Positions 1 through 64,000 of a stretch of 64,000 bases of DNA are shown piece by piece. Source of the stretch: Trichodelitschia bisporula (Eukaryota; Ascomycota; Dothideomycetes; Phaeotrichales; Phaeotrichaceae); assembly GCA_010356995.1 (NCBI GenBank), contig ML996689.1, positions 452,691 to 516,690 of the forward strand, read 5' to 3'. The notes beneath the pieces are model-generated. The model searched no databases, was not told the DNA's origin, and saw nothing but the letters and a program-made list of their open reading frames with translations. Position 1 is the stretch's first letter; the number at the start of each line of letters is the position of its first letter. The translations under genes were made by a program, and so were the position numbers.

Positions 1-830
1 TCAATGTTTAATGTGCATGACACGTCCCAAAAGTGCCAATCTCTTCACAACTCAGTCTGCAGGCAAAGAACGCCTCCATCATATCTCACTTCACGGCGCT
101 GTCCAATGTCGACTCAGTCAAGACGAACTGCTCCCAGCTTCCCAAACGGCCCCCAAATCCCAAGATCATGGGCCGCCATCAACCCCTTAGACCTAGCGCC
201 CGTCATCCGGCAACCACGGATCCTTGACCGGAAGGGCGAAGCCGTGATGTCCCAAAGCACCTTGAGCGAGGCGCCGGATTCCGAAGCAATGCGATTAATA
301 AACTGAATATTGATCATCGAAGTATCTCGCATGCAGGAGCGAGGATGGCCCCTTTTTCAATGTGCTGTTCCTGCAGCGCGCGCGATACAGCACCACTCGC
401 AGTCCTCGGACGTAGAGGTCCATTTCAATATTCATCGGCGGCGCGTTGCCCGTCAGCACTTGTGAGCAAAACAGGAGGCGTGAAACCAAGGACCCGGGAG
501 ATGATGAACCCCAAGCTGGTTCGGCTTGGCTGCCGACGGGCCGCTGTTCAGGCCCCTCGCTCTCTGGACCCTCGGTCAAGGGGGCCCCTTCCTGCACGTT
601 TTGCGGACTGGGGTAGCCATGACATTTTAGTATGCCCTTGGATTTTCTCCTGAACTTGAACGATTTCCAGTTGCGGCCTCTCTTCTGCATCGCTTTGGTT
701 GCACGAGCCGACGTTACATGTGGCGGACCTTGACAGCCACCAGAGTAACCTCCAAGCGCCGAACATGGGCAAATTAGGGGCCTTTCTTTCACGATGCATC
801 GCCTGTGATAGTGATGAGGGCGGAAACAGT

Positions 831-904
831 GATGAGAACACTCTGCTGTATATATTCTGACTCAGACTCAGTATATATACAGTATATGGATCACGTGCGT
901 CACG
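831..904 (+). repeat. Dispersed direct repeat, copy 1
   Basis: This copy and the one at 1405-1481 share the start GATGAGAAC, a core TGTATATATTCTGACTCAG followed by ACTCAGTATAT, and an end resembling GGATcACGTGCGTcACG. The core is partly self-complementary (CTGACTCAG / CTGAGTC). The copies differ by scattered substitutions, so the duplication is old. No coding content is visible. It may be a small non-autonomous element, but no terminal inverted repeats or target duplication could be fixed. Confidence 0.6.
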
Positions 905-983
905 AGCTCGCCCCTTAGGATCCGGGCTATGTAGCGATGGGTGTTGCATTCTGCAGCCTTCTGGGATATCCGGGGCACGCAAC

Positions 984-1160
984 GATTGTCGACATGCTGC
1001 AGTGCGCGGTTCGGCGAGTCCATCGTTTGCTCAAGATGATGCGGAGCGTGGGGTTACTCAAGATGCTGCGGAGCCCGCGGTTCGGCCAGTGCGTCGATTG
1101 CTCAAAATACCTCCGTACTGCGGAGCGTAGGGTTGCTCAATATGCTGCTAAGCGCGCGGG
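984..1160 (+). repeat. Imperfect short tandem repeat cluster
   Basis: At least four diverged copies of a roughly 22-base unit resembling TTGCTCAAGATGCTGCGGAG occur at about 1027, 1052, 1097 and 1133. They are interleaved with two copies of a GCGGTTCGGC(G/C)AGT segment (about 1007 and 1078). The spacing is irregular, so this is a decayed minisatellite rather than a coding repeat: the frame is not kept between units. Confidence 0.5.
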
Positions 1161-1404
1161 GGTTACATTCGCTGCCTGCGGGTGCGCAACGGTTTTGTAC
1201 TCTACTTCTATTCTTGTCCCTCCATCCTCAAGCAAACATCTCGAATCAATCTCAAATCTTGCACTGGGAGGAGCCCTTGTGACAGATGAACCCCAATGGT
1301 CAGTTGAGTTGGTATACGCGTAGGGGTCTGGCTTCAGATCGGGTGGGAGGTTGGTGGGCAAGCTCAAAGAAGGTCGATAATGGCGATAGCCCGGCTCGTA
1401 ACCT

Positions 1405-1481
1405 GATGAGAACTCTAGAACTACTGTATATATTCTGACTCAGACTCAGTATATGCACAGTGTGTGGATTACGTGCGTTAC
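1405..1481 (+). repeat. Dispersed direct repeat, copy 2
   Basis: Second copy of the repeat at 831-904, in the same orientation about 570 bp away. The central TATATATTCTGACTCAGACT block is identical between the two. The flanks carry substitutions such as TATATATAC against TATATGCAC. Confidence 0.6.
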
Positions 1482-2130
1482 GTCCTCGGCTAATACGCCA
1501 GTAAGCTAATGTGTGCGGACTCTCTATCTGAACCCCGAGACCATCTCTCAACAGATAGCGATCTGTCGGGTCAAAAGCTTGATGTCTGGTGCGAAGCTTG
1601 GTGTTATATAGTCCAGCGACTCCGCCTGAACTCCTTCATGCTCCGGGAACAGGCTCACGTAAACTAAATAGGTCGAGAGCTCCTAATCGTCTACGGATGT
1701 TGAGCTTGCATCCCGACTTCCCAAGAGCCGCTTACGTTCCACGCGGAGTATGAATAACGCCCCCACCAACTGCTTCGCACCAATCACACCCGGACCTCAG
1801 TGTCTCACGGCAAGGCTGAGCCACATCAGGCTGCGCGCAGGAAGCAAAGCTAACCCTGCGATCCAAGCGGCTTCCGACCTCGCAAATCACACGCGCGCCT
1901 CTCAGCCTCAAATCCCGTTTTCAATGGCACGGTGGCGCTAAGGCCGCCAACAGCGTCGAAAAATACCACCGGGAATATCACCGGCACCACGGAGACCATG
2001 GAGACCTCTCCGCTCATATACCACGCCATCGCGACCTCTCCCTTTCGTCCCGTCTTTTTGCCCTTCCCCACACTCTTTTGCCCCCTCTTTTGAGGACTTA
2101 ACCCACGTTCGTTGAGCATTTCCCCTCGTT

Positions 2131-3093
2131 ATGGCCACCCACGATGCCATGGGCCCGCGCGACCCGAAGCCTACCTCTGTTTACACCGCCGACGACGCTG
2201 CGTCCTCTGCGCCGGAGCACTACGAGGCGCCCGCGCTGCCGGAGGCGTACAACGCGCACGACCCTGCGCACTACCAGTACACACCCGTCGCGCATCCCAA
2301 CATGCAATGGGGCGCGTCGCCGCAGTATACGATGAGCCCGCCGCCGCAGATGGGCCCGCCGCTGTTTACGGAGAATAAAGGCTTCGTTGGACAAGACGGC
2401 CAGTATGCGCAGCTCGAACAACCGCAGAAGGGACACTGGAGCCGTGGATGGCGCTTCTGGGCACTGGTGGCCCTGGCTGGCGCGGTGATTATTGGTATGT
2501 CGGTGGGTGGGGCGGTGGGTGGTACTATGGCGGCGAGGAAGCATACGTGAGTGCGGTTGGATGAGTGTGGAGTTTTAGCTGAGTTGCGAAGCGTGTGTGC
2601 GGCCGGCGCAGCCCAGAACCAGACCGCGGCTCCAGCGACCAGCTGCAACGGGACGACCGACGCTGGCGCCGCTAGCCCTTCGTCAAGCACCGCACCAACG
2701 GGCACAGTCGACACGTCCTTCGCGGTGCCGACGCAGCAATGCGGAACGAACTACCAATCGCGCCTGCCGTGGGACACCAAGTCTGCGAAATTCAAGTTCA
2801 CCAAGTACTGCGGGCGCGACCTGACGGGCGGGATTCAGATCGCGCAAGGCTTTACTCACGGCTGGGACGACTGCATCGAGATGTGCGCCAGTCTGAATGT
2901 CTACCTCCCCCAGGCGAATATCACGGACCTCAATTGTACGGGCGCGGTGTACATCTCGGCGTGGAATGGGACGGCGAAGTACCCGCTTAGCAAGTTCCCG
3001 GTTAATTGCTTTGCGTCGACGTGTACTACGGTTACCGGGCCGGCGCATTCTGATGTCGCGGATTGGACGTATGCGGCGCTGATGACGAAGTGA
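2131..3093 (+). CDS. Single-pass membrane protein with extracellular tail, one intron
   Basis: This looks like a tail-out membrane protein of a type common in ascomycetes; I do not recognise a named family. Exon 1 (2131-2546) encodes about 100 residues rich in Pro, Tyr and Ala, then one hydrophobic segment (FWALVALAGAVIIGMSVGG) with a glycine-rich end followed by basic residues. Exon 2 encodes a Ser/Thr/Ala-rich linker and a roughly 110-residue domain with several cysteines (QQCGTNYQ, KYCGRDL, DDCIEMC, LNCTGA, NCFASTC) and N-glycosylation sequons (NQT, NGT, NIT, NCT). The intron starts at GTGAGT (2547). The acceptor that keeps frame is at 2591, which makes it only 45 bp. An alternative pairing, GTATGT at 2495 with CAG at 2611, also keeps frame but removes half of the membrane segment. 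The extracellular domain may bind a wall component, but that is inference. Confidence 0.7.
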
Positions 3094-3437
3094 GGGGTAT
3101 GGGTTTGTGCTTGGGATACCCGCTCGACATTGTATGCGTTGCTTCGCTGGATGTTTTGGGGATGATCGGTCCGCCTAATGCTTGGGCATGGAGGAGAGAG
3201 CTTGGGAAGACGCCGAGGACTGGCGCGCTTGCCTCCATCGCAAAGATCCGTCCATGGTCTCTCGTTCTGGAGCAGGTTGGTTAGCATGGCTCAGTCGCTC
3301 GAGGTTAGCTCCGACGTTTACAGGAAATGCAACGCGTATCTACGCTTTTTCTCCATTGACGATCCCTAGAACCATTTTCCGCACTCGCCCTCGAACCATC
3401 TTACGCTTCTTGCCCAACAGCCTCGCCGCCACAGGAG

Positions 3438-4935
3438 CTAAATCTGCTCCCCCTCCAAAATCGGCCTCGCCTCCTCCGTCCGCCACCAACTCACCCCCTC
3501 TTTCCCAGGGAACTCATACCGCGCCATACTCTCCGGGCGAATCTCAACCGAATACCCCGGCTGCGTCGGCGTAACAAAGCACCCCTCAACAACCCTTGCC
3601 GGATACAAAAAATGCTCATGCAAATGATCCACATACTCCAGCAAACTCTTCCGTCCACTAACGACCACATAATCAATCGTACTCAGATGCGCCGTGTACT
3701 CCGGGAGCCCGACGCCGCCGGAGTGCGGCACGACCTGCACGCCGAACTTCGCGGCAAGGATGAGCACGGCGAGGACTTCGTTGACCCCTCCTAGGCGGCA
3801 GGCGTCGACTTGGCACACGTCGATGGCGCCGGCTTGCATTAGTTGCTTGAAGATCACCCGGTTGTGGCACATTTCTCCCGTTGCGACGCCGATGCCGAGG
3901 GGTGCGAGCGCCTTCCGTACCGCGGCATGGCCGAGGATATCGTCTGGTGAGGTGGGTTCTTCGATGAACCACGGCTTGTAGGGCGCGAGGGCCGTCATCC
4001 ACTCGATAGCCTCGGGGACGGACCAGATCTGGGGCCTCAGTTAGCAGGACACCAACTCTAGGAGCCCGAGGGGGGCGCACCTGGTTCGCATCCACCATAA
4101 GCACATTCCCCTCATCATACCCGAGCACGCGCCTCGCAATCTCCAACCTCTCCTTATCCGCCTCCAAACTCGTCCCAACCTTCAACTTAAAATGGCGATA
4201 CCCCTCCGCCCTCGTCTCCCTCAACAACTGCTCCATCTTCTCCCGCCCATACCCAATCCACCCCGCACTCGTCGTATACGCCGGCACGCCCTTATCCGCC
4301 CCCACCTCTGCCAACCTCTCCTCCCGGCCCTCGCGCGCCTTTTCCAACAACGCGATCGCCTCGGCGGGCGTCACGGCGTCGACAATGTACCGGAAATCTA
4401 TGCACCGGACTACTTCCTCGGGCGTCATGTCGGCGACCAGGCGCCACACGGGCTTGCCCTCGGTCTTGGCCCATAAATCCCATAAGGCGTTTACGACCGC
4501 GCCGAGCGCGAGGTGCATGACGCCCTTCTCCGGGCCTATCCAGCGCAATTGACTGTCGGCGACGAGGTGCCGCCAAGTGGCCCCCATGTTCGCGGTTAGG
4601 CTCTCTAGCGTGCGGTTGGTGATCCGGTGGGCGAGGAGGGGGATGGCGGCGCAGACGAGTTCGTTGCCGCGGCCGATGGTGAAGGACTAAGGTGGGGTTA
4701 GGGGCAGTGGGGTGGAGGTGGGAAAGGGAGGAAGACACACCATCCCATGCCCCTCAAACTCCCCATCCGTCTCAAGCACACAATACGCAGCGCTATAATC
4801 CCCCGCCGCATTCATAGCGTCCGAGCCCGTTTTGTCGAGCGACGTCTGCGGCTGTTACTATCACCCCGCCACGCACTCCAACCCACGTACCGGAAACCGA
4901 ACATCGCGCGTCTTGACGCCTGTGATTGTGACCAT
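3438..4935 (-). CDS. L-fuconate dehydratase (enolase superfamily), four exons
   Basis: A mandelate-racemase-type enolase superfamily enzyme closest to L-fuconate dehydratase (ENOSF1/FucD), which converts L-fuconate to 2-keto-3-deoxy-L-fuconate using Mg2+. Exons on the minus strand are 4935-4891, 4845-4741, 4686-4081 and 4028-3438, giving 448 residues; human ENOSF1 is about 443. All joins keep frame and have GT..AG borders. The family residues are all present: the KxK pair (KLK, 217-219), metal ligands D249 (VDANQ), E275/E276 (IEEP) and E304 (ATGE), and H354 (VPHSGGVG). The blocks EEPTSPDDILGHA and EYVDHLHEHF are typical of the ENOSF1 branch rather than of rhamnonate or galactarate dehydratases. 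The start at 4935 is the first ATG that opens into the conserved N-terminal domain. The gene looks intact. In vivo substrate choice among deoxy-sugar acids is inferred from family similarity. Confidence 0.92.
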
Positions 4936-5721
4936 GGCTGCTCAGGGAGGGACGGTTCGATCAGCAGTGGGACACGAAGCGGAATACAAAGCGGGGTACA
5001 AAGAGGCAGCAGCCAATGGCCCAAACAGAGCCGCAAAGCTCTTTCTTATGTCCCCCCACCTCCACCCCTACCCCGCGCCCTGCCGAGCGGCCGAGGGGTC
5101 GCGGTCCGCGGGGTAGGGTAAGGCTCGGCCCGTGATAGGTGGAAGATTTAAGCTCTGGATGCAGGGCCGGGTGGATGCGGCGGTGGCCGGCGGCGGGGTG
5201 GCTGTGCGGGAGGCACGAGGCTGGAAGGGGTAGCTTATTCCCTCGTGGGTTATCGTTGGTCGAGGGCGCGGGGTACGGCCTGCGGGCGAGAGCGGACGGT
5301 CTAGATGCGGCTGACGTTGGAGGGGGTGTAGATATCACGTGTAGCGTAGAGGCTGGATATTGCTCCCTGTCTCGCGGGTAACGTCTTGCGAGCTCGAACG
5401 CGCGGTGATGAAGATATCACGTGTGACTGTGCATATTGCTTCATATCGCGCGGGTAACGTCCACTACATAGCCGGCATCGTGAAGGTGTGTATTGCTTCC
5501 CTTTCTTGCAGGTAACCCATTACCCGGCATCGCGTCCAGCAAGCACGGTACGACGCAACTCAGCCCAGACATCACAGAACAGCCGTAAAACTCCCCTATC
5601 CGCCCAAAAAAGCACCCAAACGCCGCCGCAGAAAACTCCCAAACTTCAACCCCGCCGCCAAAGAAAAAGGAGAAAGCCACCTCATCCCCACCTCATAATC
5701 CCCACCTCATAACCCCCCCCA
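4936..5721. other. Spacer with a degenerate tandem repeat
   Basis: The spacer upstream of the dehydratase contains no gene I can support. It includes three imperfect repeat units (5331-5517, listed separately) and, from about 5560, C/A-rich sequence running into the 3' end of the next gene. Confidence 0.5.
5331..5517 (+). repeat. Three imperfect copies of a roughly 55-80 bp unit
   Basis: Units start at about 5331, 5412 and 5480. Copies 1 and 2 begin GATATCACGTGT and end TCGCGGGTAACGT or CGCGCGGGTAACGT. Copy 3 keeps the ATTGCTTCC centre and the GCAGGTAACCCAT-like end. All three contain ATATTGCT or GTATTGCT. Two E-box-like CACGTG cores lie in the first two copies, so a regulatory role is possible but not shown. 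Confidence 0.55.
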
Positions 5722-6630
5722 TCATCTCCCCCCAACCCTCTTCCCCCACCACCCCCTCCTCCCCATCCCCATCCCCACACTCCCAATCCCAATCCCCCTA
5801 ACCTGCGGCGCCGGTCCCCCCATCCCAAGGATAACCTCGCCCCTCAACCCCCTCAATCCCCTGCTCCTGTTCCCCGCGCCCTCAGCCCGCATCTGCCCCA
5901 TCATGAAGTCCCACCCCTGACTCTCATAGTACATGGCCGTATCCGGATCCCGCATGCACATCTCGCGGTACAGGCGCTGAGCCCTCGCCCGTTGCGCCGC
6001 CGCCTCGCCGACAAGCGCGGGGTCCTCAAGCGGGCTCGCGGGCGCCGCAGCGGGGGAAACGGCAGGCGCCGCCACACCACCCGCACCTGCGCCACCCGTC
6101 GCCACGGCCGGACCCGCTCCCGACCCCGCTCTCGCCGTCGTCGCCGGCGCTGCTTCCACCACCGGCGCCTGCACCAAACTTGTCGCACTCAAACTGCCCC
6201 CACTGTTCCCATAAATACCCCCCACAAGCCCGCTCAGCAACTCGGCCGCCGCACTCCCACCCACGCGCTCCATGCGCCGGCGGGCCACATTCTCATACTG
6301 CCTGCTGTGGCCCGAGCGCGCGGTGGTCCAGTGCGGGATGTGATACGAGTGGAGGGCGAGGGGGTCGCGGGAGGGGGAGGAGCGGAGGGGGGTAAACCCT
6401 GGAGCGAATTCCTGGGAGGGGAGGCCGCGGGGAGTGGGGTTGCTTCGGTTGCGGTTATGGCTGGTGGTTGGGGGGAGGAGGGGCGCGTGCAGCGTGTAGG
6501 GCGGGGCTTCGGAGTGGTAGCTGGGTGCGGAGGAGATTATGGAGGCGGTTTCGGAGGGGTCGTCGGGGTTGCGGGGGGGTGTGTAGACGGGGAGGGGTTC
6601 GGTGGTGGGGGTTTCGAGGGTGAAAGGCAT
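5722..6630 (-). CDS. Conserved ascomycete protein of unknown function, 302 aa
   Basis: An uninterrupted frame of 302 residues. The N-terminus is Pro/Thr/Ser-rich with PPxY-like and tyrosine motifs (LPVYTPP, APSYHSEAPPY), of the kind bound by WW-domain ubiquitin ligases in arrestin-like adaptors. A more conserved middle block (YHIPHWTTARSGHSRQYENV, followed by ARRR) is compact and basic. An Ala/Gly/Pro-rich linker leads to a short helical block (AQRLYREMCMRDPDTAMYYE) and a Gly/Arg-rich tail. I see no signal peptide, membrane segment or enzyme motif. The two ordered blocks embedded in low-complexity sequence suggest a genuine gene rather than a chance frame. Molecular role unknown. Confidence 0.7.
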   Translation of the reverse strand: MPFTLETPTTEPLPVYTPPRNPDDPSETASIISSAPSYHSEAPPYTLHAPLLPPTTSHNRNRSNPTPRGLPSQEFAPGFTPLRSSPSRDPLALHSYHIPHWTTARSGHSRQYENVARRRMERVGGSAAAELLSGLVGGIYGNSGGSLSATSLVQAPVVEAAPATTARAGSGAGPAVATGGAGAGGVAAPAVSPAAAPASPLEDPALVGEAAAQRARAQRLYREMCMRDPDTAMYYESQGWDFMMGQMRAEGAGNRSRGLRGLRGEVILGMGGPAPQVRGIGIGSVGMGMGRRGWWGKRVGGR

Positions 6631-6639
6631 CGTGAGCGA

Positions 6640-6957
6640 GATGCTGGAGCTGGAGCTGGAGCTTAAGCTAGAGCAGGAGCTGAAGACGGAGCTAGAGCTG
6701 AGGTTGTGTGCTGGGTAGGTAGACAGTCAGATCGACAGAGGGCCCGAGTACGTTCAAGACGTCTCGTCGTTATGGAGGATAAGGTCGGGTCTGTGGAAAC
6801 CGAAGCCGGAGCTGGAGCTGGAACTGAAGCCGGAGCTGGAGCTGGAACTGAAGCCGGAGCTGGAGCTGGAACTGAAGCCGGAGCTGGAGCTGAGCTGGAG
6901 CTGAAACAGAAGCTGGAGCTGGAGCTGAGCTGGAGCTGGAACAGAAGCTGGAGCTGT
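6640..6957 (+). repeat. GAGCTG hexanucleotide satellite with a 24-bp higher-order unit
   Basis: Two arrays (about 6640-6700 and 6795-6957) are built from GAGCTG/GAACTG hexamers. In the second, about four copies of a 24-base unit (GAAGCCGGAGCTGGAGCTGG plus AACT) run in tandem. The first array begins right at the start codon of the 302-aa gene on the minus strand, so it lies in that gene's leader or promoter. Both strands are open across the array only because the hexamer is a multiple of three; I do not call these frames genes. Confidence 0.8.
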
Positions 6958-6966
6958 GCTTCCGGA

Positions 6967-9068
6967 GAGGTGTGCGGCCGATGTGTGAAGCGAAAGTAGC
7001 TAGAGGATCTCCAGAGGCACCGTTGCTCTGAAGGATCAGATCGTATAGGCGTGAGGAGCCGTAACCGTAGATGAGGTTGTATCGCCGTCGCTGAAGCTAT
7101 GAAGCTATCGCTGTGTGCCGGTACCGTTCGTGGCCTCGTACGTCCAACCTGCGTGGTGTGGGGTGCGGGGTAGAGCTGCGTTCCTTGCTCACTCTCGTCG
7201 TCACGTCCTATCTCAATCCTACTCAAAAGAATCCCACAAACAATGCAGTACTCTCAAAAATCACCGCCAAACTTCAGCCGCAAAAAAAAAAAAACCCGGA
7301 GGAGAACGAAGTTCCCGCAATCGACGTGGCCACGCGGCGCCTGATATGCACTTCGGCGGATAACACGCCCACTCCCCTTCCCCTCCACACTAGCCACCCA
7401 CACCTGTCCCACCATGCATTATTGTCTCCACTGCCCGCCCATCCAACCGCACCCCGGACCCCAAGCCACAGATCCATGCTGCCCAGTCGCGTTGCATGGC
7501 TGCGCCTCTGGGCTGGGCTCGGCCTCTGTGGGTGGGCGGGTGCCAAGGGAGGGATTTGGAGATGGTGGGTGGTGGGCGAGACACGGGGCACGCGACTTGG
7601 GATGGGTTTGGGGGGGGGGGGGGGGGGGGGGGGGCGGGGGGGGGGGGGGGGGGAGTGGTTTCGTCACGGGGAGGGGAGGAGAGGAAGAGAGAGAGGGAGG
7701 GGAGATGTGTGGATGCTTGCTGCGCCGGAGCGTGGTGCAGCGGCGCCGGTGCGGTGCCGGCCGCGTGCGACGGGTTACGTACTGGATGATGGCAAGGCGG
7801 GGAACAGTGGAGGAGTGTGGAGAACAAGAGGGGAAGCCGAGCAGAGCTGAGCGAGCCGAGCAAGCTGAGCCCGAGAAGAGGAGCTGAAGCAGCAAGAGGT
7901 AAGGATAAGAATGTAGGGACGCAAGGGACGTAATCCTTCTCTTACTCTCTCCGACGCGATTAGCAACAGCATACAGTTAAAGCGAGAGATTCCTTCGCAA
8001 GTTACGCGGTCAAGAAAAGGACAAGCGAAGCCCAAGAGACTCAAGGCGGACCCCGCAGTTGAGCACGGCACAGCCACACGCGACCCGACCGGGGCGGGGC
8101 ACATCGGCCCAGGGCTCATCGAAAAAAAAAAAAGTCATGTCCGCCCCGGCGAACTGGACCTCTGCCAAATTTTGGAGAGAGAAAGACACGACTTTTTGCG
8201 GGCCGCTATCGATTGGCGTTGCTCCTCTCCTGCTCATGACTTGGGCCTTGCAGGCTGTGTCTGCTGAGCCAAGTTGGTTTTAATATCTCAAACACACCAA
8301 AGACAAGATCAAGACATGATCAAGATAAGACCAAGACACAATCCACGTCTGCCGAGCCCGTTGGCGAATTTCAGCTTCCGAGGAACCTCTTTGCTCCCGA
8401 CGTTGTGGACTGCAGGTGGAGATGCGGTGGAGCAATACAAGCAGCAAGGAAAGCATGTCGCACATGTAACGCCGGAAAATGGTGTGTGGCGGTGGATCCC
8501 TCTTCTGTCTCTCTGGTCATGCATTAGTTGCATTCTCCGGGGTAAAGTACCATAGAAACACATGCTCATCCCGCATCCTCATCACTGCAACCCTCCTCAA
8601 AGCCAGTATTCGGCCCGAAACACCACGCGGCTCGGGAGACATCTCCGGGTTCACGAGCCACGAAGCTTCTGAACTCAGAAAACGGGGCCGTCTAGCCGAT
8701 GAGCGTGGCCCACCCACATGGGGATCCACTGTACCACCTATTCCTGGTATCTGATGTCGTCATGTGCGATTCCCGGCAATACCCGCTGTGACGCCCAACG
8801 GAACAAGAGGCGGAGGTTCTCCCGGCTGGTAACCGACCAACGTCATCAGCTGCCGTGCAACGCAACACAGCCCTGAAGTCGCAGCAAACGCCCGTCTCGG
8901 CTAAGGAGGCGAATTGTACATGCCCACACAGGGCTTCTATCTCTACGGAGTAGATACGCCATTCCCCGCGTCTATTCAGTTAACGCCAAACGCCTCACGC
9001 CTCACGCCTCACGGCTCGTCGTACACCCAGCATAAAAAGCAGCAGACATCTCACATCCCTCGTCACAT
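6967..9068. other. Gene-free spacer with a long G tract
   Basis: No gene is supported. Open frames across 7100-7900 on both strands are products of G-rich low complexity, including the homopolymer at 7610-7653. The stretch 7840-7880 has a loose GAGCTGAGC repeat. From about 9020 the sequence is C-rich and leads into the 3' end of the next gene. Confidence 0.5.
7610..7653 (+). repeat. Poly-G tract, 25 G, one C, 18 G
   Basis: A homopolymer of G interrupted by a single C at 7635. Such a run can form a G-quadruplex and is prone to length error in sequencing, so the exact length is uncertain. It lies in a spacer. Confidence 0.9.
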
Positions 9069-10122
9069 CTACTCCAACCCCCCCATCAACTCTCTCCTAA
9101 CCCCCGAATTAACCACCCCCCCCACCCCAAAAGCCGGCACAATCCTCCCCACCCTCGCCAACACACTAACCCCCCATGCCCCCCTCACCCTCCTCCACCG
9201 CCCCCCCACCCCCTCCCCCCCCGCCCTATTATACCAATCCAACCCGAGCAAATGCATCGGCGTACTCACCACCTGCACCGCCGCCGGCGCTATGAACTGC
9301 GCCACGCTCTCGGGTCTCCACCCTGTCACCTGCCTCAATCCCAGCGGCACGTAGGGCGCCAGCAGCGGGGGGAGGTTGAACGAGGCGCCGATGGTCAGAC
9401 AGTCCCGCAGTGTGAAGAGCGCATATGTAGCCGGCGGGAGGGCCCGGGGGGAGGATAGTCCGAAGAGACGTGTGAAGTGGGTGTCTTTCCACAGGCACAG
9501 CGCGAGGTTGGCGGAGGATGTGGCGAGGAATTTGGGGGCGCCGAAGGTTACGGTGCTGGGCGGGGAGGGGCCGAGGGTCGAGGAGAGGGTGTCGACGGTG
9601 TTGGCGGTTAGGTAGGTGCCGGTGTACAGCGTCTGCGCTATCAGCCAATTCCTTCTTCTGAGGGGAAGACCACACATACGAAGACTAGCGCGAAGGGCTT
9701 GCTGAACACGAAGGCGTGCGGCCGTGTTAGGAGCAGGCGGAGGCTGGCGATGACGCTGGCGCCGAGGGTGCGCGTGCCGGATGCATTTTCGATTATGCCC
9801 CTATGTGCCTGGGTTAGTTTGTGGGGTTTGATATGTGTGGGGGAGGGAAGGGGAGGCAGCCGCACCGGTCTATAACCGTAATAACAGGCGCAACGAGCAC
9901 GCCCGCACACGCCGCGGCTGCTATATCAGCCGTGACGCGCGCGGGGAGGTGCGCGGTGTTATACCCGCGTGTCTGCGGCATCGTCGCGGCAGTCGCGGGG
10001 AGAGCCGCGGGGATGAGTGGCCGGGCGGGGAGTGCTCCGATGGGGAGTGGCCCAGCGGGGGAGGGCGGGAGGGCGAGGGACGGATTGAGAGTGCCCGTGG
10101 GGGGAGGGCGCGCGTCGGTCAT
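9069..10122 (-). CDS. Mitochondrial carrier-like membrane protein, three exons
   Basis: Exons on the minus strand are 10122-9866, 9800-9680 and 9632-9069, giving 313 residues. Introns have GTGCGG and GTATGT donors and keep frame. The N-terminus is Pro-rich. After it come the blocks VTADIAAAACAGVLVAPVIT, RGIIENASG, LLLTRPHAFVFSKPFALVF and GTYLTANTVDTLSSTLG, then TKFLATS-like (PKFLATSSANLALCLWKD) and FTLRDCLTIGASFNLPP. I recall this pattern from an uncharacterised ascomycete family related to mitochondrial carriers, with small-residue-rich helices and no canonical PxD/ExxK repeats visible. It probably acts in the mitochondrial inner membrane; the substrate is unknown. The start is the first ATG in the open exon, without independent support. 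Confidence 0.72.
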
Positions 10123-10761
10123 CGTGCACTCGTACGGCGGGGCATTGAGGCGGGGTAGGAAGGTGGGATGGCGGAGGAGGGGTTGGAGGGGAGGAGATGG
10201 AGTGAGGTTGTCAGCGCTTCACCGCGATTTTGCACGCAGCCTCGCACCACCGCGCGCAGGCCTGGCGCGCCGTTTTGTGCATTATGCGGGCGGACGGCCG
10301 GCCGATGTCGGCGCCGGGGCGCATTGTCAGCGCGTTAAAGTTGTAGCTGCCCGCAACCGCAAATACGCCTGAAAATACCGGCTGCGAGTTTCCTGGGGGT
10401 ACTTGGACCCAAGGTAAAGGGTTCCGAGGCGCCGGCTAGCGTCGGACGAACGTCCGGCGTTAATGATTTTTACTTCGGCGCCGGAAAGTACGATAATAGG
10501 TCGCCTGCAACGCCCGCTGGTATATTCAATGCGGACGGCTGGTCTACATGCTAGTAATAATGCTCGCTCCCGCCCGATGCTGTATGCTACAAATCTATGC
10601 ACTGAGGCCAGGTCTGTCGACCGTCCTTCCATCCAGCTCTAGAGACTGTCCTCCTAACCAGCCCCAGAGGCTGTCCTACCCCCAAGGTATAAGCCTGCCC
10701 TATGTACCTCCAAGCTATAGAGGCTATCCGCCTCAGCTCTATGCACCGTCCTACCTCGCAC
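10123..10761. other. Spacer with degenerate repeats
   Basis: Bases 10200-10640 hold no gene; CpG-rich sequence gives way to T/A-richer sequence. Bases about 10625-10780 carry short imperfect repeats, listed separately. Confidence 0.5.
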
Positions 10762-10780
10762 CTATAGACTGTCCTCGCGC
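10625..10780 (+). repeat. Short imperfect repeats around GAGGCTGTCCTACC
   Basis: Four to six diverged copies of a roughly 20-40 base unit can be read (AGAGACTGTCCTCCTA, AGAGGCTGTCCTACC, AGAGGCTATCCGCC, ATGCACCGTCCTACC, ATAGACTGTCCTCGC). The right end overlaps the stop codon and last codons of the AFG1-like gene on the minus strand. Confidence 0.5.
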
Positions 10781-12528
10781 CAACGACTCCTGACCCGCTG
10801 CCAACTCTGCATCTCCTCCTTCCCACCCTTATCCTCAAGCCCCATCCCCCGCTCAATCCACTCCCGACTCCCCATCTCACTAAGTCGGCTCAGCGCCCGC
10901 GCAAACGCAAACCGCTCCTCGTCGCCCGTGAACAAGCTCGAGTTCTTAAGCATCGACATGTTCATCCCTAGATCGTCCATCAGGCTGCGCATCACGTCGC
11001 TGACGTCGTGGTGTTCGTCGCCTTCGGGGATTTCGCCCTTGGCTTGGCCGGAGTGCATGGCTTCGTCCATTTCGTTGCGCGAGAGGAAGAGGCTGGTTAG
11101 CGGGACCGCGCTGGTCATTACGAGTTTGGCCTATGGGGATTAGCAGGGTTGGGGGAGAGGGGAGGGGGGGGGGGGGGGGGTTACCCGGCTCTCGTACACG
11201 GCGTCAATGAACGTGATAAATCGCCGTGCCAGATCTCGCGACTTGTGGTCCATGCCCGGGACCTCGGTGATGACAAACGCCTCGTAGCTGCGCATGAGCT
11301 CGAGGTAATCCGCGGCGCCCGTGGCGCGGCCAATCAGCTCGTCAAACGAGAACATAGCGGCCTTGCCGCTCGCCCTTGGGACATGAATCTCACGGCCCCA
11401 GACCTTATGCGTAGCCGTGTGGGGCGGATCGCCCTCGAAGTCGCCGAGAAAGCGGAACCACTTCTCGGCATGTGTTTTGGCTGCGTTGTTCAGCGGGTGG
11501 TGGTAGACGCCCGAGGGCGGGCGCGGGATCTTGCGGTAGTCGGTGGAGGAGTCGAGGTTGATGACGCGGAGGCGGTCTTTGAGCAGGTTTATACACGGGA
11601 TGAAGGACTGGCGCTGGATACCATTGCGGTACAAGTCGTCCGGGTGGCGATTCGAAGTCGTGACCATGACGACGCCATGCGCCATAAGCGATTCGCACAA
11701 GCGCCGCAAGATCATAGCGTCCGCGACGTCGGTGCACTGGAACTCGTCGAAGCAGAGCACGCTACTGCGCTCCGCGATCTGCGCCGCCACGAAGGGGACG
11801 CCATCCATGTCGTTCCCGTACTGCTGCTTTATCTTGTGCAGATCGCGGTGCACCTCCTGCATGAAGTTATGGAAGTGGATCCGCAGCTTCGACGTAATAT
11901 TCGGCGGCAGCGTCTCGTAGAACAGATCCATCATCATCGTCTTCCCCGACCCTACATCGCCGTACATGTAAATGCCGCGCGGCGTGGAGGACGGGATGTC
12001 AAACGCCGTCTTGGCCTCGCTCTTGCGCCCGAAGAGCCCTCCCAGGAATGACTTCTTCGCTGGCTGCAGCGACTCGATTGACGGGTGCTCCACCGGCCGT
12101 GGCTTGTATCGCGCCAGCGTGTCGTGCAGATCCTGCAGGTCCTGGATGATAGCGCGCTGGTGCTCGTCGTCGCGCAGTCGACCCGACGCCACGCGGTCGT
12201 CGTATTCCTGGAGCGGGCCGTGAGAGGTCGGCACGCTGGGTGCGCTTCTTGAAACGGTTGAACTGGCTAGGTGCGGTCAGCCATGCGCCGAGGCATATAC
12301 TGAGTTGGATAACGAACCATGGCTGCTTAGAGATTGCGCGTGAACGCGCGACGGGCGCGCAGGACGCGCACTTGTGCGCTGGAGGCCATTCAACAATGGC
12401 CATGTTGCGAGCGCAGACAGCGAACGGTGGGCGTGAAGTGGGGCGAATGGCGGGAGGGGTCTCAGCCCCGCAGAGGGGGGCGGGCAGAGAGTGGCGCGCA
12501 GGGCGCGGCGGGTGAGAGGCGATGTCAT
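10762..12528 (-). CDS. AFG1: AFG1-type mitochondrial AAA+ ATPase, three exons
   Basis: AFG1/LACE1 (ZapE-like) P-loop ATPase of the mitochondrial matrix face, implicated in turnover and assembly of inner-membrane respiratory proteins. Exons on the minus strand are 12528-12318, 12266-11185 and 11130-10762, giving 553 residues. The first about 70 residues are rich in Arg, Ser and Leu and lack acidic residues, as expected for a mitochondrial presequence. The catalytic core shows Walker A GDVGSGKT (174-181), Walker B CFDEFQ (about 243-248) and a sensor region (VTTSNRHPDDLY). The family C-terminal block is split by intron 2, which joins DAVYESR to AKLVMTSAVPL. Intron 2 contains a run of 17 G/C. The last few codons (REDSL and stop) lie inside a degenerate repeat, so the extreme C-terminus is probably not conserved. 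Confidence 0.94.
11164..11180 (+). repeat. Poly-G tract (17 G) inside an AFG1 intron
   Basis: A run of G on the plus strand reads as a poly-C tract in the sense strand of intron 2 of the AFG1-like gene, immediately after the GTAAC donor. It does not alter coding sequence. Confidence 0.85.
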
Positions 12529-12840
12529 CGTGGAGAGCGGGGAGCGCAGGAGAGGTTGTAGCTCATGGCAGAGCGAGGGAGGTGTAAATGCGAGGGGAAG
12601 AAGAGGAGTGTTGGTGGCGGTTGTGAATGACTTCGGGGATGTAAACGAGAAGAGCTTCCGCTTCGGGGTCTGCCGATTGCGACTTCGGCTGCTTCCAAGG
12701 CCTATTTCAGGCAAACAAGGCACGGAGGCCTGTAGAAAAGATAACTACTGCCTATGCCCGCAAAGACACACGGGCTAGACGGCCACAACTTTTCCACGTG
12801 GACCTCGGGAGCCCCTCGGGCTTGAACAACCTCGTGCTTG

Positions 12841-12954
12841 AACAACCTCGTGCAGCGAATGAAAGCTTGGCAGCGGGAAGGGCAGGTCATGACTGGCTAA
12901 CCGCAAGCCACCGCGGATTGGACGATTCCGAATCGGGGTCAAGGACTGGCAAAA
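12841..12954 (+). repeat. 114-bp direct repeat, intact copy
   Basis: Runs from AACAACCTCGTGCAGCGAAT to GGACTGGCAAAAG. It is practically identical to the two halves found at 13380-13412 and 13899-13983. Just before it (12828-12840) AACAACCTCGTG occurs once more as a local duplication. Confidence 0.85.
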
Positions 12955-13379
12955 GGTTTGATTCCTGGCGGAAGGGCTTTGGTGTTAAAGACCCCAGCAG
13001 AATTGGATTGCGCAGTGAACGACCTATCTTTCGTTTCTGAAGATTGGGATGGGGATCAGGGCTGTCTTGCGCACGTCGAAAACGAGAAATTATGCATCCC
13101 ATAGCTTGAATATGGCCCTGTCGGCCCGTGTGTCGAGTAGGTGGCAGGGTGGTTTCTGCAGCGAAGATCGTCTTCGGCAGTGCTTCTTTGCTGTAAGAGA
13201 TGAAGTGCTGTTTTAAGGTGAACTGAAATCGAGATTTTCATCGAGGTAATAGCTAGCATACTGAGCGAGAGTTGCGAAAGATGAAGAGGGCGAAGCAAGT
13301 CCGCCTCTTTATCACCACACAGCGCCGGAAAAATGTATTTCCCTTCTGTTCAGGTCGTGTGTCGGATCTTAGATCTTTT

Positions 13380-13983
13380 AACAACCTCGTGCAGCGAATG
13401 AAAGCTTGGCAGGGTGGGGGGAGAGTGGACAAGGGTTCAACAGTCAAAGAAGAGCCAAGGGCATCCCCCGCCTTGCTAGGGTGAGGGGCAGTCCCCTAAT
13501 CCCTTGCAGACAACGACAAGCGTCACGGCGACTCCATGTACCGTACAGAGCGGGCTACGGGCTTTCAACTTGGGCCAGAGGATTTGCGGCCACTGCGGAA
13601 TTGGCCCAGCACCGGCTGGCTCCACCGGCTTTGGGTTGGCGTGAGTTTTCAACCGCACCACCTCCATCGCTTCAACTGCAGCTCCTGCTTCGCTGCCCCA
13701 TCTGTCTTGACCAATCGCTTTCGCATCTCCGTCTACCAGAACTTCAAAGCCTCAAAGCCCAGGCCGAAACCCTGCTTTTGCACAATATCCGTCTGCATTG
13801 GTCCCTGTCCCTTTTTGGACAACTGATGCAAATCCCGATTGTTGGGCATTATTGTCACCAGTCTCTCCCCTTCCCAGCTTCTCGTGGTCAGCAGTAACCA
13901 GCGGGAAGGGCAGGTCATGACTGGCTAACCGCAAGCCACCGCGGATTGGACGATTCCGAATCGGGGTCAAGGACTGGCAAAAG
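13380..13983 (+). repeat. Second copy of the 114-bp repeat, split by a 489-bp insert
   Basis: Bases 13380-13412 match the first 33 bases of the copy at 12841, ending in CAG. Bases 13899-13983 match the rest, beginning with CAG. The 489 bases between (13413-13901, counting one CAG) are absent from the intact copy. The trinucleotide CAG therefore sits on both sides of the insert, as a 3-bp target duplication would. The insert has no obvious terminal inverted repeats and no recognised coding content. Confidence 0.8.
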
Positions 13984-14166
13984 AATCCAAGATCATTTAA
14001 GATGCCGCATTCTTAACTCCGGTGCATCTCCACCTCGTTGTCGGCGCGTAACGATCAAAGTCCCCCTCCCGCGACTGCGCGTGCTGCACACCGCCGTCCT
14101 CGATCCGGCGAAATTCCCGTCACTCTGCGAGCTGCTGGGCGGCGACAAAACTGACCGTCTGTCCAC

Positions 14167-14448
14167 CTTGTACAGGGGTAGGGTGTGATGCCTAAGGCAG
14201 CCTTTGCTTCACACGTTTTCCGCGCGGGCACTTAATCTTGAGAGGGTTCGTTGTGCATTTTTCGACCGGCGCATTTTTCGGCCGGCGCGGGGTCCACGAC
14301 CGTCAATCCACCTTGTACAGGGGTAGGGTGTGATGCCTAAGGCAGCCTCTGCTTCGCACGTTTTCACAAAATCTTGAGAGGGTTCGTTTTGTACAGGGGT
14401 AGGGTGTAATGCCTAAGGCAGCCTTTGCTTCACACGTTTTCCGCGCGT
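14167..14448 (+). repeat. Three direct repeats of a roughly 55-bp segment
   Basis: Copies at 14167-14220, 14312-14365 and 14389-14448 share TTGTACAGGGGTAGGGTGT, then ATGCCTAAGGCAGCCT and GCTTCACACGTTTTC. Between copies lies a second shared element (ATCTTGAGAGGGTTCGTT, at about 14235 and 14371). The stretch 14254-14290 also repeats a GCATTTTTCGrCCGGCGC motif twice. The copies are 90% or more alike by eye, so duplication is fairly recent. They lie 220-500 bp upstream of the GAL7 start. Confidence 0.85.
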
Positions 14449-14663
14449 CACTGGCGTCCAACGCGTCAAGCGGGAGCCAGGCTGAGAGTAGTTAGCCGAG
14501 CGCCTGGTGCGTCACCATGCAGGGAGGGGCATGTGAAGAAATCGGTGATGCAGGACGGCGCATGAACGCCGACGGCTGCCCAGCTTTATGCATCGATCGG
14601 CAATAAAACATCGCCTACCTTCAGCCTCTTCACCCCCAAACATCCTTCACAAACATTGACAAC

Positions 14664-15998
14664 ATGGCCGACGAGGTCCTCAACGACATCTCCCACCGCC
14701 GCTACAATCTCCTCCGGGGAAGCTGGCTGCTAGTCTCACCACACCGCACCAAGCGGCCCTGGCAGTAAGACGCCGCACTCCAAAATCTTCAGCACGCTGA
14801 CCAAAACAGAGGCCAGCAAGAAGCACCCTCTAAAACCGAGCTCCCCTCCCACGACCCCTCAGTTCGTCTCCCCCATCACCCCACCCCTCACTAACCCCCG
14901 CAGTGCTATCTCTGCCCCGGCAACCAGCGCGCCCAAGGCGACACCAACCCCGCTTACGCCAGCACCTTCGTCTTCGTAAACGACTACAGCGCAGTCAAGG
15001 AATCACAAGCAGCCTACAGTCCCCCCGACCAAGACGGAACGCTGGAGAAGCGCCTCCTCCGCGCCGACCCCGTCACGGGCAAGTGCTACGTCATCTGCTT
15101 CTCGCCGGAGCACAACCTCACGCTGGCGGACATGACGCCTTCGCAGATCCTGCCGGTTATCGAGACGTGGACGCGTATCTACGGAGCGCACGTTTCGCCG
15201 TCCTCGCCGTTCGCCCGCCTTGTTGGGCCCGTCGAGGCCCCGCCCCGCGACCCGCATGCCTCGATCACCCAGCCCGAGGCCCAGTACCGCTGGATGCAGA
15301 TCTTCGAGAACAAGGGCGCGGCGATGGGGTGTTCGAATCCGCATCCGCATGGGCAGGTGTGGACTACGACGGGCACACCTGAGGAGCCTGCGGCGGAGCT
15401 GGTGCAGCTTATGAAGTATCGCCGTGAGCAGGGCGGCGCGCATATGCTGGCGGACTATGCGGAGCTGGAGTCGCGGAAGAAGGAGCGGGTGGTGTTTGAG
15501 AATAAGGCGTTTGTGGCTGTGTGTCCTTGGTGGGCGACGTGGCCGTTTGAGGTTCTGGTTGTGAGTCGGACGCATAAGCGGGCGCTGGTCGATTTTGATG
15601 ATGAGGAGCGGCGCGCGCTTGCGGAGGTTATGGCGGAGGTCACCCGCCGCTACGATAACCTGTTCGAGACGCATTTCCCTTACAGTAAGTGGCACTTGTC
15701 TGGCTGGTTGGCGTGGACTGACGGATACAGGCATGGGACTGCATCAAGCGCCGCTCGAGGGTTCTGCGGAAGAAATCGAGTCCAGCTATTTCCACATGCA
15801 CTTCTACCCGCCATTGCTGCGCAGCGCCACGGTGCGCAAGTTCCTAGTTGGGTACGTAGCTCGATCCGCATGACAGCTTTCCGCGGCTAACGCAACAGAT
15901 ACGAAATGCTCGCCGAGCCGCAGCGAGACATCACGCCCGAGCAAGCGGCCGCCCGTCTGCGCGACTGCGGCGGCGAATTATACCGCAAGAAGCTGTAA
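14664..15998 (+). CDS. GAL7: Galactose-1-phosphate uridylyltransferase, five exons
   Basis: Second enzyme of the Leloir pathway in the cytosol: it exchanges UMP between UDP-glucose and galactose-1-phosphate through a uridylylated histidine. Exons are 14664-14764, 14810-14861, 14904-15684, 15731-15851 and 15899-15998; all phases agree, giving 384 residues, the usual eukaryotic length. The active-site HPH motif is NPHPHGQVW at 196-204, with H200 expected to be the nucleophile. Also typical are CYLCPGNQR near residue 52, the [16 protein letters not shown] block and the C-terminal FPYSMGLHQAP spanning intron 3. The start is the first ATG downstream of a pyrimidine-rich leader and gives the family's DDISHRRYN-like beginning ([12 protein letters not shown]). 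Three direct repeats lie upstream. The gene ends 107 bp from the end of ERG28, which is convergent. Confidence 0.96.
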
Positions 15999-16105
15999 TT
16001 TTGCACCGGATCTAGCCCATGCCCCTCCGCATAATTAGACCAAGCATAATTTCCCCCTTGTAGACCAACCCCGCGAAATCCTATATCCAAATCCCCTCCG
16101 TGTGC

Positions 16106-16598
16106 CTACTTCACATAATACCCCCACTGCAACCACATCCACAACAGACCCCCCGCAGCCGCAAACGCCGGGCCCGCGAGTCCGCGCCCCCACCGCGCGG
16201 TCCCGAATACTAGCCACTCGGAGTAGAAGTGGAAGGCGGCGAGCAGATAAGTTGCAAAGCCGAGCTGGTAGAAGGCGGCGTTGTCGATGTTGTAGGCGGC
16301 GTAGATGCGGACTAGCCCGGCGAGGGTGGTCCAGGTGCCGAAGGTGCGGCTTGAGAGTGGCGTTGCGGGCGAGGTGAGTGCGGGATTGTTCGTTGAGGAG
16401 GGGGCGCCGAGGTACACTTGTTGTGTGAATTGAAGCGTGAGGTAGGCTTGGATGCTGTTTGCGAAGGACACGACGCCGACCTAGGGGGTTAGCTTTTTGG
16501 GGATTGGGGGGGGAAGGCGTGCGTACGAAGACGAGGAAGGGGGGGAGGAGGCCGGGGTGTTGGGGGAGGTAGGACTGGAGGTGGGCGAGAGAGGCCAT
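16106..16598 (-). CDS. ERG28: ERG28 ergosterol scaffold protein, two exons
   Basis: ERG28 is a small ER membrane protein that tethers the C-4 demethylation enzymes (ERG25, ERG26, ERG27) and ERG6 in sterol synthesis. Exons on the minus strand are 16598-16527 and 16480-16106, joined through a GTACGC donor and CCCCTAG acceptor, giving 148 residues (yeast ERG28 is 148). Four hydrophobic stretches are visible. The family block RIYAAYNIDNAAFYQLGFAT, followed by YLLAAFHFYSE, is unmistakable. The start codon faces that of the IFA38-like gene 428 bp away, so the two may share a promoter region. Confidence 0.95.
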
Positions 16599-17026
16599 GG
16601 TGGGATTGATGCTGGGTTAATTGGTGTTTTGGCTTGTCAATTGGTGCTTTGCGATGCTTTTGTTGTTGGTGGTGAATCGGGGGAGGTTGAGATGCGGAGG
16701 TGATGTCCTCCAGTCGGGGGGCCTGAAGCTTTGTTGGATGGCCTGAAGCTCCGTGCGCGAAGTTCCGGATTGGCGGATGCGCGCAGGGGGTGCCCGATCG
16801 ATAATTCGATTGAGAATTGCGGACTGTTGGGGATACATCACCTCAACCTCACTCGTTCCTCACACTTCTACTTCTACACCTCACTCCCACTGAATCGACC
16901 ATCGTATTGCGGAATTCGACTTCAAACCCATCCCCCGAGCGCGAAAACCCTTCTACTCGCCATCTCCAGCGCATTCTCGGCCCCAGCGCCTCACTCAACA
17001 ACTTTCCACCCCCACAAGATACCACC
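16599..17026. promoter_or_regulatory. Shared divergent promoter region ERG28 / IFA38
   Basis: 428 bp separate two divergent start codons of ER lipid-synthesis genes. The right part (about 16850-17020) is a C/T- and C/A-rich tract typical of a leader preceding the IFA38 start. I did not find a convincing TATA box. A sterol-regulatory-element-like motif was not located with confidence. Confidence 0.5.
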
Positions 17027-18080
17027 ATGCCCCTCCCCTCCACCCTCTCCTCGCCGAGCGCACAACCCGCGCTCCTCGGCCTCGCGGCCGTGGGTGGGCT
17101 ATACCTCTCGCTCAAGGTGTTGAGCTTCTTCCGGCTCCTCGCCAGCCTGTTCCTTCTGCCGGGTGACTCCGTACGCGTCCTCCCCCCTCCAACCTCTTCC
17201 CTCATATCAAACTGACCCACCCCCGCAGCTGTACAAATTCGGCCCCAAAGGCTCCTGGGCCGTAATCACCGGCGCCAGCGACGGCATTGGCAAAGAATAC
17301 GCCCTGCAAATCGCAGCCAAGGGCTTCAACGTCGTCCTCGTCTCCCGCACAGCCAGCAAACTCGAAGCCCTGGCCACGGAAATTCGCGCAAAAACAGGCG
17401 TCCAAGTCCTCACCCACGCCATGGACTTCAGCTCGCCAGACACCGCACCTTATGATAAACTCGCCCAACTAACCGCCCCACTGGATATCTCCCTACTCAT
17501 CAATAACGTGGGCCAATCGCACAGCTACCCGGAGTACTTCATCAACACGCCCAAATCCGAAATTGACGATATCATAACCATAAACTGCCTCGGCACTGTA
17601 CGCGTAACCCGCATGATCGCACCGCTGATGGCAGCCCGCAAACGCGGTCTCATCCTCACAATGGCCTCCTTCGGCGGCGTCCTGCCCACACCCCTGCTCG
17701 CAACTTATTCCGGGAGCAAGGCCTTCCTGCAGCACTGGGCCGTAGCCCTAGGAGCTGAACTCGCGCCCCACGGCGTCAGCGTGCAGGTCGTACAGAGTCA
17801 CCTAGTCGCCAGCGCCATGAGCAAGATCCGGCGCGCCAGCGCGATGGTGCCTACGCCGAAAACATTTGTTCGGTCCGCGTTGGGGAAGATTGGACGGAGT
17901 GGCGGGAGCCAGGGCGTGCCGTTTACGGTAACGCCGTACTGGGCGCATGCGTTGCTGCTTTGGGGGATTCAGTTGTTAGGCGTGTGGTCGGGTTTCGTGT
18001 TGCAGAGAAATTTGGTGATGCATGAGACTATTAGGAAACGGGCGCTGAAGAAGGCGGAACGCGACGCGAAGAAGCAGTAA
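17027..18080 (+). CDS. IFA38: Very-long-chain 3-oxoacyl-CoA reductase, two exons
   Basis: Second step of the ER very-long-chain fatty acid elongation cycle: NADPH reduction of 3-ketoacyl-CoA, supplying sphingolipids. Exons are 17027-17170 and 17229-18080, phase 0 join, giving 331 residues. Residues about 14-46 form the N-terminal membrane anchor. The short-chain dehydrogenase features are all present: TGASDGIG at 62-69, NNVG, catalytic S195 (MASFGG), Y208 and K212 (YSGSK). A second hydrophobic stretch occurs near the C-terminus ([18 protein letters not shown]), followed by a lysine-rich cytosolic tail ending AKKQ, like ER-retention tails though not an exact KKXX. The order [13 protein letters not shown]-like ([14 protein letters not shown]) is typical of the KAR branch and separates it from other SDRs. 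Confidence 0.95.
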
Positions 18081-18360
18081 GGGATGCAGGGCGGATGGGG
18101 GTGGAGGTGTTTGAGTAGTTACGGCTTTAGGGGGTATTGCGTGTTGGGATCTGATCGAGGTCGGTGGTAGGAAGTCTGATTATGTACAGGATAAATCGAA
18201 AGTCGCAAAACTATGCTCGAAAGGCTATGCTCGCATTACCGCCCTTTATGCCCACACACGCCACGTTGACGAACATGCACGAAGCTGCATTAAACCCCTT
18301 CCGATATTTATGTTTTCCCTCCCGGCGCAAAAAGAACTCGCCCAAAATGGCAAAAAGAAC

Positions 18361-18432
18361 TAGCTGAAGGTGGTTTCGATCCACCGTCCTCCGGGTTATG
18401 AGCCCGGCGCGCTTCCACTGCGCCATTCAGCT
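18361..18432 (-). tRNA. Initiator tRNA-Met (CAU)
   Basis: On the minus strand a complete cloverleaf folds. There is a 7-bp acceptor (AGCTGAA with TTCAGCT), a D-arm (GCGC..GCGC), an anticodon stem CCGGG/CCCGG with loop CTCATAA, and a T-arm GGTGG-ATCGAAA-CCACC followed by discriminator A. Eukaryotic initiator marks are present: an A1:U72 first pair, three consecutive G:C pairs next to the anticodon loop, and A54/A60 in the T-loop (ATCGAAA instead of TTCGA). No intron is present. The internal A and B boxes needed by Pol III are intact. Confidence 0.95.
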
Positions 18433-18527
18433 TGGTTAATGGTTAGGGAAGGCGCTATTGGGGTCATGACCCTAAGGATCTTTGGAAGGGTCCACTTCCG
18501 CTAGCCCGCCGGCGCACCGGAGCGCGG

Positions 18528-19627
18528 CTACACCACGTCAGCCGCGCGGCCCGTGGCGACGTGCGCCTTTGCTTTGCGCTTCTCGGTTCCGGACTTGAAG
18601 ATATGGGTGAGATCACCAACTACACATGTTAACACAGCCCAGCACAGCCCAGCACCAAGGGATAGGGGCACACATACCAGGCATCGGAATCCCGAGGTCA
18701 ACACTCGCAACCAACATCCCCGCAACCAGCCAAAACCCGCTCACATCACAGATAAACAAGAAAGCCCCAGCAACGACCTGCAACTTATGCGCAATATCCA
18801 TATTGCCCTGCGCCGCGTGGAAGTAGCTCCCCGCCAGACTAGGGAGGCAGATGACGAGGGAGAAGAAGATGGCGAAGAAGCAGATGTTCGTGCGGAGGGA
18901 GGCGATCATGAAGATGAAATTGATCAGGCCGAAGGCGATGAGGTAGAAGGCGTAGCTGTTGTAGAAGACGGTGGGGTCGGTGTAGGCGGCGACGGCGTTG
19001 AAGGAGGGGGTTAGCGTTGCGCCGAAGGAGAACCAGAACGCGGCTGTCGCGGGTTAGCCGATACTCACAAAATGTGGCACTGACGAAGACGCAGCTGCGC
19101 TACTCACAGAACGTCGCGAACACAACGCACGGGAACGTATTCCCGAGCAGCCACTCCCCGATCGCACCGAGCACCATGAGCATCCCGCCGTAGAAATAAT
19201 AGTTCCCGACCGTTGCCGCCCCGACGCCCGCGCCGCCTGTTCCCCGCCAGCCCATTAGGTCCATGGCGAGCGGCGTTGCGCACATTAGGAAACCGACTAG
19301 GGCGACGGGGGTGGGATTGCCGTATGTCTTGCGCAGGTCGCCCTTGACGGCGGTTTGGGGCGAGAGGTAGAGCTGCTCGAAGAGCTCCGGCGAGATGTTG
19401 ATGCTGCCGGCTGTGCGGATGCGGTGCAGGGCCTCGTCGTTGGAGGGCGTGGGGTGTAGGTTTTGGGTGCGGTAGCCTGGGGGTGTTAGAGATGAGATGG
19501 TTTGAGGAGAGGGATGCTGGGAGGAAGTACCACCGTTTTCCACGCCATTGGTCCCGTTGGTGTACCCCTTGCTGAAGTCCTTCTCGACATGATCGTGCCC
19601 GAGGGCAGCGTGTTGTGGAGTGGCCAT
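18528..19627 (-). CDS. GPR1/FUN34/YaaH acetate-transporter family protein
   Basis: AceTr family plasma-membrane protein, related to yeast Ady2/Ato1-3 and fungal AcpA, which move acetate or related monocarboxylates or ammonium. Exons on the minus strand are 19627-19108, 19043-18678 and 18619-18528, giving 325 residues. Six hydrophobic segments follow a hydrophilic N-terminus of about 95 residues. The family signature N-P-x-P-x-x-L appears as GNPTPVALVGF. YYFYGGMLMVLGAIGEWLLG and NTFPCVVFATF are typical blocks, as is the FYNSYAFYLIAFGL stretch. A 54-bp in-frame segment (19530-19477) with CTAAC and CCCCAG signals could be a further intron; removing it gives 307 residues and shortens only the N-terminal tail. 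Which substrate is carried cannot be read from sequence. Confidence 0.9.
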
Positions 19628-21746
19628 GGTGCTGGTCTTGTCTGAGGGAACTCGAATATAGGGGTTTCAAGTATCGGTAGTGGAGCAAGGCACGCGACAG
19701 AGACACTTTCCCGACCCATGGGGCCGGGGGAGTTCATATACGGCATTGACTCCGCACCCCGGATACCGGAAACCGTGTTGATCCACAAAAAGGAGATGGT
19801 CGCGGGTGCGTGGGTCTGGGGTCAGGGGGGGTTGCTAGTGCTTCCCCGCAAAAGGGACGACGCATGGTTGGCCAGATGTCGAGATGGTGGGTCTGCGGGT
19901 CCATGAGGAGGTCCAGCTACTACGTGGTATGTTGCAATGTGACAATGATATCAATTCCTCTCAGCACATCCAGAGCTGCATTTCCATTCCGATGCCCACC
20001 ACTCGCCCATGTCATAAACCATTCCGATGCCCACTGTCTGTCCGCACCCAGCTCACGGAAGCTTGAATGCCAGCCCTCGACCTCGCACCGGGAATAAGGC
20101 CCGCGACGTCATTCGCCCGGCGCAGCAAGGCTGTTGCCAAGGCAGCCGAACCAAACCATCCAGCGCATCCCCAGTCGTTTAACGCCGATATAGTTAGCAC
20201 GCGTCTAGCGCGTACTCGCCGACCACTCAATACCCGTCGTCCCACTTGCTTCTCCGCCGTCGCCAATGAGCACTCAGGTTGTTTTCCCCGCAATTCTCAC
20301 CCGTCGGGCCGCTTCGTTGAGGCGGATGATGCCGCGGGTTGGGGAATTGGATGGCAGATGGCAGAGGTGATTCGAGATGGATGCTGGGATTGAGAGCAAA
20401 GTCACGCTTTCCGGTGTTGAAACCACAGACTCGTACACTCCGCGTGTGGCGGCGTCTAAACCGTCCCGGGGGGCCAGATTCCGCAAAAGCGCCGTGTACA
20501 AGGCCGAGCCAGTACAACGCTGGCGCGTCGAAGCTCCAGCCTCCGTCCTAGCTCGACATCAGCTCATCGTCCCTAATAATGAGCAACTCAGATAAAGAGT
20601 AGAGCCAACGAAGAAGCCGTTTCTCGAAAGTTGATATCCAGACTCCCCCCAAGAACGCAAAACCGGACAAGAGGCTCCACCTTCCCCGCAACGATCGACA
20701 TACCCCGCGCACCGCCGCATCTCCCTCACCACACGCCGCACTCTAGTACCATCGCAACTCCCAATTGAATCCCCCAATTGAATCTATCAGGCCATCGGGC
20801 CGTAAATGCAGCTGTTTTAGCCGCGGCGATTCACGTCCGCGCGCAGTCAAGGCGGTCAGCACTAGCCAGCGATCAGCCCGCCAACTCCACACGCGCAGTT
20901 GCCAGACAAGAAGCCGAGCATCGAAGTGACGATGATGCACAAGCGGAGACGATTGACGTGTTGTCCCATGCGGCACAAACCAATGGAATGGTGTTCCACC
21001 ACAGCGGAGTGAGTAGATGGAGGTGGAGCGCGCGGGGTGAGGTTGAGGGTGCCAAGCGGCTTTCCGGATTGGGTGTCCCCCATGGGGAAGAGGTCAGGGA
21101 TTGGTGATGGGATCGGTGATGGGGTTCGGGGGAGGCATGCAAGCATGGCAATGGTCCGGGGAGATGATTGGGTAGGCGGGTAATGTTTCCTCGGGCTGGG
21201 AATTTGGCATGTGTTTATGATTTCGGCTTGTAAAGTCGAATAGTGAAAGGCACTAGGCGAGTACGAGTATTAGTTCGGCAAAAGCAAATCATGGTAGCCT
21301 TTAATTGTGGATAAATGATCTTCAATATGTTGATAGATTCAACTAGACTCTCCAATTGTATACTTAGAGTCTTGATAGCCATGCACTCAGGCCTGTCGCC
21401 ATCTGAATCTCCGATTGAGAATGACCGTTAGCAAATTAGTGGCTCGCCAGCGTTGGCTCGGCACATCGTGCTAAATTTCACTTAGACATGGGAGATCTCC
21501 CAAAGGCTGACGTGTAATACGCTGGAGGACTATGTCCAAATATACACAACCAGCACTGTACCTCGCGGAAGCCAGCCGTGGCGGAAGAATCTGGGCTGCG
21601 TGCGACTCCAACTGTTCATATAAGCGGGCTTCACATGATAATATTGCGGGAAAAGGAGGACACAAGGGCCGGGGAAAGGCAATCGGGTCCGCAAGAACTA
21701 CTAGTCCCGGAACGGTCTATTGTCATATCTCATTACGGGCGTTGCT
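19628..21746. other. Gene-free spacer of about 2.1 kb
   Basis: I see no gene. A 94-codon frame at 20862-21146 (minus) has one hydrophobic stretch but otherwise Pro/Ser-rich, non-conserved sequence, and overlapping frames are equally open. From about 21200 to 21470 the sequence is distinctly more A/T-rich. The 3' end of the next gene lies at 21747. Confidence 0.45.
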
Positions 21747-22624
21747 TCAGGTCTGTACAGCCGGATACTTGTAGAAGTCGGGGGTAATCTCGAGCACGCC
21801 TTCGGGCCGTTTCCCCACGCTGTCCCAGAAGGCTTTGCGTTCCTGGACCAGACGCTCGAACCACTCACGCACCTGCGGGAAGACAATCTGCGAACCGACA
21901 CGCAGGAATTCGGCAAGATCCACGGAGCCCTTACCGGCCCGCTCGTACTCCACCATCTGGAGCATAAGCTCGATCTTGTCGACGTCGTGAACGAACTGCG
22001 ACTCCAGGGTCTTGCTGTCTTCGTACTCCGTCCACAGCGTTCGGATCTCTTCTGTCCCAACGAGGCCACAGTTTCCGAGAAGGTCTTTGCACAGATAGTC
22101 CATGGTGATCTCCTCGCGACGTGACTTCTCGGCCTTGGGGACGCCGTCCACGGGGGTGATGTCGCCGACCAGAGACTCGGCCATGTCGTGCACTAGGGCC
22201 ATTTTGACGCAGCGGGAGGTATCAAGTTTGAGCGACGCGGGAGCCAATAACGAGATGATGGACATGCGGTACATGTGGTCCGCGATCGACTCCCCGCTGG
22301 TGATACCGAAGCGGCGCCAGCCCTCACGCTTTGTGGTCTTGAGGCGCTCGAGGATGTGAAAGAACGGAACGGGAGATGAAGTGTGAGTCTCGGGCCTATC
22401 GGGGAGAGTGGACAGGACTGGTGCTGATCAGCATGGTGCCCGGGGTGGAATTAAAGAATGCTGCCGGGTTGTGCAACGCAGCAGTGTGACTCGACGTACC
22501 GGTCTCCGGTGTCCATTCCTCCTCCGCGGAGGCCCCATGGCCTTGCGCTAGGACAGGTTAGCTTGCCGTTGAAGCAAAGAATCAAGTAGGGACCAAACGA
22601 ACACGTTGTAACGTCGAGGGGCAT
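21747..22624 (-). CDS. HD-domain 5'-deoxynucleotidase (HDDC2/YGK1 type)
   Basis: HD-superfamily metal-dependent phosphohydrolase of the HDDC2 / yeast Ygk1-YBR242W group, which dephosphorylates deoxynucleoside 5'-monophosphates. The main exon is 22417-21747 and a clear upstream exon is 22547-22500. They join to read WTPETVLSTLPDRPETHTS, then PVPFFHILERLKTTKREGW, the standard beginning of this family in ascomycetes. The metal-binding residues are visible: H in IADHMYRMS, HD in ALVHDMAESLVGD, and the distal D in FVHDVDKIELM. The first exon is less certain: an ATG at 22624 followed by about 10 codons and a GTCCCT donor keeps frame, giving about 249 residues. The start region lies 482 bp from the divergent HAUS6-like gene. 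Confidence 0.88.
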
Positions 22625-23106
22625 CTCGTGGAGCGGAGTGCGGAGCGGGGTCGTTTTCCGGGCTTGTGGTGGGGAGGCTTAAACTTTGACTGGTACCGTA
22701 GGAATGCCGTGAAGTAGCACAGCAAACACAGCAGCTGTTAAGAGTAAAGTATGGGTAGCAAAGGAAGTAGAGAGTGAGTGAGAGAAGAGAGAAGAGAGAG
22801 AGAGAGGTCGGTTTTATGGAACAGCAAGAAAGCAGTGCGAAAGGAAGGAAACAAAAGCGCGTCGCCAACCAAAAGGGAACTGCAATCGCCGCCAGGGAAA
22901 AACGGGACGCACAAGCCACTGCAGACTGCAGGGGTGGGGGGGCGGAAGGGTCAAGAGGTCAAACTCCACAAATGGGCCGTGAGAATGCGCATCTCCACCG
23001 CATTCGCTGGCAAACAAAACAACAACAACCACCACCATCACCCGCAACCACACACCTCTCCATGATCTCCGTTCGTTCACCTGCTGCTCGCACCTCATGA
23101 GCGACA
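22625..23106. promoter_or_regulatory. Shared divergent promoter region HDDC2-like / HAUS6-like
   Basis: 482 bp between two divergent starts. It contains a purine GA-repeat tract (about 22769-22807) and a CAACAACAACC/ACCACCATCACC microsatellite (about 23018-23045) that would lie in the leader of the HAUS6-like gene. GA tracts of this kind are often nucleosome-depleted; a promoter role here is inferred from position. Confidence 0.45.
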
Positions 23107-25700
23107 ATGGCCCGCCTTCAGCCCGCCTCCAACTCCGCTCCTCCTGTCGCGGCGCTGCCTCTCCGTCCTGTCGCTGACCTGTTCGTTACCAACCTCCGCC
23201 TGCTCGACCTTGACCGCAAGCCGGACTGGCCAGGCATCACCCCGCGCACCTTTTCGACGAAAGACTCGCAGCAAAATCAGAAACAGCGCATCAGATGCGT
23301 CGAGTGGGCGTTATTCCGGTTGTTTGAGATTTGGGATGCGGACGAGGCGCGAGACGTAGGTTGCTTCTTTTTTTGACCGTAGATTGCATGCTGAGTGCGC
23401 AGAAACTCCAACCCTTCTTTCCGCCTCTCGAACCGCTGCAGTCGCTTAACCTGCGTGCGGCCCTTTATCGCTCGCTCAATGAATTGAAAAAGAATGGCGT
23501 GCTCGGGCGCGAGTCGACGCTGCGCAAGACGATGCTGGACGAGTGCAAGGGCGATAAGCTCGTGGAGATTCTTGTCGTCTTCTCGACGGCCGTGTTGCGC
23601 AAGGTAGAGCTTGCGCGCCTCAGCGACGCGCGCCGTGCTCCTGTCGCTATTCGACTGGCGACGGCGTCGATGCTGGACCCTGCCCAGCAGCGCTCGCTAC
23701 TCCCGTTGGCCATCGCCCACCGTGCGGCGCTCACCCGACTACTCCAGCGTAAGGAGCAGATGCGGGAGCGAGTCCGCGAGTTCAAAAATCTGCTTGACAC
23801 TAAGAGCGCGCAGCTGCAGGAACGCTGGGACAAGTGCTCTAAGACACAGCTTGCGTCCGTCAGCGCAGCCGAGGAAGCGCAGGCGAAAAAGACGCTGCAC
23901 GAAAATTGGCCTGGCCACAGCAAATGGCCGGAGACGCTGCTCTACGGAGACGATACCGAGGCCGGCGACCAGCTGCTGCACCAGCCCTTCCAGGATGTGT
24001 GGCGTGTCGTCATGTCGGGCGGCACGCTGCAGCCCGCCGAGGAAACAGTCGGGTTGCTGCAGAATCTCGAACAACGCATCAGCAACCAGGCCGAGCGGCT
24101 GCAGAAGTGGCAGGCATTCCGCGAGAAGATAGTCAAGACGCCGACTGCGGAGACGACTCGTGCGACGACTACCGCGCAAACGGAACTCCCCTTCCAATTC
24201 AACCAGCACCAGCTCTTGCAGCCTGAAACAGCGGCCGCCCCCAGCGTGTACGACGAGGAAGTGGCCGAGCGTGTACACACCTACCAGGATATCGTTGCGA
24301 AGATGCGTACTGACCTCGCCGCCGCCTCTCGCACCAAGCGGGATGGTGGCTTGGGCTGGAGCGTTGACATTGACAAAGCTGCGACGCGCAAGCCTGCCGC
24401 TCGTCGGTCTCCTCAGCCTGGGAACATCACGCGCTTCGGCCCAAATCGCTCGGCGCAGGATCATATCCTCGCGCAGCGCGATGCCTTCCAGCCGTACAAG
24501 TCGGCGCCATTCGACAATGTCTTTTCGCCGGCCAAGCAGCCCCTCCCGCCCGCGGCGAGCATCAATGTCCCTATTCCTGAACCGGCAACTCAGCATCTGG
24601 ATCTCGAGACTCGTCTCCGCCTTGTCAAGTCACGTGCGCTCGATGCGGCTGCCACGGAAGCCCGTGAGACAGCAGCGGCAGCGGCAGCGGCGCCGAAGCC
24701 GAAGCCCAGCATCCCAAAGCCAGTGATGAGTGCAATTCCGTCCCTCCGCCCTACCGCTCCCGGTGCGTTGCAACGAAGTAATACCAATCCCTCGCTCCGC
24801 GTCACAGCTCCCAACCCCCCGAAATACACCCCGCAGATCCCGCAGCTCCCGCTGCCACGCACGCAAAGCAACCCCGTCGTTCCCACCAGCAGCAACACAG
24901 GTGGAGGCATAACCACCAACCCCGCAACAACCATGCCCCCACCCCCCGCCCCCTCCCAACCATCCCGCTCCCATTCCCGCACAAACAGCGCCGCCCGCTC
25001 CCCCCGCCCCGCGCACTCAAGGCACAGCTCCTTCGCCCCCCCATCCCCTTCACGACGCAGCTCCTACGCGCCCGCCTCGCCGTCCCTGCCCTCGCCCTCG
25101 CCCTCGCCGGACTCAGACGATCCGGCTGCCAAAATCATCGCGGGGATCATGAACGCCGCGCCGCACTCGCCTACCAAGCGTTCCGCCCCGCTCAGCCTCG
25201 CCGAGCGCACGCGGTTGTCCATGATCGCGCACAGCGCGGCGTCTAAGCCAGCGCTTGTGCCATCGTCCCCGCCGTCCGCTCCCGGATCCGCCGCCTCGAC
25301 GTCGCCGCCGCAGAGCCCCGCGGCTGCGGCGCTGGATCGCCGCTTGAGTCTCATGGAGCGCACGCGACACTCGATTGCGCTGGTGCCCGCGCATGCGCCG
25401 CAGCCGCTGCGTCCGGCTAGACGGACGAGTTTGTTTCCTGTGAATCAGTTTGAGGGGCAGGGGATGCGGGGTGTGGGGGAGGGGGTTCGGCGCGATGCCA
25501 CGCCTACTGATGCGCTATTTAGTGAGGATGCGGAGTATGAGAGTGTGTTTAAGAGCAGGCCGAGGGTGGCGTTGAGTCCGGTTTGGAGTCCGAGTCCGGA
25601 GGGGGAGAGGGGTGTTGGGTTGGGGTTGAGGGTTGAGGAGGAGGAGTGGGTTGGGAGTTCGCCGTTGGATGGGAGAAGGGAGAGGGGGGTTAGGGTTTGA
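23107..25700 (+). CDS. HAUS6: HAUS augmin-like complex subunit 6
   Basis: Likely the HAUS6 subunit of augmin, which recruits gamma-tubulin to existing microtubules for branching in the spindle. Exons are 23107-23355 and 23403-25700, phase 0, giving 848 residues. The N-terminal about 250 residues match the HAUS6_N pattern: LFVTNLRLLDLDRKPDWPGI, RIRCVEWALFRLFEIWD, FFPPLEPLQSLNLRAALYRS and DECKGDKLVEILVVFSTAVL. A helical region with charged heptads (about 190-330) follows, including ALTRLLQRKEQMRERVREF. The C-terminal half is Ser/Pro/Ala-rich and disordered, with repeated short SP and RTRxSxx motifs (LAERTRLSMIAHS, LMERTRHSIALV) that may be kinase sites. The 47-bp intron has a GTAGGT donor. The gene looks intact. 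Confidence 0.85.
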
Positions 25701-25886
25701 TTGGTGGGGATTGGGGGCGATGATGGTATGAGGGTATGAAGCATCTCATCTCTTGCTTGGATCGTACATTTGGGTTTGGCGGCGTTCTTGTAGAAATAGC
25801 ATACTTCACTCTCCAATATATCCATGTACAACATGCTTTTACGCACTCCAGTGTTCCTTATATTCAAGCTTGCCTCCCACGCCCCG

Positions 25887-26720
25887 TTACAACTTACTCC
25901 CCGCCCCCCGTCCCCCCCTCAGTTCCCCATCATCCCCAACCTCCATGGTACAAAGAATACACGTATCCCTCAAACTCCCAACCCGATACGTCTTATTCGC
26001 CTCCTGATACTCCCTACTCCCCAGCATCGCACAGAAATGCCGGAGGCTCGGGTAATGCGCGATCGCAATCTCGTCCCAGCCATCTGCACTGCCATCACTG
26101 TGCTGCCACCCCTCTCCAGCGGGTTTCTCCGGCTTCACCACGGTCCCTACGATCTTGGCATTCCCGCCGTGTTTTTTTCCTGCGCTCTCGCCGAACGCGG
26201 CGCCGTACTTGAGATATTCCCCCTTGCGCCCTTCGACGAAGGCGAGCAGGTTGAGCATGGAGATTGGGTGGCTGCGCTGGCGCTCGGGTAGGCTGGAAAC
26301 CCATTCTTCGAGCTCGGAATCGAGTTCGAGGTCGCGGCTCCCGGGCGTGGTCAGGGGCTTTTCATCACGGTACACCGGCGGGGCGACCGGCGGATTCAGG
26401 AGGGACTCGTTTTTGGATTCGAAGTCTTTGAGTAAACGAGAGGGTATCCCGGCGCGGATGGACCAGGTTAGGGGGAGGCTGGCGAGGATGGAAGACGGGA
26501 GGGAGGTGGTGCCTGGCGGGAGGAGGAGGAGGAGGGTCCAGGGGTGAGAGGGGCTGTGGGAGAGGAGGGGTGTTGTGGAGAGGGAGGAGGGGAGGATTAT
26601 CCAGCGGAGGGGTTTGGCGACGACGATGGGTGAGATACCGGCGGAGCGGAGGGTGGAAAGGAAGGTTGGGATGCTGGTCCCCTGGGGGAGGGAGACGAGG
26701 GTGAGGGTGCAGAGCGGCAT
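25887..26720 (-). CDS. DUF1330-like dimeric alpha/beta-barrel protein, 277 aa
   Basis: A single-exon frame. The C-terminal half resembles DUF1330-type ferredoxin-like barrels: MLNLLAFVEGRKGEYLKYG, GTVVKPEKPAGEGW, then WDEIAIAHYPSLRHFCAML followed by a GSREYQEANKTYRVGSLRDT helix. The N-terminal half (TLTLVSLPQGTSIPTFLSTL and after) looks like a second, diverged barrel repeat or a substrate-binding extension. No cofactor motif is visible. I chose the ATG at 26720 because upstream in-frame codons are not protein-like. The gene converges on the HAUS6-like gene with 186 bp between stops. Function unknown; members of this fold include small monooxygenases and stress-binding proteins. Confidence 0.75.
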   Translation of the reverse strand: MPLCTLTLVSLPQGTSIPTFLSTLRSAGISPIVVAKPLRWIILPSSLSTTPLLSHSPSHPWTLLLLLPPGTTSLPSSILASLPLTWSIRAGIPSRLLKDFESKNESLLNPPVAPPVYRDEKPLTTPGSRDLELDSELEEWVSSLPERQRSHPISMLNLLAFVEGRKGEYLKYGAAFGESAGKKHGGNAKIVGTVVKPEKPAGEGWQHSDGSADGWDEIAIAHYPSLRHFCAMLGSREYQEANKTYRVGSLRDTCILCTMEVGDDGELRGGRGAGSKL

Positions 26721-26895
26721 TGTTGCGGTGGGTTGGGAATATCGTAGATCCAGGTGATGGTGAATTCGTCGGGATGGTAATGCGAAGCTGACGCCGTGGG
26801 ATTGATGCGCGGCTTTACGCCCGCGCGCCAATTGCGGGGTTGGATTCGGGCCTCGGATCGGGAGTGGGCCGATTGGAGTGGGGATAAGCTTTGGG

Positions 26896-26939
<44 letters not shown>

Positions 26940-27909
26940 GGGGGTGCGGGTGTGACGTGCGGGAGGAGTCTCGGCTGACGTTGTTTCGCAATTGTGGTTC
27001 CCGGGATGGGTGAAACAGATGTTTCGGTTCGGGAGAGAGATGGCTGCGCTTTGTTGTTGCAGGATGCCGTCTATCGGGCCGGTCGAAATCGGCTGGCCCC
27101 GCTCCCAGGCAAGCGGCCGACGATGCTAGGGCTACCTCGATGGCGGTCTTCTGATGCGCAGCGCACCAACACCGGAAGGCGTGTGCACCAACACTATTGA
27201 AGATCTGCACCAACACGAGAAGGATGCATGCACCCCCAGATCGAGTCCAGTGCTTGGGGGCACAAAGGCCGTTGCCGGGCAAACAACGCGCGACACCCAA
27301 TTAGCGCCCCCTGCCATCGCGATCCGCGACACTCCGCCTCACGTCCCCCGCAGGACAAACGAAACGGCGATGGGCGATGCACCACTCATCTCTCCCAGCT
27401 CCCGAACCACAGCTTCACAAAAGCAAAATGCGGGGTCGAGGCCGTTTTAAGCCGCAGGACCTTGGCCCATCTTACATATCTCCCTCGTGCCCTCCTTCTT
27501 TCCCTACCGCCACCAGCATCGTCATCGTCGCACCACGTCTGGCATCGTCGCTTCCGCTGGCAAGCAGACGCTCATCGGTGTCGACCGATGGATACGAAGA
27601 GGCAGGATCGATACAACGACGGAAGACGCGATGCACGAAAATAGGGTGGACGGGCCCCGCGCTGCGCCCGCCGTTTAGAGTGGCCCGATATTGCAGTCGC
27701 ACGTAGCCGCTCATTCCATTCCGCATCGCGGGGGGGAGGGTCGCACAGATTGCCCGTTACATCATCTGCCCGGTTGTATACATAGTAGTTGTCCCCGCGG
27801 TTTGTGTAGCTTCTTTCTGTCCAACTTATCGAGGCCTCCAACTACAACCCTCCTCGCACCACCTCCACTTAACCACCTCTCCAACTCCAACACCCTACAA
27901 CTCGCAACA
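26721..27909. other. Spacer containing a 41-base poly-G tract
   Basis: No gene is supported between the DUF1330-like start and the secreted-protein start at 27910. It contains the longest homopolymer of the window (26898-26938). Bases 27840-27909 are C/A/T-rich and look like the leader of the next gene. Confidence 0.5.
26898..26938 (+). repeat. Poly-G tract, 41 G
   Basis: Uninterrupted G run in a spacer about 180 bp upstream of the DUF1330-like start. Length is likely to vary between isolates or be mis-called. Confidence 0.9.
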
Positions 27910-28461
27910 ATGAACTTCCTAATCTTCTTCCTCGCCGCCCTCCTCCCCCTCGCCACCGCGCAAAACGATACCTGGTTCCACGTTCGCACCGCCACCCTCC
28001 CGCCTTCCCCGCAACACAATGCGCTCTGGGTAACAGCCTACCACACCGGCGCCGGGCTGTCGGACGCCGCGCTCTTGTCCTCCCTGGCGCCTGCGCACAT
28101 GGGCCGGTTGGATAACTCGTCGCTGCTGTGGTTCAACAGCACGCCGCCCTTTGGTTGGAACCTGCGGTACGGCGCGTACACGCTGTGGAATCCGGTTACC
28201 ATTGATGGCGGGAGCGGGAGTGGCGGGTTTGCTGTTGAGGGTGGAAATATTGTGCATAAGTCGGAGCAGTGGGGTGGGTGGCTTGGTGAGTATCCTGTGT
28301 GGTTTGGTGTGGGTGGGCATGGCTGATGCGTATTAGTGTGTGACTGGAACCATGGAGTGCCGCAGCTGTTCTGGCTGGATGGTGGGAGGACGCAACCCGA
28401 GACGAAGCTGCCGGTTAGTTGCAACCGCGTCGAGCTTAAGGTTGTGCCTGTCACGGCCTAG
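27910..28461 (+). CDS. Small secreted protein (DUF7907-like), two exons
   Basis: A predicted secreted protein of 166 residues. Exons are 27910-28285 and 28337-28461, with GTGAGT donor and ATTAG acceptor, phase 1. A classical signal peptide is visible: MNFLIFFLAALLPLATA, cleaved before QNDTW. The mature part has the pattern of a common ascomycete secreted family: FHVRTATLP, LWVTAYHTGAGLSDA, FNSTPPFGWNLRYGAYTLWN and a second-exon CDWNHGVPQLFWLD. Two cysteines (VCDW, SCNR) could form one disulfide. N-glycosylation sequons NDT, NSS and NST are present. Role unknown; such proteins are candidates for apoplastic or cell-wall-associated functions. Confidence 0.8.
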
Positions 28462-30346
28462 AATGCTGTGCAGAGGGCTAAGAGGGCTGAGACGGGTTAA
28501 GACGGGTTAATCGTGTTGATGGGACAGTGCGCCGTTAAGCGTAAAAAGCATGACTAGGAGCTAATATCATAATGTCGATGCCGTCACCATTCTACCCGCG
28601 CAGCACATGTCAGCGTCTTGACGGTCAAGGAAACGGAAAATCACTGATGGAGAGCCACTATGGCTCAGCTAACATGGTTTCTGCTGCTCGAGGTACTCAG
28701 TTATGTAGGCCGAGAGGAGGATTGAAGCTTGTCGGTGATGCGGAGGAGCAGACAGATGTTGCCGCTTGATCAACCCCAGGCTCTATGGACAGAAAGTTCA
28801 TGTGATATTTCCACCTAACTTGCCGAGAGGATGCAGCGAAAGGATGCTTCTTTGAGGGTTGAAGTAGAATGAAGGCTAGAAAGCGAAGCTCTCGGAGGCA
28901 ACACCACACCGAAGCCGTACGTACGCTTGACGGTTATTTTCTCCCAGATCGATCTCTGAAGCGAAACAGACAGCATCCAAAAATTAGTTTCTTAGTCCAC
29001 ACGTAGCCAGCACATTGATGGAGGGACGTCGAAAAGCTGAGACGTGACGCAGTTTAAAATGAATAGTTGCCTAGTCGGGATATCAGCGCTCGATCCGGAT
29101 CATGACCCTGTCGTCGGATTTTCGTGAAGCCTTGCCGACCCGCGTACCCAACATCAACATCAACATCAACTGTCCCAACTTCACAAGATCACGTCTTCGG
29201 TTCGTCAACTCTGCAGCTCATTGCCCTGCATCGTCTCATTATCTTCTCTGCGAGACATAGACGCCAGCGTCAGTCTTGTGCAACACTTGTCTGTCGACTA
29301 TTCAGCTCGCCACGAAACATGCTCACCAACGCGCCAATGCCATGATAAGCCGCCGCAGACGCGCCTATCACACTGCACATCGCCTGCCTGGAGCACGGTT
29401 CGCCTCGGCGCCAGCTCCCAAACCGCCTAGCACCCACTCTACCGGAAACCACTGCGCACACGAGTACTGGGCCTCGGATTCCGAACATCGAACGCCCTGC
29501 ATGCGATTATGCCCGGCCCGGCTGCGATTGCTACGCCCTGGCCAACACCCCCCACGTCGCCATGTAATGGCGTCCAGCTACCCCGCCATTGGCCGCGGGG
29601 CATATCGTTCATCTCATAGTTACGCCCCGTCCGTTGTCTCGCATCACTGATCTGATACTCAGATGTCTGCGTATGTCCGTGTATCCACTGAACTCGCTGT
29701 GCCTGACTGGGAGGCCGCCTCGATCGTGTTTTGCATCCTTTTCATGGACAAGGCAAAGCCTCGCCTTCACGAGGCAACGCGGGGTAGCAGAATGGCCCGC
29801 CCCTCATCCCCCACACCGAGGTCTACGCAAAAAGCAACGCCCGCTCAACTTCCATAGGACGCGTCCCTCATCGCCTCCGCCAGCAACCGGGCCAGCACCC
29901 GCAAAAGGACTCTCCTGCGCTCCCGCCTTCTCCCCGCCATTGGTAACCCACGAGCCCAACGACAGTCGGCCAAGTAGTCCGCGGTCGGCGTCCCTCGCGC
30001 TACAGGTCGTAGCTCGCAGTACAGCACTGCTGCGTGGCCGCGCGACTTGCCCCGCGCCGCCACCTCAGCGGGCCCCAAGCCAGGACCCCGCCGTGGCCCC
30101 CCGCGAAGAGCCTCCACGTCGGCGAGCTAGTCCATTTTGATCTACGAGTGCAGATGGGCCCGCTGATACGGCGATACGGGGCGGGGGGGGGGGGGGGGTT
30201 GGCCCGAGGGGAAGGATGGCGAACGCGTGGTGCTGTGCGGCGCGACGCGTACTTAACCCTCACTGTTGGGCTCATCGCTGACGAGCACAGCTTCCCCCAT
30301 GCCACTCCATCCGCCTTTCTTTCTTTCCCCCTAACCCCAAGGCACC
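28462..30346. other. Gene-free spacer of about 1.9 kb
   Basis: No gene is supported. A CATCAA microrepeat lies at about 29150-29169 and a 16-base G run at 30183-30198. Overlapping frames in 29500-30150 are open on both strands and reflect GC-rich composition only. Confidence 0.45.
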
Positions 30347-32200
30347 ATGGACGTGCACGACGAAACCTTCGTCGTCGTCAAGCCCTCCGTTTCTCCCGCC
30401 ATGAGCGACGTCCACGGCCCCTCCTCGCCCTTGCGGCGCATGTCTGACGGCACAGCGCCGCCGGAGGCCCTCGTTGCGGCGTCGTCGCCCACTGTCCGCA
30501 TCCACACTCCCAGTGTCAGGACGCACACTCCCGTCCATGGCTTCCACGCGCAGGCCGGCGGCCCGCCCCACGTGCACGCCTGGCCATCCACGGCCGCCCA
30601 GCACGCTGCCGGCCAGTGGAAATACGCTTACGGCCCGCCACCCGGCCCGAAGCGCTCCAACACCGCTCCCGTTCTTCCCACTGTCACGCAGTCACCGCGC
30701 ATGGTCCCGGTTGACTCTGACCATCCCCACTTCGCCCAGCTCCGGCGGTGCGAGTCCCCATCCCTCTCAGCCCATCACCCCCCCTCGGCCCACCGCCCCC
30801 GCCCCCGTGCCCGCAAGCATTCCTTCTCCGCTTACCCGCCCGCACCGCACGTCCTGGCGCCCACGCCCCCGCCCCCACCCCCTATGTACACGGCTTCTCC
30901 TTTGCCCTTCAAGCAGCAACTGCATCAGCAGCTGCACCAGCAGCAGCAGCAGCAGCAGCAACCACCGCGCTACAATCCATATCCCTACCCGTACCCCCTC
31001 GCAGCCATGCCCCCGCCGCCCGGGCTCTACGCCCCCTTCCCACCCGCCTTGTTCCCCGCCCCCGCGCATCCCCATCCCCAGCCCCAAGCCCCGATCGGCC
31101 TTCCTACCCCCGCACCCACTGCCTGGCCCCAACGTCCCCCGTCCACCGTCACATCGGCCTCGCGCTCGCGCACTGCAACCTCGACATCCGGCAGCCATCA
31201 GCGCGGCCACTCGTCCCCGCCGCCTATTCCCGCCGTCTGGACCAGCAAGGCCTTCATCCCCGTAAAATCGCTCTACGACAGTGGCATCGTGCCGCCGACC
31301 AACGGAACCGACGGCCTGGTCAGCCTCGCACCCTTCGCGCCCCGCCGCGCCTACCTCACCTTCCACGACCTGACCACTTCCGATTTGCGCCGCTTCTGGT
31401 GGCTCCTGCGCCACGGGGACGAGGACACGTGGTATGCGCAACCCGCCGGCCCCGTGCTCGATCAGATTGCACTGCTGGCAAAGTTTCCGGGGGCGGGTGG
31501 GGGTGTCGGGATGCACGCTAAGGCGCAGTTCGCGGATGAGCACATCAGGCGGCTCATGCGGCCGGCGGAGCGCGGGCCGGTGGGCGCGGGGACAGTAAGG
31601 GTTGCGGTGGGGCGCGCGCTTATGGTCCCCGGGGCGGGAGAGGAGGATATCGAGGGTGTGCCGTGCCAGGTTGCGGGTGGGCATGGGAAGGTGGCGGCGG
31701 GGGAGGGGGGGCGGAAGAGTCGCGCGCAGCAGCGGGAGGGGGATGAGGATGCGGGGAGTGGAGAGGAGAGCGGGGATGAGGATGAGGAGGACGATGCCAA
31801 GAGCGAGAGTAGTGCTGAGTCCGACGGGAGCTTGAGCGCGGGCAGTGTGGCCAGCTCGGCGCGGTGGCTGAACGGGTGCAAGAAGTGCAGCCGTGCGAAG
31901 CAGGCGAGGCTCCGGGGGGCGAACTGTGTTTGGTATAGCGTTGTGCAGGGGATGCTGTCTGGGGGGGGTGTGGGGGATGTCCCGGTGTTCAAGGTTGTGA
32001 GGAGGGGGAGTCGGGAGGCGGCGGCCGCGCAGGCGTTTTATGATGCGGGGGCGAGTGGGTGGTCGACGCTTTTTACGGCGGTGGTGGCGGAGGAGAGGGA
32101 GCGGAGTTTGTGGCGGTGGTGTGAGGGGTGGGAGAGGGTGGAGGAGCTTTGGCGGCTTGGGGAGGGGGAGGGGAGGGGGAAGGTGAGGATGTTCTTCTAG
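30347..32200 (+). CDS. Large low-complexity protein with one conserved-looking core, 617 aa
   Basis: A single uninterrupted frame with a good start context (GCACCATGGAC). Residues 1-300 are Pro/His/Ser-rich with a polyglutamine block (about residues 190-205, HQQLHQQQQQQQQ) and tyrosine-proline repeats (YNPYPYPYPLA). A folded core seems to run from about residue 300 to 440: AVWTSKAFIPVKSLYDSG, LVSLAPFAPRRAYLTFHDLT, RRFWWLLRHGDEDTWYAQP, FADEHIRRLMRP. An acidic Ser/Glu/Asp stretch (GDEDAGSGEESGDEDEEDD) follows, then a basic CKKCSRAKQARLR segment and a Trp-rich helical end. The acidic and basic segments suggest a nuclear protein; I do not recognise the family. The CKKC motif is too short to call zinc-binding. 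Confidence 0.6.
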   Translation: MDVHDETFVVVKPSVSPAMSDVHGPSSPLRRMSDGTAPPEALVAASSPTVRIHTPSVRTHTPVHGFHAQAGGPPHVHAWPSTAAQHAAGQWKYAYGPPPGPKRSNTAPVLPTVTQSPRMVPVDSDHPHFAQLRRCESPSLSAHHPPSAHRPRPRARKHSFSAYPPAPHVLAPTPPPPPPMYTASPLPFKQQLHQQLHQQQQQQQQPPRYNPYPYPYPLAAMPPPPGLYAPFPPALFPAPAHPHPQPQAPIGLPTPAPTAWPQRPPSTVTSASRSRTATSTSGSHQRGHSSPPPIPAVWTSKAFIPVKSLYDSGIVPPTNGTDGLVSLAPFAPRRAYLTFHDLTTSDLRRFWWLLRHGDEDTWYAQPAGPVLDQIALLAKFPGAGGGVGMHAKAQFADEHIRRLMRPAERGPVGAGTVRVAVGRALMVPGAGEEDIEGVPCQVAGGHGKVAAGEGGRKSRAQQREGDEDAGSGEESGDEDEEDDAKSESSAESDGSLSAGSVASSARWLNGCKKCSRAKQARLRGANCVWYSVVQGMLSGGGVGDVPVFKVVRRGSREAAAAQAFYDAGASGWSTLFTAVVAEERERSLWRWCEGWERVEELWRLGEGEGRGKVRMFF

Positions 32201-32719
32201 GGGGAAAGGGTGTGAGCAGAGGGGGATTATGGGGTGAAAGAGGCGGTGGTTTCGATGCTTCATGTTTCTACACGCATTTTTGGCGTTTGTGGAGGTGGTC
32301 TTCTGGTTTCCGCATAGCGAGAAGGTGGTATGATCTGGTTTTCACACATTCGGCGTCTGGCGTTGGATACTCGAACTCAGCAATGAGGACCCCTCGGGGG
32401 GAATCAGATTGTGGGTTTTGCTTTGCTTGTCTCGGGGGTTCGGTTTAGAGATAGATTGTTCTCGCTTCAGCACAGATTGTTGACTGTTAAGTTAGGTTGT
32501 TAGGTTGCTAGGTTTTAAGCCTAATTTAAGGGTTAGAGTTCTTGATATCCGCACTCTTCGTGCCTTTCACTCATGGATACATGCTCTTCTTCCGTCGTTA
32601 CGTCCTGCTCAACGCGTTGTCCAGCCGGACTGTTCTCCTCTGATGATCGAACCCTTCTAAGGGCGCGTTATACTAAGTTCTGCCCATTATCTTCTTCAAT
32701 AGCCCGCAGTAAAGCCGAG
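32201..32719. other. Downstream region, no gene
   Basis: Becomes T-rich after 32440 with a GTTAGGTTGTTAGGTTGCTAGG-type loose repeat (about 32490-32516), probably the terminator region of the 617-aa gene. No gene is seen. Confidence 0.4.
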
Positions 32720-33353
32720 CATATCAATGAAAAGGAAGCAGAACCATCAAAAATTAGGCGGAGATACTCCCCAAAGGAGTAGCTCATACCAGTATCCCCC
32801 CCTGCGCTGTGCCACGGCAAAGGGCTGTTCCGGTAGACTGTCGTATTCTGGATCGCGAACAGTTCCGCTTCCGTATGAAGAGAAGAAGAATAGGAGAAAG
32901 GGGGGGGGGGTACTTATACCGCTTGAGCGAGGTCCGAGCTTGGTTCTAGTTGATAGAGGTTTTTCCGGCGCTAAGAAGGTGGTGATGCTTAGGGAAGTTG
33001 GAAGGCACGCGGTCGCTCCGCGGTAAGCTCTCCACCGCGTCAAAGACGCGTCGCGGGTCAAAGGACATCTCATACCTTCCTCACAAACATCACCACCTTC
33101 TAGAACTAGCGCCGGAAAACTCCCCATCAACTACCAAGCTCGGACCTCGCCTGAGGGGTATAAATACCCCCTCTCCCCTCCCTCTCCTCCTCTTCTTTTC
33201 TTCTTCATACGGAAGCGGGACTGTTCGCGCTCCAGAATGCGACAGTCTGCCAGGGTCTCCTCTGCTTTGCGGAGAGGTGCTGGTATGGGTCCCTTGGGGG
33301 GCACCACCGTATAATTTTTGATTGCTCTGCTTCTTTTTTTTTCATTGATATGT
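32720..33353. repeat. Long inverted repeat (fold-back element) with a TATA box in each arm
   Basis: The left arm starts CATATCAATGAAAA. The reverse complement of the right end reads the same, and the two arms match with roughly 75-80% identity over about 270 bases each. Shared blocks include CAAAAATTA, CATACCAG, AGACTGTCG(T/C)ATTCTGGA, GCGAACAGT(T/C)CCGCTTCC, GCGAGGTCCGAGCTTGG and AAGGTGGTGATG. The centre (about 33010-33075) is unpaired apart from a small CGCGTC-AAA-GACGCG hairpin. Each arm has a TATA-like box (TATAAATACCCC on plus in the right arm; TATAAGTACCCC on minus in the left arm) followed by a pyrimidine-rich tract, pointing outward. No coding capacity is visible. It could be a fold-back/MITE-like DNA element, or two copies of one promoter-bearing repeat (for example solo terminal repeats) inserted head to head. 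Confidence 0.85.
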
Positions 33354-33433
33354 TCGCCTTTGCGCGGGCTGTTGAGGAAGATTTGGAGTAGCAGTTTCTT
33401 GCCTACGTCTAATCGCCATCCTCATCCTCACGC

Positions 33434-33560
33434 TCACACTCACCCTGACCCTGGCCCTGACCCTGGCCCTGGCCCTGAAGCCCCACCTTAACCCGCCCGC
33501 CCTAACCCACACCCTAACCCACACCCCCGACCCACACCTTCCCGCATGCCAGCCCACACC
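33434..33560 (+). repeat. Cytosine-rich short tandem repeats with CCCTAACCC motifs
   Basis: Degenerate arrays of CCCTGACCCTGG and CCCTAACCCACA run for about 120 bases. CCCTAA is the complement of the fungal telomere unit TTAGGG, but only isolated copies occur, so this is at most an interstitial telomere-like sequence or a chance C-rich minisatellite. Confidence 0.5.
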
Positions 33561-34117
33561 TAATCCTCACCCTTGGGAAGTGGCCAATTGGGCTCGGTCC
33601 CGCGTTTTAGCAGCAGCGACAAACTTGCACCCATTATTGACGCCGACCAACGGGCTAGTAAGGCAGTCGGCCCGTCCCAAGGCTGAGCCCCGCAGCTGCT
33701 GATTGGCCGATCGCCGAGCCCATGATGCCACACGCAGTTCGAACCCACGAAGCTGCAGGTTGACAGGTGCGGCGTGTAGTGCTTGCAGCGAGACGTGGCC
33801 AACGCACTCACCCTTTTGAGCAGTGGTCGCTGTGATCCGCTCCGGCCTCCGAGCGCCGTCGGTGGGAACGCTCGCAGCATCGCGCTCGCTGGTGCGCGGG
33901 GAGGAAGTAGCGGCAGTCCACGCCCGGGTTCAAATGTATCCCCATCACCTCCCCGCCTCTCACCAAACAGCTTCATTTACCCACTCACAGCACTTCTGTT
34001 CATTTCATCTCCAGCCCGCTAATCGCTTAGTATACACCCATTCTTTTCTATTCCAACCCACCGCCATGGCGCCTCTGCCGGGTAGCCGCTTATGCTTTCC
34101 GCTCGCGGACCGCTACA

Positions 34118-35321
34118 TTGTTTGTCCTCGGGCGCCTCTTACATCTCTTCCAATACACCAACGGTGCCCCCACCTGGTTCCATCACCGCTATGACCTCCT
34201 CGCGTATCTCACCGTCTGCGAGCTCTGCATGACCAGAGGCTTCGTCAACACCATCATGAGTCTACACATGTTCAACCGGGGGCACCTCCGCCTGCCCCCT
34301 CCGTTTGCACGCGCTCTTTCCCCCGAGAATGTCCGCAGGCGTGCCGACATCTTCCTAAGCCGACCCTCATCCGACCGCGACTTATCCCCAGATGAGGCCC
34401 GCAACCTCCTTAACCGGCGCGTACGGGACGCCCACGCCGCCGCGCAAGAGCGCCCCTGGACCGATGACTGGTCGACGTATGGGTGGAACCAGTCCGTTGT
34501 TCGCGCCGAGATATTGCTCGCAATGACACGGGTCCGGACCGCTGCCGAAGCGTCGGAAATTTGGGCAAAGACATGGGCCCGTCAAATGTGGGGATGGTTG
34601 TGGTATGGCGGATTGCTGGCTGGCCTGTTAGCCGACGGAGGCGACTTATTTGAACCATTTTGATGTGAAGAATGGGCTGCTCGTTGCCTAAGCACCTACG
34701 GGCGAAGTGAACTACCGATCGATTTGGTTCTACCACAACCAGCCCGAGGCCCTGATGGCCGTCCCGCCGCCCAGGTTCTGGGGCGATTTTGCGGCTTATT
34801 TCTGGAAGGAGATCTGCCAAGTGGCAAGGGTGCATCCGAGGTCTCTACGTTACGTCCTACAAGAAGAAATACTGCAAGGTGCAGACGACTATACGACCAA
34901 TCCGATCCAGATGGCCTTGTATCGACGGGATGAGCGCTTGGAGTATTATGCTTTTGGAGGCCAGGTTGTGTTTTCCGCTGAGGAAGAGGCAGGCAAGGCC
35001 TTGAACGGCAGTCTGTATGGGATTGAAACTGCCCGGATGCTGATTCAGAATAAAGAGACGCTCGGCGTTAAGACTATAACCCATGTGTTGGTCCTCCCGG
35101 TCGAAATGGGGTGGGACTGGATCGATTATGAATCGGATAACGGCGATTGGAATGACTTATGGAGCCAGTACTTCGAGGACTGTGCGGATTGGCCGTCATT
35201 TCCCCTTGTCAACATGGTGTACGTCGTTGATAATTTACGGAAGCCCCCGGGTCAAGACGATACGGTTGAAAATACGACGCAAATTGAGAGCATTCCTCGC
35301 CCGGTCGCAACCTCAATGTAG
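34118..35321 (+). pseudogene. Unrecognised protein-coding locus, probably decayed
   Basis: Two frames have protein-like composition. The first (34118-34663; no ATG at its start, continuing upstream in frame) reads GRLLHLFQYTNGAPTWFHHR, DLLAYLTVCELCMTRGFVNT and AEILLAMTRVRTAAEASEIW. The second (from about 34640 to 35321) reads ATYLNHFDVKNGLLVA, a TAA, then APTGEVNYRSIWFYHNQPEA and onward to WDWIDYESDNGDWNDLW. The TAA at 34689 interrupts an otherwise continuous frame and could have arisen from CAA by a C-to-T change, the direction of repeat-induced point mutation. The switch between frames near 34630 has no convincing intron. An alternative is a short intron with poor signals removing both problems. 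I do not recognise a family and find no membrane or catalytic motifs. Confidence 0.45.
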
Positions 35322-38300
35322 GGTTTCTGCCACGATGCCGGAAGAAAAGTCGGGACAAACTTGATCGACGGTTAAAATAATTTTGAGTTGCCTGGATGCT
35401 CACTCAGATCAAGGACGCGTTCTGGGGCAAGACGTGATCTGGGGCAAGACGCGCCGTAGATGATGCATGGCTGCCATCTGAACCAAAGCTGGATAGTGCG
35501 CGTTGAGCGATGTCTGTTCGTTGCCGGTTGACATTGTGAAAGGTTCAAAGCATTTTACTTTCAGTCATCGTATCGTGGTTTGTGGAATTATGCAGAACTT
35601 CATTTCCGTGTGGTCTGGACGGATGATATCACTTGCCTGCCTATGACAGTTAGTCGGCTAGAGCTATCTCGTCTGCGCATTCAACTGTCCGTTCAGGTGT
35701 TTTTTGATACCCCTTTACGGTCTGAAGCTCCCAAGAGGCAGGAAAAAGGACAGTAAATATTGCACTCACCACGGCAAATTCAAGATACGTCAGGCCTTGG
35801 GCTCAGATCTACCCGCATTCAAAGACATCCAGAGTATTCTGCCGACCGATGATGAGGGTTTACTAGAAACGAAAGTCGTTCGGAGTGATTCAGGCAAAGG
35901 TTCAGCAGCAAGCGAGGATGAAGAGATGTGAGCCGCAGGAGAAGGAAGTCGCACATTATTGCCCCGGTTGAGGCGGAAGGTGCAACTCAACACCATGCCA
36001 AGCATCACCAACTTCGACTCTGGGCTTCAGGGACTCTAACGGTGTCCAGCCTCAGCATCAGACTGAGCTATAATAGGACATCAAACCTTTGCAACGTTTC
36101 TCCTAAATACACGACAGCTGGCTCCAAGACCCAGCCGACATGCGGCCAAAAGGGTACTGCCTCGCACTCAACAGCTCATCCGGCACCCCCTAGACCCTCC
36201 ATGTGGACAAGAATATCTAGGTCCAAACGCGCACCCGGAATACCTTCATGGGCAGTAAACCAAATCCCCCATCTGCCCCTTCATCTCCGTCCTCTCCGCC
36301 CGCGCCCTTCGCGCCCTCCCCGCATGCCCATCACCCACCTCGCCCACACCCACCCCCTCCCAGCGCACAACCCCCTCCCCCATCTCAGCACCAGCACCCA
36401 CCCTCCCATCCGCCAACCCAGCGCCACGCAGCCGGTAAACCGCGCAACACTAACCGCTCGCCACCTCCTCATCCCACCGTCCCCCCATATCGCCTAGCCC
36501 GCAACGCCCCCCCTCCCTCCCTCCAAAAGCACCAGACCAAACCAAGCCAAGCCAGGCGAGCCCAGGCCACCCCTCCCCTCCCACCAACCCCCTCACTCCG
36601 CGCGCCGCGCACAAGCACGCCCGCACCCACGCGCAACGGCCGCCCGGAGCACGACGCTGAAACGGCGGACGGACGGGTGTTGGCGGTGCTGCGGTGCGCG
36701 GGGGCGGGAACGGTAGCACTCTTCATGGGGTTGTGGTTCGTCGGGCGGGGCCGTGGGGGCTGGGTTGGGTTAGGCCCTGAATGCGGTTCCCTGGTTCCCT
36801 GGCGGAGTGGGTTGGTTGTACGTCGTCAGTTGGCTGTTGGGATTGAGGGGACACCAGAAGGGGGGAGGGGAGGATGGGCGGTTCGCGTGTCTCCTGGATT
36901 TGGGGCGGGTGGGTGGTTCAGCTCAATGCTCCTGTGACGGTAAGCAATACTGCGGCGCTGTGGAATGCTTTCATATGTCGACATGGCATCGGAAACATCC
37001 CATGCTTATCCCATTCCACCCAATGACCTTGGGCCAAATCAACCCCTTATCATAACCGGCCAGGTGTTTATTGCGAGATATCCTCCTCGCTGACATGTGT
37101 CCGAGCCCTTCCCAGCCTATTCGCCCCTGCCACTGACGTTTAACAGTTAAAGCAACTACCCTGGAGCTTCAATCAAAATATCATAGTAATACCAAGGCGT
37201 TCACACACAGGTGAGACCAGTCTTCGCCTCTACGCTCAAAAGGAGCGATCTGAGTGTGCCAGATCGACCAGTGCTCGGTGACATCCACCATCGACTTTGG
37301 GGCGTCAAGGAGAGGACAGCACATTAGGAACCCTGCCAGCTTCAATGCACTCGGCAGAAAACACCAAAGGGATATGTTAGAATTATAAAAGAGCAGACGT
37401 GAGGTAGGAAAAAGTCCAGATCGGCTATGGAACATCTCCTGGATCGTAGGACATGGGGTGCCGTAGGGTCGCGGCTCAGAGCAGCGAATGTAGGTCAGAC
37501 TTCTCCGGTTAACCTGGCGGACATCTTAGAAGGTAGGAGCATCTTGCATCCTGGAAGAATTGCGTAGACGTCTAGCTAGCCATAGCTCATGGAAGGGAGC
37601 TTGCCTTCGTGGGTGCGGTCCAAATCTGGCAGCCTGTTAAGGAGCAGTCGTCAGTTCCTGTACCAGGAAGGCTACGAAAATGGGAGGCTGAGGGCATAGA
37701 CGCTCCGCACCTATATTGTCAAACCTCTAGAACGGCTACCTTGCGGTACGGCAGTCCCGCAAAAATCTACATTCCACCTCCCGTCATCATCAATCCCCTT
37801 CGCCATGTCACAAAAATCACCCAAACCTGAACCCATTAGCACTCCGATTCAATAGCAATCAGACCACTCTCTCAAATACATGTCCCATCATCTCCTCTTC
37901 CACAGCCTAACCCATCCACCCGTCATCCGGCCCCAATCCACCGCCTCGATCACCGATCCAGCCCCCTCGGCCGTAAGCCGCAGGCCGCAAGCAGCTAGAG
38001 CCGGAAGCGCGCACCGGGCAAAACGGATGCTACAGCGAGCGAGGGTGCGAGGCTAAGCGGGCGGATGGGTTCGCGAGAGCGGGTGGGCAAGCGTAAACGG
38101 GATTTAGGAGGCTGGAAAGGGCGAACGGGCAAGCGAAGGTGTAGAGCCAGGAATCTCTCCGGGTCTTGTGCAGCATGACCGGGCTTTCTTACAGCAGCCG
38201 CTATGGAAATTGCAACTCCATGGTCGTGGCGGCGCTAGTTCGACGTTTGGCTGAGGGTTGAGTGAGCTTGTCATCGGGGGCGGGGGGGGCGAGGTCGAGA

Positions 38301-41300
38301 TGTGGCTTCGGGGTGGCTGGGCTTTGCGGACGATGCTGGTGACGCCGGCGCGCCGCTGTCAAGACCGTGCCTGGCGGTGTTAGGAATCGCATGTACGGCT
38401 AGCGGCTAGCCCTGTGGCCTGTTAGTAACGTACGACAAGGCCAACGCGGGCCAGACGTTCGCGCGCCTGTGGCGAATGGCTGGGCTCCACGAAGAGGGGG
38501 GCAGGATGCGTCGTGGGACGATTAATGGGCGTTTTGATATAGGCTGCGCTGGCGATTTGCTGCGACGAATATACTCTGTGAAAACTTCGCGGTGGACTTA
38601 TGGCTATCTTCGTCCGTTCCGGGGCCATGCGGGAGCTATGGGAAGGCCTGGATTGCCCCAAACACCTGAAAAATCCGGGCGAGGCTAGGGAGATGGCAGC
38701 TTGCCAGTTGCCTTCCATCCCGGCGAGCGTGCGGCACCCCAAACCCCTCTTGTGATTGCCGTCTTCAGTGCGGTGGGTGGTGGTCGGGTCGAATCCCTTC
38801 CGTCGGATCCACCACCCCTCGTGACGTCCTCAAATCAGACGCATTACGTCCGTATATGCGCGAGTGAGGCCAAGGTTCGGTGTTGCATAGGCCTTTGCAG
38901 TAAAGAAGGCTATAATAAAAGGGCTATAGGGAGGAGGGGTGGTGTGTGAACCATGAGAGTTACACCATGGGCGTCAGTTTCCCGCCGGACCCAGAGCAGT
39001 GGGAATGAACAATGGAGCTTTGCAGATGCGTACCGTAAGAAGATGTTCACGGTCCCAGGTCGGAACGGGCAGTCAATCATCGGCTTCAACGCTGCTGAGG
39101 CTGAGTGGAGACAGACAGCGGAGGAAGGTGAGTCTGGGTATGCAGAAAAAATAACTAGGCCGTCCGCGGCAAGAAAATCAGCGGGGCGTTGCCGCAGCTA
39201 CCTGCAGGTCAACGGCGCGTCGATAGTTCAGGCAATAGCGAGTTCCGTAAAATGACGAAAACTGCCAGAAGCTGAGTTAGCGGGGAATGGCCCATCGGGG
39301 TCGATGAGCCTGAACGTTGGATTGAGAAGGTAGGTACGCAAAGTAAATCTCCCGCAACAGGGAGCCAAGCTCCGGTTGGGTTACAGAGTACGGTACACTC
39401 ATTCCCACGCGTGCCCCGAGTACTAGGCATGGGGTCAGTGGCATCATCCAGATTTGAACAACGGTAGCCGGGGGAGGGGTAAGAGATTAGGGATGTGTGG
39501 TTGGGAGCGGATGTAGGGAGAGGGGTTGTGGGAAATCGGAGTGTAAGGTGGCAATGAATGTATACCTTCACGCGTCTGGCTTGACTCCTGCGCATCAGAA
39601 CGTATCATGTATGCCCTGTTGCGCCCCGCGATGGCTTCCCTACCGGTCGGTGGATTTGGCTGCTGGCCGAGTGGCTGCGCCAAGGGGGAGAAGGGAAAAC
39701 AGCGGCCAAAACCAAGGGGATTTTCCCCGATGCATGTTGAGACACATCATCGCGGTGCGAGCTTGTATCCTCCGTATGATAAACGGCCCGTACCGCTGTA
39801 GTGGTTCCTGTTTTTGCGAGGCTGAGGGCCCGGCCAATCACATCGAGTACAGGGCATCACGCCGCCATTAAGCTAACGTCGTGTCACACTGGGAGAAAAC
39901 AGAAATTTCGACGGAGGAGAAAAGCTGTTGGCTGACCAATACTGGCGGTCGACCGTGAACGCGATCGCCGCCGACCGGATGATCTGGCTCCATAGTCGGC
40001 CATCAGTTGCAGACTGAACGCATGCCAGCGCTCTGGAAAGTATACGGCATCAGGATTGTCGTGGAGGGCGTTAAGAGACAAGCAGATAAGGCAGCCAACA
40101 TTCGACTTCGAGGGAAGTCCAGTCCCAAGGCGGCAACATGCGTGTGGACCGACAACCAACGCCCGGGGGATGGTGTTTCATCCATTGTTGCGTTGCTAAC
40201 CTAGGGGTCGAGTTACTCCGCAGCGCGCAGCGGCTGGAGTGGCGGGTAGACGGCAAGTTGCAGTAAGTGGCATCTTTACTCAGCCACCAAGCATGGAAGT
40301 ATAAGGTACGCAACAAACAAGCGCCGATGAGCGGGGGCAGCAAAGCGAGAGAGAAACGTATGGAGAAGTTGCGGGTGCACAAACCCCAATCAATCGCGCA
40401 ATTCGAAGCGCCTTCGAAGCGCGAAGGAAGAAGGGGCTGCCCGTTGAGGCTGACGGCTGATGCTGTCCCGCCAACATGACAAGCACAGCAGCGGCGGGCA
40501 CCGCACGCAGCAGTTCCTCATGTCACCGTCGACCAGCCTCTAAAGGTCCCAAGAGCCAGGGACCAACTTTCGCTCTGTACCTTCAGCGGATAGTGCTGGA
40601 TCTCCAGAATGTTGCAAAGACTGGATCGATTCGAACGCAAGCCAGCAGGCAAGCAGCAGGCAGAGCAATGGCTTGCCTTGACTGTTTAAGATTGTCATCT
40701 GACCTGGCTCCCGGCGCGGTTCCAGCTGCAATTCGCCAGGCCGCATCCGATGCTTTCAAGCAGCAGATGTCTGCACCCGGGCATCAAATCCATGTCAAGA
40801 AAGAAGGGGGAGGCATGTGCAGAAATAAGCGGGTAATTTGTTGCTGGTGCTGCTGCGCCTGGCAAGAGTTTTGGGGGAGGGGGGGAGGGGGGGGCGAATG
40901 CGCATGGGGAACAGAGAAGCCCGCCTACAACTGGGGTTCAATGATGGTTAGGCTAACGGGTGCATGCATATCTGCTGCCTTCAAAGCTCAGGTTCTGCGA
41001 CGCGGGCTTGGGCGTGAATGGCATACCATGCCGGGCGTAAATACGGTGAGCAAACACAGGCTGCGCCGCGCTATCCAGAGCCGGCTTAGTTGGATTGAAG
41101 AAGGCGAGGCAATTCCAATACTGGCTGATATCGACTAGTGGTTTGTTGCTACCGGCTGCTGACGGCGGCGGAGTGAGGTGGTTTACCAAGGCTCAGCGAG
41201 GATGCAGGAGCTGGGGAGATGAGGAGATTGAGGGGACATACGTGGGAGCGGCTAGGCATTTCGTCGGTTGATGATCAAGGTGTGCTGCGGTTTACTGTAG

Positions 41301-44300
41301 TCAGCACCGAAATCGTTGGTGGTGAGGAAGAGCGGAGGGATGAGGTGTCGAGAAAGTTGAATGCGGTGGAGCGGACTGCACATCGCGCACCATTTTGGAC
41401 AGTGTGTGTGTGTGTGCGTGTGTGTGTTCCAAGGGCGTGTTCCTTCAGTAGCTGGAGGGAGGGCGGGGGGATGGTGGACGCTAAGTTATGGAATCGCATG
41501 AGCTGTAACACTGCTAGCCAACTACCATAGAAAAGTATTGGTAATTGGAGGACAATGAAGTAGAACTAGAGATGATGATATTTGGCGCTTAGTGCTGGTG
41601 TTGGTGTTGGTGTTGGTGTTGGATGATGGTGTAGATGGTCATCGCAAGTTGCGACTTCCACTTTCTAGTTCTAACCTGAAGTGTGAAGAGACTGGTAGAA
41701 GGAAGAAAGCCACGAACTTGCTGACATGATGATATGGGGATTGGCACCCTCAAATCCAGCAGTTGCGCACGAATCATGACACAACGATGATGTTGAAGTC
41801 TCCACCTTCTTTCCCCCGTGATTCTCCCATGCCCCCCCATGCCACCCTATGCCACCAAGCTAAACGCCTCAGGAGCCTCAAGCCTCAACTGGTAGACTTC
41901 ATCCTTCCTCAACCTCGTTCCTTCTCCCAATTCTCCTACTCTTCGCCTCTTCAGTTCTCAAGATCCAGTTCTAAATGGGTTTCCATACCATCTCTGCCAC
42001 CTCTTTCACATGTCCCACGTTTCAACACCCACTCCCATTCCCGTCGTCGTTTTACCCGATTCCCAAAACCACAACTCCGCGCCTCCCTTCTTCCTCCATG
42101 AGCCCACCAAACTCCCTCCCCCCCGGTACCCCGGTCAGATCCTTCATCCATACATCTATCGGGCTCACAGTACACAGGAGCAGCCGCATGCACTGATGCA
42201 CGTCAACCACCCTTCTAGGGCCAATTTGTGCCCTGCACCGCGCCTCGATTCGCTCACAACTCCGGGATCCCGCAGATCAGTACAAGCAAGGGACATCTCG
42301 AATCCCCCCCTCCCTAACCAAGAACTCAGACTTCACCGAACTCTCTACTCCAAGTCCCATCTCTCGACTATCCTTCGCCACCCCTCGCATGCGAAAAGTC
42401 CGTCCTATTATCTCGCCTCGTCTGCGTCGCGCATCAGTTGATCCCATGGCCTATCCCATGTTTCTTCTATCGTTACCGCCTCCCCCCAATGCCAAAGGTC
42501 TCAGTCGCAATCCCTCCCCGCCCGTGGTGCACAGCTCGATGCTTCTCGACGTGCATCCGGCCCGGCTTCCTGGGTGGAGCTATGTCATGGCCGTCGGCCG
42601 GCCGCCGACACGGACTACTCCAGGAAAAAAAGGCCGAACCCAAGTCACAACACCGGTTCGAGTGTGCCTTACCATTCCTATTCGAAGCCCTGCCATGCCA
42701 TCTTACCCCCCCCTCTCATCCCCCTCACCCACCCACCTGCTACTACCCTTTCCCGAACCAGTCCATTCCAAAACCAGTTATTTTCCCAAACTTTTTTCTT
42801 CTCCCCACCGAACGGACCAATTTGTATCAGATGGGGTTGCAACGCTCAGCCGATTCCCTACGGGGTTTGGACAGGCCTGTCGCGGCCACGGCCGCTTCCT
42901 ATCCCATCTTAGGACTTTGTCTTTCCCCCTTGGTGCTTCTACCGCCTAGAACTAGATCCGTCAATTTTTTCTCTGACCTGGCAGTTCTCGCCCCACTGTC
43001 TGCCAGTGGCGGTTGTGACAGATAACGGGAGAAGGCGGCTTCTCCGCCATTTTTGGCTTTCCATCGCCTTTCTCCGTTGTTTCGTTTCCACACGCCATAT
43101 CGTGGCGGGCGGAGACACCGTTCACGTTCGTCTCCATCATGGAAACATAGCCCAACTGCAAATGGTCGAAACAGAACGAGGTTGACACCTGGCCACCGCG
43201 CACACTCTCATCCCACCGCCCGGCTCTGAAGACTGCCATTAGCGCATTGCCAATGGCTGTCTGACCGCGCTTCCTACCTAGGCCGAAGTGGGATGGCGAA
43301 GTTTGATCATTCGCGCGCTAGCGTGCAGGTTATTCTTGGACAAGGCATGAAACATTGCATTTACCAAGTTGCCGGAGGTTGGTGGGCACGGTAGTCGTGG
43401 GGATGAGAGGGAGGACGGAAGGGAAGCGGGGATGAAGGATAAGGACTGGGGGGGTGTATGAGACGTGGATATCTCCCAACCGTCGCCTTTTCTTTACAAT
43501 CCGCGTCCACAGTACCCGTCGGCGGGGCTGAGGCGAGTCGGCCGGCCGGTTCCTGCATTGCTGCATGAAAAAGGAGCGCAAAGGCCCTAGCGGAGCTGAT
43601 TCCCCGGAGTAAGGAATGCTGCGGGTGCGTGGACGTAAGACATTTCGAGAACACCGAGCAGCCATTCCCTGGTGTCGAAGTCTTGATAGTAGACCGCTTT
43701 TGGAAATGCTGTTTGGCTGCAGCTTTCCAATGCTACCGTGGTGTTTAGAGAATGGAAATTGGCCTGGCAGCTTGGCCCAGATGAGAATGACTACGGCTTC
43801 CGGAGGGAGGCTGAAGCAGCAGGCAAGCTGCTCGGATTTCCGGCGCCGTATCGAAAGCAGCATCTTCGGATGCGATGAGCGGCAATGGCTAAAGATGTAG
43901 CTGTAGGGCGAAAGGTCTTCCAAGGTTCACAATCATTGAAGGGCAGGACAAGAAGGCGCACCCATAAAGAAGAAGCTAACCAACGGGGGGAAGGGGTGCG
44001 GACAGGAGCGCATTTGGTTCAAAGCTCTCCATCTGCTCTCGCTCACACATGCACTTCCGAATCCTCGCAGGATACTTCTATCAGGTACATTTACTTTCCC
44101 CTGCCTCTTGTTTTTTCAAATCCCATTTGCGAGCCAACTGAAGCCAGACGCTCTCTCCCTTTGCCTTCCCATCTGTCGGTCCAACCCGTCGTCCCCATGA
44201 CCTGCTACTGATAGTCCATCAGCGCTTCTAAACTTTCTATTCACGTACGCATACGGCCCTCCCCGCCCCCCCTTACACCCCCCCACCTCTCCTCCCTCCC

Positions 44301-47300
44301 CCACACACCCTCCCAAATTCCCAAGCCCTTCTCGTCCCGCAATTCCCTCCCACCCCCCTCACTTCCGAATCCACTTGTTTTTGATTCTTTGTCTCTTGCA
44401 TTTGTCGGAAAGGCATACGCCATTCCGTTCTGATAGACAGCAAATAGGGCAGTGCCTGGTTGCTGGCCTTGTGCGACAGAGCATGGCTTCTCGAGCTAAC
44501 GATTCTGCAAGATAAGCATTGTTGTTCCTCGACATACCATTGAGCAGACGTAGCGGCTCTACAAGTGCCGACTATTTTCAACCTCACCGTTTTATAAAAG
44601 CGGACAGCGAGGTACTCGGCGAGCTTGCTACAGTTCATCGACGGTCTCTAAGTGTTCAAGGAACCCTTACGGAGCATTTTTCCCCACCATCAACATCACT
44701 GGCTCGACGGCAACCCATCGCCAGCCATTCAATCGTCTGAAGAGAATTCCGAAAAAAGGAAAGACACCTCGTGCGGCTGGGCGTTCCACCCCGTTCAAAG
44801 GCAGAGAAAAGGTCGCCAGCCCGGTTTTGCGCAACAAGCTGCTGAGGGAAGCTGCTGCATCGTCATTTCATCCAGATCGCTCTTTCCCCTCCACCAACCT
44901 CACGGCACGCAAAAAGCCACCACGCACGCCACGCAGCATTCCATCACTCGTCGGCCCACCAATCCAACACCAAAATCGGCGACTTCTCCGAGAAATCTTT
45001 CCATCACTCGCACCAAGTGATTCCCCCGCCAACAGTTGATCCGAGTCCGCGCCCGTCCTTCTCGAAGCGCCAGCAGAGCCTCAGCTTCTTTTTTGATATA
45101 AACGTCATCTCCCGCCCGTCATCGGAGTTGGAGCCCTTCGCCGGCACGAGCTTTTTCAGGCACATCCTTGTTCGCTGCTCAGATCGTCAAAGCCCCTCGT
45201 TCTTTGGGCGCCACCAGCTTCCCGAGGATCTCGTCCAGTATCCAGGGGCACGTCCAATTGGAAGGTATTGAGCTTACCTGCTATTCGAGGGCAACCAGGT
45301 TTGCCGCAGACAGGGCGCGAATTTGGCGCATCTGCCGCTTCCGCGCGCGGAGAAGCATCGCTCACTCCCGTGTGGGGAATAGTGGCTTGCTGCACAGAGC
45401 TTTGACGGAAAGGGGACAAGGCTCAAAGTTGTTCTAGAGCTAGTTCCTTACTTCGGTACAGTACGCGCTGTGTTAGGATTTGCGTCTCCTAGCAGGCTTG
45501 GAACGCAGAGAACGAAGCTTGCGCGCGTCAGGGCGGCAAAAAGCGACTAGAAACGACTGCACAGAAGAGGGCCCCCACCCAGTGCTGTTACTTTTCTTCC
45601 GGTTCGGACGCTGCGCCGCGTTGGACGGTAGCACCCCTCCGAAAGCCCCGCAACTCTCACCACTCAGCCAGGCCAGCGGGTGGCCCGCTAGAAAGCAGCC
45701 TGCGCGTCAGTCTGCGGTGCTAGAGAAGGGAAACGCCCCATTCGGTCGATATTTTGTTTGTGGGGTGGACAGAAACGGTGCGCCATTCACTTGTCGCATA
45801 ACAGAGACAAACTGCTTCGGGTCTCTGCTGTGGAAGCGCTTATTGGCTTGCTGTCATTGCGCCCGCCGATCGAGGCAGTACGCGTTCTCGACCCAGCCGT
45901 CCCAATTGGCATCCGACAGTCGAGTTTTTGTTAGCAGACACCTTCGACGACTTCCCCGCCGGATTTTTGCAACCGAGGCTGGGTGCTTTGCGCTCGTGGT
46001 TTTGCCTTGGAGCCTCGTGCAGCTCGAATCGAGGTGATCGTCGGAATTGTCCGTTGCGGGGGGGCTAGGCTATCCGAACACCACAAGGCCCATCGAGTCG
46101 AACGTCAACCTCCCGAACAACGTCGCAACTCGGATCGAGGCGATACTTGACCTTCGTCTTCCGTCTCGCCATCATCGCCGTCGAATATTCCGTCTTTTCT
46201 CCGTCGCCTTTCACATGGTACCGGCTACTCTCATTTGCGACAACAGACGAATACTTTCCTCGTCGTGACAGCGTCCAACAGACGCGAGTAAATCCAACCG
46301 CGTAATTGCATCCCACTGCATCGAATTTACGACGACTCGAAGTACTGGTCTGAGGGGTCGTTCGCTCGATTTTCGGTTCTCCCCGACTCCACACACTCCC
46401 GTCCCCCGGCGTGCCTCGAGATTCCCGCTGTTCCTATAAGTCAGTCACAGCGGCTGTTTCCCAGCAGTCTGTTTCTCACAGCGCCACTCCTACGCCGCAC
46501 GAGGGGTTGTGCATATTGGAGCTGCAACTATGGATCAACGTAAGTTAGCTGTGCCATTCAGATCCCTCACACTACCCCCCTGGCCCCTCTCCCCTCCCCA
46601 GTCACATCCTCTCACATCTCACACACCTTCTCCCCCCGGTCATCCCCAGTTTAACTAAACTTCACCACCACATACACCATGTATTTTTTTGAGCTGCTTT
46701 AGTCTTCATGCCGCACGACGGCTTGCCTTTCTTTCTTTCCTTCTTTTCCCTAGATTCGAATGCCCACTAGTTTTGTCCAGCCTTGAATCAGCCCTTGCGA
46801 TTTTAAAGCTCCGGACTTTTCATCTCCATTGCCATCGCTGCCTGGTCTTAAGAGAGGGAAAGCAATTGCGTGGCCGTGATTGCAGTTGCGGCCTTTAGCT
46901 TGAACCAATTTGCTTCCTACTTCCCCCTCCAGTTCTTTTCTCTCATCCTTGCGGAGCGACTCCGACGAGCCTAGCCAGGCGCGATCTCAACCGCTTCCAT
47001 CGACGCACTGCCCGAATCCCGACTGGGTTAAGACTTGTGTAACTCTCGTAGCCCTTGGGCGTGCCGCCCACCTCTCTACCCTGCGTTTTCGTCGTTGCGT
47101 TCTGGCCCACCTTAGTCCGTCCCGTGGGGTAGAGACGCTGTGTTGTCTCCGGCCATCTCCTCTATCATACATACCCACCATCCATCACCACATCACAGAA
47201 CACCATCTCCTTACTCGGTGTCGCATCCGCTAACTCCAAGCCCACTTTCCGGGCTCTGCCACAGCTACTCTCCTCCATCATCAGATTCCGCTGAGCCAAA

Positions 47301-47440
47301 ATTACACTCTGTCGGCGGGCCAAGAGTGCATCGATCCTATCGGGACTCATGCACATCATCAACACTACACCAACGGGGCCGTCTCAAACCAAATCCGCCA
47401 GGATAGAGATTTACAAGGGCAAACAAGCGACTTACTGTCA
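35322..47440. other. About 12 kb with no supportable gene
   Basis: No frame in this stretch shows conserved composition, plausible introns or recognised motifs. A 75-codon frame at 35704-35931 (KFKIRQALGSDLPAFKDIQS..) has a moderately protein-like look but no neighbours. A Pro-rich frame at 36248-36937 is low complexity. Simple repeats occur at about 41401-41430 (GT) and 41594-41622 (GGTGTT). From about 44000 onward the sequence is C/T-rich with several spliced-leader-like GTAAGT donors (46540, 47485), so the last 1-3 kb may be the transcribed 5' leader of the transcription factor gene that follows. Confidence 0.45.
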
Positions 47441-50352
47441 ATGAACAGCAACGGCAGCCTTCAACGATCGACACATGATTCAACGTAAGTCGAGACCCTT
47501 GCCAGTATTCTCCCAATCCACTCGGGGCTGCCCTTCCTGGTTGTCTTTCGCCTTGATTCCCCCCCCCCCCCCCCCCCCCCCCCTCCACCAAGTCACGATT
47601 TCCCGCCTTGTGGCTGGCAAAGAAGCGCTCCCGCACGAGAAGCGCAGCACTGCAGCGGCCAGCGCCCTAGCTGCTGCAGCCATGCACACGCGCCAGATGT
47701 GGGCGTTGCCGCTGCCCGGGCAGTGCCGTCAAAACTTCCGCCCCGTTGGCAGCCGGAATGGGCCGTTAAGATGCGCATTTGCGCTCTCTGCTCGATCCGC
47801 TCCCATCCACGTCGTCACTGCAGAGCATCGCGAGCGTTGCGCACGTCGCACAGGAGCACATAACACCAGCGGGACCAGCAGGTCCCGGTCGGGCGGGGCA
47901 GCTATTTCATATCCAGACCCTCGGTCCCGTCGGTGAGTTTGTGTGGTTGATCACACGACAATTTGGGCCCAGCAAGAGAGCAGAGGAGCGCAGACCGGTT
48001 GGAATAGTTCGTTGCTGCCGTTCCGAATCTGCACCTCGCTGTGCCACCCGAGCCTGGAGGGTTACACCTACCTCTCACCCCCCTCTTTCCCCCAGTTCCC
48101 TCAGCACCCCCCCGTCCCACCCTACCACAAATCTTCTCATCGTTCCGCATGGTTTCCCTTTCTAACCCCTTGTGCGTTGTCTCGAACAACATCAAGCACC
48201 TCCCGTTCCCTGTCGGCTAACACTCGGCCGATGCTCATCCAGATATCACACCGGGTCAAGCATCTCAGACTCGACCAACACCACAGGCTCCGTGTCGACA
48301 AGCCCAAACTCCAATACTTCGTCTCTCGCCTATTCCAACTTTTACCCGCAAGCGCAAGCGCGTGTTGCAAGTCCCTACCCCACCGCTTCGCAGGTGGTGC
48401 CGCTGCAAAACTCCTTTGCCTATCCCCAGTCGTATGGTAACGGACTGCCAAATGTCGGACAACGGCACTCGTCTATGTAAGTATCCCGGGTTGTGGCTGC
48501 TGGCTGCTTGCAGCAAGTTCAGTTCCCTGAACTTGCTTGCAGCGGATGGCGGGATTGGGGGGGAGGTTCGGAAGCAGATCCCAAGAATGGGGAATTTTGC
48601 TCCCGAATCTTAGGATGCTCCACAGGAACGCAATGTGCTAACCAGTCACCGTGTTGCGTTCACAGAGCCGATTCCTCGAACTCCGGTTCAGGCCTGCTAG
48701 CGTCTGCACGACCATCGGGCCTGGGTAATCCTGTGTCACCGATCTCAAGCTCCGCCGTAAGAGATAACTACACCACGTCGACGCCGGGTGTGAACAGGCA
48801 CATGCATTCTCCTCGCTCACAGCTCGATCCCCTTCGCTCTTCCTACTCTTCCTCGATGCCCGATACCCCTCGGTCTCTGTTTTCGTCGACGGCCAGTATG
48901 TCTCTCTCGCCAGGCGGCTTGTACACCAACCCCGCGAGTATGGGTTACGGGGTGCACCCGACCTCCGACCCAAGCGGGTCTGGGGAGACGCCACCCTTTG
49001 CCAGTCAGCAAGATCTCCATGAGATAACGTGCGAAGGGCAGCCCGTCAAGCCACACATCGAAGCCAAGATTGAAAAGGGCTTCTTCTACTCGGGCGACAT
49101 GTGCTGGACTTGCTATCGGAGGAATTACTTCTCTGTGCAATGCTCCTACACGTTGACACCACACATCCCAGGTCGACCTCTTTATCTCACTCGCTCGTCA
49201 AATTCTTCCTCAAAACAGCCCGAGCAGATCCAAGCTCTGGCTATGTCTCTCTCTGCCGCCGTTGACGGTGCTCAGGGGAAGGCGATTGATCTGGTCCAGC
49301 ATACGCCGAAGCGCGACAAAGGGCCTCAAACTCCCATTCAGATCACGAAGCTCTGTCCTACACCCCCTGGCGGAACCAAACTCCCCCATCTCCATCATCA
49401 CGCGGCCGATCCTCATTCTCCCTACGGCCCTTTGGCGCCTTACGGCTCACATCACCACCACCCGCATCACCACCCACCGAACGCCGCCCAACCCCCAGCA
49501 TCACCCTACCTCCCTTTGCAACAGGTTCCAGATCCCGACCAGCCCAATCTCTCCAACGCAAACTCCTCCAGCGGCGCCCCTCCAGGCTCCGCCTCCGCCG
49601 CCTCCTACCTAACGCACCCCCCTTCTCCAACCGCTCATCAGCATACCTTCGAGCGCATCCAATTCAAAAGCGCAACCGCCAACAACGGAAAGCGTCGCGC
49701 CCAGCAGCAATACTACCACCTGATCGTCGAGCTCTGGGCCGACGTGCGCCTCCACCACGACCTGAAGCCCAACTGGGTCAAAGTCGCCCAGCGCGCGAGC
49801 TCTCAGGTCGTGGTTCGCGGGCGCTCGCCGAGCCACTATCAGAACGAGGGGCCGAGCGGGGGCCCGCGGGGGGGCAGTGCGACGGGCGGGCCGGGCGGGG
49901 GCATCGGGGGTTTGGGTGGAATCGGTTCGATGGGCCTGCGAGGCGGGCTAGGCGGCGGACACAGTCTCAGCGGCTACGCCGGGCTTGGCGGTGGCTATCG
50001 CGGTACTCAGTATGCGGCAGGGACGGAGGGCGCGATGGGCAGTGTGAGCTCTGGTTCCGCAGGTACGGGAGAGAATGTCGAACTCCCGGTCTCGGAGGCG
50101 GCAACTCCAGTCAAACAGGCCACAGGGGCATACGACGGGTACCAGTATTACCCGAGCCCGCTGTATGAACTCCCACTGCCGCCGGTTAAGAGCGAGGTGT
50201 TTGGTGATTTGACTACGCGGAAGGAGGAGGGCGTGTCCGGGAGCGCGGCGGCAGGCTTGTTTGGGTCTGGAGGGCTGTTTACGGGTGGTGTGGGGAGGTT
50301 TCAGGGCGTGCATAGCAGTCGTGGGTACTATGCTGTTGACTCGGTGTACTGA
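47441..50352 (+). CDS. vib-1: NDT80-family (VIB-1/XprG-like) transcription factor
   Basis: p53-like NDT80 DNA-binding-domain factor of the VIB-1/XprG/PhoG group, which controls extracellular protease production, nutrient-starvation response and heterokaryon incompatibility. Firm exons are 48243-48476 and 48666-50352 (intron 189 bp, GTAAGT..CACAG). The DNA-binding domain runs from about 49020 to 49840: EIEAKIEKGFF-like (HIEAKIEKGFFYSGDMCWTC), YRRNYFSVQCSY, IDLVQHTPKRDKGPQ, HTFERIQFKSATANNGKRRA, YYHLIVELWADV and NWVKVAQRASSQVVVRGRSP. A His/Pro-rich insertion splits the domain (about 49375-49510). Gly-rich and Tyr-rich activation-like tails follow. Two upstream exons are tentative: 47441-47484 (ATG AAC AGC..) and 47826-47936, which together keep frame into 48243 only if the donor GTTTGT at 47937 is used; the stronger GTGAGT at 47933 breaks phase, so another small exon may exist. 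Confidence 0.8.
47559..47583 (+). repeat. Poly-C tract, 25 C, inside a putative 5' intron
   Basis: Lies between the tentative first and second exons of the VIB-1-like gene. Confidence 0.85.
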
Positions 50353-51371
50353 GCAACCGTGGGATTGGACACGATGGCGGATGACTCTGCACGACGCATG
50401 ACTGGACGGTACGCCTCGGCTCTACTCGACACTCGATGCGACTCTTTTTACATTTTGGTTGTTCGGCTTCGTTTTGCTCGGGGGACGTGGACGATCGGGC
50501 GGGTGGCTGACAGTCTCTTCGCGCGCCTGTTCGATCTCAACTTCAGCGCCGGGCATGGACCCGCGAAAGCCTTGGACTGAGCACTGTCTCGATCGCGCAC
50601 TCGAGCTTCATGAGGGATATTTACGCATCTCGATTTTTGGCGCGCGCATTCATCTTATGCAGCAGGTTCGGGAAAAGTGTGCCCATGAGGCAAGGAATCA
50701 GCGGAGAACGGAAAAACTGGCGCTCGGCAGCGGATCTACGAGCATGGAAACGGATTTACTTCACGGTCATCGTCATCATCGTCATCATCATCGCCTGCGT
50801 TGACTCGCTTTCTCGTTTTCTATCTCGATATCATTTCCGCGACTTCTTTTCTCATGTTGCTCGCACCTTTATTTTTTGGCCTGCGTTTTCTTGAGGGGGA
50901 CAGCGATGGTGCAAGGAGTGATTGGGTATTATTCCTATATTCTTTTAACCTGCCGTGCTTGTGGGATCGGGGATCATATTTACGGCTCGGGAGCGCAACA
51001 GAGGATTTTTGGCCATGTACGGGACGGGACGGGATGGGAATCATGAGTACCGGGTTCAGAGATTGGAGCAGGGGATACCAACGGGGACATGGATCGAGAG
51101 GGCTCGGGGGCGGAAGCGTAACTCAGAGGTCCGGGGCCGGGAGGGGGGCGTTATTCTTAGATGAGTGTTTCACGTCTGCGCGGGGGAGCGGGATATCCTT
51201 TCCATTTCGTCCATCAATCCGGCTTTTTCTCCATTGCGGCTCTGCTTTTTCACGCTTCTGGTTTTGAGTGTCCCGAGTTGGACAAGCCTTTTCGGAATTT
51301 CTTTCTCCTTCGCCTGGTTCACGGATCGGCGCAGGGAATCTTGTAAACAACCCTCCTCCTCCTCCCCCCCA

Positions 51372-51394
51372 CCCCCCCCCCCCCCCCCCCCCCC
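51372..51394 (+). repeat. Poly-C tract, 23 C
   Basis: Homopolymer in non-coding sequence, preceded by CCTCCTCCTCC. Confidence 0.85.
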
Positions 51395-51778
51395 ACCATC
51401 CGGCGCGACGGCCGCTCCCGCGCGCTATGTAGAAGACTGCGCTGTACGCGCATACCTGATATCTTGTGAAGTCGTGTATTCGTGAATCTTGTGAGATGGT
51501 GTGTTCCGTACTCCCCCGCTGTCCGCGCCGCAGCCCGCTCCAGGGTGTACGGTAGCCGCGCCATAGGCGTGCGCCCACCGCCTTGCGGCGTAGCAGCGCG
51601 CCTAATCCAGTGCTAGGATCGCGAGTCATGGTCGAGGCACTTAGGTAAAGATGAAGACTTACACATCGCCGGCGGCGGGGTACGTACCTTCCCCGCTCTC
51701 TCCCGCTCCTCCCCAGCCACCGAAAGCACCAGGCCCCGCCATCGCCAAGCCACCCGAAACATATCCTAGGCGTGGAAG

Positions 51779-51905
51779 GAGCGAGCTGGAGAGCGGGGAA
51801 GGAGCAAGCTGGACAGCGGGGAAAGGGCAAGCTGGACAGCGGGGAAAGAGCAAGCTGGAGAGCGGGGGAAGAGCAAGCTGGAGAGTGGGGAAAAGAGCGA
51901 GCCTT
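51779..51905 (+). repeat. Tandem repeat, roughly 24-26 bp unit, about 5 copies
   Basis: Units resemble GAGCAAGCTGGACAGCGGGG plus AAAG and differ by a few substitutions (GAGAGCGGGG / GACAGCGGGG). Because lengths vary, no reading frame is preserved through all copies. Confidence 0.75.
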
Positions 51906-52196
51906 GGGGGCAGCGGAAGCGAAAGGCTTGGGAATTCAGACAACCCCGGCTACGTCTACTTGTTCGCAACAGCACCACGCAGCGGGCGTTGGGTTGCGAC
52001 GCGTGCTCTGTGTCACGCTGGCATTGCACCGCCGGTGCCCTGTCCGAGCTGCGGGCGTGCCTGGCAACGTGGTGAGCGGGAGTGGTACGAGCTTGAGGGG
52101 GCGAATGCGCGCGTGGCCTTCGTGCGACGGTGGGCGCGGGTGAATACGGTCGGTTGTGCCCGATGGGAGTGGTGTGACGCGGGCGTGGTCGGGAGG

Positions 52197-52243
52197 GGCT
52201 GGAGGAGGGGTTGGAGGAGGGGTTGGAGGAGGGGTTGGAGGGG
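52197..52243 (+). repeat. Short GGAGGAGGGGTT tandem repeat
   Basis: Three to four copies of a 12-base unit (GGTTGGAGGAGG) in a G-rich stretch. Confidence 0.75.
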
Positions 52244-54182
52244 GCCGCTTTTTAGGCGGGGTAGTGCTGGGCTCGGGTGGTGATGACCAGGCGGCTTGGG
52301 CATTGGGCAGGCAGGCGATCGGTCAGCGGAGGAGGGGGCGAGGAATTGGCGGGGCTGGACCGCAGGTCGTCAGTGGGAAGCGGAGGGAGGGTGAGAAGGG
52401 CTGCTCATACGCTGGGCGACGGGGGCACTTGCCTGTTTGGGAGGGACGGGCGTGCCGGTCGATAGCCGAGATGGCGAGAATGGGGCAGAGAGTTCGGTTA
52501 GGGCGTGAATGGGATGGGTCTGGCGCGGGCTTCGTGGTGAGGTTTGTATGGATGCGCGACTCCGGTGCAAGGTGAGGTGTGCGGGCCGGGTTTGTGGTTT
52601 TTTTTTTTTGGCGGAGGAGGAAGAGGCCCTGGGTTATGCACTGAGGGCCGGGTCGAAGCGTGACGTCGTGCGACGATGGCGGCCGGACATGTGATTCTGA
52701 GGCCTGGGGGCTGCATGGCTGGAAGCTCTTGGTATGGCGGCCCAATGGAGCAGTCCGGAGCGAATTGCGAGGCGGAAGAAGTACTGGTGAAGTTCAGCGC
52801 CGTCTGCGTTACCACAAAATCTTGCGCCAATAGATCTAGCCACAGTGGTGGTACATGTAGGGCTGAGATGCGGGACGGTCCGAAGTGGCATGACTTGCGC
52901 ATGAGACATCAACCCCAGGGAACCGCGGGATGAACGGCGAAGATGGCAAAGGGATAAACATCCCCCCATACCCTTCGCTCCTGATGCAAATCAGCAATGT
53001 GAATGTTAAACGGATGCCGCTTGGCGTGAACGCCATGAGAGACGGGATATACTACCCATAACGGTGCAAATCGGACGTCCCTTCGAAGATACATGTAGTG
53101 ACAAGTCGCAGGACTATATCAGATGCAACGATACATCTCCCTTGACGTGCTGAAGAAGGTCGCCCGCCTGTTTTGCAGTCGAGGGACGTCAAATTAGCGT
53201 GGCCGAGCTTCTGGGCGGCATCGGCTGCGCTAGTCTTTCGGCCCGATTGCCGTCTCGTGGCAGATTGGGCCCAACTCCCGCCACACCGCCGCCATTCACT
53301 CCACTTTCCACGCATGATACCTAACCCACCTCAGACACAGCCCTGTCTCGTTGTGGCTTGGTTAGTATCCCCACTTGCCGCCGTAGCCGCCCGCTTACTG
53401 CGGAGAAAAGCTTATCGTCAAGTCTCCTTTTTCCCTTTATCCCTTCATGCCCGCGTTCACTCCGGGGAGCCTGTTGACTGCGGAGAGCAAAAATGCCGCA
53501 TCTTCTTGCCTTCTGAACCATGCAGCGCGGTCTTTTCTCCTTCTTGAGCGGCACCACCGAACTGGAGGGACGCCGCTGGGCCTGGGAGGCCGCAGTGTCC
53601 GGAGGAGAATTCCTGCTCATATCACGGAACAGCCATGGGGAATCCCGGAGATGGTGGATTTTATGAGTGGATTGGCCCAAAATCAAGCTTACATCCGACA
53701 AGTGGTGATGTCTTGGCCCTGAGTTTCAGGTCGTGACGTCCGATCAACCTCTGGTCATCATTTGCAGCTCAACACACCTAGCCAGAGGGGCCAGGCACGG
53801 GAGTGGATGGACAGCTGGACTGCCTCCAGAAGGAGAGCTTGAAGTTTGCTGAAGGCAGAACCTTATCTACGGCTGGCTGACTGTCTAGCCCAGAAACCAA
53901 TGAGTCGGGGATCGACCAACCCATCTTGGGACGGAACCACGGACTTGCTACCATATCCTCTCTTCCGACATACCTTAGCAATCTCTACCGCCTATTTACA
54001 ACGCTTCGGTCCAAAGGCGACCATGGTGCAACAATATCGCGTCTGCTCATTCTAGCGGCTCCTGCTTACCGTACTTGCTGGTGTGGCAGCTGGTTTGTGC
54101 ATGGTTATTCGAAGGCCCCCATATATTGACCGCGGCCGCAATTTCTATCCATCAATTTTGGTAGAGAGATCCCTCAACTACA

Positions 54183-54255
54183 TGGCCTAGTGGGACGCCT
54201 GCTGGGTTCATGCCCGGAAAGTCAGGGGTTCGATTCGCAAAAATCCCACTTTGGG
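54183..54255 (+). other. tRNA-like sequence with A and B boxes (SINE head or tRNA relic)
   Basis: Contains TGGCCTAGTGGG, a good match to the Pol III A box, and GGTTCGATTCG, a good match to the B box, 40-50 bases apart. Between them GCTGGGTTCATGCCCGG resembles an anticodon arm with CAT. The T-stem and acceptor stem do not pair, so this is not a functional tRNA. It could be the promoter of a tRNA-derived SINE or a decayed tRNA gene. Confidence 0.4.
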
Positions 54256-56180
54256 GGGGTTTTCGTAGCCTCCCGGGAGGTGAGCCTTTTGCTATTTTGA
54301 AGGTTGTAGGCCTTCTGTGGAGCTTTTGCATTGCCTATTTTGTTCATGCTAGTGGTGGTTGGGATGGAAGACTGATAACACTGTCTTCGTTTTGCCGCCT
54401 CATATCCCATCCCAACGCCTGTTCGAGCAAACCGTGGGAGCTGCCAGTGGAATCATACACCCTGAGCATGATCTGATCCCGCTCCCAACTTGTCAACACC
54501 AAACATGCCCCACTGGAGAACTCAACGCCCCAAATCCCGCACCGAAACCGCCTCTCGCCGGAGCGTCCAAGCCAAATCCCGCACCTCCGGCGAAACCCCG
54601 TTCGCCAACCATACCGGTACCCACCAGCCCATCTCCTCCATCCCTTCCCTCAACCACCACCCTTCCCTCTCCCCCTTAGCGCCCCGCACTGCTCCCGCCT
54701 TCATCACCACGGCTTCATGCTCAACACCGCCCCTCATCTCTGCAGCTCCCCCCGCCCCCGTGGCCGATGTTGCGGTACACTCCACGGCACCCGCATTCGT
54801 GTGATGAGCGCACTCGCACAGCGTCTGAGCACGAGGGTGGAGGCCTTGATTGGACGAGCAGGCCTTCCCTTTGTTGTGCATCATCAACTATTTTGCAAAG
54901 TCTAGCACATACGGCCATAGGTCGCAGACATATACCTGTGTCCGCGGGAAAATAGCCGCCAAATCCGGCGGTTTGTAACGGCGTTTCTGGCGTCAGATTT
55001 CCCCAATGCAGGCTTCCAAGAAATCGGGCGCTTAGAGTGTTCAGTATCCCTGTTGATGGCTAACAAATTCCAGCGGACGAATTATATGAATTAGAAAATC
55101 TAAAAAGCGGCTTACCTCGCATCGAGAATCAGCCCTCCGCCACTTTTTCTAGCTCCCGCCTCGTGCCCCTCTTGGGTCTCTCCATCGCCGCCGCCTCAAT
55201 GCGTCCTCCCGCATGCCGTTTTTTTGTCCGCCCGCCCAGGTGATTTCCGATAGCCCATCTGACGAGGGGAGAGCTGGGCGCGGTTTATTCGCAAAGGAAG
55301 AGGTAGTAGAATGGGGTACTTGCGAGGCCGGTAATGCGATGGATACGACCACGCGGGGCCGCTTGATGGACGGGAGGAGCCGCTAGGCTAGTTCGAGGGG
55401 AAGCTAGGCGCTGTCTATCACTTCAACCTTTTGCCATTATTAGTCTGTTGACGACAAGCTGTGGAGTTGTGGATGGACAATCGTTTCTCCTCGATGGGGA
55501 TGATGCCTTTCCTTCACAGTTGGAATGGCCGCACGCTCCCGCGGGCTCAATTGTTCCACGGTACTGTATGTTTCTCGAGTCCCGCGCTGACGACACGATA
55601 CAACATGACTGAGACGATGTCGTCTGCTCAACTCCAATCGAGCCTTCAATCCAGCACCAGGACGCTTGCTAACACCCATCTCACACATTATCCGGCCACC
55701 TCTTCCACAGAATCAACTACGTATCTCCTCCATCAGAACAGTCTGTATGCCCCCTCTGTCCCTCACTGCGCTGCCAAACTCCCGCCCAAAACCATGACCG
55801 CCACTCCGGCATCCTCCCGAGCCCGTTTATGCTTGAGCCCTGGTCAGTCTCGATATCCCGTACAGCATCTACGACGCGGGCATAGACGACGCAAGCAGCG
55901 TAGGCGGTGCACATGGATGAACAACCGGGTATCTCCTCCAGCGAAGTCTTCGTCTATGAACTGATCAGTTGGAAGGAGAACTTGATGCCCCGTGGCATGT
56001 GGCTGTGTCTCCTCCAATCTCGTCCTCCCCTCCGCGCCCGACAGCTCACAGCCTCATTCTTGGCATTCTGCCCCGCAGGTGATCTCAGCTGGAAGCCCCA
56101 AAGCCTCGCCTTCAACCTCGAGTTGCACTCCTGCATTTTCACAAGTCCGCAATTTCTTGACTAGAATCATTATTTCCAAA
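54246..56180. other. Spacer between the tRNA-like sequence and the NLR-like gene
   Basis: No gene is supported, although 55460-55965 is open in more than one frame. A 5S rRNA gene head lies at 54907-54924 (listed separately). If the mobile-element reading is right, 54925-56180 would be the left part of the element. Confidence 0.4.
54907..54924 (+). rRNA. 5S rRNA gene 5' fragment (head only), copy A
   Basis: ACATACGGCCATAGGTCG is the characteristic start of ascomycete 5S rRNA (compare ACATACGACCATA in Neurospora). After about 18 bases, or weakly up to about 40, the 5S pattern is lost. The identical 18 bases recur at 60877. No 5S tail follows within the next kilobases until the diverged copy at 60424. 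Confidence 0.6.
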
Positions 56181-59100
56181 ATGCCACCTGCAAAGCGGGT
56201 CCAGACACGGGGCCACTTCTGTGCCTCTTCCGGCCTTTCACCACCTTCCTCACCTGTTGCTGGCGAGACCACCACGCCTGCCCCCATTAGCAGTGTCGGC
56301 TAGACATCATCTTTACCACTTGCCCCTCAGAGAGCCACCAACAGTGGACCAACCCGCCGACTTCGTCATGAAGACTACACAATAAGATGGATATGCGCTC
56401 TCCCGATGGAACTTGCGGCAGCTCAAGAGATGCTAGATGAGGAACATCAGAGTCTCCCTCAGAATGCGGCTGATTCCAACGTCTATGTGCTTGGCCGCCT
56501 CGGTGGACACAATGTCGTAATTGCGTGCCTACCCGTAGGCCAAATGGGAACCAATGCGGCAGCCTCGGTTGCTGCCCAGATGCAGTTGACATTCAACTCT
56601 GTCCGGCTCGGCCTGATGGTGGGCATCGGAGGTGGTGTGCCAAGTACAGCTGATGTACGGCTTGGGGATGTCGTCGTCAGTCAACCGTTCAAGGATCACG
56701 GCGGAGTAGTGCAGTACGACTTCGGCAAGACGACATCAGACAAGTTTGAACGGACTGGATCCCTCAATTCTCCCCCGCAGGTCTTCCTGAAGGCGATGGC
56801 AAGCCTAAAGGCCAATAACCTCCGAGAGAGAGTCGGGTTCTTACACTCTCTTTTGAAGCTCGCCCAGTACCCAAGATTTGCACGGGACAAAGCCGGGCCA
56901 GATGATTTATACCACGATACCTACAATCATGAGGGAGGACCTGACGACTGCCAGAAGTGCCGGAAAGAGTACGTGGTACGACGCCAGCCGCGCGGCGAGG
57001 ATGTTGTTGTCCATTACGGAACCATAGCCTCCGGGAACCAAGTCATGCGGGATGCGACGATAAGAGACAAACTCAGCACGGAGCTTGGAGGCGTACTCTG
57101 CTTTGAGATGGAGGCAGCGGGGCTCATGAACAGTTTTCCGTGCCTTGTTGTGCGGGGAATATGCGACTACTTGGACTCGCATAAGAGCAAGAGCTGGCAG
57201 CCGTACGCGGCGGGGACGGCGGCAGCGTACGCTAAAGAGCTTGTGTTGTTGGTTCCGCCGGCCAAAGTCGAGACACCAGAAGATCCACCCGCGCCGGCAA
57301 TGCTCCTAAACTTGCCCAGGGCCGCAGACACACCATCGAAGCCACACGAGCGGAAAAAAGCGCCTTGCCTGATTGGTACCCGGGTCGAACTTCTCAGAGA
57401 GATCTACGCCTGGGCTTACGGGGAGAACTCGCCAAATATTTTTTGGTTAAGTGGTTTAGCTGGTACCGGCAAGTCCACTGTGGCTCAAACTGTGGCCGCC
57501 GAATGTTTTCAGAAGGGAAGGCTTGGAGCCAGCTTCTTCTTCTCGCGAAGTGGCGCAGATGTCCGGCATGCCGGCAAGTTCGTGACAAGCATCGCAGCGC
57601 AACTTGCAGACAACGTGCCGGGGGCAAAGCGGTCTCTCTACGAAGCACTGAAGGAGCGAGATACCATTACTGAAGAACCTATCCGCAGTCAGTGGCATCA
57701 TCTCATCCTCGGTCCCATGTCGAAGCTCGAAGGCGACACCTCTGCTCCGTACATCCTGGTAATCGATGCCCTTGACGAATGCGAGGGCGAGGACGACATA
57801 TGGGAAATTCTGGATCTCTTTCGGTGGCTGAAGAAAACCCGGCTCCGGCTGTTTTTAACGAGTAGACCTGAAGTGCCAATCCGGTCTCCTTTGTCCGGAA
57901 TGCCAACAAGCGAGCACTTGGACTTTTTGCTCCACAGCATTGAGAAGTCGACTGTTGACAACGATATCCGCTTCTTCCTACGGCACGAGTTCGAAGGTCT
58001 AGCCCGGGGACGCTCTTTTGGGAAAGATTGGCCAGGTGAGCAAGTCATCGACTCTCTTGTCCGGAATGCCAGTGGCCTGTTCATCTGGGCTGAAACCGCA
58101 TGCCGCTTTGTTCGACAAGGAAAAGCATTCGCTCCCGAGAAACTAAGCTTGATCCTCGACCGAAGCCATAGTACTGTGAAAGCGCCAGAGAAGCATCTCG
58201 ACGAGATCTACGCGACTGTTCTTCGCCAATCCTTTACCGACTATGAAGACGATGATGCAGAAAAGCTGCGATCCACATTGAAGGAACTGCTTGGAAGCAT
58301 CGTGATCCTGTTTGATCCGCTTTCCATCCGGTCCTTGAGCAAGCTACTCGGCCAGAATATGGGTCGGGCACTGGATGATCTTCACGCCATTTTGGACATT
58401 CCAAAGGAATCAGGTGACGCACTCCGTTTACATCACCCTTCGTTTCGTGACTTCCTTCTCAATCCAGGGAGAAGCGGGAAAACAGGTATCTGGGTTGATG
58501 AAGAGGAGGCGCATCGAGCCCTTGCCACGAAATGCATACTGGTCATGTCTGACTTCCTTACGCAGGACATGCTTGGAATAGGTCGGCCTGGAGTACTCAA
58601 GACCGAGGTCGACAGTCATGAGGTTGAAGGCTCCCTCCATCCTGAGAAGCAGTATGCATGCCTCTACTGGATACAGCATCTTCATAAGAGTGGATCTCAG
58701 CTCAACGATGACGGTAAAGTTCATCAGTTCCTGAAGAAGCATCTCCTTCATTGGCTTGGGGCGCTTGGATGGATGCAGAAGGTTTCCGAAGGGTTCCATG
58801 CCATCGTGTCTTTGGAGTCCATGATTTCGGTAAGCTGGACGTAAAGCAGAATGGGGATACTTGGCTGATACTTGGCTCAGGCGCAGAGGTGTCCCCGACT
58901 GTCGGGGTTTGTTCATGACATGAAACGATTTGTCCTCTACAACCGGTCAGCCATCGAACTAGCTCCCTTGCAGACATATTGCAGTGCGCTGGTATTTTCC
59001 CCGGCAGCAAGTCTTGTAAAAAGGCAGTTTCAAAGCCAAAAACATCTGTGGATGCCCCGACTACCGCAGGTTAGGGACAACTGGGATGCCTTGCTGGATA

Positions 59101-59415
59101 CGCTCGAGGGCCATTCGGATTCGGTCAGGGCCGTGGCCTTTTCGCCGGACGGCAAGCAGCTGGTGTCGGCATCGGATGACGGGACGGTCAGGCTGTGGGA
59201 CGCCGGCTCGGGAAAGGCGCTGCAGACGCAAGCAGTTGCCAGGTTCCGGATCGGATCCTCCACGTTTCAGAATTGTCGGGGAATGGATGACCATAGGTGC
59301 GGAAAAATGTCTTTGGCTTCCAGTCGAGTATCGCAATCCGCTACATGTCGCTGTTCACGGAAGCAAGGTTGGCTTGGGGTATTCGTCTGGTCGAGTACTG
59401 TGCAATTTCTCTTAA
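56181..59415 (+). CDS. NLR-like protein: PNP/UDP phosphorylase - NACHT - remnant WD40
   Basis: A fungal STAND/NLR-type protein as used in non-self recognition. Domains in order: a nucleoside-phosphorylase-like N-terminus (56370-57270: IRWIALP-like [49 protein letters not shown]); a NACHT ATPase (57360-58450: Walker [10 protein letters not shown], Walker [39 protein letters not shown]); and a winged-helix/linker region. After a GTAAGC..GCGCAG intron (58833-58891, approximate) a single WD40 repeat follows (59092-59220: [33 protein letters not shown]). Beyond it a typical family C-terminus ([20 protein letters not shown]) lies in another frame, so the tail is shifted or reduced. A first exon from the ATG at 56181 ([12 protein letters not shown]) joins only through a very short intron (36 bp), so the 5' end is uncertain. 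Only one WD repeat remains where relatives usually have several. Confidence 0.82.
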
Positions 59416-60423
59416 CCGCCTCCCCACCCACCTCCGTTGCGGTCTTAGCCCTTTATACCTCTTTGAGAGTGAAAGTGGCAAAGGATTACAAATGGGAATG
59501 GTACGGCTTTGAAATCAAGCACTCCATTAGCAGATGGTAACAGTGGCGTACAAAAATGTCGCCAGATCAGTGAAGTAATGGCTTCAATGCAATGGGTATC
59601 TGGAAACATCTGGAATTAACCATTCCTTCAGTCCACAGAGAAGGTATGATGGAATGTAGTGGCTGTGTTCAATGTTTTCCACTCCCAGTTCTTGCGTCGA
59701 GCAGAGCGTTGATGAAGACGGGACCAGGCCCTAGCACAACCTGGTCAAAGCCAGAAAAGGGAGACAGTTGCGTACACCATGTCCTCTCAATAGCCTCCAT
59801 TGATAAAGACCTGAAGCTGTATTAGGATGCTAGGCGGATAATCCTATGTTTGTCATCTGAGACCCTACACAGAGAGCCCGATTCTTGAGCGCCACCAACT
59901 CCACCCGCGCCATCAACTTCACCCGTGTCACCAACCCACTCGCCACCTGCGCCACTGCCTCAGCTCGTCTTCCCTTCCCTCACCACGGTACAACTCCACA
60001 CTTAGCCCCCTAGCCACCCCACTCGGAGAATCGGAGTGCGGGGTAGTGTTGCCTGAGTCACGTTGGGGCCGAGCTGACACTGCGAAGACGGAATATGGGT
60101 CCTAACAGGCGCCCCCGCTTAATTGAGATATGACCCTTCCGATACTCATGATACTTCGCTTGCAGGTCCAACCGGGCCGGTTCTGGAGAGGGGAGCCCGG
60201 CGACAGGCCGAAGACGGGGCGATTTAAGGGAGGCGCTGTGGTTCAATGCGGAGGGCAGGACGAGCACAAGTTACTGCCCATCTAAAATCACTTAGCGCGT
60301 CAGTAATTTCCAATTGAAGGAAATCTGGTGCTGGATTTAGCGGCAAGACGGACGAAAGTATTGGCTAGCAAGGATGACAATGCATAGGTTAGTCCAGATT
60401 GGGCACTTTTCTAATTGAGCTTA
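59416..60423. other. Spacer downstream of the NLR-like gene
   Basis: No gene is supported. Short frames at 59592-59825 have no conserved features. Sequence from about 59880 to 60000 is CCAC-rich. Confidence 0.4.
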
Positions 60424-60542
60424 GGATACGGACACAAGTCAAAGAGAACATCAGCCCCAGTCTGCTCACTGAAGTTAAGCTTTGAACCGGTTGACTAGTA
60501 GTTGCGTAGGTGACCAGCAGCGAATCCCAACTGCTATATGTT
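60424..60542 (+). rRNA. Diverged 5S rRNA copy (pseudogene or variant)
   Basis: The 3' two thirds is clearly 5S: GAAGTTAAGC, then GACTAGTAGTTG, GTAGGTGACC, CAGCGAATCCC and the end GCTATATGTTTT, in the right order and spacing, with T-rich terminator sequence after it (TTTTCTGTCTTTTTT). The first about 30 bases (GGATACGGACACAAGTC..) only loosely follow the 5S head and do not pair well with the 3' end, so the gene is damaged or chimeric at its 5' side. The total length of about 119 is right for 5S. Confidence 0.75.
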
Positions 60543-60544
60543 TT

Positions 60545-61164
60545 CTGTCTTTTTTACACCCCGGAAGCTTGCTGATCGGCTCGTTCAGCGGGAGGAGCTC
60601 CGAAGCTTAATGTAAGCCGACACTCTGGCCGAAGGACCAACCGAAAAAGTCATAGCTGTCCCGTCCGCAAAATCAGCCAGGCGAGGTGGCCATGATAATT
60701 TTTCAGGTGGCCCGTGAAGCTTTCTGCTCAGCCGGCTGATCGAGGGAGATGCTCCGCAGCTTAACGCATGTCCCCTATTCCAACCCAAGAACGCTCTCGC
60801 TCGGAGAGCTAACACTTCTTTTGACAATGATTTTGTTTTTTCGCTAGTTATTAGTTAACCGGCAAGACAGTCCACCACATACGGCCATAGGTCGGAGAAT
60901 GTATCTATGGTCGCGTCCCAATTTGGTAAAACTCTGAATTTGCACTGCCGTCATATATCCTTTGTCATTAGGCTTGGCGAATATCGTCCAATTAAAGTTG
61001 CCATTATTAAGCGCGCGACTACGTAAGGGAATTGTCGATTCTTCTTTTCAACTTCTCAAATTTCCAGGACGACGAATAAGGCGTCCTTAGATGCCTTCGG
61101 TAGGGGCGTTGTTAGATGGTCCTTAGGAGGGCTAGGAGGTAAACTAGTTAATGCTCTGACTTAA
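60545..61164. other. Spacer between 5S copies and the recombinase relic
   Basis: Contains an imperfect duplication: GCTGATCGGCTC..GAGGAGCTCCGAAGCTTAA (about 60571-60611) and GGCTGATCGAGGGAGATGCTCCGCAGCTTAA (about 60734-60765). The second 5S head begins at 60877. No gene is seen. Confidence 0.45.
60877..60894 (+). rRNA. 5S rRNA gene 5' fragment (head only), copy B
   Basis: The same 18 bases as copy A at 54907 (ACATACGGCCATAGGTCG), in the same orientation, 5970 bp to the right. After this point the 5S sequence is not continued. The DUF3435 recombinase frame begins about 270 bp downstream. Confidence 0.6.
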
Positions 61165-62014
61165 ATATCCCCGAAGACCACTGCAGGTTCAGAAGTCAAC
61201 CTGAGCCGAACCCACCATCAATGGAAAGAGTTCTGTGAAGCTGCACGAACCTCCGATATTCCTAATGGAGATGCACTTTTCAGTGACCCTGAAAAGTGTA
61301 TGGCGGAGGCTGACCCTGAGCTGGTTATGTTGTTCCTGAAATGGACTTTGGACACGCGAAAGGGAATCCGAAAAGAGATAACTATTAACGTCTACTATGA
61401 CCGGTGGCACGCCGCTCGAAGACAAATACCGCATCACCGAGTGTGGAGCCTTGAGGACAGGAGGCGTGTCAATTCAGTAAGAGACTCATCTTGATAAACT
61501 CGAAACTAATTTTGTATAGTTCATCTCTTTGGATCTAGCCTCTGAGCATGGACTCAGTAGAGAACGGCAGCCGAAGCCTGTCCTAAGCTTTGCCGATATG
61601 GCCATCCTTCTCAACCACCTTTGGAAATGGGACAGACTGCAGTATACCAACGAGACGTTACGAGTCCAAGTCACCTTGGTTATACTGATTTCGATGGCTA
61701 CGACAACAAGGCCAGCGGCATTGCTAGAGCCGGTGTACGCCAAACAAGGTCATGGGGAACTACCCAAAGTTCTTCGTTATGAGCATGTCAGGGTCTTCTT
61801 AGTCCGCGATTCCGAACGGATGAGACAGAAGCTGGTTCTGGAAATCAAATCTTGTCTTTCACAAAGGATACGAGCGAAATCCCAGATCGTAAGTAACTTC
61901 AGTTTGGCATTTGCATGCTAATAATCTTCTACAAGAACCGCCCACATTCTTACCGAGACAGTGGAGCTCATCTTTGATCCCACAATACCCCTGCTGTTTC
62001 TCGCATTCTGTTAA
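61165..62014 (+). pseudogene. DUF3435 tyrosine recombinase (Starship captain-like), truncated
   Basis: Exons 61165-61476, 61520-61888 and a fragment from 61936, with GTAAGA..TATAG and GTAAGT..ACAAG introns, keep phase across the first join. The protein reads like DUF3435: THHQWKEFCEAAR, DPELVMLFLKWTLDTRKGIR, KEITINVYYDRWHAARRQ, SFADMAILLNHLWKWD, LRVQVTLVILISMATTTRPA, YEHVRVFLVRDSE. The TTTRPAAL stretch corresponds to the family's ATRPGAL box with the first catalytic arginine. The third exon has the expected motif only in a shifted frame (VELIFDPTIPLLFLAFC) and then a stop. The distal catalytic part (HxxR and the nucleophilic tyrosine) is missing. No in-frame ATG precedes 61300, so the 5' end is also incomplete or lies in another exon. 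Captains start Starship elements and move them; this one cannot be active as it stands. Confidence 0.8.
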
Positions 62015-62328
62015 AATGAAGTGTGAACTTGACTGAGTTGCTTGATCGACTAGCAGTGGGAAGTGAGCTGACTATATACCTCGCCAGGAAACGACCCCTC
62101 TCTCCCGGCTCCACTCCAGCCACCCCAGGTTGCCGCCACAAATTCAGCACTCCCACTCAAACCGAGGTGGATGGAAGTGCACCAACAGTGAGCTCCCACT
62201 GCCTCCCATGTCCCGGGATGGAATAAACTCCAAGAGAGACAAAAACAAGAAGGGGTTGGCAGTGTCTGGCCTCATTAAAACCTCAAAAACCAGGTGGGAA
62301 AAACGAGGGAAAAGAATGCCAGAAGCGT
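62015..62328. other. Junction between recombinase and retroelement relics
   Basis: No gene is seen. The stretch 62265-62330 resembles sequence at about 63345-63385 (shared CCTC(A/G)TTAAAACC and GGGAAA), so it is probably flanking sequence of the copia relic. Confidence 0.4.
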
Positions 62329-63060
62329 TTACCCATTGCTTTCCCGCCCAAAGCGACACTCCAGCCCCAAGGCTTTCCTGAAAACCAGAAAGCGATCCTT
62401 TGGCAAGGTATTGGTGAGTCCGTCAGCGATCTGCTCCTTCGTCGAGATGTACCGCATGTCGATGACCCCCTCCGCCTGCTTCTCGCGTACAAAGTGGTGC
62501 TGGATGGCGATGTGCTTCGATCTGGCGTGAAATTGGGGGTTCTTTGCCAGCGAGATGGCGCCTTGGTTGTCTCCGAAGATGACAGTGGCTGCTGGCTCAT
62601 CGTGTTTGAGAAGCTCCTTGAGTAGGTTGCGCAACCAGACAGCTTCCTTTGTTGCTTGCGTCTGCCCCATGTATTCCGCTTCGCATGATGACAACGCAAC
62701 AACACTCTGGCGCTTCGATGACCAGCTCACTGCTCCACTGCCGAGGTTGAAGATGTATCTGGCCGTTGATCGCCTCGTGGATGAATCCCCAGCCCAGTCA
62801 GAGTCGGTGTAACCAGCCAGAGCCTCCAGCGATCCGCGGTACACAAGTTCCACCTCCATGGTGCCCCGAAGGTAGCGAACGATCCTCTTGACCGCCGTTT
62901 CGTGCTGGGGTCCGGGGTTCGCGAGGAAGCGACTGCAGATGGAGACAGCGTATGCGATGTCGGGTCTAGTACCAAGCATGGCGTACATGAGGCAACCGAT
63001 CGCTTTGGCGTACCAGGTCTTGAGGCTCTGAGGGGCCTGGAAGTCATCGGGTGCTGGCAC
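62329..63060 (-). mobile_element. Ty1/copia retrotransposon relic (3' part of pol)
   Basis: A fossil of an LTR retrotransposon of the Ty1/copia family. The part present is the end of the reverse transcriptase domain and the RNase H domain; motifs include IGCLMYAMLGTRPDIAYAVS, YTDSDWAGD, SSCEAEYM and SKHIAIQHHFVRE. Gag, protease, integrase and most of the reverse transcriptase are absent from the window, so it is a fragment. This piece itself is little decayed, suggesting moderate rather than great age. Confidence 0.9.
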
Positions 63061-64000
63061 GATCTGTTAAAAGGGGATGTGTGGTCAATGGAAACTGTTG
63101 AAAGGGTGATGCGTGATCAACAGAAACGTCACTGCATCACAAGTTGGACCGAAGGTCTGTCCATGAACAAGTTGCTTAATTGTCAAAGAGGTGGGGATCC
63201 CGAGTCTACTTATACCCGAGCCCTGTGGCTGAACCTGGGTAAGGCTGAACACAGCCACCGCTTTCCAACACTCCCCCCTCAGACGAAACCCAGTGAAAAG
63301 GCGAGGGGTACGCTCACAAAGACACGAAGCTCCCATATGGACAGACGGCCAGGCCTCGTTAAAACCCTCTGTGAGGGAAAGAGTGCCTGGACTTACACAA
63401 GGAGGGGCGGCAGATAGATCGATCCTCATGGTTCCCTTCTCCCCCTCACCTGGTGCGAGCCCATTCAAGACCCAATGCCTCCCTGAACTGTTCGAAGCGA
63501 TCCTTTGGCAAGGCTTTTGTAATAATAATAACTTGATTACGCCCAGGCTTGTTTTAGCTAGCCGTATGGTCGGGTCTCACCACTTTAGGAGTGGGTTTGA
63601 CCAATTTCTTTGGTTCTACACGGCAAAAACCCTCCCTGGAAGGGTTGAGGAAAAGCCCTGGAAGTCGTCCTTTGGAGAGGAGCATTTGAGCCCCACGCCT
63701 TTAACATATGTTTATCGTCTTTTCTTTGCACCATTCTTGTGTGTCCCAAGCGAGAACTTGGCTGCACGCCGAGAAACTGAGAAACACTCCATATCCCAAT
63801 TAAACCCCAAAAACGCCGAACGCCTACAGCAACGCAGATCCCGTAATTCTAGATCATGTGACCGAAAGAGAGAAGGAGAGGAAGGAAATTGAAGAATACC
63901 AGGTGTTGTCCGGAGGCCGCCAGGGGGGGGGGGGCGGCGGCTCCTCTTTGGGGGAGATCCGGTTCCTGGTAGCAAGTGTGGTGTTGAATCGTTGAATCCG
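63061..64000. mobile_element. Further retroelement-related remains at the right edge
   Basis: A second, shorter Ty1/copia C-terminal relic lies at about 63445-63530 on the minus strand: it matches the last residues of the relic at 62329-63060 around LPKDRF. The stretch 63270-63420 resembles the sequence following that relic, so the two come from related elements. Bases 63540-64000 show no gene; a short G run lies at about 63926-63936. Both relics are fragments. Confidence 0.55.

Follow-up and report, generated by a model that had tools for sequence, protein, structure and literature searches.

How did an NLR-like gene, a DUF3435 recombinase and two truncated 5S rRNA genes come to lie within 8 kb of each other in Trichodelitschia bisporula? 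The preliminary description proposed two neighbouring, degraded Starship-type insertions targeted to 5S rDNA. The window, meaning the whole analysed stretch of 64,000 bases (C3:452691-516690; contigs are given as C numbers), was therefore compared with the rest of this single genome (25.65 Mb, 30 contigs). From these sequence comparisons we consider it likely, at roughly three chances in four, that both insertions belong to a family of small, presumably mobile elements with a 5S-specific, captain-type tyrosine recombinase, related to the 5S-targeting Starships. The features of the locus are as follows.

54877-54906, plus strand: sequence preceding the original 5S gene, with AGC as its last bases (counts below)
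54907-54924, plus strand: head A, remaining bases 1-18 of the target 5S gene, identical to intact 5S
54912-54944, plus strand: putative left recombination site of element A, CGGCCATAGGT, an 11-base spacer and ACCTGTGTCCG; inverted half-sites matching at 9/11
54925-55430, plus strand: left end of element A, repeated genome-wide (13 A left ends)
56301-56303, plus strand: in-frame stop that interrupts the NLR frame before 56406; in the C5 copy this position is open
56406-58844, plus strand: NLR ORF of 812 codons, PNP_UDP_1 and NPHP3_N/NACHT (44.7, 108.2 and 34.4 bits)
59094-59201, plus strand: single WD40 unit in the next open frame behind the NACHT part (PF00400, 53.5 bits)
60250-60423, plus strand: right end of element A, recurring at 17 other places, two of them partial
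60424-60542, plus strand: right junction of A, where a full-length 5S is rebuilt; the element end supplies bases 1-18 (GGATACGGACACAAGTCA), and the tail is 5S-like
60543-60876, plus strand: 334-base spacer of the extended (V3) right end, at eight other places; at C19 in a plain 5S pair
60877-60894, plus strand: head B, 5S bases 1-18; outer end of the extended element A and target of B
60882-60913, plus strand: putative left recombination site of element B, CGGCCATAGGT, a 10-base spacer and ATCTATGGTCG; half-sites matching at 9/11
60895-61400, plus strand: left end of element B (13 B left ends)
61200-62014, plus strand: broken DUF3435 (captain) gene, profile match 61595-62008, two stops

Left ends at a common position in 5S genes

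The heads at 54907 and 60877 were said to share their first 18 bases exactly. They do, and these bases are identical to the start of the genome's ordinary 5S genes. The 18-mer occurs 27 times in the genome and the reversed control pattern 0 times, on which ground a chance resemblance of the heads was rejected. Some of the 27 sites are full 5S genes; the others lose their identity to 5S near base 22-25 and continue as one of two repeated sequences. Alignment to intact 5S genes bore out that identity is lost at an equivalent position, at about base 22 in A and base 22-25 in B. For comparison, 47 5S genes were scored among 1770 first-look candidates and all 47 passed the cut-off, 39 with Rfam scores of 85-96 bits and eight with 61-79 bits.

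With queries of 524 bases from each head, matched stretches numbered 30 (A) and 21 (B). Since the genome search scores the best candidates only, all element copy counts are lower bounds. Thirteen type A and 13 type B left ends were resolved, dispersed over the genome. Among them, the 5S head is no longer present in the A copy C11:433793, and in the B copy C3:249693 the genuine head is replaced by another element's right end. Internal or partial matches lacking a left end (C16:620829, C29:24667 and others) were excluded from the element counts. A third, diverged type at C23:287887 on the minus strand resembles A (77% over 115 bases) and possibly represents an older family; it stands outside the A and B counts.

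The upstream 300 bases of the 26 left ends are unrelated, bar one weak pair (71% over 94 bases). AGC immediately precedes the head in 14 of 27 left ends, and also in many intact 5S genes. A shared element end had been expected for A and B. Copies of one type do share their ends, but A and B differ from each other over their first 330 bases. From base 19 onward the copies of one family hardly differ (A reads CAGACAT, B in most cases GAGACTGC) and base 18 varies, which suggests that target sequence ends near base 17-18. Over 290 bases the B left ends of the window, C30 and C11 do not differ at all, pointing to recent movement.

Right ends and rebuilt 5S genes

The diverged full-length 5S noticed between the heads is present at 60424-60542 (RF00001 48.6 bits, gathering score 38), but it is not a separate copy between two insertions. 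The 174 bases in front of it recur at 17 other genome places, two of them partial; it is therefore the right junction of element A, and a bystander 5S was rejected for the same reason. These 174 bases served as query for right ends, with the best 40 of 63 candidates scored. Outer flanks past the last 5S were compared at 18 right-side loci and are unrelated except for one C5 pair. At one of these loci (C19:627762) no element lies in front, and at C8, C17, C18 and C25 no left end was found.

Three forms of right end can be distinguished. V1 consists of GGATACGGACACAGGTCA or a near variant followed by 5S bases 19-119. V2 has the V1 head, about 130 bases, GAACGCGGCCATAGATCA or a near variant, and then 5S bases 19-119. 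In V3 a V1-type 5S is followed by the 334-base spacer and then by a gene with a true 5S head. Single variants are present at C4, C13 and C17. Element A of the window has the V3 form and extends from 54925 to 60876, where head 60877 leads into B.

On the element side, 11-13 of the 18 bases agree with the 5S head, and so do 9-11 of the 12 positions 6-17. A match of at least 11/18 was obtained at 152 of about 128,000 window positions (both strands), the two exact heads counted in. The resemblance is thus modest, yet it lies flush with the 5S tail in every right junction read. As the right repeat resembles the 5S head and abuts bases 19-119, a full-length 5S is rebuilt. The products of V1 and V2 are full-length but imperfect: Rfam scores are 54.1-70.6 bits for V1 genes with unique flanks (4 copies) and 58.4-71.7 bits for V2 (6 copies). 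The inner V1-type 5S of V3 scores down to 42.5 bits (window copy 48.6). The outer 5S of V3 reaches 78.2-90.6 bits (7 copies: L006, L009, L027, L093-L096), and six V3 outer genes are among the genome's 39 5S genes at 85 bits or more.

An ordinary 5S pair with the V3 spacer, 93% identical to that of the window, is present at C19:627307-627880. Its first gene is of the CTTTGA type that is carried inside V3 copies. We infer that an element inserted in the first gene of a pair like this adopted the head of the second gene as a new right end. The sequence of C19 would also result from excision out of V3, so that C19 could be source or footprint.

Fifteen of the 26 left ends could be paired with a right end located 1.7-10 kb downstream in the same orientation (A 10/13, 5.5-8.4 kb; B 5/13, 1.7-10 kb). 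Elements with both ends measure about 5.5-10 kb, the longer copies about 8-10 kb and a single deletion copy 1.7 kb; in the copy at C13:158916 only the spacer and 5S portion of the right end is recognisable. Five of the 11 left ends without a right end reach a contig end (C27, C30, C21, C9 and C14), and C4:83403 has a 5S match 8.7 kb downstream. No right end was found, and no contig end reached, at C13:98611, C4:935785, C3:394875, C25:177555 and element B of the window. Stretches of N interrupt the C5 element (4690-6399) and the C11 element (294-7083). Element ends also lie within a few kb of contig ends on C8, C9, C14, C17, C18, C21, C25, C27 and C30; given their number, breaks in the assembly appear to be caused by the elements or by their repeats.

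The dimensions bear on a different origin, in which the 8-10 kb units are internal-deletion products of giant Starships that kept captured NLR cargo and then spread. Such remnants could have the DUF3435 gene first behind the head and reading inward, as is seen here, and NLRs and 5S targeting are known in Starships according to the available parts of three reports (PMC12153272, PMC10128009, PMC12134995). Against this, ten A and four longer B copies are both-ended, 5.5-10 kb long and collinear at unrelated loci. Both ends at similar spacing at unrelated loci indicate that the small unit is the thing that spread. No large element with A or B ends was seen, although contig breaks could hide one. 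We regard remnants of giant Starships as unlikely. For the family of small elements, two A-then-B stacks were found, the window and C3:256277-239729. Insertion of A first and of B first would give identical junctions, hence the order of insertion cannot be told.

Of the two insertions described as degraded, B clearly is, and its right end was not found in the right-end search of the genome. Element A has both ends, and its damage consists of an early stop in the NLR and of about 0.76 kb missing after about base 331 relative to the sister copy on C5. An ORF just right of the broken captain (62329-63060, minus strand) presumably is the RNase H end of a Ty1/copia retroelement; it had no Pfam match at 0.001. 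This Ty1/copia-like ORF may have helped to remove the rest of element B.

Exchange point and inverted repeats

Dispersed 5S genes vary at bases 16-21 and at the positions that pair with them in the stem. At least six stem types were distinguished, altered correspondingly on the two sides (for example TCGAAG/CTTCGA, TCGCTG/CAGCGA and TCACAG/CTGTGA), which indicates that the 5S genes are not homogenised. In six V2 junctions inspected by eye, base 18 fits the stem pairing in 0/6 and base 19 pairs in 4/6. This suggests element sequence up to base 18 and target sequence from about base 19, with two exceptions; with base 19 paired in only four of six, the exchange point is not fixed to the base. Three of the four V1 junctions with unique flanks have the CTTTGA stem type, which among intact genes was seen only at C19:627307. 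The sharing of CTTTGA may go back to the targets, or the two 5S genes of V3 may have recombined.

AGGTC(R) is common to both junctions. Read in inverted orientation, the left end of A gives CGGACACAGGT, as in V1, and that of B gives GGAACGCGGACGTAGGT, close to V2. Twelve end pairs were compared with 300 shuffles each, one pair spanning different loci (B_C1 against the C4 V2 end). Inverted repeats were clear in 9/12: 0/300 shuffles were as good in four pairs and 3-14/300 in five. Of the three pairs lacking a significant inverted repeat, one is an A copy whose two sides both carry point changes; the other two each join a B left end to an A-type right end. In two B copies the B left site forms an inverted repeat with B right ends (0/300 shuffles as good).

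The putative half-sites are 11 bases long. The A half-site matches 5S bases 6-16 at 9/11 and bases 27-37 at 8/11, and 20 shuffled half-sites gave 0 or 1 equally good site in 64 kb. The two half-sites match each other at 8-9/11 in left junctions, at 7 in the 5S gene itself and at only 4-7/11 in right junctions.

These ends are at odds with two further explanations. A 5S-flanked NLR block could have spread as a segmental duplication by homologous recombination, in the absence of a recombinase; dispersed 5S genes can recombine, and V3 and V1 could interconvert in this way. The breaks, however, fall at one position near base 18 and not anywhere in the 119 bases, the ends are inverted repeats and the outer flanks are unrelated, making this course very improbable. 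SINEs derived from 5S exist, so that a 5S-headed retroelement or SINE was also considered. This candidate was rejected as hardly credible: three ORFs tested gave no reverse-transcriptase match, the termini are inverted repeats and the 5S is rebuilt at the right junction. The proposal of a 5S-targeted insertion itself held up, on the common break point, the repeated ends, the unrelated outer flanks, the inverted repeats and DUF3435.

The NLR gene and the captain

An NLR-like gene between head A and the 5S at 60424 had been noticed and was recovered as the 812-codon ORF, with NPHP3_N, PNP_UDP_1 and NACHT matches. The window copy shows the architecture of a fungal NLR: an N-terminal PNP_UDP_1 domain, an NPHP3_N/NACHT NTPase and one C-terminal WD40 unit. 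In the C5 copy the NLR is the only large gene shown, and the region of the WD40 repeat array reads N. The element at C11:722710, where 6,790 of 7,873 bases are N, says nothing on cargo.

A genome search with the window NLR gave 55 matched stretches. By position, an NLR match lies behind 13/13 A and 5/13 B left ends (18/26 overall), the B copies being C27, C30, C3:249693, C4:83403 and C11:185150. The B copies at C9 and C5:109734 contain the region that precedes the NLR. The NLR is thus not the incidental cargo of one copy, as had been supposed, and instead occupies an equivalent place behind these 18 left ends. Relatives outside recognised left ends exist; two are close and partial (C4:944081, 83%; C20:259914, 84%). 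Similarity among the NLRs is independent of end type (A copies about 88-93% or 65-81%, B copies 89% or 70-81%), and ends and NLRs therefore appear to have been exchanged.

Codon comparisons covered the first 126 codons of 14 of the 18 NLR starts; one frame-shifted copy, one that was too short and two with N were dropped. dN/dS was 0.44 in clade one (10 pairs, dN<dS in 8), 0.28 in the other clade (36 pairs, dN<dS in 35) and 0.14 between the two clades (45 pairs, dN<dS in 45). Over the 812 codons, window and C5 copies differ by dN 0.041 and dS 0.110. By these values the coding sequence of this predicted immune receptor is under constraint. Broken copies include those of the window (stop at 56301-56303) and C4:935785 (stops). 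Between NLR and right end, an 18-base minisatellite is present in each of the two copies examined (window 59889-59943; L102 4443-4527).

A DUF3435 gene had been placed within about 270 bp of head B, in captain orientation. This is roughly correct: a recognisable frame begins about 0.3 kb behind the head and the PF11917 match at about 0.7 kb (38.9 bits, cut-off 25.8). The gene does read inward, but its frame is interrupted by stops. Among the best candidates scored, DUF3435 gave nine matched stretches at five loci (C21, C3:248k, the window, C9 and C13), the C9 match lying under the cut-off (22.3 bits). All five are situated just behind a 5S head and four are B copies. The captain is the first gene and reads inward in 4/13 B copies, five of the 13 being cut off by contig ends, and at the C13 locus. 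At C13 (C13:327387-329457, minus strand) DUF3435 lies behind a diverged 5S head, ACATACGGTCACAGGTT, which is followed by a B-like repeat; with an end unlike A and B, this locus probably represents a third 5S-targeting family. By the positions of the matches, the copy at C3:249693 has all four parts (captain, NLR, right end, 5S match) in one orientation over a span of 10 kb. In the C21 captain frames (unjoined exons) we presume to recognise residues resembling the catalytic set of tyrosine recombinases. No PF11917 match was found in any of the 13 A copies among the best candidates, in sequence that has gaps, and a captain inside A copies was rejected.

Relation to known elements and proposed mechanism

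Osiris Starships of the Enterprise family in Aspergillus fumigatus are inserted in 5S rDNA and fragment the 5S gene, with mean sizes of 38-138 kb, according to the available part of the report (PMC12153272). Like them, the T. bisporula family consists of tyrosine-recombinase elements in 5S rDNA. Unlike Osiris as described there, the units are about 8-10 kb long and a full-length 5S is rebuilt. For the Voyager Starship of Macrophomina phaseolina the site AGAATACAGGGC is given in the part of the source available (PMC10128009). Compared by this reported site only, Voyager and the present family appear to have a 5S stretch in common. By alignment to 5S sequences, AGAATACAGGGC would fall at about 5S bases 20-31. 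As in 5S-targeting elements of the Osiris and Voyager type, the insertion place is fixed, with breaks near bases 17-22 at unrelated loci.

The short direct repeats and inverted repeats of Starships are found here as well (AGGTC(R); 9/12 pairs). The large size and multi-gene cargo typical of Starships, which are no strict rule, were not found, with 1.7-10 kb in 15/26. The family is thus Starship-like in enzyme, target and ends, and unlike Starships in size and in the rebuilt gene. The Starship assignment of the preliminary description holds for DUF3435, ends and target; it is not established for each copy, as the copies are small and A shows no captain match. We group them with 5S-targeting captain elements, short of proven Starships.

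Phages and ICEs that integrate at tRNA genes supply, from one end of the element, the stretch that the target loses, and thereby restore a full-length gene. The junctions described here resemble this arrangement. They differ in that the 5' part of a fungal 5S gene is replaced and in that the replacement is imperfect except in the extended form. The junctions show a way for an element to insert into an essential multicopy gene while a full-length gene remains afterwards, much as with phages at tRNA genes. In Aspergillus nidulans, 5S pseudogenes combine a 5S front part with a common 'block C'; a literature search found no paper on these.

From the ends, inverted repeats, target position, copy number, NLR content and unrelated flanks seen in the genome, enzyme action, movement in trans, transcription of the rebuilt 5S genes and an order of events may be proposed. 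The family would insert at a single position of 5S rRNA genes through site-specific recombination. The DUF3435 tyrosine recombinase of some B-type copies would recognise facing 11-bp half-sites, CGGNCNNAGGT, 10-11 bp apart, and 5S bases 6-16 and 27-37 would be such a pair. Exchange around bases 17-22 would then produce a left junction of 5S bases 1-18 plus element and a right junction of element plus 5S bases 19-119, where the 5S-like terminal repeat would rebuild a full-length 5S. The A copies, in which no captain matched, would have moved in trans. The standard resident gene would be the NLR (PNP-NACHT-WD40). In one branch the right end would have shifted outward to the next 5S gene, including the spacer and the true 5S head, and insertions of this V3 form would leave a canonical or near-canonical 5S.

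Taken further, the family could be a minimal mobile immune-gene system, a reading we hold tentatively and at slightly less than even odds. The NLR would be the resident gene, served by a 5S-specific recombinase and by 5S-imitating ends that rebuild the host gene, and the boundary would move to the next 5S gene, taking up the DNA between and gaining a perfect 5S end. If boundaries do jump in this manner, it would be a testable way to take up cargo, and the 5S head as right end would be a means both of sparing the host and of acquiring cargo. Neither a rebuilt 5S nor an NLR-only element is described in the available parts of PMC12153272, PMC10128009, PMC12134995, PMC11623301 and PMC12258605.

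In domain content the NLRs resemble other fungal PNP/NACHT/WD40 NLRs. They differ in that a dispersal route is visible, with copies inside elements at 5S genes. The elements suggest a concrete route by which fungal NLR repertoires could spread other than by tandem duplication. The mixed ends and the graded rebuilt 5S genes should also allow the site rules of the recombinase to be read from sequence.

Comparison with the PDB gave no match for the NLR and for one other window protein; a third matched NDT80. Other genes in the window are the NDT80-like factor (48493-50349), a protein with a HAUS6 N-terminal domain (23331-25697) and an AFG1-like ATPase (11143-12234), and a single tRNA-Met is located at 18361-18432.
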